From Polytrichum commune (lineage: Eukaryota; Streptophyta; Polytrichopsida; Polytrichales; Polytrichaceae): DNA of 64,000 bases. The translations under genes and the position numbers were made by a program. Below are positions 1 to 64,000 of this stretch, piece by piece; positions within the stretch are counted from its first letter, which is position 1; every line of letters starts with the position of its first letter. Where the stretch lies: assembly GCA_950295325.1 (NCBI GenBank), contig OX485807.1:38098440-38162439 (forward strand), read 5' to 3'. A model generated the notes under the pieces. The model saw only the letters and a list, made by a program, of their open reading frames with translations, ran no database searches and had not been told where the DNA came from.

Positions 1-3000
1 TGTATGGACACTTGCCATTTCTTGAGACGGGCACACGTGATAAGGAACTTAAAATGTTGGTTCCTTGAACTTTCTCCCCCTTACGAATGTGTGCGAAGAC
101 AATCATTTGATTCTGTGTGCCTTTATCCACAAGGACGAGGCTATCCGTTGATGTGTGTGGAGTTGGGGTCCATTTGATACATATACTAATCTAGTCTAAA
201 TTACATGTTAGGGTTAGGTTAGACTATGGTGAAGAAATACACTGGTCAATCAAGAATTTCAACTCAACACAAGGTTATTTAGGCAACAACGGGTATGGTG
301 GACAAGATGGAAATCCAAACAAACAAACAAACAATAAAGTGTCTCGAGTTGGAGTCTCCTGAGGCCAAATTTTTGTCCAAGGGTTTGAGGTTGCCCAAGA
401 AGCTTGACCTCCGGAGACCTCCCCTAGCTTAAAGTGTTGCCATGTTGGCAACTGTGTCATTTTTTACCATCCATGCCTTAAAGTTCTCCACCGGAGAAGC
501 CTTGGCCGTAGTGTAAACCCCAACCAGTGAAGAATCCATTTCATAGCCAATCATATTGCTCCATTCCCTTGAATTCTTGACCAATGCACCTCTCCACCAT
601 AGTCGAAACTGACCCTTGGTATGTATTTCAAATTGATGAGCATTTATGTGAAATTTGTGTAAAATGGCTGCCATTCTTGTAAAATGCATGTAAAACATGC
701 TTTGTCAAATGGACACCTATATCCTTGTCATGAGATTCCACCTGTCAAAGGTCAAGGACATAGGTGTTTTTGTGCTTTCTTACAAGAAAATGCCCACATT
801 TCATTGTGCCACTTGATTTTCACATAGCAAATCCATAGCCATAGCCGTGCTCCAAATGTGCATGTTTTTTTGTTGGTTAATGTTATTGTTTATTCAATTT
901 GGCACACATCTAGTTCCGTCTTGTTTTGTTCATAAACTTTTCAATACACATTTTGGACAACTTCTAGGGCCTTTTTTCTTTTTTTCTTTTTCCCTTCAGC
1001 CTCCTTTCCTTTGACGATAATTTTCTCATAAGTTGTAAGACATGCATTGGTTGGGTCAAGTCATGTGCCACATGGCCACCAATGAATGACTTATTAGCAT
1101 CTGCCACTATACCATTCATCCAACTACATTGATTCTGTTAATTATCATGGTGGGCCATCCCCTTCCACCCATTGATCAAAGATTTGAGCCTTACTAGACC
1201 AGCACTTGAAGCTTGTGTTAAGAAGACACAACAAATCACCTCTTCTACGGTGCCGGTGAGGGGGTACAATATAACTATGTTGACCCTTAAAAAAGCATTG
1301 GGCCTATACATCTATGGTCTTCACAATAGTATATACAATCCCTCAACAAATATATAGTCATGCTTTTACTTAGTGTAACAAGATTGAGTGAATAATTAAG
1401 AAACGATCGATTGATTGATCAAAAGATAGGTGTCAAAGTCTCCAACATTTCTTTCTACATGTATATGTGCTCCAAATGGATGAATGCAAGTGATAGATGA
1501 CTCAACTTTAGGTGGGATAACCTTTGACAACTCAAGCCCTAACTACTAATAAGTAATCTCAACGACCTTTGCATAGTTTTCATGACACGACTCAGCTCCT
1601 TGGTTGTGTTTTGTGGGATGGGGCATCAGGCGAGCATAACTCTCCTTTGATTCCGGGATTCCCTCTCTATAGGGAGTACTTATGCTATGTATTGTAGAGT
1701 TTTCAACAAGTAGCTATAATTTTTCGGAGGTTGTTTTAATCAGAACCTCTTTTTTTGGAAACAAACCGTCATCTAGATGCTTAGTAATGTTATGTCTTCA
1801 GGCCCATGATGGGCCTCCTAGACCTTGCATAGTCAAAGGCATAATGAGGAGTGCACCATTTCTTTAAAATGTGTTATAGAAATACCACTTTCATGAAGGA
1901 GAAGTTGCAAAGCACCATCAAACGGATCATATCATCACACTTAAAACTACCCAAAAATATAAAAATGATCCTCATATGATGAGTTTCAAAGTGATGAATT
2001 CTAGAACTCATCATTTTTAGTTGACTTGATTGGTTGAGATAAAAAGTACAATTGTGTATCACAAAGATTGCCATTTTGAAGTTTAGAATCGGAGTTGAAA
2101 TGCAAAACGCACAAGATGCAAATATTCTATTTTTCTTTAAACAATCACAACGGTCCTCCCAATGATTAGGTCCACTATATGGTGTCTTTTCGGTGCATGT
2201 TATAAACTATGAGCCTTACCATATGTCACTCATGACCATTTTACACATATGACCAAAGGCCATGAGAAAAACCGATTCATGATTTCTCACGGCATCGGTC
2301 CGCAGTCCAAAGACCATGACCAAGTGAAAAATCCACATCACTTTTTAGCAGCCTTAGCCACAAAATACAATGTAAACCTAACTTAGACCGTGACATAGTA
2401 TCACTTTATCTCTTGTTGAGACAACTTGTTTAGGTTCTCACATAACAGAACCCAGGTGACCACTAAACACTATCCATGTTTCTAAACACGTAGGATACCA
2501 TGTCACTGTTTTCATCGATTTTCTAACGTGCTCACCAATGATCATTTTTATTTAACCAATGTGAGATTTTTAAAAGCGGTGATCGTTGTCATGGGTCAGT
2601 AGCCAAAATAGGCCTTCAATACACGTGTCCGATTGTTTAAAATAACGAAAGCGAGCACTGAATACACAAGGCCCACATATCTTAGGTTAAATAAAAGGAG
2701 TGGACCTTCAACAATACACCCGATTACAGGGGCCGCTTTGCCCTGGCCACTACATTCGACGGCTTTAGGCCCCTCGAGACCCCTTGGAACGTAACCTTAT
2801 TCTCCAAGTGGCACGATGAGTCATCATGGCCACACCCCTCCAGCTCGCATCCCGACACCCGAATGTGTGCCAGCTCATGAAGGGCGAGGCTCCACGTCAC
2901 CCATGACATGACATCATGGCGATGCCAGCATGGCAGTCCAACTTTGACCATTGCAATACAGGAATACAGGAAACTTGTAAAACTCTCGGACAACTTTGAA

Positions 3001-3145
3001 CCTTTGACGGAAGAGCATCGAACTCATATGCAAATTATAGGGTAATGCTTGTTTACAAATCCACATTTGAACTTGTGATGAGGAAATTCTTGAAATCGTT
3101 TACATCGGTCCTATGATCGAAGTAAACATTTTGTCACTTCAATGA
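1..3145. other. Intergenic AT-rich DNA, no supported gene
   Basis: I see no exon chain, RNA gene or complete transposon here. Open frames are short, lack recognisable domains, and look like chance frames in AT-rich plant intergenic DNA. Confidence 0.5.
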
Positions 3146-3882
3146 TGAATTACACCGTTTATGGTGTTTGGTGTTAGATGTATAATTGTGTCACTTACCC
3201 TGTTTTTGAGGCATATGCTAGGTTACACTACATTGTTTACGGTGTTTAGAGTCAATTACGCGATGCAGTCACTTCTTACTTTTGACTTTAGTTTTCACTC
3301 ATGAAAGTTGAATAAGGTGTTTGGACATTATAAAACATAAATGACTTTGCTTGGTAATTTTTTGCATTTTCGATAAATAGTTATGGCATTGTGTAACTCC
3401 GAATAGTAAGTGACATTAAACATTATGAACAATGTGTAATGACCAACAACTTCATCATTAGTGTCACCTCGTGACACTTGGTGTTCTTATTGATATCTTG
3501 GCATTAGCATGTTGAGTGGTGTTGTGTGAAGTATATGCCTATGTTATACAATGGTCTACGAGTTGACTAAAGTGTACACATAATATGATGCTTGACATTA
3601 GAATGTGTAAGAATATCTTCCTCTTGTAAACACATGACACTTGTTGTTAGTATGTTCAATGTTATCTTCCCCTTGCGTATTATAACGCAAAGCTATCATC
3701 TCGAGTATCCCAATGTGCTACACTAAATGTCTTAATGCAAGTAAATTTTCACTTAAAATAGTTATCGATGTTGACGAATAATATAAAATTGGCAATAATG
3801 GATGTGACACTTTGAGACATCTAGGCATATAGTTTATACCCTTCGCAAAGAGTGTAAGTGACACTAAATACCATACATGGTG
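3146..3882. repeat. Foldback-type element, copy A (interrupted)
   Basis: This segment is paralogous to the left half of the element near 13.3 kb; both share the blocks TTACCCTGTTTT/TTACCCTATTTT, GCATATGCTAGGTTACACTA and GACGAATAATAT. It begins with a terminal motif related to CACCGTTTATGG and ends with GACACTAAATACCAT, an inverted match. Most of the long right arm seen in copy B is missing. A smaller MITE is inserted at 3231-3436. It has no coding capacity. The family is unnamed; its structure suggests a non-autonomous DNA transposon. Confidence 0.5.
3231..3436. mobile_element. Small TA-target MITE nested in foldback copy A
   Basis: About 206 bp flanked by TA dinucleotides (3229-3230 and 3437-3438). 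The termini are inverted and related: CATTGTTTACGG at the left and CACATTGTTCATAA as the complement of the right end. The paralogous sequence at about 13385 reads straight through (GTTACACTAATAATC), giving an empty-site comparison. The TA target and short non-coding body suggest a Tc1/mariner (Stowaway-like) MITE. Confidence 0.6.
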
Positions 3883-4917
3883 AAGCTTTCCTCTTACGTT
3901 ATAGGCTTCATCGTCTACTACAATTTTAACTAAACTTAGAGGTCTAATACATGAATTTCAAACATAGTCAAATGACAATGAGTTCTCAATAGTCGACACC
4001 TCATTGTGACCTATCTCTTGACAAAGCCTTCTCCCATCTACCAAGTCCTTACCAAACACAATGCCTCGTGACTCTTGATGCCATGCATTCACATATATTC
4101 TAATCCAACATTAAGGTAAAACACGTCTTAAATGGTCAAATCTTCATATTTGGCATGAATACGAACTTGGATTTCAAAGTTAGGTTTTTTCGGTGAACAA
4201 CATATGCGATTAGAGATTTTAACAAAAATTGAAGTCATTTTCCAAGAACCCGTGTGATTGCTATGATTAAAGTCAAAAGTGTCGGAGTCTAATGTGATCA
4301 TGAAACACCCCCCCCCCACCCAATTTTTTTAATAAAAAACTATAAACTGTAATTTTTATTTTTATGTGGATTACATAACTACTTACATTTCCCCAAAAAA
4401 GCAAGTAAGTCAAACCCCCCATTTGTACACTAGAGTCTCCCTGCTACGTGCATCGAAATATCCTACTCTGCATACGAATGCACACAAAACGATTAACTCA
4501 ATGACACCCAAAAAGTGATCTATTCAGCTAATCACTTCATCCCACCTATCACTGCATCCTTTTCAGACCACCACTTCTACAAACAACCATTTTGGGCTCA
4601 CACAAGAATCATTCTACCGCTAGCCCAATGCAACCCAATAGTGATCGTCCAATGTTCTCGGTCTCTCTACCTTAGGTCGTTGATTCTTCAAGCTTATCCT
4701 TGTGAGTAGGGCCCACGTGATGGGGCCCACCTGGTGGCAGTGGTGGCAGTGGAGCTTAGTCACCTCATTATCCAGCCGAGCTGGGTAGGCCTGGCATTTC
4801 ATGTGCAGGCCTGGCCCACCAACCAATGCTGAGGTTGCGTGGGTCCCACCAACACGAAGACCGCTTTTATATTCGCATGCGTGTCCGTGGACTTCCTTGA
4901 AACCATGCATTTGGTTC
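3883..4917. other. Intergenic, no supported gene
   Basis: No gene is visible. Positions 3990-4060 resemble segments of PPOX intron 1 (the phrase ACACCTCATTGT.ACC followed by CAAAGCCTTCTCCCAT), so this is part of a dispersed repeat family. Confidence 0.4.
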
Positions 4918-5197
4918 ACGTCTTGGAACATAAGTAAGTTCCTTATTACTCTTGGCCATAATGTAATGGATGAGAGGGGGTTATATCGTATACGAGTGTA
5001 TCTCTCATCCATCCAACATCAAAACTTTACCTCATATAGGGTTGTTGATGATTCATCTCAAATGATTTCGAGTAGATGAATAAGGGGTGTTTACAATTAT
5101 TTTTCGTGTTGAATCAACTAAGAAAGTTAACATACGAGCTGCATACTATTTCGGATGGGTTTGTGTTGGATGAATGAGAGGTACTCTTGTATACGAT

Positions 5198-5251
<54 letters not shown>

Positions 5252-5535
5252 CATACGACAATCCGTCCATTTGGTTCACATCACTGTAGATAATTGAGTG
5301 CTTGTGAACATGTAATGGAAGGGAAGGAATTGCAGTGTACAAGGATATCTCTTGTCCATCCCAACATGAAAACTTGACCTCCTTGTAGGTTTGTTGCCGA
5401 TACATCTCAAATGATTTCGAGTAGACTGATTCGGGAAACTTAAAGCTAATTTTGGTGTTGAATCAACTTCAATAGTTAACATATGGTTTGCACACTATTT
5501 TGGATCTTATCATGTTGGGTGAATGGGATAGTGGA
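4918..5535. repeat. Two diverged direct repeats flanking a (TC)n microsatellite
   Basis: Two related units start near 4918 and 5280. They share CATCTCAAATGATTTCGAGTAG, GTGTTGAATCAACT and AGTTAACATA in the same order, about 370 bp apart. A perfect (TC)n run of about 24 units lies between them at 5200-5248. Weaker relatives occur near 7820-8010 and 38930-39080. No coding potential beyond the low-complexity (RE)n shadow of the microsatellite. Confidence 0.6.
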
Positions 5536-6250
5536 CTTGATAATTCCTTCCCTCTCATACAACGATCCTTCCATTCGGTTTCTTGACACCCACCATGGGG
5601 ATGATATTAAAAACTTGTCCCCTATCAGTTGGTTGTTGATTCATCCCAATTTAAATTTACTAGACTAATGTGGGGTTTCTGACCTCGATCAAGGGGGTCA
5701 TTTAGCTCATAGAAATGCTCAAGCTCTACAATAGTAGTCCTAACAAGGTGGTCTCAAATATGAGAGTCGAATGTTTAATTTATTTCCAAAAACATATCTC
5801 CATAAACCTAAAAAGCTATGGTTTTTCCAAGAAAGACTTCTTCATTAAATTTACTTTTTCACACTATTAGTATTTTTTTTGTAAATTTTGATTTTTTTTT
5901 ATGAATTGATAGAATTTCCATCAAAGTTGCCCATGTAGGACATGTAATCAACGTTCTCCCCCTTCCCCTTGCTAAGTGTTGTGAAGAGTGTTAACTCATG
6001 TTCTTTTATTACTAATACACACACGATGAAGCACTAAAGAAAAATATTTTTTCTGAGAAGAAGTTGTTGAAGTTGTTGACGTCATGCTTCCATTTAGGGA
6101 GCTCACTAAAGGTTCATATTTTTAGAATGCACCTTAGAAAATATTCGGGAGGTGTCAAGATGAACTCTACTATAGCAGTCTATCCAACCGAGTGTATAGA
6201 ACTGGAAGTACAAATTGGTTATATTTGAAGATTAGGCACTATGATATGTA
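5536..6250. other. Intergenic, no supported gene
   Basis: AT-rich DNA without a recognised gene or complete repeat. Confidence 0.4.
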
Positions 6251-6445
6251 CACTAAATACGATATTTAGTGTGACTTACTATTTGGAATTATACAATGCT
6301 ATATCTATTTACTGTACATCTCATATTTTATCAACAAATGTTAAATTGGTAGTTTGGACATTATAGAACATTGACAACTTTACTTGATAAAATTTTATCT
6401 CAATAATAAAAAGATATAGCAAGTCACACTAAATATAATATTTGG
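6251..6445. mobile_element. Small TA-target MITE
   Basis: About 195 bp between TA dinucleotides. The left end (CACTAAATACGATATTTAGTG) and the complement of the right end (CCAAATATTATATTTAGTG) are inverted repeats, both followed by TGACTT. It belongs to the same terminal-motif family as the elements at 3231 and 24400. Confidence 0.55.
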
Positions 6446-6548
6446 TATAGTTGGTCTCGACAAGTTTTTGCAGTGTCGCCCCTTGTTTACTTCCACAACA
6501 TTCAATAGTAAATATATATGTTAGCTTGGGTGATCTCAAAGACCAGAG

Positions 6549-6550
6549 TT

Positions 6551-6580
<30 letters not shown>
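6549..6580 (+). repeat. (TTC)n microsatellite
   Basis: About ten perfect TTC triplets in intergenic DNA. Confidence 0.95.
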
Positions 6581-6581
<1 letters not shown>

Positions 6582-8039
6582 GCTTGGCTCATGCAAATAG
6601 TACTTGTGCTCCCATGTTAGGTGAATTGGCTGTGTATGTAGTAGGTCGGTAGTAATGCCACAAAACATTTGAAGAAGGTTCAATGCATAAATTGTGTCCT
6701 CAAACTACACACGTAAAGAAAGAAAGAAATAATCAATGTTGGGCAATCTGACATGAATTGAATTTGTTGGTCCTACCCTGTTCAATAATTCTTTTGGTGC
6801 AGGGTGGGGTACATTGCCTACCTTGCAGTGGGTGGGCTCTTGACTTCATACCTACCCATGTAGTTTTTCTTTCCCAACAAGTAGAGAGAAGATTTTACAG
6901 CGGGAATCGAATCGCCAATCACTCCATTCAGGAAATGGGCACCTCTATACTATCACCAAGTAGATTAGAGTCATCTCGAACTATGCACACATGTTTAGTG
7001 TTGTTTACCATGAAAACATCTTATTCTATTATATTTTTCAAAATGAAAAACAATCTGCCCAATCCTTATGATCGCCAACGCCGTTGAATTCATCACGAGT
7101 CTTTATTTACTCGAGACTTCATTATATTGTGACGATTAATGGCAAATTTACCAAATCACAAATTCGTTACTATTCTTATGTAGTTACTAAGTTCTACAGT
7201 CATATGTGCAATTAGGTCGACCAACACTAGTTTATTGACATTCCACACTATTTAGAATATATAATATCATAGTAATAATATTCATTTACTTTTATTGTGA
7301 GTGCTATACTGGTGAAGAAACAAAGTTATAAGTCAGTATGTGAGATGGTTTGACCAAAGATGACTTTCATGGTAAAGAGTCAACATGATCGCAAGGTCAA
7401 CCTAATTGCACATATCAATGTATAGGTCCATTGTTGACGTGGCAACCACGTTAGTCAAAGGTGAACCTTGAGAACTCCTTATAGCTCCATACTTTGTTCG
7501 TCAAGCATACTTCATGTTGGAAGTAGTGGTATATATAGATCCCAAATGAGCCTAGTGAGGTTAAATTGAGAGAAGCCAAACCAAGATGCTAGTGAGTAGG
7601 CTAACATTGGGCCACTTAACATGGCTATCACGAATCCTAGTAAGCCATTCACTACTTTGACAATATTGTTATAAATAATGAGGTATGTACATATTGACAC
7701 GAGTCCTAGATGATTGTGTGGAAGGCATGGCAAGAGTTGGATATTGTTTAAATTGAAAAATGAACATCTATTATATGTTTTTGCAATGCTTAGTATTTGG
7801 ATGAGAGGAAATTGTTGTGCCTTTCATCCATCCAAATGGAAAAAAAAAAACATGTCCCCTATAGAATTTTGGTTGATTGATTTCCCACTGAACTGGTTTG
7901 GGGTTATTGAATACAATTCCGGTGTCAGTTGTCTAAAGCAGACAACCTTTTAACACACCTTACACACTATTTCAAGGCTAGTTTGTTGGGATGAATGAAA
8001 AGGTGTGCTCGAAGTATGTAATAACTCGCTCTCACCGAA
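6581..8039. other. Intergenic, no supported gene
   Basis: No recognised gene. Part of 7820-8010 resembles the dispersed repeat seen at 4918-5535. Confidence 0.4.
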
Positions 8040-8543
8040 GGGCCACTTCACACACGGGACTGAGAGCCCATGACCATTACACTTCAAGCACTCTCATTGG
8101 TGGAAAAGGTGGAGCCGGTCCAAGTTCGCTTCACACTACGCTTGAGGGACCAACGGAGTATATAAGTGAATGCAAGATGGATGTAGAGTCTACACGGATT
8201 CCCACATGGCATCAAATGGATCATGTTTCATGGTCATTTGGACTCTTTTCAGAAACCACCTCTTGGAGGTAGGCCTAACACAAAACCATGAGACCATGGC
8301 ACTCCGAATGCTCACAAATGTTGGTTTAGTCTATTTCATCATGTTCGAGGACCCGCGTGAATAGAAATTCATTGGAATAGCATTTGGTTGAGGACCCCGG
8401 TCACATATGGCTTCACACTACACTCGAGGGGTCCGTGACCACACTACATGATTTTGGAGGTGTGTTGGGACGGCCTTTGGACACTTTCTTTTGGGCTCTC
8501 ACAATTTCATGGTCACGGCTCTTGGCTCGTGTGTGAAGTGGCC
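8040..8543 (+). mobile_element. Harbinger/Tourist-like non-autonomous element, copy 1
   Basis: A 504-bp element with inverted termini: GGGCCACTTCACACACGGG at the left, and GGGCCACTTCGCACACGAG as the family's complemented right end (copy 2; copy 1 ends GTGTGTGAAGTGGCC). A near-identical element follows in the same orientation at 8651-9149. There is no transposase. GGGCC-type ends and a TAA target duplication (clear on copy 2) fit PIF/Harbinger MITEs; the superfamily call is inference. Confidence 0.7.
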
Positions 8544-8650
8544 TTAAGATCAATGAACGGGTCCAACCAATCGCTAGGTACAGATGAACCGGTTAACTTA
8601 AAATAACCGGTTGAGTTTGAGGAATAACTGGTTGAAGTTCAACACTTTAA

Positions 8651-9149
8651 GGGCCACTTCGCACACGAGATTGAGAGCCCGTGACCATTACACTTCAAGT
8701 ACTCTCATTGGTGGAAAAGGCGGAGCCGGTCCAAGTTCACTTCACACTACTCTTGAGGGACCAATGGAGTATGTGAATGCAAGATGGATGTAAAGTCTAC
8801 ATGGATTCCTACATGGCATCGAATGGATCGGGTTTCATGGTCACTTGGACTATTTTCAAAAACCACCTCTTGGAGGTAGGCCTAACACAAAACCGGGAGA
8901 CCATGGCACTCCGAATGCTCACAACCATTGGTTTATTTTATTTTATCATGTGGGAGGACCCACATGAATAAAAATTCAGTGAAATAGCATTTGGTTGCGG
9001 GCTTGGTCACATATGACTTCACACTACACTTGAGAATCCGTGACCACACTACATGATTTCGGAGGTGTGTTGGGACGGCCTTTGGACACTTTCTTTTGGG
9101 CTCTCACAATTTCATGGTCTCGGCTCTTGGCTCGTGTGCGAAGTGGCCC
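8651..9149 (+). mobile_element. Harbinger/Tourist-like non-autonomous element, copy 2
   Basis: A 499-bp element starting GGGCCACTTCGCACACGAG and ending CTCGTGTGCGAAGTGGCCC, with a TAA duplication on both sides (8648-8650, 9150-9152). It is highly similar to copy 1 through its whole length, including the internal phrase ATTGGTGGAAAAGGYGGAGCC. Non-coding. Confidence 0.8.
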
Positions 9150-10536
9150 TAAGAGATTACCGGTCATTACCGATCATTTTAGAGGAATATAGATAATATA
9201 CCTCACACTAATAAAGAGAAAGATGTCAACACGGAACCGGTTGGAGTTGGAAACAACACTAGGATCTCGATCATTGATTTTGCTCAAAAATCTCCCCATG
9301 ATTCGAGCGAGCTTGTGCTTCCTTTGCATGAGGCCCATGATCCCAAGGATAAGGTTGGTGCAAAATAAGATGGGATATTATGTGACGATTGTCCACGAGT
9401 CCCAAAGCGGAGCGTCATTGGAATTATGCTTGGATTAGCATAGGAAGCAAGGAATATGTAGGTGTATCTTAAGACCCCTAAGAGCTTAGTGCACATGAGT
9501 CGGGGGAATATATAATATCAACAAGGAATATACCGAGATATTTCGGAAGAGTCATTTTGTGCCGCACCCCAATGTCAAAAACCCACACTATTTGTGTAAT
9601 ATATATCCTACTGTGTTTGCACCCGAGTGTTGTGAAGCGTTCGGGTAGTTCTTTGATTCTTTTATGATTTTATCTTGTGGGCCCGTTTCGTAACAATGTG
9701 ACTAGATGCAAGAACCCTACACTAACGTAGTGTATTGAGTGTCGCTACTTCTATTTGTCTTGCTCAATACTAATTGTAAGCTGCCCATGTAGTGTCACCA
9801 AACACCAAATGTAAACCTAACATTATTTCTCATTCATTGGAAACCAATATGGACGTTGTAGATTGACAACATTGCAAAAATTGTCACTTGATAAGTGATT
9901 TTCCATCCAAATTTCAATCATCCATGACCATAGTTCACCGTGTAAATGTTAGGATGCAAAATTTACCAAACTTTGTGCCAATTGGTAGCATTCAGATGAG
10001 CTAAGAGCGAGTTAGGATGATAATACTTGTAATTCCATTCATAAGAAGTGTCACCAAAAAGGTCACTAGAGTGCCATGAAGTATCATATGACATGAAATA
10101 CAATATTTAGTGTATGCCATTTCCACCTACTGTTGTGGGTTGAAAGTTAGCGTGGGTAGAACATACTATGTCCCAATTATACTTCCAAATACAATACTTA
10201 GTGTAGTCATTTGCCAATGGGATGTAGCAAATTCTACATGGTTGGTAGAGTTTTGCGCCTCTTACTATTGTAGTATAGGTAGAGGCGAAGAGCCAATGGC
10301 AAGGCTATGACACACATAATTATCATAATTATTATAATTTGGTTTGGTTTAGTATGGTATGGTATTGTTTTGTTTTGTTTTGTTTTGTGATGAGTTATCT
10401 CAATGCATTGGCTATATGATTGATTGCCCACAAATTTAATCCTCCGTCCATGATCCGCTTTAATTACACCCTAATGCAGTTTCCGAGGCTTATTTGGGGG
10501 GCCAATGAGATTCTTACACGTGGAATGCACTAAGGG
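9150..10536. other. Intergenic, no supported gene
   Basis: Contains scattered fragments of the GTGTCACT/TATTTAGTGT repeat family (around 9715-9830 and 10095-10210) and short T/G-rich simple repeats near 10335-10387. No gene recognised. Confidence 0.4.
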
Positions 10537-10649
10537 TTGGTCCCTCAAGTGCAGTGTGAAGCGAACTTGGACCGGCTCCGCCTTTTCCACCAATGAGAGT
10601 GCTTGAAGTGTAATGGTCATGGGCTCTCAGTCTCGTGTGTGAAGTGCCC
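10537..10649 (-). mobile_element. Truncated Harbinger-like element, copy 3
   Basis: On the minus strand this matches the first ~110 bp of the 8040/8651 elements (terminal GGGCACTTCACACACGAG, then the GGAGCCGGTCCAAGTTCGC block) and then stops. It is an end fragment with one intact terminus. Confidence 0.75.
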
Positions 10650-13309
10650 TTAGGACCAGTGCATTACCATTGTATGCACTCATACTGCTATCTTTTGCAT
10701 GAGAGAATGCCCTAACACATTGTTGCAAAACCCCATAGTGAGTACATTAACTCATAAAAAACAAGAGGGGAAAATTTTGATATTAAAAGAGGTTATCATT
10801 TTATGATAGGTGCACACTATTGTGATCCTTACCCACAAGCAACCTATATAATCATTGTTACATTAATACAATTTGAACATAATTCTTACTTTATTCATAT
10901 GATGTCCAGATAAGAAAGAGGGCTCCAATGTTGCCATTGATGTGATTTATGATATTGCTTTATTGTCAAGTTGGTCTAAATCTATACGTAATTATGAAAC
11001 AAACAATTATGAGAATTAAAGGACCCCCTATGACTACAACTTCCTTTCGAAGGTGAATTGTGATGTCCATACATTACATGACAATGCATTGAAATTATGA
11101 TTCAATCACCAATAGTACCCCACCAAAAAGAAATATAAGCTTAGATCAAGCCAAACAACTATCATAGTTATAGTTATTATCAATGATTTTTTTGAACTAT
11201 TCATTGCTCAAAATCACTATAATTTTTTGTGGAATGGAAATATTCAACCACATTTATTCCCTCTATTTGGACAGATGATATCGCTCTCTTTTGGATAAGA
11301 GCACCATTTGGATGAACAATTGCAATTCATCACCGCTTTTCATCCCACATCCAATATTTTTGGATGTAGATAACTACTTCTCTCTTGAGTGGATTGCATA
11401 TCACACTCCCTATGAACGATGAAAAATTAAGTCCTTTTTGGTTACCATGCCACAAGTCTTTGATGCATAGTGGTGTTGAATTTGTTAGATTGAAAGGAAG
11501 GAAGGAAGGAAGGAAGTCGGGGCTAAGTTAGCCACCTCATTATTTTGAAGGGCATGTGAGCGAGAGTATGAAAATGCTCGTCAAAGGATGCGTGCAAGGT
11601 TGAGAGTCTCGCTCCATCCAATGGCATAATGCCACGTGGCAAAGGACGAATAAACATGTAACCAACCACTAAGTCATGCATTGGGAACCCGCAAGCATAA
11701 TCTCAATCAGGATGGGGAGGGGGCCTACCAACAATAATACCCACGTAGGTCTATTCTCAAGTATTCCCAAGGGTTTTAGTAGTCATCAAATAGGCTCAAA
11801 CAATGCAACATCCAAACAACACAATACAAATGTCCGAGAGCCATTTGGTGTCCATACACTTACCGAGGGGGTAAAAGTAATAAACACGTTTCATGTAGGT
11901 TGGTTGACGATTCATCCCAATTTAAGCTCACTAAATTAAACTTGACTTCAATTAAGGGAATATTATAATTAGAAAGAACAATATATAGTCTCTTTAACAA
12001 TAATCAATGTTTCACCCTCCCCTCACCCTATCCGCCATCCCCCCCTGCATAGGTGTTGTGAACAATCACCCATTTGTGAGTGTCCTTACCATGGGAGTCA
12101 AAAGGGGAGTAATTTTGAGGAAAGTTTAGTTCATAGTTCGTCTAAGTGGAACTCCATTCACATATCATTGTGCAATTTATTTGGTTGTGGTTTGTGGGAC
12201 CTGGTATCAAACAAACAAGACTCTCCTTTTAATTATGGGATTTCCCGTTTCCGGAGAGCACTCATGATGTATATTATGAACTTTTCAATAAGCAGTTGTA
12301 AATTGTCAAAGTTTTTCAATCGTAGCATGTTCCTTTAAAAAGAAACCATTATGTGACTAGTTAGTAATGTAATTAGTAATGTTATGCAAGTTGAGTAAAC
12401 TTGCAACTTAAGTTTAATGTTTTTAATATTTTAAAACTTGGTTTGGTTTGGTTTGGTTTGGTTTTTTTTAATTCTTTTAAATTATAAGGAGAGGGGGGGG
12501 GGGTGGCATGGGCATATTGGGCAACCCAATCTCCACAAGAGCTTGCAAGCTTGGGAGTTTGGATATTTTTGAGGGGAGACTGTAGAGGCGAAAGAATCCT
12601 TACCACCACACCTCCCGAAATTTTCTCTACTTCCCAAAAATGGACCACGCGGCTTGCACTCCGTGTGTGTACTCGGGCATCAGATATTTCTCAAGTTTAT
12701 GTCGGATGCCCTTGTAACTTTGCTTGAAATCGTGCTATCCTTACACATCTTTTTTATGCCATGTCTTTCCACCACAAGTACATGGGTCGTTCTCTTGTTC
12801 TCCATCTTCTATTGATCAACTTTACCTCTTGAAGTTAGTAAATCTATGATGAAACATCAACACAAATCGGATTGAAACTCGGGCGTTCCCTTATTTAGTT
12901 ATGATCATCACAATTGCATGAATGTGGATTTTTTAAAGTGACTATGTAGTCCTCCTAATTGTATTGACTGTTGAGTGTAGAGTAGTTAATTACATATGAA
13001 GATGTACAGTAGTCCAATCCCTTTTGATAAGTGTCTTTACAATGCGTGTTCTTGGATCCACATGAACCTAACCACACACCATTCAATTACTTATTAGAAA
13101 AATGGCTAAGGCCTTGATTTTGATTTGCGAACCATCTCCTATTGATCTCATGCTTCATATCCTCGAAGAAACATGCTGGTGGGAAAAAAATTAGCCATTT
13201 AAGACCCGTCTACCTTAAGGTCACACAAGCCTACCCTACTTTGCGCCTTGCAAAAGTGACATGCCGCATCGCAATTCGAAACAATCATTGGTTTTTAAGT
13301 AGCAACAAT
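10650..13309. other. Intergenic, no supported gene
   Basis: No exon chain or RNA gene seen. Simple repeats occur near 11499-11516 (GGAA)n and 12437-12463 (GGTTT)n. Confidence 0.4.
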
Positions 13310-14460
13310 ACATTGCTTGTGGTATTTAGTGTCACGTGCATAATAATGTCATTTACCCTATTTTGAAACATATGCTAGGTTACACTAATAATCAACAACT
13401 TCAACATTAGTGTCACCTCACGACACTTGGCGTTCAAGTGCACTTACTAGTATCTTGGCATGAGTATGTCCAATAGTGTAATGAGGTGTATGCCTATGTT
13501 ACACAATGACCTACAAGTTGGTTACAGTGCACACAAATGACACTTGACATTAGTATGCTCAAGCATATATTTCCTCTTGCATACTAACATATAAACACAT
13601 GACACTATCATCTCAATCATCCAATATGCTACGCTAAACGTCATAATGTAATAATATGTATAGGGTAGGGCCTCGAGGAGAGGGCGTTCCCAAAATTCCG
13701 GGCTTACACCTCAGGCTACCACCCTCGGCAACCCTACCTAGTGTAAAGAAATGGGTTGATTACAAAAACATTTATAGTGCATTATGCCGCATGTAATGGG
13801 CACAAAGATTTTTATGGCACATAATGCCCCGTCGCCTACAAGCAAGGCATTCTCTAATATAAGGGACATATTTTAACAAAGGGTAATCAACCCTCATTCT
13901 TTACTTCATTGAAAAAGAATCACTTAAATTGACGAATAATATCATTATGGCAAGTAACGGATGTGACACTTTGAAACCTCTAGGCATCTACACTGGTTAT
14001 GGCATGTAGTGTTACATACACTATTTGCGAAGGGCCTAAACTATATACCTAGAGGTCTCAAAATACCACGATCGCTAATAGCACATTGGGATACATTAGA
14101 TGATAGTCTTGCGTTATAGTATGCAAGAGGAAGATATGCTTGAGCATACTGATGGCAAGTGTCATGTGCTTACATTTTAGTATGCAAGAGGAAGATATCC
14201 TTGAGCATACTAATGGCAAGTGTCATTTGTGTACATTTTAGTTAACTTGTAGACCATTGTGTAACATGAACTTTATAACACTATTGAACATACTCATGCC
14301 AATATATTAGTAAGCACACTTGAACGCCAAGTGGCAACTCATGACACTTATGATGATGAGATTATGAATCAATAATGTGACCTAGGGCACCCCTCAAAAT
14401 AGAGTAAGTGACACTATTATGAATGTGACACTAAATACCATGAACGGTGTAGTGTAAGCC
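13310..14460. repeat. Foldback element, copy B, with long inverted arms
   Basis: The left arm (about 13400-13640) and the complement of the right arm (about 14090-14350) align over roughly 240 bp. Shared phrases include CTTGGCGTTCAAGTG, TTGGCATGAGTATGT and CCTCTTGCATACTA. The right arm carries an internal duplication of the GTATGCAAGAGGAAGATAT block. Outer termini resemble those of the small TA-target MITEs (GACACTAAATACCATGAAC). Relative to copy A at 3.1 kb, about 250-270 bp is inserted near 13655-13910. Non-coding. Confidence 0.65.
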
Positions 14461-14725
14461 GTTTGCAAAATAGTGTAGGTGACACTGAAGACCATGAATG
14501 GTGAGGTGTAAGCCGTTTGCAAATAGTGTAGGTGACATTGAAGACCATGAACGGTGTGGTGTAAGCCGTTTGCAAATAGTGTAGGTGACATTGAAGACCA
14601 TGAACGGTGTAGTGTAAGCCGTTTGCAAAATAGTGTAGGTGACACTAAAGGCCGTTCATGAACGGTGTAGTGTAAGCCGTTTGCCAAATAGTGTAGGTGA
14701 CACTAAAGACCATGAACGGTGTAAA
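14410..14725 (+). repeat. Minisatellite of ~57-60 bp units derived from the foldback terminus
   Basis: Five occurrences of GTAAGCCGTTTGC, spaced 57-60 bp apart, each followed by a TAGTGTAGGTGACA block and an AGACCATGAACGGTG block. The unit contains the terminal sequence of the adjacent foldback element, so the array probably arose by tandem amplification of that end. Confidence 0.85.
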
Positions 14726-15245
14726 ATAGTCTGCCTTCTTTCCCTTGTTCACTTTGTGAGCGAGTACAGTAGTAAAGCACTGTTTGTGAATGGCGATGCT
14801 GGGTGGACCCTCGTGCTCCAGTGGACTCTGCGTCTTGCTGCCCCTCTACTCCAGATGCCCTCGCCATCGCCATCGCCATCTTCACAACTCGTCCCTTCTG
14901 TCCTCTCCACTCTCTCTGCACCTCTCTTCTTCATCTCTCTCTGCTTCCCTGCCTTCTATGGCAGCCCTCGCCACGCATTACAGCTCCACGCGTTGCACCA
15001 ACTGCCACCGCCACAGCAGCAGCAGCAACAGCAACAACAACAACACCACTGCAAGCATCCAGGCGGGTAGCACAAGCAGCACCGCGCCATTATTGCCCCT
15101 TCTCCCCTGCCGCAGGCATCCGCATTCTGCACTCCCGTACCACCCGTCTCTCGCCTCGTCATCCAAGGTGCGCTGGCCGTCCTGTCCCGGTCCCCGATCG
15201 TTGGTCCCTTTCCGTCGTTGTGCTGCTGCTGACTCGGCGGCGGTC
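14726..15245. other. CT-rich segment with CAG/CAA tract upstream of the RMR-like gene
   Basis: Pyrimidine-rich DNA on the plus strand, with CATCGC repeats near 14866-14880 and a CAG/CAA run at about 15013-15045. Overlapping low-complexity frames occur in several phases, none with a recognisable domain. It may be upstream promoter or leader of the downstream gene. Confidence 0.4.
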
Positions 15246-15655
15246 GTCTTGTTTATCTAGTGACGTTGAGAGGTTCGCGGCTGTGTTGTGGAATGTGCGT
15301 GAGAAAGTAAGCGAGCGAGATAACGAGTGAGTGGAATTACAATTTGTGACGCACGCTGGCTGGAGAACTTTTTCTTTTTCTTTTTGGTTCTTTGCGTAGT
15401 AGTGTAGGGTTTTGGTGTTGGAGAGCGGTTCGCGGATGATTGTTTCCCTGTCGTCGTGATGGTGAGGAGTTGGTGGTGGCAGTCTTGTTTGTCTTTTCTT
15501 TTCTTTGTGAGGTTGAGTAGTTTTCTGAAGCGTTGTGGAATGTGCGCGCAAGAGTAGCGGAAAGTAAGCGAGCGAGCGAGTGAATGAAACCGCAATTTGC
15601 GACGTGCACGGGCGGGAGAGTTTTGTCTTTGCGTAGTGTATGTTTTGGAGTATTG
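15246..15655 (+). repeat. Imperfect direct duplication in the promoter/leader of the RMR-like gene
   Basis: Two related CpG-containing segments, about 15246-15415 and 15482-15655, share GTCTTGTTT, GTTGTGGAATGTGCG, AAAGTAAGCGAGCGAG and TCTTTGCGTAGT in the same order, offset by roughly 236-247 bp. They lie 0.5-0.9 kb before the start codon. Confidence 0.65.
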
Positions 15656-15822
15656 TACACTTTTGGTAGTGTGAGCAGTGGATTTGGAGAGAGCTGAGTT
15701 GGAGGAGGCGAGATTGCCGTGGCGGTTAGGACGTGTTGTTGTAATTATCTTGTTTACTGGATAGTGGTCCAGCATTAGAGATTCGTGTGCAGATCGCTTA
15801 GAGTAGGATCGGGCGGTGTATC

Positions 15823-15903
15823 ATGAGTCTGCGATTCTCCCGAACTGCTGCCTACGTAGTACTGTTTCTCCTTAGCATTTGCATTTCCAAATTGGTTTCC
15901 TAA
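15823..15903 (+). other. Possible upstream ORF (26 aa) before the RMR-like gene
   Basis: An ATG opens a 26-codon frame ending in TAA, about 210 nt before the main start codon. The peptide has a hydrophobic core (VVLFLLSICIS). It matters only if transcription starts upstream of it, which cannot be seen here. Confidence 0.3.
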
Positions 15904-16115
15904 CTTCATTCTGCTCTGTGTTCGTTCTTTTGGTCCAGCTTATTCGAAGAACGAAAAGTGTGTGTGGACTGAGCGAGTGGCTCGGCCAAGTGGACTCCAT
16001 GTGCTTCTCGAGCGGTGCTTGCCGGAAGGAGTGAGGGAGATGCTATTTAGGTAGAAACTTGTGCAGTCGCAGATCATCAGCACTTCAATTTTGTCAGATT
16101 TAAGAGTCATTCAAA

Positions 16116-18162
16116 ATGCCGTCAGCCGTTGTGGAAGCGGGATTGGCAAGCAGGATCATGAGCCACAGGGAGATAATGATCTCTTTGGCCGGTCTTTGCC
16201 TCGTTCTTCTCACACTCCTGCTCGGGAGAGTCAACTCGGCGGTTATTCTACTCACCGGCACCAATGAGTCTTGGTCCTTCCCCGACATGGAGGCCAGTTT
16301 TGGTACGATATTAGCGACTTTCTCTGCTCTGTTTTTACTAAGTTGTTCCAATCAGATAATATAAGCTGGAGCCACTTGTGGACAAATTTGAGAGTGGAAA
16401 TGGATCTTGGAAAGAATGTGAGGCCTGAAGAAGGGGAGGGGGAGCGACCTTTCCAATGGGGACTCTCTTGTATGACAAGGTGTTCGCTCATCTGAAGTTA
16501 TTGATTGTCCTTTTGTTTAACACATCATGGAATATTATCATGCATCAGGTTGAGATTGTGAATATGCCCGTCACGTACAGATGTCGCTATTTAATTGGTC
16601 ATAGCAGAGTGAGCTTGTTCTGTGGAGCAGCAATTTGTAATAGCAACACTTAAACTACGATTGATTTTCATCAAAGAACTCCTCCTAACTTATTGTGTTT
16701 AGGTTGGCAGCTCCACGGGTTCCGACGTCGGGAATTGTTGGAGCTTTGCACATAGCGAATCCTCCAGATGCATGTTCACCATTGGTCAAACCTACAGGCG
16801 AGAGAGCAAATACCGCCGCATCTTTTGTTCTTGTACAACGTGGGCAGTGCAATTTTGAATCCAAGGTGCGAATTGCTCAGGAAGCTGGCTACAAGGCAGT
16901 TATCGTATATAACGACCAAGATGACCATGAGCTGATCACAAGTACGTTTCTATATATTGTCCTCTCTGTCAATGTTGTAGCTTTGCCCATGAGTTTGAAC
17001 CTGTTGAACGTTTTGCAATCGCTTTAGTGTTGTATTCCATCAGTCTCACAGGCTTCATTTGGACAGATGTAGAAGTTTGATAAGCAAAGGCTGCAATCAG
17101 AGAGTGGAGTAGGGTTCTACTCTTGGTGATATTGTAAGGCTAGGAGCAATTGATCTGAGCCTGATTTGAATCTGACTTGTATTCCTCTGGCTGCAGTGTC
17201 TGGAAACCCGGGGGACATCCACATATACTCTGTTTTTGTCTCAAAGCCTTCTGGGGAGTTTCTTTTGAAGTATGCGGAAGATCAGGATACAAATTGCTAC
17301 ATCATGCCAGCATTCGAGAATACTGCGTGGTCTGTTATGGCAGTCTCCTTTATCTCCCTCCTTGCAGTGTCGTCCGTGTTAGCAACGTTTTTCTTTGTGC
17401 GACAACATCGACTGCGGCATATGGGTGCACGCTTCCTTCCAAGGGAACCTTGTGGGATGAGTGTAAAGGAGGTGAATGCCCTCCCAAGTTTTGTATTCAA
17501 GTGTTTGAGAGAGGGGAATGGAACATCGGAAACCTGTACAATCTGCCTCGAGGACTATGAGCCTGGAGAGACGCTCAGGGTTCTCCCTTGCCGTCATGGT
17601 AATTTCCTGCTCTGACTCTCAGCTCAGTCTTTCTCCATGTAATAACTTGCAATTGCCAGGCCACATCCGAGTGGGACACTGCATCCTTTATAGTCATCCA
17701 GCTACATATGATTTAGTGTTTTTTTGGGAGATCTGGTATCAGTGATTGACATGAACTGTATCAACCTATTACTGTCATTTACCACTTGTTAATTTTTTGT
17801 GCCGTCTGTTTCCAGTCATCTCCTTATTTGAGCTTGCAAAGTACTAAGGTGTGCGCATGTTGGACTATGCAGAATTTCATCTTGATTGTATAGATCAGTG
17901 GTTGACCACGCGGAAACCCTTCTGTCCAGTATGCAAGAGAGATGCACAAACGAAAAGCAGTGAACCTATTGCCACGGAGACCACGCCATTATTGGCAGCA
18001 GTTGGAAGAGCGTTCAGTAGTAGCATCCGTGTTGGAAATTCTCTTTCTTCAGTCCAATCTTCGCCAATTTTCACTCCTTTGGATCGGGTGACTTTGAGTC
18101 AAACCCCCGATGGCCGCATTTTTTCACTGTCCTACACAGATGTTGGTGAAGACTTATGTTAG
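16116..18162 (+). CDS. RMR: RMR-like receptor: PA domain, one TM segment, RING-H2
   Basis: Four exons: 16116-16302, 16711-16941, 17197-17598 and 17873-18162 (1,110 nt, 369 aa); all introns are GT..AG and join in frame. The product has a signal peptide (hydrophobic residues ~20-42), a protease-associated luminal domain (~residues 60-165, including RGQCNFESKVRIAQEAGYKA), a transmembrane segment (~183-207) and a RING-H2 finger with ligands C253, C256, C271, H273, H276, C279, C291 and C294, followed by a Ser-rich tail. In plants such receptor-homology-TM-RING proteins sort proteins to storage vacuoles, and related PA-TM-RING proteins can be E3 ubiquitin ligases. The acceptor at 16709-16710 was preferred over an earlier AG because only it keeps frame. 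A later Met (codon 15) is an alternative start. Intron 3 splits the RING between H273 and E274. Confidence 0.92.
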
Positions 18163-21139
18163 CGACTTGATGCTCAGGAGCGAAGACATGGTAACTTGAG
18201 GGGAGCAGCCCCAAGCCATCTTGAAATATGGCTCGAGTGGACTGGTCTACAAGCTATCTGCAAATGTATACTAGAGTAGGGCAAAGAGATCATTAGGATC
18301 TGAGTACAAGGTGGCCAGTTTAGGGGTGCTTTGCTCTCTGCCTTATTCAAGGTGGGGTGATTCAAAGATCACTGCCCATAGTGTATCATAGAAATCTTGC
18401 AAAATGCGGGGATTCAAGTATGACCTGCATGTGGTCCATGGCTCAGATTAGAGGAGCAGAGCCCAGCCTAACCATGTAAAAAATATTCAGCTGGGCTCAA
18501 ATTAAAGTCTGTACGATGACAAAAGAGATGCAGGTAATCAGGTAACACAGAGGTGATGATGCCATCCACAGGCGGGCGTGAATTAGAGTCAACTTGACTC
18601 TTGCAGGTCATGGTCCAAAAATTGGACCGCAGATGATGAAGTATGATAGGGTGGAGAAAGAAGCCTGGGTTTCTTCAAGGGTTTCCCTTGCCATGTGGGT
18701 AGAAACCCATGAGGTGCACATTTTTAGAAGCCAAAGGCAGGCCAATTTATGCAGGATCAAATATGTCTGCCCTCCTGTTTGTAACTTTACCCTTATACTT
18801 GAAACAAGGACATGACCAGTGGCGGGTATGTGACATTCAGCATTCACTCTTCGATCTTGTTCGATCTTGTTCTGATGGTTGCGTGATGTAATTGGAAAGT
18901 GCAATAAGTCTCAATTCTTGAATTCCAATACCTAAGCATTCCTCATGGCATCATTGAATGTAGTTTCTAAGTGTAGAAAGGGAGATGTGATATTGTCTTT
19001 ACCACAACCTTTTGCAGCTTTTTCCTAGTAGACCTGGAGCTTGCGTTTTCTTTGACATCTGAGGTGCATAACTTTGTCCTTGAATGAATGTCTGCACATG
19101 AGTGGACGAACTTGTCTTGCATGTGTGATTTTAGAATTAGAATGTGGTCTAATTTAGTCTGATTCTAAAGACCACTTTCTGATTTTTGAACTTCTTTAGT
19201 CTAATTCTAAGACCACTTTCTGATCTATGCGGAAGTCAACTCTAGAGGTTTGTACAAAAGCATAGAGAATAGAGCTCACATAGAATAGAGAAAATAGGTT
19301 CCTTAAATCTATGTGCACATCATTCCTTTGCTCCTCTCACTGGTTGTGTACTCCCAAATCGAATCAAACTCAAAAGAGTAACTCAATTTGTTTTCGAAGA
19401 TTTGTTGCCCTTGAATAGAGCAACGTGACTTCCCTCCCTAGTTTTGTTTAAAGGAAATTGACACAAGTGTTGGAAGTGACAAATATACAGAAGATAGCTT
19501 CAAAACCTTGAGTTGGTCCCCACTTTTGATGACTATACGGTTAACCCTAATATTATGAAAAATTGTGGAAGTAAGATTGGACTCCAATATTTAGAAATGC
19601 AACAGTTCTAGTTCATGGTTGGCATATAATATGTTCTCTAGCATACAATCTTATACCTATATAAGTATTTGGAGTGCTTTTTTTTGGTTATCTTTTGTTT
19701 CTAGGTCAAACCACAACACATTTGAAAAATATATACCACATTAGTATCTAATACTTAATTTATAAATACAATCATGTGTCATAAAACATGTTGTGCTTAC
19801 CAAATCTTAATTAGATGATGGAACTAGGAACATCCATTAGTAGGGACATAAGCTTATTGCACATATCATAGACTAATATTTCATTGCCTTCAAATTATCA
19901 GAAGATACCCATTTCCATTCCTCTCCATGAATGAGATAAAATTAACATCAGTGTTTTGTTCTTTGATGCGAATGGGAGATTGTTCTTGTTACATTAATCA
20001 TGCTTTCCAAGCTTTAAAGATAAGAATAATACCTTCCTTTTGGAAGGTGGTCTCCATTTCCTCTTCATTCAATAGGATACACAAAAATCCCCTCATATCA
20101 TCATTCAATCCATCAAGCAAAGCCTTATGTGCGTAGCATCTTTGTTCTTTTGCATTTTGAGATGAAATGGAATTTATGTAACGATGCATTATCACATCTT
20201 GCTAGATTATTAATTTTGAACATGTGTTTGGTGCCATGAATCATCCATTTGGATTTAGCCACATAAAATGAAGGTGATTTCTAGATTTTTCGGGCTGAAG
20301 CATTACCTTACACTAGCAATATCATTGTAATAGAAACATAACAATGTTGTCACTTTAGTTCATTTCCCTTGAACACTTCTCCAATTAGAGTATTTTCAAG
20401 GGTTTATAGTTGAACTTTTAACTTTTTGCTTGTAAAACTTGTATGATAAGGTGGAAGGGTTGAGAAAGTCTATCCATAACTGCTATTTATGAAGAAAGGG
20501 TTTAGGTTCACTTATACATGTCAATTTTACTTGTTGGATTAGCCTTTCCAAGTGGATTTGGTGTTGGGCGACTAAAAATAATTCAGTAATACCTTACTTT
20601 CTTAAAAAGAAAATCTAAGTTAGGAACATTCCAAAACCCGTTGTGGTCATATAGGGGCATCCGTTTATGCTGCCCTTCTAGACAATGCCCCACCTTTTGC
20701 ACAAACTAAATTGCTTCTCGAACATGTAATCTACTATGACCTTACCTAAAACCTCACGATTATGAGAATGTGGCATCACAAGAACAAGAATGTGGCACCA
20801 CAAGCGACATACTCTATTAAAATATATAATTGACAAAATCTACGGTCCTACCTGTCTTGGAACTTGCACTCACTTGTCTTAGCCACAATTTGCTGCGTCG
20901 CGGACTAAGTCATGTCGTACCTTGAGTTGATTGGAATGTTTTAGAAAACCATGTAACACATGCTTTGTGTCCATTATACCCTCATTTGTAGGTGTCTCGT
21001 ACAAGGCCATGGTAGCTAGACAAACTGAAACTCCTAATGATGCACATGCCAATTTTGGTTGATATCGAATCGTTGCAAAAGGTTGTGAAAGTTTTTGACC
21101 TCTTAGAAAGTGCTTCAGGTCAATGACTAGGTGCACCCC
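18163..21139. other. 3' flank and intergenic DNA, no supported gene
   Basis: The first few hundred bases are presumably the 3' UTR of the RMR-like gene; no clear polyadenylation signal was assigned. A 65-codon minus frame at 19998-20195 has ordinary composition but no domain I recognise. Confidence 0.4.
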
Positions 21140-21520
21140 CCCTTCCCTCCTAACATTCGCTTGTGGCTAGGAAAATACGGAAAGACGAATAAAAATAAGA
21201 CCCTTCCTAACATTCACTTGCGGCCAGGAGAAACACGGACAGTGGATAAATAACACATTAGAGGTGGAATTACATGCGGCTCAACTTAGAACGATGTACT
21301 TTCAACCATTGTTGAACCTCCAATTATGCTGAATTTGAATGCGGTCAATGAATGAATAAGACATCCGATGTGGAATTATATGCAGCTCTCATCTTAATAC
21401 TCTCTACTTTCAACCAATGTTGGAATTTCTGATTATGATGAATCTGAATAGAGATAGTGGATAATAAGACATTAGGTGTGAAATTACACTTGCCTCAACT
21501 TAAAACTAAAACTTCCGTTT
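21140..21520. repeat. Short tandem duplications (~54 bp x2, then ~108 bp x2.5)
   Basis: At 21140-21240 the phrase CCTAACATTC.CTTG.GGC.AGGA occurs twice. From about 21250 a 107-108-bp unit recurs 2.5 times (ACATTAGAGGTGGAATTAC at 21254, a diverged form at 21361, another at 21469), with CTTTCAACCA.TGTTG inside. Non-coding. Confidence 0.6.
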
Positions 21521-22172
21521 ATGTCGAATTGCAATTACCTAATGTTAGGTTAATGGATGTACACTTGATGTCATGGAATCTCAATGTAGAAGTGACTCGC
21601 AAATCGTAAGGTAGAAGCATCCAATTTGATAAGTGAGCCAATACTGACATCTGCTTTTTCCCCTGAAAGCATGCAACTTTGTACTTGAAGAAATTATAGT
21701 CATATTATTTGAAGGATAAAACAGCTCTGTGGTTGAAGGGGGAAAAAAGATGTCAAACACTCAACAATATTCGCTTCAGGTGGGGGGGCTATGTAACCTC
21801 ACTTTAGATTGCAAAGAAACCTTTTTCTTGTATTTATTAATCATATCTAAATCACATAGCAGTCCGAATTTCATGGATTTACTTGTGTTAACCTTCCTAT
21901 AAATTTGCCAATTCTTGAAAGTTTCCATGACATTTTTCAGGCACCTTTAAGGGTCTCAAGTGCTCAAAGTGTCCATTTATAGGTGCTTCCACATTAGAGG
22001 TGACCAGATACAGAAAACTTGGATGCACCAAAACACTGTACACATTGTGGCAACAACTACAAAAAGTATAGTCGGAGAAGTGGCCTTGGAGACGTATAGT
22101 AACTTTTGGCATGGAATGACAAAATTGGTCCTAGACTTAAAAAAAAACATACTCTGGAGAGACCCAAGTAAA

Positions 22173-25100
22173 TCAATCAGTCCTCACTGGCAACTGGCTT
22201 ACAAATTGCGAGATTGCCTGAGCACTCTCATATGCGCCTTCGACACATCGGCCAAGGGCAACACCCACGACATAGTTACCACCCAAGAACACACCATCGA
22301 GATTTGCAGCTTGAAGGGCTCTTTTGGCACTCTCCAAAGTATCGAGATGGCCAATCGTGAACTGGGGAATGGCTTGCGGCCACGTCCGGACTCCGTGAAT
22401 TTGTGGCGCAGGAGCGTCAGGTTTCAAAAGCATGGTTCGCAAATCCTTGTCCACCATGCCCACAATCTCTTCTTCACTCTGTCACAATGAACCCGACACA
22501 AAAAAACCCACTCAGTCCACTGAAAGAGTTTGGGCATTTGTGGTTCTTTCACTCAGTCCACTGAAAGAATGTAATGCATCGCAAACCTCTAAATTCCATA
22601 CATTATCAGCACTGATTTCACATTGGTTCAATCACATCAAACTAAAACATTGAATCAATGCCTCCAAACATAGCCTTGCCATTTTTCGTTCCTGTAGTTT
22701 ATGGTCGGAAGACCTTAAAGGGTTATGGGTTGCATCAATGTTGAATGCAACAGTAGCTAAATGTTGATGAGTTAGCACAGTGAAGATATTAAACCCTGAA
22801 GGATATGCATCGATAATGACTTAAAATTAAAGATTGGTCACTCCTTTGAAGCCTAGTACTTCAATGTCCCTTACAAAGACTTACAGTTGAGGTCCGGCCA
22901 CACCAAGTGGTAGGTCAATGGTAACACAATGTTAGAAAATATCCGACATGCATCGTGTCCACACCATCAAATCTTATTAGGCATATGATGTGTCACTTCA
23001 TGTCAAATAAAGTGGTAAGATATCATTTAGTGCTAAGTTGCCATCAGCTTATGTTGTTAAGTTTTAGCTCAAAATGAGGTGGCATTTATATGTCCAAAAA
23101 GGGACCCATTAAGTCAATGTAAACTTAAACACTAGGTGTGAACATAGGAATGCTATAATTATAATGGCATGTAGCACTTCCCAATGGTGTTAGGCACTTA
23201 ATTTCATGGACAGCTAAGACTTTGTGGCCAGACCTTTAATCTTGGGCCAAAAGATGACAATGAAATATCAAATGAGAAATTTACTTGATGAGTCATACTC
23301 CCCTGGAGAGCAGGTACTACCAAAAATATTTGAAGCCACCTGATATTGCAAGCGCAAGGATCTCTTGAATGACCTAAAGATTCCAACATTGTGTTGTTTT
23401 TGTATATTTATATATATAACTATATATGCATTAGGACTTCGGTGGTAATTTTTGGATGTGACATTACCTTTTCCATGATCTGAGTGAATTGGGCACCACC
23501 AATGTAATTGAGCAAGAGAACACGTTCCTCCGGGGCTCTGTTTGGGAATAATGAGGAGCTGTAAATTGTTCCTGGCATATTACAGAAGCAACATCTGTGT
23601 TAGTAGGCAGGAATCCATGTCTCTTCCAAGAAGGTACATAACCAAGGACACAACTCAGGCTCTACCCACATGATTGATGCATATATTCTACAGATCAAGA
23701 AGTTAATATCTCAAAAAGTCTATGATGTACCATTTCCCAAGACACTGGAGTTATCCCCTAACTCAACATAACTTTTGGTTGAAAGTTGATTGTTTTGCAT
23801 ATAACACCTTCCATGTCTGGTAAGTTTTTGGTGCATGCTTGGAGGTAGTCTGTAGTTTTGAACAAAGAGCATTCAACGTCGGTTCATGAAGGGTCAAACT
23901 CATTTTGGCCATGCCAAGAGTGGCCATACAATGAGTTTGGCCCTGAATGAACCGAAATAGGTTGCTCTTTGTTCAAATTCATGAACACCACCAAGCATAC
24001 ACGACAAGCGGAAAGAAAATATTGATTTAAAATGCAAAACAACCAATGGAAAACCATAGGGGGCCAACTCGCAAAGAAAAGTCCCATGGAGTTAAGAGGA
24101 TCAAAACTTGACTGTACTTGATTAACAGAATTAACAAGGCAGAAACTTTCTTGAATCCAGAACCGTACCCAGAGTCTGGACGCCTTGACTACGGGGGTGA
24201 AGTTGCCCAAAGCCCAGCAATTTTCCATTATCGAGGCGGTCGGCCCTTACAGCAGATATGGGGTAAGAAATAGTTGCTGCACAAACTGGGGGATAATAGA
24301 ATTTGGAGAGTGCCTCAGCTGCATCTTCCTGAAGAACCAGCAAAAGAGTCTTGGTAAGTATGAGAAATAATCATTAAAGAGTCAACAGACAAAGCACTAC
24401 ACCGTTTATAGTATTTAGTGTCCCTTACTATTTGGAGTTACACAATGCTATAATGTTTCACCTGGAATGTAATTTTTTTATCAGATTGAGTCAATGATGT
24501 TCTATGATGTTCAAACAATGTATTGACATTTCTTGCTAATAAATAAAATCTCTAGCAAAAAGTTAGAGCATAGTGTAATTCCAAATGGTAAGTGACACTA
24601 AATACCATAAATGGTGTACTTGCTTTACCAGCGGCACCATTGGCAAATGCTGACAGCGGGTGGAAATTAGGTCAAGATTGGATGCTCCACATAAATATTA
24701 TTACCAAGATCCAGTTCCAGTTCTGAGATTTATGAAGATACTTGAACAATAATTTATCTAGCAGTTGAAAAGTTTTGAACAATATGGGCTCACTGGCTGG
24801 TAGTCAGAATTCTTAGCCTCTTGTGAGTTCTTAGCCCTAGTTTTCAACAATATACAAGAAAGGAATGTTACCTACAGAGAGAGGACGCAAAATATCTTTT
24901 GCAACATATGAAGGCACTGTGAGAACAAGTGATCGTGCTCCCACAGTTTTGGTCCCTTCCGGTGTTTCATATGTCAATGTGTAACTCCCATCTGTGAGCT
25001 TCTTGATAGCTGTGAGCTTCCAGTTGACCTTAACTTTGTCACCTAGTCTGCAAGGAAATCAGAAGCTCTCAACACAGTAATGTGGCCATACCAAGCATAG

Positions 25101-28100
25101 CAGAGGCTTCAATATCCGACAACCTAGAGTTAAATAAGCATTCCCTGATTTATTGATGGAAAATGCCGAGACCATCCCACTTCACTTTAGACTAGAGGTT
25201 GAGGGCCTAGGGGACCAAGGAAGTTTGAATGGATGAGAGGCCTACATGGCATGTTATGGATAAGGTTTCATGGTCTACTGGATTTTGTGTCAAGCCCACC
25301 TCAAAGGGGTCGGTCTAACACAACACCTGGAAACCTTGACACTTCAAAATCTCACGACCCTTGAGTTATTATAAGTTATTATATAGAAGGGCCCACATGA
25401 GTAGGATGGTGAATGAAACAGCAATTGGTTGAGAACCCCATTATGTATGTCTTTAATCTACACTTGCAGGCCCGTGATCCCACAATATTCAATTTCAATT
25501 TTCCATTGATAGAGCCTTCGGATGAGTTTCAAGAGCCCTCACAATTTCACAGTCACGGCCCTTGGCAACAGTGTAAAGTGGCCCGATTGTTGTCTCCCAG
25601 GGATAAATACGTAAGGAAATCAATACAATCAATACAATCAATAAAGATCAATTGTTTGGAACAGGACAAATATAGTTCAGATGTATGGTAGACTTACTTT
25701 GCAGCAATTGCATTTGGAAGTGTGATTAATCCCTTGCGAAATGAGCCAACCGTTTGCCCCTTTGGCTTTGGAAGTCGCCTGCCACAGTTGAAATTATGTT
25801 CATCAATATAAAATCAAGTAAATAATCCATACTACAAAACTCCTTGATTTCAAAATACTATACAACACTAAATAAAAAAAGCTATGGTGAACAAACCCAG
25901 AACCTACTATTAGACCACAAGTTACACTGCCATTTGCATGACCTAACCGTAGTCCTCAATTGTGTCAACATCACAAAAACAAATGCATCACTAAGATGAT
26001 AGACCTCTCACTGTGCAAATCATATCTAGAAATATGTGGTTGTTTCAAAATAGAGCTTACTCATCACGAGGAGGAGGGGGGTTGTTCTTTCTTTCTTGAA
26101 TCATCTTGAAAGTACCGGCAATGATACTGCCACCCATGTCTTCCAGCCGCCATACCTTTCCAAAGGCAGCCTTCATGCTCAGCTTTGAAGGGTCTCCAGC
26201 ATACACGCCTGCACCACCCAGAAAAAATCGCAAATTTTATATGTGCCTTCTGATATTAGAGTTATTCTTTAACTCAATGGGCCTATTCGTTGGGAGTTAG
26301 TCCCCCTTGTTCTTTCATTGGTTGTTTTGCATACAATACAAATAATTTCTTTCCACTTGTGGTGCATGCTCAGAGGTAGTGTTTGAATTCGAATTTGAGT
26401 GCTGATAATGTCAAAGACCTTCACTGTAGTTCATTATATATTCAAATTAAAAAGAACAATTTACCTGAACAAAAGGGCTCAATTAGTCGTTCAAAAACCT
26501 CCTGACCCAGGTTACGTGTCACAAACTCCTTCACTGATTCCTCACGACCCTGAATCACCCGTTTGACATCAGTATGTCAAATGCTTCACACCAAATCGAC
26601 TAAATAGAAGTTTAATTTGCTAACCAACTCTTCTGACATCCAAATGACCCTAAGGGGCACTGGAATTACTAAGAGGCTGGACTTTCTATTTTATTTGCAA
26701 GGGTGCGATGCAAACCACCCAAATGGTGGGTTTAAGTTCCTTAAGACATTTGTGTGAAACAGTAGGAGTGTCTAATGATTCTTTTATGAATATTTCTGTA
26801 TATCTGATCGAGTACATTCCAGCACTTGAACTTGCAGTATGGTTCAATTTGTCACAAGAAACTGATATACAACCCAAGTGACACTTACCGGAGCTGCAGG
26901 CTTCAATCCCAACGCTCCAAAACCAGCTCGAAGCTTTCCAAATATACTTAGAAGATCAAAGAATGGCAAATCAGCCGGTCCTGCACCCAACAAAATGCCT
27001 TGTATTTACTACAACATCTTGACCTTATCAAAGTTAAATATCAGCAAAAGCTTAAACTGAGATGTAATAATCGATTCCTTGCCAACAGTCCATGCACATC
27101 ATATGCAACATGTTAAATACCTGCAGGAACAGGGCGCAGCCGTCCTCCCCAAAGAACATAACGAGGAGAATTGGGATCTCCCAACACCAGCTCATCCTTC
27201 AGCCCACTGTCTATCTGCAACAACATGTGCCAAATATCTAGTATTAGGACTTAAACCTCTGTGAACCCAAAACCCTTGACCACATAGCCCTTTAAGGTAT
27301 GCGGGTGGTATTTGTTTACTTTTCATTATCCGACACCTATATCTGATTGGTGTGTGGTTTGGTGAGGATCAAAGAACAAACATCATAAAGCACATGTTTA
27401 AAAGAGATGGACTAAGTCTTCAAATTTTATGAAGTACTCCACACTCAATAGTGAACACAATCAGGAGGACCTATGTATTCAATTAAGAAAACAACAAACA
27501 TGCACTTCCAATAACCATAACTAAATCAGGAGAGATCCAAATTTCAATCCAAGTTTTGCTGATGCTTCATCACAGAATTGCCAATGCATCACAAGTTTCA
27601 TTGTGTAAATCTAATCAGTAGAAGTTGAGATCAAGAAAACAAATCGAATAACACCCACATACCTTTGCAACACTTTGCAACCAATTTTCAAACCATGAAA
27701 AAATCGTGTACTGATTCACCAAGATGTAGTTTCAATCTATCACAATTTCATGAACATTTCATATCATCATGTAATGTCCATAATTTCATTCAACAACAAT
27801 GGTGAGAATGAATGATGGAGATATGGTGGGAAATAAGGTTTACCGCTGCAGCCAACATTGAGTCATTGGGTTGGAAGCTGTTAGGGCCCTCTTCCCACAA
27901 AAACCCGTCTCCCTGCACGGTTGTGATGTTACCTCCTACCCTGTCCCTCGCTTCTGTGACCAGCACATTTCCCACTACGGATCCATGCCTGCCATAATCA
28001 TTGTAAGTCAGAAATCACTACACTAAACATCTGATTTAGTGTGACCCACACTATTCATCATCAACCCACATTAATGGCCTTGCAATTGCTGGGTGGCAAC

Positions 28101-29646
28101 AGTTTTCGAAGGAGCCCAGGATGTACTGTTCTGGGCGAATGCATGCACGATTTGCACCAATGCGAAAGAGCAGGGCAGGCGACAAAGTGTAGGGCAAAAT
28201 CATATGGCACTTAACTCTCATAAGTCGACACCTCATTGTTACCAATCCTCTTCAGAGAAAGCCTTTTCCCATCTACCAAGATTCTACTTACAGACCTTGC
28301 CAAAAAGAATCTCACCGTGTGTATACTCTCCAGATGCTTATCTAGGGAGAACACCCACTACACCACTTGAGAATGCTACAGTGAAACTCGGGAACATAAT
28401 TAATACATAACCTGCCATACAAAACTTCTCAATAAAAAAATAAAAAATCAGACACTCAATTTCGACCCAAAGCAACCAGGAAAGAGAGGCCAAAACCCTA
28501 AACCCTCAAGTAGGAAAATCAAAGGCCAGAAATTGAGAAAACACCCTATTTTTGCTGCTAAAAGGGCCTTGACAAGCTCCCCTCCCCTTAATAATCCTCC
28601 AAAGCCTTCATAATTATTTGAAATACTCTAAATCCAGGGGTTTCAAAACGGAGTTCCAGACAACAAGACAATGCCAAGAGCTCAAATTTCCAACTCAATT
28701 TCATTGCCGATGTAATGCAGTTCATGTGATCACCACGAGCAATGTGAGGTGCTTTAAAATTTAACAAAGAAACAAGAATCTGGGTGAACTCGAGGACATA
28801 AAAACGATACAACATACATAACCTTCCATACAAGAAACTCCCTGAAAACAATCAAAATTCAACACTCCTGTGCACATTGCGACTTATCCCCTGTTCAATT
28901 TTTAAAACCCCATTTGCACCCACAATAATTGGATAAGTGTTCCGCCATTCATGTTGCCGAAACCCGTCTTCAAGGAAGCCTGGCCTGTATCCATGCGAAT
29001 GAGTAGGGCAATTGGCAAATAATAGGTACCTCGTGGCAAGCTCTCAGTAGTGAACACCTCATTGTTACCTATCTTCGGACAAAGCCTCCTCCCATGAACC
29101 AAGATTCAAATTAAAGACCTTGCCAAAAAGTATTCTCACCGAGTGCAAAATACCCTCCAAGATGCTTATCTTGGAAGAACACCCACTATACCACTTAAGA
29201 ATGCCATGCCATAAAGAAACTCGGGGACAACATATATAACATCCCACCCAAAAAATCTAAATTCCACACTCATGTGCGCATTGCGACGTTTTCTCTATGT
29301 GAAAAGGTAGGGCAATTCGCGACCACTACCTTGTGGCAAGAGCTTGCGCAGTGCAGAGGCCCGAAATCCCAGCCCCGACCACCACGCAGTCGTAAACCTC
29401 GTTCTCCTGCTTGCTCTCCTTGGTGGTGGGCGTGGTGACCGCCGCCTGCTTGCTCACCACACGCAGGGACACAGACAAACTCCTCCTGCCGCTACCGCAG
29501 GGGGGCACCAGGCCGCCCCTTCTCCAATTCACGTTGCCGGGCACCAAATGGGTGCGCGACGACCCCAGCGCGGCGGGCGAGGCCAGGTTTTGACGCAGCG
29601 AGGCAGCTGGGGCCGCAGCGGCCCTCGAGAGCGCGAGCCTGTCCAT
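22173..29646 (-). CDS. PPOX: Protoporphyrinogen IX oxidase, plastid type
   Basis: Eleven exons on the minus strand: 29330-29646, 27844-27988, 27121-27214, 26889-26980, 26465-26549, 26061-26208, 25698-25778, 24876-25047, 24169-24328, 23468-23571, 22173-22478 (1,704 nt, 567 aa); every junction is GT..AG and in frame. The enzyme oxidises protoporphyrinogen IX to protoporphyrin IX, the last step shared by heme and chlorophyll synthesis, using FAD. Visible features are an Ala/Ser/Arg-rich transit peptide (residues 1 to ~75), the FAD-binding GAGISG (91-96), then [39 protein letters not shown] and the C-terminal [20 protein letters not shown]. Length fits plant PPO1. The start was chosen because it begins the transit-peptide-like segment; in-frame ATGs upstream lack that character. 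Exon 8 was ended at 24876, since the GT 4 nt further on breaks frame. Introns carry MITE insertions. Confidence 0.95.
24402..24617. mobile_element. MITE with ~50-bp inverted termini in PPOX intron 8
   Basis: The left end (CACCGTTTATAGTATTTAGTG...) and the complement of the right end (CACCATTTATGGTATTTAGTG...) match over about 50 bp, out to ACAATGCT/ACTATGCT. TA dinucleotides border both ends. It lies in the PPOX intron between exons 8 and 9 (24329-24875), does not touch splice sites, and belongs to the family seen at 3231 and 6251. Confidence 0.8.
25173..25583 (+). mobile_element. Diverged Harbinger-like element in PPOX intron 7
   Basis: Aligns patchily with the 8040/8651 elements. The left end is CCCACTTCAC and the right end GTGTAAAGTGGCCC. 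Internal GGTTTCATGGTC, CACCTC..AGG.CGG.CTAACACAA and CTCACAATTTCA blocks occur in the same order. It is about 410 bp and older than the 8-9 kb copies. It lies between PPOX exons 7 and 8. Confidence 0.65.
28030..29270. repeat. Two dispersed-repeat copies in direct order in PPOX intron 1
   Basis: Segments 28200-28420 and 29040-29240 share CACCTCATTGTTACC, GACCTTGCCAAAAAG, AGATGCTTATCT and GAACACCCACTA in the same order. The second copy lies directly before the exon 1 donor, and a related piece is at 3990-4060. No coding capacity. Confidence 0.6.
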
Positions 29647-32600
29647 GGCGTTGGCCGGGTGGTGTGGTGAGTGGCGATGGCGATTGTCGCAACTCTGGTC
29701 GCTGCAATCCGCAGGCAGCTGAAAGACTAAGCTTTCGAGGCCAAGAGGCAAGGGGACGAGGAACGCAAAGCGGAAGTGGCAGGACGGCCTTCCCATTGGT
29801 CGCTCGGCTCTGCGACAAGATAAACAGAGGGCCCCACCTGACTGGTGGGTCCCGCCAACAACGCCCAAAGGGGTTCTCACACTTTCTTAAGATCTAAGGT
29901 GGATGGGTCCTTAAATGGTTACTTTTTTCCAACTGGCCCACTTCTCCTCTGATATGAAGCACGCGCTTATGCCCCCTCCCCACCTGACTTTAGGTAAGCC
30001 TAAAAGTTGGTTCTAAAAACACGGCCTTCACACCATTGACATTATCTAGTGCCCAGCCTAGTTGGCAAATGACGTGGCATGGTTTACAAGTGGCGGTTTT
30101 AAGCCTCAAGCACCAACCCTCTCATCGGTACCTAGACATGAGGCAGGAATATAGGGCCTTTAAAAGTGTCGCCTCCCGCCCTTGTGATTGATTGCTTTTT
30201 AGTCTTAACTATGAGGGCACGAGGAGCTCCATTAACAAAAACCGATGGTAAGATAGATGAGTAGCAAGGGATTTGGGGATGGGACAAAAACTATCCAACA
30301 TTCATTGCTTGGTAGATAAAACCATGAACATGTGTGAAAGCTACTTAACAAAAACCTACTCAAAAATCTCTGGAGCAAGTTCGTGTAGGTGCATTGGGAT
30401 AGCCGGATGCCTCTCCTATAACCGAGGGTGCTTTACCTGGTTTTTAGGAAAGACTTTGGTTATTTGGTAAAGTCAGGTGGGGAGGGGGCATTAGTGTGAG
30501 ATGGTTATAGCATATCCAAATCGAGGCCGTTGCCACTTTCTTCATACGAATATGTTAGTTCATTATCAAAGTGAAGATTTTTGTTTCTGCTCATCAATGG
30601 AGGTCATATAGGTCCTGCCAATTATGTTGACTTTTGAACCTAGAATGGATGTCGTGGTTTGAGCACACAATCCAATCTCTTCTCGGTATCCATTCTTGGA
30701 ACCACACTAAAACCACGTACCGTTCAAATATAGGTGCTCAATTAAGAAAAGTGATTTGAGCCATACACGTTTACCTTACTACCTAAGGTATGTGGGCACC
30801 CACGTACCTCGAGGTAGATGAGTCTTGAATGGTCATTTCTTCGCCTCGATTGGCTCACTTTTTAGGATACTAAAACCCGCAATTAGTGTAAGACGGTTAG
30901 TGAATCCATATCAGATGCCCTAGGCACTTTCTTCATAGTTGTTTGGAGCTCATATGAATATGTTCATTATCAAAGTGAAAGACTCTCGTGCTCATTACAT
31001 GGTCATATAGGTCTTCCTAATTATGTTGACTATCGAACCTAGAATAATTTCCATGTTTAAGCACGTAGTCTAACTTTGGGCTAACTTTCTTTCAACACGC
31101 GTCTTTTTGGTATACTTCTTGGAACCAAACCTAGCCAGACATATACCACTCAATTATAGGTGTTTGATGAAGAGAAAATGAATGTATGAATAAGTGCGCA
31201 TGATATCTAATTAAATTCTTTTGAGGTGTCAAAAAGGCATATTGTGCTTCTAAAGAGTTGATAGATATGTTTCAACTTAACTCTATTGATTTGTTTGTAA
31301 TACAAAAACTCTTCCATGAACTCCAAAGTATTAATTTAGAACATTTACATATGAAAAATCATATTTTGATTGCATAATATGAGAATAAGGTCATAAAATT
31401 TTCCAAAGTCCTCCACAAATCCAAATGCTTTCATGCTTTGTAATGATGTTAAGTAGTTGTTGGCATAAGTAAGAACTACCACAAACCCTTTCTGTGCATG
31501 TAGTAGGATAAAGGCCAATGTCTAATATTCTTGTAGTTTTGAGTTTCTCGTGATCACATACTTGACCATATGAAGATGTCTCCACTTCCATGACAAAGGA
31601 TCCATTTTTTAGAGTCCAATGTGCGGGTGATATAACACCCACGCAACGTACCCGTCAACAAAGCACGTGCTTGAACTTCAAAAACCCACCTATCAGCAAC
31701 CCTTCCACCCAAAATGCATACCCAAATTATAAAAACATATACCCCCAATGCCTACCAACTAGTCACCGAAGTAGTGACAATTGCCTTTGTTGGGTGTCAT
31801 GGGTATTAGAAAACACAATATTTAAAACAAAATTTGTAATAATCCAATGGCACCCAACCTATAGTCAAAACAGGAGTGGAATGCAAGGTGACAATCAAAG
31901 TGGTAGTCAACTTCATGTAATTGCCACCACAAAGTAGGGTTGATTTAGACACGATTTCTTCTAGTGGTTATGGCTGAAGGTTGAGGCATGAATGAAAGTG
32001 GGTTGCCTTGTGGTCAACATTGCATAGATACTTGAACACATAAAATTTATGTTTGTAATACACACATTGTTATTCTTCAAACTTCCCCATGGCTCTGGAG
32101 CACATCTTTATGACCGATAGAAAGGCATGTTTGGGAACTAGTTTCCAGCATTTGACAAGGAGATAAACCTTCTATTGTTGGAGTTGAAACCCAAAATCTT
32201 CTGATGCAAATGATTCCTCACAAGAAAGGTTGGTGTCAATCCTCACCGGCCTCAAGTATTAGACACTATTAGGAACTCAAAACAACATGCTTCATGTTCC
32301 CCTCCATACAACGGCTGATGCCATCAAGGCATGGAGTGGAGGTGTGGTTGTTGATACAATACTCCTCCTTCATACATGTGAAGGTAGAAACATCATATAA
32401 ACCCTAGCCAAATTTTGTAGTTCAACATTGCCTTTGTATTTGCATGAAGGGAGCAAGCACGGCTAGGTATAAATAATGCTCTGGTATACTAAAACCATAT
32501 TTTTTTGGGGGGTCAAAGGTCTAAAATTAATAGAAAAATGTTTTTAAAATTGGATTTTTTCATGGTGCCCTATCTTGTTGTATTAGGTATTCAAATATAA

Positions 32601-34919
32601 AATATCAAGATGAGATCCTCAAAACTTATCATTAAAAATATTGCACAAAGGGTAATGGCTAAATTTGGTTTTACACATAGATGTCTTGACCTTAAATTAT
32701 TTTGAACTTGGATTTTTATTTTTTTCACAATCCTTGACTTCATTATAAATATAAGAGCACCATTACAAAAAAAATCAATTTAATGTCATTTTATCTTGTT
32801 TAAAAAAAAATTAGACAATTACGTGTTCAATATATCTACTTGCACTGTCTTCTATAACATGTAGATTTTTCTTGAAATTTTTTTGTCAACGTAAATTGCT
32901 TGGCTTTGTAGATCAATGTGTTTTTCAAATGTTTTTGATTTTTTTCCTTCGCAAAATTCAAAGTTAGTATAGAGTTTTGAATCATTTGCACTCAAACTTA
33001 TGCAGGGTAATGGAGTTGCGTACTTGACCATGCTTGCGCCCTGAAGCACTTGATATCGCCTCCTAGACAGCTAAGGTAGTTGAACAAATTTGCCTCTAAG
33101 ATGGAATGTAATATGTTTCCATGACACTTGTAATGTGGGCAATGCCATGTTCATGTTCACCTTCATGGGCATGGACCTCATGTTTAGATGAGGGATGGAG
33201 CAATTATCTTTGTCATGATGTAGGTAGCCTACCTACGTGTCTACATAGCACAAGGTCTGGTCATTTGTTTTTTTTTCTTTTAGTGAGATGAATAAATTGC
33301 AAAGATGCATCCAAGTATATGAGCATTGCAACATTTAGGTTTGGGACGTGTCTAATATTGTATTTTCAAGATATACTAATGGAAGTATTATTTGATAGGT
33401 CAGGTTCTTTAATTCGTAACATTATTTAGATGGCTTGCCAAGTACCTACGGTAGACCTTACCAACTGGGTATGTTCCACGTTCAAATTGAATGTGGCCAC
33501 TATTTGGGAATCATTCCATAAATTAGGGACCCCACTGAACATCTTGCAGTATATGATTAATGTTATGTCGTGACATTGGAAGCAAAAGCACTTTATTAAA
33601 TAATCACTAATGCAACTTAGGCGCATTGCACAAGCATGTGGTGGTAGTATGCAGATGCAAAGCCCTAGGGGGGGGGGCACTAGCGGTATTTTAGAAATGA
33701 CGTGCAATAAATATAAGGTGTTTCATATTCATTCAAAAGTAAAATTTTGAAGAATTCTATATAAAATATAAGGGGTGGATTAATGTTGGAAACCAATTAT
33801 AAACAAAGTACCATGGAATACAACATGTGTAAGGGACCACATTTTGCTTCATCAAAGAAAGATGGAGAGCTCAATTTTATTCCATGAAGGTTTCTCTTCA
33901 TGAAGGATACTATGAACTCCATTATGTGTAAATGTTGACATGAAGGGGTATATTTGAGACAATATTTGATGTTTGATTTTTTTTTTTTTGCAAATGTTCT
34001 ACAAACTCTTGCTATCCTACAGTTGTGTTTCTTAACACACTAAATTTTAAGGTGGCACTCTACTTGCATTCTCCATTACAATCTTGTTGGTGTAATTAAT
34101 TATTATTATGTTTTCTTCTTGCCATACCACAACAATGCAATCATGTTATTAAAATTCCAATTCACAATGCACCCCCCTCTCAGCTAAAAATTAAAGGCTA
34201 TCAAAAAATTATAAGAAAAATAAGGTATATAATATTGAATGCATTCTAGATTTCTAATTACCAATAGGGTATTAATATTTTTGGCTCAGTAGATTTTTTT
34301 TCTACTTTAAGGACTCCTAATATTCTAATTCTTAAAGATAATACCCCCCTTAAAAATAAGTGATTGTCGTAGGTGTCTCCAAAAATTGACTATGAATGCC
34401 CCCCCTGGGTGCAAAACACATATACCACAAGTGAAGGCGATTTCCATTTTAAACAATCAACTAGAATACTTAGGGGTCACAAAAGTAGAGCCGCATAATG
34501 TACATGTAGAGATATTAGTCATGTTGATTAGTAGGGTCAAATGCCAACTTTATAGCTTGACGTAATACATATTGAACTAGTATTACAACATTCAAATTTT
34601 GTGTAAATTGTAGCTTGAAGCCTTGCCAACTATAACTTGAACTAGTATAGATTAACATGAGCGTAACTAGGACAAGGTATTATACATGTATGGTGAAAAG
34701 ACAACAATCTTAATTGTAAACATATATCCTCCCAGTTATTGAGTGTAGAGTAGTCAATAATATTTGAAGACGTAATCCGACAATCTTTTTATATACATGT
34801 GTCTTCCTAAATATCTTGCTCTTCTATACTCACCGAACCACATACCAATCAAATACAGGGGGCCCATTAGGAGAAGTAACCAAATAACACATTCATCTTA
34901 CCCTTCATTAAGTATTGTG
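29647..34919. other. PPOX 5' flank and intergenic DNA, no supported gene
   Basis: 29647-29880 is GC-rich and is presumably the PPOX leader and promoter. The rest is AT-rich with no exon chain, RNA gene or complete transposon that I can support. Two short G/C homopolymers occur near 33667 and 34391. Confidence 0.4.
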
Positions 34920-37900
34920 CTATTGGTTATACAAATGTGCCGGAGTCCTGGGTCGAGGAACCAAGCACAACGACGTCTTCATGGACACCGCGACCCCGAA
35001 AAACTCTGCCATGTCAAGAGATTCTGCGCTTTGATCTTCGGGCAAGGACCAGTCAAATCCGTGGAGCAGGTGCGCCAACTGCAACGAGACCATTAAGTTG
35101 GCCAGATTGAATGCCGGACACATGCGTCGCCCAGCGCCGAAAGGGATGAGATCGTACGAATTGAAGCCCGACGTCGGGCTCGCCTCCGGATGATGGTCCA
35201 CAAAGCGTTGTGGGTTGAACGAGTCGGGATCCTCGTACATGCTCGGGTCGCGGTGGATCGCGAAGAGGTTGAGAATCATGTGCGTGTGTGCGGGGAGGTT
35301 GAACCCGAGCACGTTCGCGGCTTCGGTCGATTGGTGAGGGAGAGCCAGAGGGGCAGGGGTGTGGAGGCGAAACACCTCCTTCATAATCGCTTGGAGGTAT
35401 GGGAGGTTGGGAATGTCGGATTCTTGCACAAGCCGGTGAACGCCGACCACGGTGTCGAGCTCATCCTGGGCTCGTTGCATCACGTCGGGGTGTAACATGA
35501 GCTCTGCCATTGCCCACTCTACTGTGTTTGACGTAGTTTCGGTTCCCGCGAGCAGTATGTCCTGCACCAATCAAAAAACCGATGTTTCACGACGGAAATT
35601 TGATACAAATCCAAATATGTGCAGACAAGCGTGTGGTGAGTACCCTCATCCGATTACAGTTATATAGCAATAGAAACACGTATACATATACATATACATA
35701 TACATATATGTAGAGTAGTTGGGCATATGTCTTTGCTTGTGGCACCCATGGGGCCTTTGGTGATGGAGACACATCAGCCATCGTATCTCAAGTTCTGGAT
35801 ATCTGCAATTGTTTGGCATTCACGGAATTCAATTCCACTTATGTGCAGTCTGCATACAACCTTATGGCGAGTGTCGTCATCAAGTACATCAACAACCATA
35901 GCAGCTAGCCAAACATGTATCTAACTAACACCTGTGGGAGCTTGTGACGATGGCAACAATGGCCCTCGCTGCCACTTTGTTGCCGCAGATGACAATTGAT
36001 CAACATCGGATTGCATGTTCTAATTATGTGAAGAACAACCTTATGTTGAACAGTCATTGAGTGTAGTTACAACCATAGCAACAATAGCAATTGCATAATC
36101 AAGCCATTTGGGGGGGGGGCGCAAAGATGACAAACCAGCCATTCGATCACAATTTCTAGCCTAAGATTTCGTGTAGTATAGCGTGGATGGGTCTTTAAAT
36201 GATTACTTTTTCTGACTAACTCACTTCTCCTAGGATATAAAACACGCAATTAGTGTTCGTCCAATTCATACGGGTGGCAATTCCAAAGTCCCAAGTCACT
36301 TGAGGTTAGTCTATGCAGTCTCAACCATTGAGAGCATGGAAGTTGGGACTTGCCACTTCACACGGGGTCCCAAATCCTAATTCCCAAATATGACATGGAT
36401 GCCTACATGGCAACATTTTTTGGAGGTGGGGCTTGGGACTTGTGTTGAGAGTTGGGTTGAGCAAAAAGCTAGACCCAACTCTCAACACAAATCCCACGAA
36501 TATTTCTGCGTAAAATTATCAAGATCCGACTTTACTATACTGATAATTAACCATATTTTGATGTTTTCTTGAGATTCAAAAGTTGGGAATTTGCCTCCAT
36601 GTTGGGACTTACAAACATGAGTGGGACTTGGGGCTTGGGACCCCATGTGAACCGGCCAAACTGGCCCTTAGACGTTTATCAAATCTAAATCGAGGATGTA
36701 GCGGCGTTCCTCATAATTTTCAAAGCTCATATGAATATCATATTCATAATCGAAGTGAAGATCCTTGTGCTCATTAAATGCTTATACATGTCCCTCCAAT
36801 TATGTTAATTACTGAATTTAGAATGATTATCATAATTTCAACACATAGTTTACTCTCTTTTAAACACATGTCTTTTGGGTATCCATTCTTAAGGCCACAC
36901 CTCACCACATACCACTCAAATATAAGTGTTCGATTAAGATAAGTAATCGTATTAGGCACGTCTAATAATACCTTAGATATGGAAATACGAGATGTGACAC
37001 ATGATCCTTACCATAAGTACTGTCGTAGTGTCATGCTCTGGAAGGGGTTGACCATCTTCAAGAGGCGCCGCCAGCAACACATCCACAAAGTCTGGCACAT
37101 AATCCTTGTCAGTATTATGTTCTAACAGCCTTCTTTTGGCTTGCTCCCTATGCTTCTCCACTTCAAAGATCCTCTTGGCCAGTGCCATTGTCAATTTTAT
37201 CAGTTTCTCGAACTTTGTGTGGACTCCTTGCAGTTTTGAGATGAAGCTCAACGAGGGTATGTAGTCACTTATGACAAATGAAGAAAACGCAACAAATATA
37301 TTGGTGAGGAGCAGCTGAAGATCTTCCTTCTCATGCTGATCCTTTGCTCCATCTCCAAAATACCTGTCCAGAAATCAAGGCCGTCCTATCAATGCCGGAG
37401 GACATGGAAGGAACAAATGAGTCTAATTCACTTCATCACAACGCGTAAGGAAATAATGAGTCTTAGGCCACCTGTTTGGTGCTTTGGGATGTGATAAAGG
37501 AGATGTTAGAGATGACTCTAATGTTGCTGTCATGTTACACATGACTCTAATATGTTGTTGCTTCATGATCTTTGAGCTTGTCTAATGTTACATATAATCT
37601 TGAAATGGGCATCACGTACAAAAGATGCACAGCCTTCGAAGAATGAGGGCACAAACAAGTTGGTCTACACCTATTTGCTTTGAGGGCAAACCCCTAGAGA
37701 CTACATAACAGGCGAGAGGAGAGTGGATGATGAGCTATGATAGCAATGAGATATCCATCAGCTCTAGCCCATTATGGGATATAACCAGTCTCCCCGTGGA
37801 TTTCAAGTATAAAGTTTCGATGAAATGTCCTCTATGTGGATAAGAAAAATGCAAGAGAGCTGTTGGACGTGCCCTCCACTTGGATGAACGACCAGTTCTG

Positions 37901-39750
37901 TTCTCACATGGTTGGTTCAAAAGCTCCCATCCTAACCCACGGTGATATTCAGTAGCATAGTTTTACAGATTGCTATACTCAAAACGTTGAGTTCCAGTGT
38001 AGATGAAGAGGCACACATTCATCATCACTCGTACTCCATGCCGTAACGCTGACCCTTTGAGATCTTGGCAACGTATCGCATCCTCATTGGGCACAAGCAC
38101 AACAAATATAAACCATGACGCATGACCTTCATGAGATGATTTGTGCTACGCCACACATTGTACACCCGTCACCGTGCTACGATATACACGAAGAAGCCTT
38201 GCTACAGCATGTAACAGGGCTCCTCATGTACAATAATATCTAGCACATAACTAGTCCATAAATCTACAAATACCTCTTGTTGGTGAGCATCCTGGTCATG
38301 TTGTTGGCAGCCACACCAAACAGCTTGTCTTTCAAATTCACGGTGTCTCCCTTCGCCGCGTAGTTAGTTAGGAGATCCTTCATCATGTGATGAACCTCCT
38401 CTGTTCGGATGTGCATGTAGGAGGCATGGCGCTGTGGGGAAAATAGCTCTGCATTGCACAACTTGCGAAGCTGCCTCCAGTACAGTCCGTAGGGAGCTCC
38501 ACTGAAGTTTTTGTAGTCCGGGTTTCCTGTGATCATGGTCCAATACAACCGCGTGGGCCGCGATGCGAAGATGGCATCATTCTTTTGGAAGAGCTCTTTT
38601 GCCACAGCCACAGTCGATACCACTATACATGGGTGGGATCCTACAACCAAAACACAGCAATTCTCAAACCGTCAGATATAAATTTAAAGAATTACCCACG
38701 TCGGACAGGTTTGCTTAGAATCCCTGCTCATGATGAGTCTGGCTCGCAATGTTAGCACCGTGTTGTGTTGAGAATCACTATTCTGGTAATGCACGTGAAC
38801 ATAGTACCTCTCATCATTCAGCCAACGAAAATGTCCGTGAAATAGTTTGTAGCCTGGAGGATATTGACTTGGTGACGTTGTTTTGACGGCGGTTTTAGCT
38901 TCAAAGTCGGCCCGATCTAGTCTAGTGGGACAGAATTGTGATAGATTATCGACATGAGGAGGTAGGTTTTTGAACATGGATGGATGAGAGGTGCTCATTT
39001 GTAAGGATTCTCTCAATCCTCCTATTTGTATGTACTTCATCCACCCAAGTAAGAAAAACTTGACAGATCATATATTGGTAGCAAAATTAAGAAAAACGTA
39101 GTTTTCAAGTAATGGAATAAATTGAAAATTCTCACCACTCAATTGAGATCGTGATCAAATGACTTGAATCTAGGTTATTAAAGAATTTGATTCCAATCCT
39201 ACGTGACTACAAAGTGAGAGATGACGCCAAACTGAAACGTTGACGTGAATGAGAGACGCTTCACCCCATGGACTTAGATTGGCTGATATGGGAAAGTTGG
39301 CGTGAATGAGAGATGCTTCAACGCTCAGATAGAGACACGGCTTTCGGGAGCCCAAACTTCATGACCGATTACAAATTGATCCATCCAACTCAAAATAGGA
39401 GAAGATTCGATTTCCGTGTTGATCGTACCCAATTGAAGATACATGAGACCCCCAAACTTGTCCGCGAGTGCGCCAAAGTACCGGTGTGGGAGCTCCTTTG
39501 AAGCCATCCCCATGTCAGGCAAGTTTCCCAAAACGGGCCATGGCCAAGGCCCAGGTGGCAGATTTCTCCGCCGCTGTATGACACGATGGAAATGCAACAC
39601 TATGAGTGTGGACAATAATGCTGCGGTTACGAGCAGCATGACTCTTGATCTGCCCACGCTGTCTAAAGCCTCAGAGCTAGAACTCACGACACTCAGTTTC
39701 ACAACATGCTGTCGACTAGAAGATCCATAAGCTCCCGCCTGCTGTTCCAT
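34920..39750 (-). CDS. Cytochrome P450 monooxygenase, A-type (CYP71-clan-like)
   Basis: Four exons on the minus strand: 39429-39750, 38274-38640, 37012-37363, 34920-35561, all GT..AG and in frame (560 aa). It is probably an ER-anchored haem-thiolate monooxygenase of specialised metabolism; the substrate is unknown. Motifs: hydrophobic anchor, proline hinge PPGP (65-68), I-helix AGTETT (352-357), K-helix EVFR (409-412), PERF-type FNPQRF, and haem loop FGAGRRMCPA with ligand Cys495. The usual Gly two residues after the Cys is Ala. A TATA box at 39851-39858 puts the likely first in-frame ATG at 39750. Starting instead at 39639 gives 523 aa with the anchor at the extreme N-terminus, the commoner P450 layout, so the start is uncertain. 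Intron 3 (35562-37011) holds a MITE. Family assignment below clan level was not possible by eye. Confidence 0.9.
36335..36672. mobile_element. MITE with internal perfect hairpin in P450 intron 3
   Basis: The outer arms are inverted: CTTCACACGGGGTCCCAA at the left, and GTTCACATGGGGTCCCAAG as the complement of the right end, with GGGCC near the right terminus. Inside, TTGTGTTGAGAGTTGGGT (36440-36457) pairs perfectly with ACCCAACTCTCAACACAA (36473-36490) across a 15-nt loop. It is non-coding and lies between P450 exons 3 and 4. Confidence 0.6.
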
Positions 39751-39850
39751 CTCCACATGCAGAAATCCTGCTCGCTTTCTGAATACTAGTGGGCCTTTGC
39801 AGCGAGGGAGATTTTCCTCGGCTCTCATGAATGCCCCATGGAGCCGCTGA

Positions 39851-39858
39851 TTTATATA
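39851..39858 (-). promoter_or_regulatory. Candidate TATA box of the P450 gene
   Basis: TATATAAA on the minus strand, 101 nt before the ATG at 39750 and 212 nt before the ATG at 39639. Transcription would be expected to start about 30 nt downstream, near 39820. Confidence 0.5.
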
Positions 39859-41639
39859 CAGAAGGGCAGTGGATGGTTGAACTGCCTGTTGAAGCATCGC
39901 ATCTAGGAGGAAAACTACGTCATTCATGAGAAAAAAAATTATATTGTAATAGCATAGGCTTTATGGGACCTTGTGAATCGGTAGTTAGTGTCTGTACTTT
40001 AACCCTTCAAGCTCCAAGCGGCCCATCCTGTGCCTCACAATGCCATACCCACGGTTTTAAGAACACGTCTTGGTTCGTTTTGTTAAAAGTATAAAAATTT
40101 GATTTCATCCAAAACTAGCTCAGTTATTAGTATAAATAGGATTTTTCTAATCAAAAACATACCTACGTGTTGAATGAGCTATAGGGAGATCTGAGTGTGT
40201 ATGAAAGACTTAGATTGAGATACATATCACATATGTCTAATCACTGTTGTCACTTATGATTTTACTAACACTTCCTCTTTTCAATAGTTGTGTTCAAGAT
40301 GGTTTAAAACCTTAAACAGAATAAAGTATTTCAATACTTGTTGGGAGTGCATACAAATTGTCATGAATCCCCTAGAAACACTTCTCCAGTCCTTTAAAGG
40401 GATTAGGTAGCCTTACTAGAGCGTAAGCTCAGAGTGTTTTTGAACATCCCATGTTGTGAGTATCAGACAAAAACATATAATGATTTTGCAGCCCCAGACT
40501 CTGTTGACCTCCACAACGTGGAAAAGCAGACTTGAAGTCCACTCTGTTCCCATAACTTAATCTATTGCACTTCTTTGTAATTTTGTGGGGCAAAAGTCCC
40601 CTCCCCAAACGTTTGCATGTTTGAGTTGTTGTCAGGACCCCAACTTGACAAAATCTGTGTACGGAAATGCTCGAAGGTGACAATCAGTGTCCAGGAAGAA
40701 ATTATGGACGAAATTGGTCCAAATCGTAAGTCTTTCCAAAGTCCAACCAGTTACATGTTGTGATCTTCCAGAATTTTCTTTGATAATTTGACGTATGTTA
40801 CACAACGACCTCTAAAATGATGGGTGCTTTTCCCGAAAGTCTTGAACTTCAACCGCTTATTTCTCAGACTCCACCAGTTCATCTGTAAGTAGTGGTCGGG
40901 CCTCCCCGTTCATTGGTGACAACATTTCTCACTTTAGAATTATTATAAATAAATAAAGAAAACAAATAACAACACCCAATGGCTTGGACAACTTCACTAT
41001 GCATATATTTATCTTGGAACAAAATGCCAAGGGGAGGGGGGAAGAGGAAGGAAAAGAAAAAGAAAAAGAAACATAAACTCACAAAACACACTACAACAAA
41101 ATCGACAAAAAAACGACTTTGTTTATGATTGTTATTTGAGTCGTTGAGGACTACAATGACTATTAATTTTTGTGTTATTACGGACGACTTGTAACGGACA
41201 GACAGTTGTTGGGGACGTGACGTGGGAACCTGAACTCTAGTCATATAGGGTAGTCGTAAACATGTTGAGCAGACGTGGCAAACCATCATGATTTAGATTT
41301 CATGTGGCGTTACGTGGCAACGCCACGACCTCACATCCATGTCATCATCTGACATGGCATCCACGCCACGACCTCACATCCGGGTCATCATCTGAGTTGG
41401 CTCTCACGCCATGTCAACAAGAGCCGGCAAATGACTACACAAGAACTTTATTTATGGACACGTGGCATTATATTAGGTGTCCACTTGTCACGCCATGTGT
41501 ACATTGATGTACAATCAGCATCCATTTCAACTTGTCACGTGTCATCAGCACACGCACTGAAATGTCCCACTAATGAAAGAGTAAACAAAGGCTCAATGTG
41601 CTCATAGATGGCCTAAACCCGTGCACATGTCACTAGCAT
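39859..41639. other. P450 5' flank and intergenic DNA, no supported gene
   Basis: No gene is visible. At 41319-41397 the phrase ACGCCACGACCTCACATCC followed by GTCATCATCTGA occurs twice, 42 bp apart. Positions 41494-41534 recur at 62761-62801. Confidence 0.45.
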
Positions 41640-41815
41640 GTAGTCCTTCAATAGTAAGATAGATAGATAGAAACTCCGGTCCCTATTTAAAGGGGCCGGT
41701 GTGAATGAAGTGTCCGTTCGTATTGTCAAATGACCTGATGCCCACCAGACAAGGGGAAATTTGGACAATACTACTCTCCCCTTCCGGGGATGGACACTAT
41801 AGTAACCGGAAAACG
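41640..41815 (-). mobile_element. 5'-truncated copy of SINE family B
   Basis: The complement matches the 3' part of the SINE at 45940-46303: ACTATAGTGTCCATCC, AGGGGAGAGTAGTATTGTCC, ATACGAACGGACACTT and ACCGGAGTTTCT, followed by a (CTAT)n tail instead of (CT)n. The tRNA-like head is missing. Confidence 0.7.
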
Positions 41816-41895
41816 AAATAAAGGTAACCCTCCTTAGTTGTTTAGCATGTAGTTGGGTCAATGTTATAGTATAAGTTGTAATTTGTTGTGTTTGG

Positions 41896-42095
41896 TGGAC
41901 GCCAAGTCATGTTTCCTTGGTTGGTTGAGGGAGGATGTTTTAAATTAGCTACATGTAGACGGTCCGGGTTCGACTCCCGTTGAGTCCGTCTGAGCGTTTA
42001 GTGTGTTATACATGACTTGGTGCTGCTAGTGATTTAAAGGCAGGAAAATTGTACCAACTAGCCGGCTTCTACCCATCTTCCTAAGCTATTGGAGT
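41896..42095 (+). mobile_element. tRNA-derived SINE family A, copy 1
   Basis: Carries Pol III-type internal promoter boxes: A-like TGGTTGAGGG (41922-41931) and canonical B box GGTTCGACTCC (41967-41977) at tRNA-like spacing. The T-arm folds as CCGGG/CCCG. It aligns with 60020-60225. An inverted pair, GCCAAGTCATG (41901-41911) and CATGACTTGG (42011-42020), encloses the tRNA-like part in both copies. It lies just beyond the 3' end of LINE copy 1, in the opposite orientation. Confidence 0.7.
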
Positions 42096-42175
42096 TTATA
42101 TTGTTCAATAAATAAAGGACTACTTTATGATCTTTTTCTTATTCTTGTTATTTTGTTTGTTTGTTTATTCATTTA

Positions 42176-45100
42176 TTATTCTGTTGGTATTGTTTGGTTA
42201 TTTTCAATTCGTCTTTTATGTAGAAGGATTGAACTAGCATATTGTATGGCAATGGTGTTTATTTCTTTGAATGTATGGTTTATAGAATTTTGAGGTAGTT
42301 TAAATGTTTGTTCAAGTTGTTTCATTGACGGGGTGTGTGTGGTTCGTCTAGCTCCAGTTGAGATGACTATAAGTGGGTCTACTTTCTAGCCTTGTTGAGT
42401 GATGTCATTAATTAGTGGTTGATATTTTTGAATTTTATTGTCAATTGTATCTTGTGGGAATATGTCGTTTGTGTATGTGAATTCAATAAATTGTACCGTG
42501 AGGTTGTCTGTTGGGTGTGGTGGTGGGGTGCTTTGGTGTGGGAGTTCTTTGATACATAGGAGGTCGGGTTTAAATCGTGCATTGCAGTGGCATCTTTGTT
42601 GTTCACATGTACATGGTAGGAGCCATGTGGGGACTGTATTCTCTTGTGGGTTGTTGTCGAATGTCCCTGCATTCATGAGGATGTAGCATCTTGATTTTTG
42701 CAATGATAGGATTAGTTTTCTTAGTTGCCATACTGCTTTGTTATGCCTTTTGGTTTTTAGGGCATGTACATGGTGTTGATTGCATTTTAACAGTACATAT
42801 AGTCATGTATCTGCATCAGAGGAGTTACAGATTGGGCATGTGATAGATAGGAATCTTTCTATGCCAAAAAATAGTTGTTTTCTGGCGTTGCCCATATATT
42901 GTCCAGTTCGGAATTTTAGTATGCATGTTTTTTGTGAGTCTAATATAATAGGGTTAGACCAGAAATTATTAGATATTTCATTATCAATGTCAGGGTTCAT
43001 TGTCCATTTGCTAATGTTGGGAAATTGTTCTGACATGGTTTTTAGATTGTTAACTCGGTCGTGTTTAGTTATGTATGTTTCGAGGCATCTGACAGGGCCT
43101 TTGTCAGGTCGCTTGTTTGGTCCAAGCCAGGTGTCTTTTTGGAAATAGTATGGTGTGGTGTGTGCAAATTCGTATGATTTAGCAACGAATCTGTATCTTT
43201 TTTTTGCGCCTTGTTTTGCTAATTGGTCTGCTTGCTCATTTCCATCAATGTTTGTGTGTGTTTTTACCTTATATATCGTAGTGGGTTGCGTTCGGTTTTT
43301 GAGCAATTCTACCATAGATGTTAATATAGTTTTGTCAGCATGATTGTTATGTTGGGTAGAGTGTTTTATTTGTGTGTTAAGTACATATAGACAGTTGAGG
43401 CAGTCTGTGAATATGTGTGCTGGTTCATTTGTGTATTTGATAGTAATTAATCTGAGTGTTTTGTGTATGGCCATTAGCTCAATCCTAAAGCTGGTTTGTA
43501 GGCCAGGCAGTCTTTTAGATATACGTATTTCTGCTTTTGTTGGGTTGTAAAGTCCATAGCCAATTTTTTCTTTCTTCCAATGTCTGTCATTTGCTTGTAT
43601 GGGTGGGACAAACGATCCGTCTGTATAGTAGTTGTATTGTGGTGGGAATTTTAATATCGTGTTTTTTTCGAAGTTTGGTAACGGTGGTATGTTTGTAGTT
43701 AATGGGTTGATATGGGGTGGGTAGAGTAATTTATTCCATTTAGCGTTTTTGTTTACTGGAGTATTGTGAGGTGTGGGTTAGGCCTTTTGTATGTGGTATT
43801 GTGTTATTTGTAGATTTGCGATTGTTGTTTTAATTGTGTCTATTTGGTTGGGTGTGCCAATGTTGTGGTTTTGGTGGTGGATACAGAAGATGTGTATTGC
43901 TAATGGTTATATCCGAGGTTTGTTTATGTTTTGGGGGGTTGTTGGTCCGTCATATGTAATGGTGTCGGCATTGAAATAAGCTAACACATGTGTGTCCGGG
44001 AATGGTCCGGTGTGTGGTGAGTAGTTTTGGTACCAATTAATGTCCGGTGTGACTAGTAATGTGATGTTGTTTGGGTCGTTTTTGGCTGCTAGTTTTGTCC
44101 AATGTATTACTTGTTGGGTTGTTTCTTCATTATGTGGGTGGGCATACCCAATACCAATCCATTTATATTAGAAGGCAGTGCCTAGTGATCCAAAGATTTT
44201 GTCTCTTGCAAATGGGAAATAAAATTTAGTAATATGTGTAGAACATGTTACTGGTGATGAGAAGTATGAGTGTGTGATGTTGAATGTTTTAGTGATGGAA
44301 TCAAGGAGATTTACTGGAAGAATGTGTTGTGATGCTTTTAGTGGGTATTTTTTCGGTTTTTTAGAATTATATCATTGGTAGAACCATACAACTTCTGTTT
44401 CAAATGATTGTGGGGGAGGTACTAGACCGTGTGTGTTGTATTTGTCTTTGTTGTATTGTTGCCAAAGCCATTTTAGTCTTGTAGTTGGGATGGTAATGAG
44501 GTGTCTTCCCTTGTCTTCATATATATCTATTAATTCATTTTGTATGTGTATAGTGTTTTCAACAGTGGCAATTTCTTTTTCTGGGTTGCATTTTATTACT
44601 GAAATTTGAGTATATGGTATTATCATAGGTGGTGGTATAAATCTTGGATCTTTGGCTTGTATAGGGGCTAGGTGTTTGTGCGATGTTTTTATAGTAGTTG
44701 TGTTGATATTTTGTGTAGTATTCTTTTAGCAGTTTGATGTTGTGTTCGATTATTAGGGGTTGGTTTAGTGGGAAGAGTTCGCATTGTGGCAGCCATTTGT
44801 TATATGTGGTGTTGTTTTGGAGTGACCATTGGCATAGGTATGTGTTGAATTTTTTGGTTATTTTATACTTATCTTTGGTTTCGTTTGATTTGTGGTTCAG
44901 TATAATGTGGACGGGGAATCTGAGTGGATTATTTTTTATGTTGGGGGTGGATTGGGTTGTTGGAGTTGTTGTGGTATTGGTGGGTGTAAGGGGTTTTCTT
45001 GCACTCTGGGTGTTAGTTCTCTATTTTCTGATATATATCTTGCTTTGAGTGTGCGGGCTTGTGGGTGTCTGGTACATGAATTTGGACAATTTTGGTTGCA

Positions 45101-48100
45101 ACTTTGTTGACAAAAAAGTTGTTCCGCTATTCGTAGTGCAGTTTTTTCGAGTTTTGTCGGTATTTTATAATATATTTGGAAGTTTTTTTGTGACATTAAA
45201 TTTGTGCCATTGGGGAGGGAGATATGTTTTATTTTTTTTATGTTGTAAGTTAGGAGTTTATGGAATAGTTTTAGGGATAGCTCGGGGTTTAGTTGTGGTA
45301 GTTCGGTTGTGGTTTGTGGTCTTCATTCATGTTCTAGTTCTGTTTTGTGGAGTTGAAAGTTTGCTTCTATGCTTTTGAGGTGAGCTCCTCGTTCTTTTTT
45401 CATTAGAAATAATGTTCGTGTTGTAGGTGATCTTATACAGTCTTGGTATTTGATTCTTTGTATGTCCTCTGCTCCACCGTGTTTGGCTAGTATATGTTGT
45501 ACAAGCCCTTTGTATATTATTCCTAATCTTCCGGGGTCATTTAGTGCGTTTCTAAGTTGTTCACTAATACATCTTAGGTAGGCATTTTTTAATGAGAATG
45601 CTTCTAGTATAAATAGATCATGTGGTAGTTGGGTTATTACATTTGCTGTGCATTTGGGTAGACCACAAATTATTTTTTGAATTCCAATTATTTTTTGTTT
45701 AATTTTTTGATGGTTGGTAATGAGTATGGGACTGCGTAGAAGCTATAGGCTATACCGGCTCTGATGACAGTATCCACCATGCTTATTTTTTGTTTGATTG
45801 CTGCTGGGCATTTTGTTAGTTCTTTACATTGGTTTATTATTTTAGCCAACGTGATGTGTGTTTGGAGCTTCCATTTTAGTGAGGGTATTAGTTGTATGCC
45901 TAAATAGACATAGGGTTCGTTTTGGTGTATGATAGGTAGAGGCACCACGGGCCTTGGCTTGGTGGTTAGGCTCATGGCCCCCAATGAGGAGGTTGTGGGT
46001 TCTATTCTCCATGCCGGCGTGGTGCTCACCACCTTAGTCCACTCAACTATGGTGGGGGGTCCTTGGACCTTGTTGTATGGGTACCTCAAAGCCCTTTGGG
46101 GGGATACCATGTCCGGTATCTTCAAGGCACTAGTGGCTAGCTAGGAACTAGTATAGTGTGTCACTATAGTGTCCATCCTCGAAAGGGGAGAGTAGTATTG
46201 TCCCAGTGTCCCCTTGTCCAGTGGCCATCGGGTTCATTGGCATTACGAACGGACACTTTATTCACGCCGGCCCCTTGTAGACCGGAGTTTCTCTCTCTCT
46301 CTCTATGATAGGTAGTGGTTGGTTTCTGTAGTTGATGTTTTGGGCTTGGATTTTGGCTTTGAATGTTTCCGGTTTTATTTTTGATTTATTTGGACATCCT
46401 GTGATGGCACATTTTAGCACTCTTAAATCCATTCCGGCCCAATCACAGTATTTGTCTAATTTGCTTAGTTGTGTTTGTATAGATTGAAGATTGTTTGTGA
46501 TAGCGGCCAGATCGTTTGCGTATGTTGCCGAGCTGATTGTTAGTTTGGACGTACCAAATGTGTATCCATGCTTTCTTCTTTGTAGCCACCTTAGTAGAGG
46601 TTCTAGGAATATTAGGAAGAGGTATAGGTTGAGTGTGTCGCCTTGTATTGTGCCTCTTTGTATTGGTATAGGTTTTGTTTTTCCGAAGTGTTTACCAGTG
46701 AATATGGTATTGGAGTTTGAATAAATGTTTCCTATTAGGGTCACCGCATCTTCTGGGTAACCTAAGTATTTTGTTATTGCTAACAGCCTTGCGTGATCAA
46801 GAGAACCGAAGGCATTTTTGAAGTCAATATACAATAAATATATATCTTGGTTTGTAAATCTTGCATCTTCTAGTGCTGCTATGAGGAGTTGGAGTTGTTT
46901 AGACGTGCTTCTTTCTGCTCTGAATCCTCCTTGACTGTCATGTAGGATTTGGTGTTTTTCCCCATATGTTGATAATATGAATGTTAGGGTACTTGTAAAG
47001 AATTTGTATATTGTGTTTGTGAGTGCAATTGGTCTATGGTTTGATAATTTTGAGGGTTCTCCTTTTTTATATAAGAGTATGGTTAAGCTTATTTTTCATG
47101 ATGTTAGAATTTATTTTTGTTTGTAACAGTGGGAGAAGAATAAGAAGAGTAGTTTGTGAAAGATTTCGGACATATTTTTTATGATTATATTGGAAATTTT
47201 ATCGGGGCATGGTGTTTGCTAGGTTTTTAAGATAAATGTCGTATGTTTCTCTGTCAAAGTATTCATGTAGTGGAGTTTGTGGGATTCCTCTCTTGTCGAT
47301 GACAAATCCATCCAGGTCATGCCAGGGGTATTGTCTTACACCGCAGGTGCAGTATGGTGTGTGTTCCGGATGGTGATAACATGTTGGTACTGTGGGTCTG
47401 TTGCTAATGGATTGTTATTTGTGGATTTCGTTGGCTATGTCTACCGGGTTTATAAGTATGTTGTGGTGTTCATCTGTAATGCAGTCGAGTGGGGGTGTTT
47501 CTTGGTTTTTGAAGACTCTTTTGTTAATTTTCTTTGGACTTTTTTCATATAGTTGTCTATATTTGGTTGTGGCTTTTTTAATGCATTCTTGGGTCTATTT
47601 TGTGGTAATTTTTCGGGCGTGTATATTTGCGGTTTTGGCTATTTGGGCTAGTGTTTTTATCCATTCTTGTTGGTTAGGTTCTTGATTTGGGGGGGGGATA
47701 ACGACTTGAATATGATTACGTAGTTCTTCTATTATTGGGTGTGTTAACCAATTTGATGACTTCTTTATGGAGTAGATTGCTTTTCTAATTAAATGGTAGG
47801 TGGAAAGATGTTTTTTTCCATTTTGTTTGTAATTTTTTTGGTAGAAAGCCTCTTTGTTGTGATGTTCGGTTTGTGAGGTCTGGGAGGGGTGGTGTGCTAC
47901 ACGTGTCTTGGGTTTTTTCAGAAATTTGTTGAATTAAGTGGTCTAACTTAGTGCAAGATGTTTGCCATTGTACAGTTGTTATTTGGTTGTTATTTAATAT
48001 GTTTGTGAGTTCGTTTATTTGGAGTGCGATTTCTTCGAAAAGTTTTGTTTTGAATATTTCGATATTTGCCTATGGAATGGGGTTTAGTAGCCTTGGTGGT

Positions 48101-48498
48101 TTGTTTGTGGTTGGTGGCATACAGCGGGCTAGTAGTGTATTTGGTGGTATATGTAGTGTTATTGGGGAGTGGTCTGAGTTTAGGTTATGATCATTATTTG
48201 TGGTTGATGAGTATAGAGCGTTATTGGGTGTTTTAATGTAATATCCATCTATTAAGCTAGTTTGGTTGTAGTCTTGACCCCCTTGTCTAGAATATGAGCT
48301 ATTCGTGGGGATATATGTGAGTTGGAGGTTGTTCGTAAATGTATGCCATTCTATATCTTCAACTTGTGGTGGTGTTGTTACGTATTCATTTTGTTGTCCA
48401 ATTAGGGCTATGTCTCTGTTAAAGTCTCTGCATAGGATGAGTGTGTGGTTTGGGTTGTTAGTGTTTTGTTGTGATCGGTTGAGTAATGTTATATTCAT
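42176..48498 (-). pseudogene. LINE ORF2 remnant: APE (part)-RT-RNase H-CCHC-RLE
   Basis: Broken coding remnant of LINE copy 1. Readable blocks on the minus strand include the APE C-terminal part (48070-48498), the RT core (46262-46834, Phe-Lys-Asn-Ala-Phe motif A, mutated YAND motif C), RT thumb (45688-45930), connector segments (44372-45196), RNase H and downstream (42803-43474, HANIDGNE/THTNIDGNEQADQLAKQG-type block) and the restriction-like endonuclease (42386-42703). It is useful as an independent copy: residues conserved between it and the 52.7-59.9 kb copy mark the functional parts of this family. Confidence 0.85.
45940..46303 (+). mobile_element. tRNA-derived SINE family B inserted in LINE copy 1
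   Basis: A 364-bp insertion splitting the LINE reverse transcriptase. A perfect 12-bp target duplication TATGATAGGTAG flanks it (45928-45939 and 46304-46315). The head has an A box TGGCTTGGTGG (45955-45965) and a B-like box GGTTCTATTCT (45998-46008), 32 nt apart as in tRNA genes. The 3' end is a (TC)n tract. Related 3' parts occur at 41640-41815 (-) and 60583-60722 (+). Confidence 0.88.
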
Positions 48499-50581
48499 CT
48501 TAGCATTGTTGTAGCAATGTTATGGTAAGTAGTTAGTGAAGGAAACACCGAGTTTTGTGATGGAAGGCGGAGCCCTTGAAGTTCTTGGAGGCACATGGGA
48601 GGAGTAGAAGCGGCATGCCGTAGGCAAGCTGCTCCTCCACCCGATTGAGCCAACAGACTTTTAAAGTGCTTCTCACAAAACTGGCCCTTCACAGCTCGAA
48701 AAGACACCACCCAGCACTACATCATTGCATATAAACCCCCTAGCATCACCACAAAGACACCACTACACTCTCGCTCTCTGCATCTCACACGCATTCTCGC
48801 TGCCTACATCTCACACGCACTCTTGTTGCCTGCATCTCATACAACTTCCGCTCCCTACACACTCACACACCTCCCGCTACCTGCATCCTACGTGCTAGAT
48901 AGATCTCTCAACACTGCTACAATAGATACTACAGAAGCTGCCTCCAGGAGTCGCCGCTGAAGTTGCAGACACACTCTCCTCCGAAGCTCACACGCCGCTG
49001 CTGAATCCGAGTACTCTTCCCCGAACCTGCAAAGTCGTTGCCCTACCGTGCTCACCACGAAGCCACTACCCTCCCCTGCTCGCCACAAAGTCGCTGCCAC
49101 CACCGAAACTACCACTACCCACCGAAGTCACTACAACCAGGTCTTTGAACTGAAGACGCTGCCGCCCGTCATCTCACCACCGATCCGAAGAAGATCCAAA
49201 GAAGACAGCTGCAACCGATCCGAAGAAAACAACTGCAAGTTGAGAGCCCCCGAAGTTGAGAGCCCCTGCAAGCTGAGGCCACCACCTGAGTGGACACCTG
49301 ATCAGACACGACGAACGGCCACATCACCGAAGAAGGACTTCAGGGACATCCTGCTCGAAAATTCAGAGCTTAGGGACAGTTTGATCGAAGAATTCGGGGA
49401 CAGTCTGAGAGAAGAGGCCGGTGACAGTCCGAGGATCGAGTGTGAAGGAATGGATGGTAGATAAATGGTTGCATATGTTGCTGCTGCTGTTGCATAAGTT
49501 GCCGCTGTCAAGATCCGATTGAAGCTGCCTGCAAGGATCAGTGTTGCGGAAAGTTGAGTCAACACTCAAAGTGTGACAATTCGTTGCTGCTTCAACTTCT
49601 CGAAAGAGTTTTCCAGGTAAACACAAAAACCCATCTTTTACACACAAAGTAGGATAGTCAATTCCGCAGTTTGCACACACACTCATAGAATCTACATAGA
49701 GCAAATTATGTGTTGTTTGAATAGAATTACATAGAGCAAATTATAGAGCAAAACTAAAACTTTGTTTTCACAAAATTTGATAGTACTAGTAAACACCATA
49801 GCTAGCAGAACCCTCTGAAGTTTTTTCAAAAACACAAAAACCCATCCTCACACACAAATTAGGATAGCTAACCCCGTAGATGCACACACACATACATAGT
49901 AATAAACTTTGTTTTAGAGTAGAATTAGAATAGTACAGTATAGAGCAAACTGAAGTTGATTATACAAACTAGAAACTGATGAAAACTAGTAAACACTAAA
50001 GCTAGCTTAGAAAATCTTCACGTAGATATATAAATAATTAAAACCCATACAAGACTAGTTATAGATCATCACAAAAACTTAGAGATAGGTAGTATAGGCA
50101 CCCCTTGTCTAAATTAGTTTTAGGTAGATGATAGTTGCATATGCACCTAAAAATTATGCTTGTATGCTGGCTGATCATAGCCAAACCATATTTGAGATCC
50201 TCGCACCGTGTCCAAGCTCACACACACCTTGTATGTTATTTTGAAAATATTTTGTATGATTGTTATAGAATATTAGAAATTCTAAAAACTACTAGAATCA
50301 TTGTAATCACTAATGCTCACTTTTGTCAAAAACAAAAACACAAAAGGGAACATTACTTAAATAGTGTAGATAGCATATATATGAGAGTTTATTATTCTTG
50401 TCACTTCTTCTCTAAAATCAAATACCACTCAGGCTCACCAATTAAGTGGTGGGAAGGTATTTGCTGCGAGAACCAAAGAAGTAACATCCCAACATATGCT
50501 ACGAAAATCTTTTGGAATGTCATAGTAGAAAAAACATCTGAAAATGTTATACCTTATGCTACTTTATACAGGTCTAAAGAC
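48499..50581 (+). other. Leader/flank upstream of LINE copy 2, with a tandem duplication
   Basis: This region lies between truncated LINE copy 1 and ORF1 of copy 2. It contains TATAAA at 48730-48735, CT-rich imperfect repeats of about 33 bp at 48770-48880 (CATCTCACACGCA), and two related ~190-bp units at 49620-49810 and 49830-50010. The units share ACACAAAAACCCATC, AGGATAG and ACTAGTAAACAC and are offset by 210 bp. Open frames here have no recognisable domain. It is plausibly the LINE 5' UTR, but the true 5' end of the element is not determined. Confidence 0.45.
49620..50010 (+). repeat. Two ~190-bp direct repeats in the presumed LINE 5' UTR
   Basis: Unit 1 (49620-49810) and unit 2 (49830-50010) both begin with ACACAAAAACCCATC, continue with ACACACAAA.TAGGATAG, contain AGAGCAAA, and end with ACTAGTAAACAC..TAGCTAG. 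Confidence 0.7.
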
Positions 50582-52184
50582 ATGGCTGCAGCTAGCTCCA
50601 CCAAGAACATGGATGTTTGTATTGTTGACGAAAACGAAATCATAACCACCTCACAAAAAAGATCTACTTCTGCTCAACTAACGATCACTCAAAAGAAAGC
50701 AAAGAACAAAAAAGACCTAGGATCAAAATACTCTTCTTTATGGTTAGGGTTTCAAGCTTTAAATCTTATAAATAAACAAAGAAACTTACCCATAGAGAAA
50801 GAAGAAACTACAAGAGAATTACTAAAAAGAAAAATCGATTTTGATGAGGCCAAAGAAATTCAAAGTGCTCGGCCTTGTTTCCCATATGTCCCTCAAACTG
50901 AGTGGCCCTCCAAAAGGGAGGATGGGAAAGAAGGACAACATTATAATATCACTCAACTCCCGTTCGATGTTGAAGTAGATGAAAATGGTTTCTCCTTTGA
51001 TTACCAAGTCTCAATACACTTTGAGCTTGGTGAACAAAAATGGAAAAGAGATGTCATCATACACAAAGTTATAGAACGGTTGTTTATAATGAACATAGAA
51101 CTTGGAGAGTTGATTGGAGAGTCCGTAGCAATCATGTGTTTTCACAAATCCACGATATGGAGCGGTACAATTAAATTACATCTTAAAAACCCAATGTTTG
51201 ATGCCAAAAACCTCCTCCAAGGGATGAAAGCCTTCATCCTAATATTGGACGATGGCAAACCTTGGAGAGGTAAAATCTGCAAATCTTATGATGTCTTGGC
51301 ACTCAATAACCTCCTCTCAGTAAAAATCACAAGTGACACACTAATTGGTAAAGAATGGTATAATATACTAGAAGAGGTAGTAAAGGAAGGGTTCGAACGA
51401 ACTTATGATTACGAGATTACCTCAGTCCAAAAAAAAAAAAATGAGCTTCGCATGGATAGTAGCCACATCCCCCGAACAAGCGAAAAAAATCAACTTATAC
51501 AAAATATCGCTTGATAATGAAATTTTTGAAGCCAAATTCACATCTCGAGATAAACTCACAGAAGATGACAAGGCTAGAAAGAATGCTCTCATACTAATAG
51601 TAAAAAACCTAAACAAAGTAAAAGATACGGAAACAATTGAATATGAACTCAAAAAACACATGGGAGAAAGAAATATGCTAAATATCTTCTTCAAAATCGA
51701 GAATGGCAAACATATAGGAACATGTAATGTCCAGTGCCTCAATGCCTCCGTATACAAAAAACATGTAAAGAAAAATACCAAGCTCCTCGGTAAATATATA
51801 GAATTTACCCCACACCCTAAAAGCCTGGACGGTATAAATGCACCTTCCCAAGAAGAATTAACAAGATTAGGGTTTTCAGATGTTAACACAACACTTGCAA
51901 ACACTGTGGAAGCCCTCGAAAATGCACCAATCAAAGGCTTGACGAGACAAGAGGTTAAAGCAATGGTGGAAGGAGAATCTTCCAAACTCCGCAAAGAATT
52001 GGCAGAGAGAGAAGAAATCGTATATCGAAAGGCAACGATATACACCGACAAATCTATGAAATCCATACCCGCACAACTTACAATATTCAAGCAGCAGCTA
52101 CTGACTACGGTAAATTACATTGAGAGCGTAGCGAAAGACTCGGAAGGAGGACCGGAAGAAGGTAATATGGACATGTCAAAATAA
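50582..52184 (+). pseudogene. LINE ORF1 protein, frameshifted at an A13 tract
   Basis: The first half reads in one frame (ATG at 50582 in a GACATGGCT context, on to a stop at 51514) and the second in another (to TAA at 52182-52184). The switch falls at 13 consecutive A (51429-51441); 12 A would give one uninterrupted ORF of about 533 codons. The N-terminal half is basic (KKAKNKKDL) and then has no family I can name. The second half has an RRM-like stretch (LILIVKNL at ~51585, extending to about 51830) and a charged helical C-terminus. This suggests an RNA-binding ORF1 protein that coats the LINE RNA; the role is inferred by analogy. The same frame is open upstream to 50135, but that part looks like leader. 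Confidence 0.65.
51429..51441 (+). other. A13 homopolymer at the ORF1 frame switch
   Basis: Thirteen A residues lie exactly where the two ORF1 reading frames overlap; one fewer A restores a single frame. Confidence 0.9.
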
Positions 52185-52186
52185 AT

Positions 52187-52765
52187 ATGACATACAACGA
52201 CCCGGTTATACGTAACAATACAATAGTATATCTTAATACTAAAAAATACACAAAAAATAATAAGGTATTTATAAATACCACCAAAAATATAGGAAAAATC
52301 ATCCCCAATACACCACAAAGCATTAACAAAAACCATAACAACAAACCCTACAGACCGCATACAACTAAAACACCAAAACCCTCTATCCAAACAAACATAA
52401 TTGGAGCTCGGCCTACCGGCCTCGCACAAAACATATACAAAAATAACAACAAAATGAAATACCATAAGATAGATAAACTAGATAAGGTAAAAAAGAACCC
52501 GAATATGAACGACAAAAATACAACAATATACTCTAAAAGAAACATAAAACATAAAATACTTACAATAACCACCCCTTATATCAACAACATACACCGCACA
52601 ATAAATGGGAAAAAACCGCATACACCCAAACTAAATACTAAACACCTAACCAAGAAATACATAATGCACAACACTCAACCATTTAGAAATACCAAACACC
52701 AAAACATAAAGACAAAAAACATAAAAAACAACATATATATATATATATATATATATGAAAAATAA
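52187..52765 (+). CDS. Small basic Asn/Lys/Thr-rich ORF between LINE ORF1 and ORF2
   Basis: The ATG lies 2 nt after the ORF1 stop. The 192-codon frame ends in a (TA)n microsatellite (YIYIYIYI) and overlaps the ORF2 ATG by 11 nt (ATGAAAAATAA). It is very rich in Asn, Lys, Thr and Ile and has no recognisable domain. The phrase GARPTGLA is matched in LINE copy 3 (near 62043-62066), so the region belongs to the element. It may be a genuine third ORF, or an N-terminal extension of ORF2 put out of frame by a changed number of TA units. Confidence 0.45.
   Translation: MTYNDPVIRNNTIVYLNTKKYTKNNKVFINTTKNIGKIIPNTPQSINKNHNNKPYRPHTTKTPKPSIQTNIIGARPTGLAQNIYKNNNKMKYHKIDKLDKVKKNPNMNDKNTTIYSKRNIKHKILTITTPYINNIHRTINGKKPHTPKLNTKHLTKKYIMHNTQPFRNTKHQNIKTKNIKNNIYIYIYIYEK
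52734..52756 (+). repeat. (AT)n microsatellite at the ORF2 start
   Basis: About eleven AT units immediately precede and include the ORF2 start codon. Copy 3 lacks this tract. Confidence 0.9.
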
Positions 52766-52820
52766 GTCCAAAATAAAAAACCTACACAATATTATTCAAA
52801 ACATACTTCTTAAAAGTGGG

Positions 52821-52844
52821 GACATAGAACTAAACCCAGGACCT
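52821..52844 (+). other. 2A-like ribosome-skipping motif (DIELNPGP)
   Basis: Residues 23-30 of ORF2 read DIELNPGP, preceded by ILLKSG. This matches the 2A consensus D-x-E-x-N-P-G-P, where the ribosome skips the final Gly-Pro bond. The upstream product would be a 29-residue peptide, or a longer one if the 192-aa ORF was once in frame. Copy 3 carries the same motif with one substitution. Confidence 0.85.
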
Positions 52845-53479
52845 ATGCCTAATGTATTAAAAGAACATCCACCGGCACACAGATCTAGATCCAAAACATA
52901 CTTCATACCAAATACAATAAAACTTCATCCTGAATACCAACACATCACACAAACCTTCTCACCACTACTAAATACAAACCACTTCAACCACAACAATGCC
53001 TCTAGAACATTTCCTAACCTTTCATCATATATTAACCAAAAAAGACACTACCCAACACCAAATATCTTATTTGCACTAATCACAACCATAGGCCCAAACA
53101 TAGATACATGTGAATACCTCATCCATAATTTAAACCCGGATTGGACCTCTTTATTGCTAACAAAACTAAGCGCCCTAAGAAATCCCCCTGAAAATCACAT
53201 TAATACTATACACCCACACATCCAAATACTACAAGATAACCAAGATATAATAAACCCACCAAATACCATACATGAAAAAATTTACAAATACATACACCAA
53301 AACCAGGATCCACCAAACATTGAAGCACTAAGTAATCAATTCCCATACCTACCGATAAACTTTCTTAAAGAAACACTGAAAATATTTGAACCCCTAACTG
53401 AATACACACATCCTCCACCTATACCACCACTACCCCAGCCTCCACCGCCACATTATAACCAAAGTATTAATCACCACAC

Positions 53480-54250
53480 TCAAATCATAACATGGAATGC
53501 ATCATCACTAAACACAACACTACCTAACATACAAAACATTATATACCATCCACAAGAAAAACCAGCTATAATAACCATACAAGAAACAAAATTAACAAAA
53601 ACTAAATCAACTAAATATATACAAAACTTAGTTCCAGAATATAAGCTAATCTTTAACAACACACATACACTAACAAGATGCATTCAACAAAGGATACCAT
53701 ATACTCCAACCAGAGGGGGCCTCCTTACACTCGTAAACAAAAAATATGCATTCCAAGGAAACATTTCTAAAATACCTTCCCCTGCCAACATATCACCATA
53801 TCTACAAATTATCCATATTAAAAACAACCCACTAAAACCATGGTTACTACTTCATATTTATATGCCATCACACGAAGAAGACATCAGATTAATCCCAGAC
53901 ATAATACACACTATAAAAACACAAATAAATGCACACCCAAATCATACACATACCTTATGCGGAGATTTTAATCGAGACATTGCACTAATAGGTCGACAAA
54001 ATGAACATGGTACCACCCCCCACAAGAAGAAGACATTAGATGGAGAACCTTTATAGATAGTCTAGCCCTCGCTTATATCCCTACTAACACCACATATTCT
54101 AGACAAGGAGGAAATAATTACACGCATACTAGTCTAATTGACGGTTTCTACACCAACACACAACATGCAACAACATATACATCAAGAACATTACAAGAAC
54201 AAAATCTAAATTCTGACCACCTACCAATCAGTTTAGAAATACCACCTAAC
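53480..54250 (+). other. APE-type endonuclease domain of LINE ORF2
   Basis: Motifs in order: ITWNASSL (~53484), ITIQETKL (~53571-53594), RGGLLTL, IYMPSHEED, CGDFNRDIALIG (53958 on), a C6 frameshift at 54016-54021, then YSRQGG, LIDGFY and NSDHLPI (SDH at 54212-54220). These correspond to the exonuclease-endonuclease-phosphatase fold of APE-type LINEs; the catalytic Glu, the Asp/Asn and the final Asp-His pair are all present. Confidence 0.88.
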
Positions 54251-55149
54251 ACCCTGATAGCCCGAGCAACACAACCCACAATCCCTACATCAACTAGAAT
54301 TCTAAATCCCATTCCACAAGACAAAATAGATAATTTTAATACCAAGTTTTTCGAAGAAAATGCAATCCAACTTAATGAAATAACCACCCTGCTATCTAAA
54401 GAGCACCTAACACCAGACCAATGGCAACAAGCATGTACTCAAATGAATAATATCACCCAAATAATCTCTCAAAACATTGAAGAAACATGTAGTGCCACAC
54501 CTATACCCACCTTAACCAATAGAGCCAGTCAACAAGGTGGCTACTTACCCAAAAAAACCCAAAAAATATGGAAACAACACATAACAACCTACCATCTAAT
54601 TAGGAAAACTATATACATCACAAAAAACCTACCAAATTGGCGTACACACCCAATCATGAACACATTAGGACAATATAGCCGAATACACATCCCGTCCCCA
54701 CCTGAAGACGAAGCCCTAATAAATATATGGATCAAAGAAATAGCAGTAATAGCCAAAACAGCAAATTTACAAGCTAGAAAAATTACTACTAAATACACTA
54801 AAAATGCATTAAGAAGGCCATATCCAAATACAGAAAATTGTACGAAACCAACCCAAAAAGAATAAACAGAAAAATATTTAAAAATCTTGAGTCCCCACCA
54901 CTATATTGCATCACGGATCGTAACAACAATATACTCACAAATCCAGAGGACATTGCAAATGAAATACACATACAACAAACCCTTAGTAACAAACCCGCCG
55001 TACCCACATGCTACTACTTATCAAAACACCCCCCTAAATGCACGTGCGCAGTTAGGCAATATCCATGGCACGACCTAGAAGGATTGGTCCTAGAAAAACG
55101 AGGAGACCCACACACACCCTTATATACATACCTAGACTTAGAAACATAT

Positions 55150-56330
55150 AACCTTTGCCTCAAAAATCTAGCAAACAACAAAACTCCAGGCCTAGACAAA
55201 ATTTCCAATTCCATATTAAAAAGTATGCCTAAAAAATTCCAGCACATACTATTCTTGTTTTTCACACATTGTTACAAACAAAAACAAATCCCGACCTCTT
55301 GGAAAACCAGCCTCACAATACTGCTATACAAAAAGGAGACCCCTCCTTACTATCTAATCACAGACCAATAGCACTCGCTAACACCATATATAAATTCTTT
55401 ACAAGCACCCTAACATTCATACTCTCAGCATATGGTGAGAAACATCAAATATTACAAGACAGCCAAGAGGGATTCAGAGCAGAACGGTGCACATCAAGAC
55501 AAATACAAACACTAATAGCAGCACTAGAAGATGCCCAATTCACCAACCAAGATATTTATTTACTCTACATTGATTTCAAAAATGCATTCGGATCAATAGA
55601 CCATGCAAGACTATTAGCCATTATGAAAGATTTAGGATACCCAGAAGACGTAGTCCAAATAATTGGTAACATATATTCACACTCCAACACCACCTTCTCT
55701 AGAGAATATTTCGGCAGAACAAAAGAAATCCCAATACAAAGAGGCACTATACAAGGAGACACCCTTAGCCCATATCTCTTCATCATATTTTTGGAACCCC
55801 TATTAAGATGGTTAAAACAAGGTAACTATGGATATACTTTTGGAACATCCAAAGCCATAATTAGCTCGGTAGCATATGCAGATGACCTAGCAGCAATCAC
55901 CAACAAGCTCTCATCATTACAGGCACAATTAAACAAATTAGACCGATACTGCGAATGGGCCGGAATAGATCTCGGAATATCAAAATGTGCAGTCACTGGT
56001 TGTCCAAATAAATCCAAAATGAACCAAGAAATATTCAAAACACATATAGAAACCGCCAACATCACATATAGAAACCAAACCATTCCAACACTCCACCAAA
56101 ATGAACCCTACGTATACCTAGGTATTCAACTAGTCCCATCTCTCAAATGGAAAATACAAATACACATTACCACCACTAAGGTTATCAGCCAATGTAGTCA
56201 ACTAGCAAATTGCCCTGCTACAATGAAACAAAAAATCAGCATGGTAGATACAGTAATTAGAGTAGGAATTGCATACAGCTTCTACGCAGTACCGTTCTCA
56301 CTGCCTGGGATCATAAAACTAGATTAAAAA
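55150..56330 (+). other. Reverse transcriptase domain of LINE ORF2
   Basis: Motifs in order: NKTPGLDKI, SWKTSLTILLYKK, SNHRPIALANTIYK, QEGFRAERCTSRQ, LLYIDFKNAFGS (motif A Asp at 55572), GTIQGDTLSPYLF, VAYADDLAAI (motif C, 55875-55886), EWAGIDLGISKCAV, YVYLGIQL. All catalytic Asp residues are intact. A -1 shift lies at 55335-55336 and a stop at 56325. Confidence 0.92.
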
Positions 56331-58384
56331 ATAATAGCCATCCAAAAAAAAAATGTGGACTCCCCAAATGTACACCAAACATGGTCACTCAACTACCCCA
56401 CGAATTGTTTGGAATAGAAGCCTTCTCATTAAAAAATGCCTACCTCAGATGCATAGGGGAACAACTAAGAAATGCATTAAATGACAAAGGTAAACTTGGA
56501 ACAATATATAGAGGTCTTACACATTACATACTAGCCAAATACGGGGGTGCAGAGAACATACCCAGAATCAGGCACCATGATTGCAATAGATCCCCCACTA
56601 CCAGAACAATATACCTTATCAAAACAGCAGGTGGAGCCCACCTCAGAAGTAAGATAGAAAAATTCCCCTTAAAAGCCACACCACTTGAAAGAGAATGGCA
56701 TAAGTTATCCACTACACCCCCCCCCCTCAGAAATTGTCTTCCCGAGAGTTAAAATATATACACAAATTACTTCTGGAAAACATATATGACATAAAACAAC
56801 TCACCCTTCCAAACGGCACACACTTAATGTCATACATCGAATACTCAAAATACTATAAAAAACCCACCCACCCGATAAAACAAGCTTTGAAAATAATAGA
56901 AAAATTATTTTGTTACCCATGTTGTAATGAAGAATGCCTAGAAACATGCCAAGAACATTACCCACCACGTACACTAAAAAGAGCATACGTCATAAGGGAA
57001 CATAATATAACAAATAACGAAACCCGTATACACCCACTAACCCCACCACACCCAACACACCCGACCACTCCAGTACACATAAAAAACAACCCAATAAAAT
57101 ACCCTATACAGTCAATAATAGACTACTGCATAAAATCAACTACAGATAAATACAAAATTATAAAAAACCAACACACATACCTATGCCAATGGATATTATC
57201 CAATGGAATGATATACACCAAAAACCTCCCACAAAGAGAATTATTCCCCTACAATCTCCCAAGAGTCATACAACATAACACAAACTTAATACTCACATAC
57301 TACACCAAAATACAACATAAAAAATATGAAAATATCATAAAATAAAATGACATGTTTGCACAAAACAAAGATCCCAGACACATTTCCCCTCCCCTGAACA
57401 CCCCACTCGTGAAAATCTCAATACAAGAATGCAACCCTGAAAAAGACATTAACACTAACACAAACAAAATCCAAATACAAAATGACTCCGCCTATATCTA
57501 TGATGAAACAGGCAAACACATTATCACCATTCCATACAATAGGCTGATTTGGTTATGGAACCAATACAACCGCACACTACATCAACCACATGACTTAATA
57601 CCCCCTACTCAACCATTTGAAATCGAAATAACGTGGCTTTACCAAAGGTACAAACACAGAATACTGAAAAATGACCCACTTAAAACGCACATCATTCCTT
57701 GCCCAAAACACTATTAGATTATATCACGACATCCTTTGAAATCACACATTCTTATTTCTCATCACCAGTCACATGCTCAACCCATCTAACCAAATTCTTT
57801 TCACCATTTCCTAGAGATAAAATCTTTGGATCCATCGGTAACGCATTCTCACATAAGTGGCAAGGAATAGGATACGCCCACCCACACAATGAAATTGAAG
57901 CCCAAAAAGCCATCCATTGGGCCAGACTAGCAGCAAAGCAAGATCCATATACCACCACTATACTTATCATCCCAGACCCAAATTGGTACCAAAATTTTAC
58001 ACCACATTTAGGCCCCTTCCCAGACACACATGTAATCACGTAAATACCAGCAGACACCACCAAATATGAAGAGCCTACAAGACCACAACATTCCAATGAA
58101 ACACGCATAGAACCACTCACCATAAGAATCCTATGCGTCCATCACCAAAATAATAGTATCGGTACTACAGAACAAATGAACACAATAAGAAATATATGCA
58201 ACAACCTGAACATAACCCGTATAACCACCCAAATTGCTCCCCCTACCCCACAAAATCTAGAAGTCAACAAATGTAAAACATGGAACACCCTCACCTACCC
58301 CACTCCAAACACACAACTACACAATACAATTCCACAAATCCCCAACTATGAAAAAGAAACACCACTCAAATTCCCCCCCAAGTA

Positions 58385-58815
58385 TTACTTCTACACAGAT
58401 GGATCCTTTAATCCCCCCAAAAAAATGGGAGACATTTGGCGGAGAGAAGAAGCCGGATATGGTATATATAACCAAGAAAAAAATATCAAACTCGCACTAC
58501 GACTACCAGGCCTACAAAACATATTTCGAGTAGAACTAATGGCCATCCACCACACCCTCACAATAATAAAAAACGACTTCCCAAATGAACCAGCACATAT
58601 TTTCACAGACTGTCTTAACGGCCTATATGTAATCAAAAACCAAATCAAACACCCCACACTACACAATAATCACCCCGATAAAACAATATTAGAAGAAATA
58701 GTGAACTTTCTTACACAAAGAACCCAACCCACAACATTATACAAAGTAAGAGCACATGCAAACATTAAAGGTAACGAAGAAGCCGACGCACTTGCCAAAG
58801 AAGGGACATCAAAAG
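58385..58815 (+). other. RNase H domain of LINE ORF2
   Basis: YFYTDGSF (first Asp), FRVELMAIHH (Glu), HIFTDCLNGLY (Asp) and VRAHANIKGNEEADALAKEG (His and final Asp) form the complete RNase H active-site set. Confidence 0.92.
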
Positions 58816-59174
58816 AACACTACAACGCCTCTCAACTACACGAATTTGCCCACTCAACGCCATACTACTACCAAAGAGACACATGGCCATCAATGGAAAC
58901 AACCCCGGACAAAGGGCCCATCAGATTCCTAGAAAAACACCTAGTGACGTATAGCAAGAACATAAATTTAGAATTAATCCCCATATTATACCCCAACATA
59001 GATAAATGGATAGCCAACGACAAAATAGACAATGAGTTATCCAATAAATTTTGGACAAACAAAAACATAACTGACTCCCAAAAAACATGCCTTCTAAAAC
59101 TGCGACACGGTCAATACATGGGAAATGCTAGGAAACAACTATTCTTTGGCAGAGAAGCTTTTCCATCAATTACA

Positions 59175-59700
59175 TGCCCCATATGTGACTCAACAGACCC
59201 GGATATATGGCTACATGTACTTCTAAAATGCAAACAACACCACATACATGCCCTCCGCACCAAAAGACACAATAAAGCAGTATGGGAATTAAGAAAACTT
59301 TTGGTGTCATCAAAAAAATCAAGATGTTTTATTCTCATGAATGCAGGAACATTCAATAATGACCCCCTAGAAAACACGGTCCCCTCATGGTTATTACCGT
59401 GTGAATGTGGTCAACAAAGGTGCCATTGTAACGCCAGATTCAAACCAGACCTTCTATGTGTGAAAGGACTACCATACCAGTCCCCACCCCCACTAGAACC
59501 CAACGACAACCTAACAATACAATTCATTGAATTTACATACTGCAACGATAGAATACCGGATGAAACTATAAACCGAAAAATAGAAAAATATAAACCTTTA
59601 ATAGACAATATTGCCAACAAAGGCTGGAAGATAGACCCACTAATTGTCATCACTGCAGGCGCTAGGGCTGCCACACACATCCCCTCTATGGACAACATTG
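59175..59700 (+). other. CCHC motif and restriction-like endonuclease of LINE ORF2
   Basis: CPICDSTDPDIWLHVLLKC gives C-x2-C-x9-H-x4-C. Next comes a Cys-rich PCECGQQRCHC, then ARFKPDLLC, IQFIEFTY and INRKIEKYKPLI, followed by a GW motif. PD...E...K followed by KY matches the restriction-like endonuclease of early-branching LINEs (R2, NeSL, CRE type) and of Dualen. The same residues are kept in copy 1 (ARFKPDLLC, VQFIEFTY, DNKIQKYQPLI). The assignment rests on motif order and spacing. Confidence 0.75.
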
Positions 59701-60019
59701 AAACAACATTTAAAACCCCTAAGCAGAGCATCAAAAACACATTTGAGGCAATCAATGTCATTGCCATACAATACGCTATGTCCATAATTCTGCACAAAAG
59801 AAGGATAGAAAATAACGAGTCAATACCACTAGACACACAACTAGATAGATAAAATATTATTTACAAAATAAATAAAAATAAAAATAATAAAAATAATAAA
59901 AACTTACCCACTTTGAGAATAGACACTCAAATAACCATAAACATGTAATCAATAGACCAATAACCATTAGTGAATAGCAAGCGCCTTGGTTGAAGTATAA
60001 GTGTGGTCAATTCTGTAAA

Positions 60020-60220
60020 TGGTCGCCAAGTCATGGTCCCACGGTTGGTTGGGTAAGATGGATTGTGTTACACTAATACGGTCCGGGTTCGATTCACGGT
60101 GAACCCGTCTGAGCGCTTAATGTGATACACTATGACTTGGTACTGCAAGTGAGTTAAAACACATGCAGGAAAATTGTACCCACCAACCAGGTGCTACCCG
60201 TCTCCTGAGCTACCGGTGAC

Positions 60221-60276
<56 letters not shown>
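60020..60276 (+). mobile_element. tRNA-derived SINE family A, copy 2, with 51-nt poly(A)
   Basis: Aligns with 41896-42095. It has the B box GGTTCGATTCA (60086-60096) inside CCGGGTTCGATT, the same GCCAAGTCATG/ATGACTTGG inverted pair, and GCAGGAAAATTGTACC downstream. It ends in 51 uninterrupted A (60226-60276), which suggests a young insertion. It lies just past the 3' tail of LINE copy 2. Confidence 0.78.
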
Positions 60277-60278
<2 letters not shown>

Positions 60279-60365
60279 AGTGGACTTACCACTACCCCTC
60301 TTTTACTCTACTCACACTAACTGGTTGCTTCTATCCATCTCAACATACAAACTAAAAGAAAGTAC

Positions 60366-60418
60366 TCCCAATTTTTAATTTTTAATTTTTAATTTTTTAA
60401 AATAATAATAATAATAAT

Positions 60419-60455
<37 letters not shown>
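60366..60455 (+). repeat. Compound simple repeat (TTTTTAA)n-(AAT)n-(AC)n
   Basis: Three short repeats adjoin: TTTTTAA repeated about three times, AAT repeated about six times, then about seventeen AC units from 60421. Confidence 0.9.
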
Positions 60456-60457
<2 letters not shown>

Positions 60458-60582
60458 GCCAACCAATAAATAAAAGGCACCACAATCAACCAATGGGAGA
60501 CCACTCAACATCCACTCCACAAAGTTATAACCTTTGCCCTACAAACACCCACACATGGCCAACTTGGCCACCCCAGCTCCTA

Positions 60583-60722
60583 TAGTGTCCACCCCGAGAG
60601 GGGTTAGTAGTCCTGCACCACTGATATTATGCCCACTGGACATAATATCAAGGGTGGGTCGAACGGGCATTTCAATCACGCTGATCCTATCAAGGGTCAA
60701 CGTTTCTTCTCTTCTCTCTCTC
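60583..60722 (+). mobile_element. Fragment of SINE family B (3' part)
   Basis: TATAGTGTCCACCCCGAGAGGGG, AGTAGTCCTGC, CGAACGGGCATTTCAATCACGC and a terminal pyrimidine tract TTCTTCTCTTCTCTCTCTCT parallel the last 150 bp of the 45940-46303 SINE, with more divergence. It abuts the interrupted end of LINE copy 3. Confidence 0.6.
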
Positions 60723-61026
60723 TGTTTTGTTGTGTGATGTTTTATTGTATTATTGGTATAAGTCGTATGTCCTCTTCGTGTGATGGCATGTAGATGTGTA
60801 TTATTAACTATGGTTGTAGGGGTTGGTTATTTATTTTTATTATTTGTAAATATGGTGATATTGCAGCTGGAGTGGGGATTTTGGTGATGTTACCTGGATA
60901 TGCGTATAATTTGTTTATGAGTGTAAGGAGTCCACCTCTTGCAGGTGTATATGGCATTCTTTGTTGTATACATCTTGTTAATGTATGTGTGTTGTTAAAT
61001 ATTAGTTTGTATTGTGGGAATAGATT

Positions 61027-61482
61027 TTATATGTACTTTGTGGATTTTGTTGCGGTTAGTTTGGTTTCTTGTATAGTGATAATTGCGGGGTTGTTTGGTA
61101 TATATGATATAAGTTGGTGGAGGTTTGGTAGGGCAGTGTTTAGTGACGAAGCGTTCCATGTAATTAAGTGTGTGCTGTGATTTGTTGTTTGGTTTGCTTG
61201 GGGGCGCAACGTGGGTATGTCGGGTAGTAACGGGGGGTGGGAATATTCATGTAGCGGGTCTCTGCATTTTAAAGCTTCTGTGAGTAGTTCTTCTGGTAAA
61301 AAGGGAAATTTGTCTGTTATTAGCTGTATATTTAAGGGTGTGTTATTTTGTTTGATGAAGTTGTATAGTTCTTTATGGATGGTTTTGGATGGGTTGATAA
61401 TGTCTTGATTTGTTTGTAAAAATTGTGTGTATGGGTGCGTGGTTGTGATGTGTCTTTTGGGTGGGTTTTGGAATGAGGTCAT
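61027..61482 (-). pseudogene. LINE ORF2 fragment (pre-APE region and APE start), copy 3
   Basis: A 151-codon block colinear with copy 2 residues around 53180-53620. Shared phrases include IHPHIQ/THPYTQ, NQDIINP, ITWNASSLNT and ITIQETKLT.TKSTKYI. It confirms that the segment between the 2A motif and the endonuclease is conserved in the family. It is interrupted upstream and downstream. Confidence 0.8.
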
Positions 61483-61806
61483 GCGTTCTAAAACTATTGT
61501 TGTCCAATCCAGTACTGGGGTTTGTATTAATAAATGGTTGCATGTTTCTATTACTGGGCTAATTGTGGTAATTAGTGCGTATAGTATGCGTGGTGGTAGA
61601 TGATGTTGATTTCTGTGGATGTATCTTAATAGGTACGGGTAGTTTACAATTGCTTCGTGGTATTTTGGGTGTACTAGGTTTATGATAGGGGAGAATTATT
61701 TTGCTAGATGTTGGTATTCAGGTTGTAATTTGATTGTGCATTCTATAAACTACCTTTTACATCTGTTTTTGTGTGTGGTTGGATGTGTTTGTAGGATGTT
61801 GGGCAT

Positions 61807-61830
61807 GGGTCCCAGGTTGGTTTCAATGTC
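61807..61830 (-). other. Degenerate 2A-like motif in LINE copy 3 (DIETNLGP)
   Basis: Reads SGDIETNLGPMPNIL in the same place relative to the ORF2 start (residues 15-22 after the ATG at 61872), preceded by hydrophobic FLHLLIL. The first essential Pro of NPGP is Leu here (CTG), compatible with a C-to-T change of CCG. Ribosome skipping would be expected to fail. Confidence 0.8.
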
Positions 61831-62695
61831 CCCACTTCGTAGTATTAGTAAGTGTAAGAAAGATGCTTGCATTATGAGAAGGTTTTTTCGTCCTTTGTGT
61901 GTTGTGTACTGTTGTTTTTTCTTTTTTTTTCTTTTTTTTGGTGTCTAGGTTTGTTATGTGGCTTGGATGTTTAGTGGTTCTTTTTGTGGTTGTTTGGGAT
62001 GTGTAGTTTTGTATTTTGTATTATTTTGTTTTTTTAATTTTGGGCGAGGCCGGTAGGCCGAGCCCGTCTTAGGTGGTTTACGTGAATTATGTTTTGTGTT
62101 TTTATGTTTTGGTATTTTGGGGGATTTTTTGAGAGGAGTGGGGGGATGTTGTGGGTTGGTGTTTTTGTAGAGATATGTTGTGTGTTTGTTTGTTTTCTTG
62201 TTGTCTTTTGTGTTTGATATGGTTTTGGTTTTGCATATGTGGTTTTTGTGTTTTGAAGGTGTGCTTTGGTTATGTTTGTTTGTTTCTTGTATTTTTTCGT
62301 ATGGTTTATGTTTGTTTTTGTTAAGGTTTTTCGTATATTATTTTGGTTTTGTTTTTTGTTTTTTGTTTTATTTGGTCATTGGTTTGGAGAGATGTTTTGT
62401 TTTTGTTGTTGTGGTTATTTTTTATAATTTTGGTTGTTTGCGTTTGTTTATGGTTTTCATGGATTTTGTTGTTTTGTTTTGGGCTATCTATCTTAGTTTG
62501 TTCATTATATTGCTTTGTCCGTATGAGTTTTGGTTTGAAGCATAGTTTTAGGTGGGTTTTGAGGTTTGGGTGGGTTATGGGTGTTTTTGGCTTAGTTTTA
62601 TTTATTTTTTGGTTTTTAATGAGTGCGTGTTTGGTTGCGGTGAGAGGGTTGTTTGTGGTGGGTGTTATGTTTTCTAATTGTTTCAATAGTAACAT

Positions 62696-63097
62696 AATAG
62701 TCGTTTCGGATACACATGGCCACATGACGAAACCCAACGTGCTTCACGTATGCGCCATGTCATGTGTACATTGATGTACAATCAGCATCCATCTCAACTT
62801 GACAATGACTACAAAATCTACGAAGAACTCGACCTCAACGACGACAAAATTGCTACTCAATGCATGCCAATGACAATGAGAAATTGCGTTAACAATACCT
62901 TTCAAGCATGCAACTACCATTCAAGCATTAAAGAGGGAGACTCAATGGGTGAGTCGGGATCATATTTGAAAAGGAATACATATTACAAATTTATTGTTCA
63001 GTTCCCAACAAAATGCGTGGGCGTGTTCTTGAGTGGGTTCAGAGTTTACAGTGCGGAAACCCTCTATGTCCTCCCTGATAAGTACGTGGGAGGAAAA
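62696..63097. other. Short non-coding interval with a duplicated 41-bp segment
   Basis: 62761-62801 repeats 41494-41534 with one difference and contains the inverted pair TGTACAT/ATGTACA. No gene is supported. Confidence 0.4.
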
Positions 63098-63367
63098 TCA
63101 TGCTACTCTCAGGTTCCTTTCATTCCACAGTGTGCACCCTCCCACCACATCTTTCACTACCCATTGGTTTCCGTCCTCATGTGGATATGCAAGTTTCATG
63201 TCACCTAGGTAAGCAGTGGTCACGTCCACTTTGTAGCAAAACTCTATAATGACCTTAAAATGAAACTTATCCATACCCCCCACACCGCTGATTTTACCAA
63301 TGGCTACCTTCCGTCTCTTGTTTTTCGGGCTCATCATATGCACAGATTGCCCAACATTGAACTGCAC
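63098..63367 (-). pseudogene. Possible CACTA (En/Spm)-associated protein domain fragment
   Basis: An 89-codon frame reads MQFNVGQSVHMMSPKNKRRK, then VAIGKI, FCYKVDV, MKLAYPHED and CTLWNERNL. The order (V-x-L/M-x-S-P-K-N, V-A-x-G, C-Y-K-V, a Pro-containing linker, W before an L at the end) resembles a small domain often fused to plant En/Spm-type transposon proteins (DUF8039-like). The resemblance is judged by eye and partial. It could also be an uncharacterised host fragment. Confidence 0.3.
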
Positions 63368-63550
63368 CTATACACCATCCAGAAAATAATCAATGACATA
63401 CCTCATACAATGTAAGTATCTAATTAGCAATGTGTCAGCAATCAAGGCTTCATGTGGTACTAATCAATGTTTTCATTGCCCTCCAATGTTACTTCCATAA
63501 TGGACTCAAAAACCCACACCAAACAATGCATACGACATTTATACGGTTCT

Positions 63551-63708
63551 AAAAATGTTCAGGGATGGATTGCTTAAGGACTGTTGAATAACTACTAAAT
63601 GACCGCTAAATGACTGCTAAATGATTGCTAAATGACTGCCGAATGACTACTAAATGACTGCTAAATGACTGCTAAATGACTTCCAAAAATGTTCAGGGAT
63701 GGATTGCA
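63551..63708 (+). repeat. 11-bp tandem repeat bracketed by a 22-bp direct repeat
   Basis: Nine or so units of TAAATGACTGC with small variations run from about 63590 to 63680. AAAATGTTCAGGGATGGATTGC occurs immediately before (63551-63572) and after (63687-63708) the array. Confidence 0.9.
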
Positions 63709-64000
63709 CAAACCGGGCGTGCATACAATGTTGTATTGCCTGATGTGTTATCCCATGTTTTCGCACCCCTTCCCGGCAATTCCATCCCGGGAACCACCTA
63801 CACATGCAAATAAAATCCAAATTCAATTAGTCATGGACCAAGTAAGAGGAGGGGGGGACAATGTTCATTGTGAACTTGAAGTTCACAACTCCCCTCACCT
63901 CCTAGAGCCTCCACAGTAGTCTTTGCCATGTTCTTCAAAAATTGATTCAGTTCACACACCCCTGCTTGCATTTTGGATAGATTGAAAGTGGACTAAAAAC
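63709..64000. other. Window end, no supported gene
   Basis: No recognised feature in the last ~290 bases. Confidence 0.4.

Follow-up and report, generated by a model that had tools for sequence, protein, structure and literature searches.

A probable Dualen-like, dual-endonuclease non-LTR retrotransposon in the land plant Polytrichum commune

The window considered here, a stretch of 64,000 nucleotides of Polytrichum commune DNA, carries a LINE that encodes both an APE-type endonuclease and a restriction-like endonuclease (RLE), and the dual-endonuclease observation first made from its letters alone is real. The best explanation of the element as a whole is a Dualen-like, dual-endonuclease non-LTR retrotransposon of a land plant (probability about 0.85), because an APE domain is joined by an RLE with an R2 fold match and invariant D/E/K residues, and because the reverse transcriptase (RT) scores R2 over L1. 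The layout combining APE and RLE is known mainly from algae.

Extent, copies and insertion site

The sequence-only reading had placed the element at 52755-59852, which is its ORF2; the LINE itself is larger, running from 48551 to about 60722 with ORF1 upstream. The single reading path it described exists in some siblings of the same genome, which have one open ORF2 frame, and not in the window copy, whose ORF2 is split over nine stop-to-stop frames with frame changes. The element and its surroundings are as follows:

42185..48461, - strand: older sibling, 3' part
48462..48475, + strand: 5' target-site duplicate TGTTTTGTTGTGAT, imperfect
48476..48550, + strand: 75-nt extra sequence separating the 5' duplicate from the 5' end common to L044
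48551..60722, + strand: LINE; 5' end at 48551 common to L044, 3' sequence common to siblings until the TC-rich tail
59853..60451, + strand: additional 3'UTR segment containing a SINE at about 59994-60275, which has an A tail and looks tRNA-derived by eye
60681..60700, + strand: 3'-terminal hairpin, covarying across subfamilies, one broken pair in the window copy
60703..60722, + strand: short-repeat TC-rich tail, no poly(A)
60723..60738, + strand: 3' target-site duplicate TGTTTTGTTGTGTGAT
60739..61715, - strand: older sibling, 5' part (N half of the APE), which may reach further

The window LINE has thus inserted into an older sibling on the opposite strand. Target duplications of 11-16 bp were found in three of five copies examined (11 bp, 13 bp and, imperfectly, 14/16 bp in the window copy); none was visible by eye at L040, nor within the examined stretch at L029. 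The 15-mers sampled from the 75-nt extra sequence were present in none of the loci examined. At the other end, the extra 3'UTR stretch is missing from the close copies L012, L014, L015, L016 and L017. In the hairpin, 91.2% of cells were paired, against 20.6-60.3% in slid controls (alignment A6, 17 of 29 3' junctions), and Rfam returned nothing at gathering score in the window. Read at 29 junctions, the 3' flanks vary from copy to copy, L036 and L037 alone having a common flank.

The C-terminal frame has 74 matches across the genome, itself included, and the element is therefore not a chance assembly of frames; the family is abundant, and some copies are nearly identical. The comparison was made segment by segment between natural copies. 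Of the 74 matches 30 were examined, and 13 loci besides the window copy proved stop-free; alignment A1 holds 12 of these (L037 omitted), the window copy and L041, and alignment A2 holds 10 members picked for long open frames. An architecture of ORF1 followed by an ORF2 comprising 2A, APE, RT, PCIF1-like domain, RNase H, CCHC finger and RLE was read in three lineages (window/L040, L039 and L041). Judging from their open frames, the intact siblings would be autonomous.

WRKY matches and one apparent Aux/IAA locus were found in the same genome, and agree with the land-plant host named earlier; such matches mark green and land plants, and here they would fit a bryophyte.

Endonucleases, reverse transcriptase and classification

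The domains on which the classification depends are these:

53487..54250, + strand: APE-type endonuclease, two frames, catalytic motifs by eye
55326..56129, + strand: reverse transcriptase (YADD), R2-like by score
58380..58808, + strand: RNase H, with the His of its D-E-D-H-D set assigned by eye, like RNase H1
59175..59231, + strand: CCHC finger, C-X2-C-X9-H-X4-C
59238..59813, + strand: RLE; presumed catalytic D at 59448-59450, E at 59529-59531 and helix K at 59577-59579

The motifs listed by the sequence-only reading were recovered in the frames of the window copy. WNASSL, QETKL, GDFN and SDH lie in the two APE frames, upstream of the RT as in Dualen/RandI; Exo_endo_phos matched the window copy at 1.4e-4 (22.2 bits, under the cut-off of 24.5), and Exo_endo_phos_2 matched sibling L041 over its cut-off at 9.7e-8. 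The YADD motif is in the RT frame, to which RVT_1 gave 1.9e-28, and the RNase H, also a Dualen/RandI component, was matched by RNase_H at 6.3e-14. The CCHC finger (CPIC...H...C) and the KPD...FIEF...RKIEKY block are both in the last frame.

The identification of that last block as an RLE holds at the level of predicted fold, and not at that of Pfam, which gave no match in the window copy. Since a sequence search of the PDB also gave nothing at E <= 10, a fold route was used: all top six Foldseek matches of the predicted C-terminus in the PDB are R2 proteins (E values between 1.3e-7 and 4.5e-5), the model having a low mean confidence of 51.6. Moreover, D469, E496 and K512 (window frame) are invariant in 9/9 sequences of alignment A3, and together with the fold match they place an RLE downstream of the RT, as in Dualen/RandI. 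These residues are read as counterparts of D996, D1009 and K1026-on-a-helix of R2Bm, as given in the available text of PMC10499050, with 27 residues between the first catalytic D and the E in the window RLE versus 13 in R2Bm. Searches of viral contigs and of prokaryote genome contigs confirmed no relative of the RLE.

The RT profile, compared with PDB chains, scored best on R2 (119.9 bits, against at most 74.6 for LINE-1-labelled chains). This lead rests on non-Bombyx R2 chains, because the Bombyx chains score near L1 (77.8 and 73.6, against 75.9 for the best L1-type chain). With the L041 RT alone, R2 reached 114.9 bits against 64.6 for L1, and there the Bombyx chains still lead (82.1 and 78.0 against 66.1). 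A control L1-like RT of the same genome, L067, gave the reverse of the dual-endonuclease family, 184.4 for LINE-1 against 63.0 for R2. In an RT tree of three groups with four outside references only, which does not itself place the dual-endonuclease family, the family RT falls outside the L1 clade; by contrast, the L1-like LINEs L067, L068, L069 and L072, which are LINE RTs of the same genome, all group with the mammalian-type L1 chain. Thus an RT inside L1, RTE or I together with a C-terminus lacking any RLE match is not what was found: with L1 and R2 as the comparison, the RT lies outside L1, its best R2 score is well over L1, and the C-terminus has R2 fold matches.

R2 elements are not known to carry APE or RNase H. 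An R2-type LINE with an RLE only was ruled out, the APE domain being present; the R2 elements of Bombyx, Taeniopygia and Platysternon share with the family the RT, the CCHC finger and the RLE, but their target is the 28S rDNA (available text of PMC10499050), whereas varied 3' flanks occur here.

Kinship with the Dualen group appears to be supported, and membership of it is suggested by the architecture. The founding description of Dualen is reportedly that of Kojima and Fujiwara (2005). As far as the accessible portions of the papers go, PMC4438587 and PMC8226300 assign Dualen to green algae, and PMC12747079 reports it from cryptophytes on the basis of repeat annotation. The likeness to Dualen/RandI lies in the set of APE, RLE and RNase H, and the difference in the green algal hosts and in the 2A motif and PCIF1-like domain, which go unmentioned for Dualen in the accessible parts of PMC4640811 and PMC3636483. 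The element could nevertheless be an ordinary member of that group, a land-plant branch of an algal Dualen that already had the PCIF1-like domain and the 2A motif. We put this at somewhat below even odds: the common domain set described in the same two sources is in its favour, and the extra domains may be common to both, but no report joining PCIF1 with a LINE-encoded domain was found in the openly licensed literature, which argues weakly against it. That an APE-type LINE (an L1, I or RTE relative) should carry a C-terminal Cys block and KPD merely resembling an RLE is highly improbable, since the RLE's want of a PDB sequence match and the RNase H of I-group and plant L1 elements (PMC4640811, in part) are met by the R2 fold matches, the invariant D/E/K, the R2-like RT score and an RT outside L1 when compared with L1 and R2.

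The 2A motif and the PCIF1-like domain

The remaining features concern ORF1 and two modules that the sequence-only reading had overlooked, the 2A motif and the PCIF1-like domain:

50135..52184, + strand: ORF1 region (frames 50135-51514 and 51384-52184), with homologous ORF1 stretches in L039, L040 and L041
52755..52844, + strand: presumed ORF2 start, ATG plus 30 codons, with the 2A/StopGo motif DIELNPGP at its end (52821-52844)
57091..57342, + strand: possible chromodomain-like stretch, weak
57616..57986, + strand: PCIF1-like methyltransferase-derived domain, two frames, AHPH replacing NPPF at 57876-57887

An RRM in ORF1, seen by eye only, is not claimed, because the PDB gave a single meaningless match (E 1.2). 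The motif D[V/I]ExNPGP, a ribosome-skipping motif resembling those found in certain viruses, stands in frame close to the beginning of a long ORF; it has 256 exact sites genome-wide and none for a reversed-pattern control, and on contig C1, where the pairing was counted, 26 of 46 PCIF1-like matches have a 2A site 4.0-6.3 kb upstream in the same orientation. The L041 motif, DIHPNPGP, is outside the strict pattern. L1Tc of Trypanosoma cruzi and other 2A-bearing LINEs likewise combine D[V/I]ExNPGP with a non-LTR retrotransposon, but trypanosomes and sea urchin genes are named in the available text of PMC4981915 and a plant element is not. A recent survey saw no plant virus making natural use of 2A (PMC12846837, in part).

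The PCIF1-like domain sits between the RT and the RNase H. PF12237 matched the window copy over cut-off at 4.8e-9, L039 and all 150 matches listed also being over cut-off; it was found in 10/10 members of A2 (best 2e-13), and reached 27.4 bits in L041, under the cut-off of 31.1. The two best PDB sequence matches of alignment A7 are both PCIF1 (0.01 and 0.044). The best fold match of the model, which has a low mean confidence of 43.5, is human PCIF1 (2.7e-4), and RlmJ was also matched. The likeness to PCIF1, a cap-specific adenosine methyltransferase, thus comprises the sequence core up to F-G-S-x-G and the fold; the difference is that the domain is embedded in a LINE and its NPPF replaced.

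The Asn of NPPF is needed for methyl transfer. In the alignment, HPHN-like letters stand opposite the NPPF of human PCIF1, so that the catalytic motif itself is absent; at its position AHPH was read in 18 and AHPP in 2 of the 20 loci surveyed among the 150 listed matches (some read through stops shown as X), AHPH in L039 and L040, and AFPT in L041. These replacements make it unlikely that the domain is still an active adenine methyltransferase acting on the element's RNA or DNA, despite its fold-level match to PCIF1 and RlmJ and the purifying selection on it. This selection is read from dN/dS values of 0.06-0.30 in the 7 of 8 chosen pairs that yielded a value, similar to the 0.08-0.27 of the RNase H; a third region of 44 codons gave 0.00-0.34, with values in 4 of 8 pairs. 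A functionless passenger of an old fusion would be in keeping with the lost motif and the poor structure model, but is decidedly unlikely with dN/dS below 1 in every pair with a value and with the domain kept in L039, L040 (53% identical to L039 over the region) and L041 (36%). Loss of the catalytic asparagine under persisting purifying selection suggests instead that the domain is most likely an RNA-binding module, and tentatively that the RNA it binds is the element's own, at the capped 5' end.

A chromodomain upstream of it is only weakly indicated: Pfam Chromo stayed under its cut-off (E 0.018-0.12), the CHD1 chromodomains came only at rank 20 of the fold search (E 0.42), and no chromodomain was among the PDB sequence matches of the stretch.

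Proposed mechanism and meaning

In the mechanism proposed, the ribosome would skip one bond at the 2A motif, separating a leader of some 30-40 residues from an ORF2 protein whose first residue is proline, and the ORF1 and ORF2 proteins would bind the element's RNA. The R2-like RT and RLE would then recognise the 3' hairpin, nick one target strand and prime reverse transcription; whether this first cut falls to the RLE rather than the APE is evenly balanced. The second strand would be cut by the other nuclease at a distance of 11-16 bp, and the RNA removed by RNase H. RNA binding, 2A skipping and the strand assigned to each nuclease are inferred here. A more doubtful extension is that the LINE lineage took up a methyltransferase domain of the PCIF1 cap-adenosine type, which then lost its catalytic activity. 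Together with the neighbouring chromodomain-like stretch, this domain would hold on to the capped 5' end of the element's mRNA, or to particular chromatin, and full-length RNA would thereby be copied by a dual-endonuclease machinery whose proteins are made by StopGo.

From the position of Dualen it has been argued that LINEs of the APE type arose when an APE took the place of the RLE (PMC4640811, in part). A large dual-endonuclease family with near-identical copies in a land plant makes it possible to ask which of the two nucleases performs each cut. The family also brings two modules that were not expected, the 2A/StopGo motif, here in a plant element, and a degenerate PCIF1 relative kept by selection inside a LINE; if the proposed capture is true, a cap-gripping PCIF1-type domain would be a type of LINE accessory module for which no description was found in the openly licensed literature.

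Extent, copies and host of the LINE

The interval 52755-59852, in which the sequence-only reading had seen a LINE with two endonuclease types, is a real feature and corresponds to ORF2 of a plus-strand LINE, whose 5' end lies at 48551 (by comparison with the sibling locus L044) and whose 3' end lies at about 60722, at a short-repeat tail (by comparison of 3' junctions). In the window copy, ORF2 is spread over nine stop-to-stop frames with frame changes; L011/L040, which shares 98.3% identity with it across 9.2 kb, has a single frame interrupted twice, and some sibling copies retain one uninterrupted open frame of 2625-2924 codons. On the minus strand, homology to siblings reaches down to 60754-60746 and picks up again at 48475-48455: the LINE inserted into the APE region of an older, opposite-strand sibling. 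The break is flanked by an imperfect target duplication:

48462-48475: 5' target-site duplicate, TGTTTTGTTGTGAT, flanking the break in the older sibling
60723-60738: 3' target-site duplicate, TGTTTTGTTGTGTGAT, flanking the break in the older sibling

Between the 5' duplicate and the shared 5' end of the window copy there are 75 extra nt. Target duplications of 11 bp (L034/L045) and 13 bp (L032/L074) were found at other copies, the sequence adjoining the latter looking, by eye, like the window 5' end; none was seen by eye at L040, nor in the stretch fetched for L029/L073. In the L039-type subfamily (L045, L046), the 5' region holds repeated self-similar stretches, each about 90-160 bp long, which suggest tandem 5'UTR units. 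G is strongly depleted in the LINE sense strand at 52001-60000 (GC skew -0.32 to -0.47).

The genome searched comprises 407.8 Mb in 64 contigs, and the window occupies G000:C5:38098440-38162439. The description of the host as a land plant is accepted because the genome contains WRKY (34 matches, against none in 14 control genomes) and Aux/IAA (two adjacent matches, taken as one locus), which are green-plant and land-plant markers. Both copy counts are lower bounds: the C-terminal frame of the window copy gave at least 74 matches (73 scored of 6491 first-look candidates), 11 of them with 87-100% identity, two being apparently one copy, and the remainder with 62-64%; the PF12237 domain gave at least 150 (150 of 697 candidates scored). 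Elsewhere in the window, minus-strand frames at 34923-39960 resemble plant cytochrome P450 by eye.

Endonucleases, reverse transcriptase and RNase H

The APE matches Exo_endo_phos under the cut-off in the window copy (1.4e-4) and Exo_endo_phos_2 over it in the sibling L041 (9.7e-8). The proposed C-terminal RLE was borne out in its predicted fold and its invariant D/E/K residues, and not by sequence matches: none was found in Pfam for the window copy or in the PDB sequence search. The AlphaFold2 model, built from the 602-residue C-terminal frame and 13 relatives, has a mean pLDDT of 51.6, residues 401-590 reaching 55-88 in ten-residue blocks, save 38 at 431-440. Its top six Foldseek matches in the PDB are all R2 retrotransposon proteins (9nl2, 9dou, 8gh6, 9nl3, 8ibz and 8iby; E 1.3e-7 to 4.5e-5); RNase H entries rank next. 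As R2 is not known to have an RNase H, the match to R2 in the model should cover the linker, finger and RLE. D469, E496 and K512 of this frame are invariant in all nine RLE sequences aligned, and K512 lies within a predicted helix (506-525). The catalytic residues of R2Bm are given as D996, D1009 and K1026, the lysine sitting on a helix (PMC10499050). The E-K gap is 16 residues versus 17 in R2Bm; the D-E gap is 27 versus 13, which requires postulating a longer loop here. Another cluster of cysteines (CxC...CxC, 59400-59429) is located between the CCHC finger and the KPD of the RLE, its cysteines (C453, C455, C460, C462) being invariant in the C-terminal alignment of window and sibling loci.

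The family RT profile scored 119.9, 109.2 and 108.7 bits against three R2 chains, 77.8 and 73.6 against two Bombyx R2 chains, 73.3-74.6 against LINE-1-labelled chains and 75.9 against 8c8j, which is labelled RNA-directed DNA polymerase and was counted as L1 because of its parallel matches. The RT of L041 alone gave 78.0-114.9 bits with R2 versus 63.6-66.1 with L1-type chains; the control L067, a single L1-like RT from this genome, gave 50.7-63.0 and 180.7-185.5, respectively. In a 14-row tree the LINE family, R2 and L1 formed one clade each, and the RT thus falls outside L1, a placement within which had been named as counting against the reading; the tree, which covers these three groups and has no outgroup, bears on L1 membership only, which it rules out, and not on the relation to Dualen, RTE or I.

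The best solved relatives of the RNase H are RNase H1 chains (1.4e-10). A His directly follows KVRA, from which a D-E-D-H-D residue set may be read by eye; it is not of the Arg type, which PMC4640811 discusses in connection with plant L1 and demonstrates in oomycete Utopia.

The PCIF1-like domain and the 2A motif

PF12237 was matched over the cut-off by the window copy (4.8e-9) and L039, under it by L041, and by all ten members of an alignment chosen for their long open frames (best 2e-13). In PDB sequence searches, the alignment of these ten placed PCIF1 first and fourth of four (0.064, 0.79), with two prefoldin sequences between, and a narrower alignment placed it first and second of four (0.01, 0.044). 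The structure model is poor (43.5); among its fold matches human PCIF1 comes first, as the sole one below 0.001 (2.7e-4). Ranks 2-14 are taken by 12 chains of the E. coli rRNA adenine-N6 methyltransferase RlmJ and by a DUF519 protein from Legionella. Opposite the ANPPF of human PCIF1 stand AHPHN-like letters: AHPH in 18 and AHPP in two of 20 loci read, AHPH also in L039 and L040, and AFPT in L041. Of eight pairs, seven yielded an NG86 dN/dS, which ranges over 0.06-0.30, although dS is saturated in several of them; RNase H has 0.08-0.27 in seven pairs, three from a 35-codon piece. Low dN/dS together with the changed NPPF indicates a domain conserved though its catalytic motif is lost; it would serve in binding, with capped RNA as a possible ligand. 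A chromodomain-like stretch at 57091-57342 (predicted three strands and a helix) is under the Pfam cut-off.

GDIELNPGP starts at codon 22 of the presumed ORF2 leader and ends at 52844, with GDIEPNPGP in L039 and GDIHPNPGP in L041. The pattern G-D-[VI]-E-x-N-P-G-P has 256 exact sites in the genome versus none for the reversed pattern; on contig C1, with 54 sites, 26 of 46 PCIF1-like matches have a same-strand site 4.0-6.3 kb upstream. Ribosome skipping would be expected at this motif. 2A-like motifs are known in non-LTR retrotransposons of trypanosomes and other species (PMC4981915), and a 2026 survey reports no evidence of natural 2A use by plant viruses (PMC12846837). Upstream of L071, an RT of L041 type, two exact motifs (G000:C2:36080494 and 36081295) lie 801 nt (267 codons) apart.

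The 3' end and the relation to Dualen/RandI

Subfamily 3' ends carry differing hairpin sequences, then GTTT, then TATC, TC or TTC repeats, with no poly(A). In the 17 of 29 ends used for covariation, 91.2% of cells are paired versus 20.6-60.3% in slid controls, and five of eight pairs are altered on both sides; at columns 18-33 pairing is broken in eight of the 17 ends. None of 500 shuffles matched the observed value for three of five measures; the count of both-side-changed pairs was equalled in 237/500 and that of pair types in 500/500. In the window 3'UTR, past the stop codon, lies a SINE with a long A tail, tRNA-derived by eye (59994-60275), common to the close copies L010, L011 and L040; L018/L034-type subfamilies have a similar SINE in opposite orientation at a comparable place.

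Dualen/RandI is described as a LINE group bearing both APE and RLE (PMC4640811, PMC3636483), and also RNase H (PMC4640811). Its recorded hosts are green algae only in a 2015 survey (PMC4438587), the Chlamydomonas relatives studied (PMC8226300) and, from repeat annotation, cryptophytes (PMC12747079). Among the matches listed in openly licensed literature, no land-plant case was evident, nor, among those on PCIF1 with LINEs or retroelements, any LINE-encoded PCIF1 domain. The main interpretation, a Dualen-type LINE with APE and RLE, stands by architecture: the family is Dualen-like in domain layout, on which the assignment is made, and not on RT phylogeny. What sets the family apart is its 2A motif, a degenerate PCIF1-like domain and the hairpin at its 3' end; algal Dualen may have some of these too.
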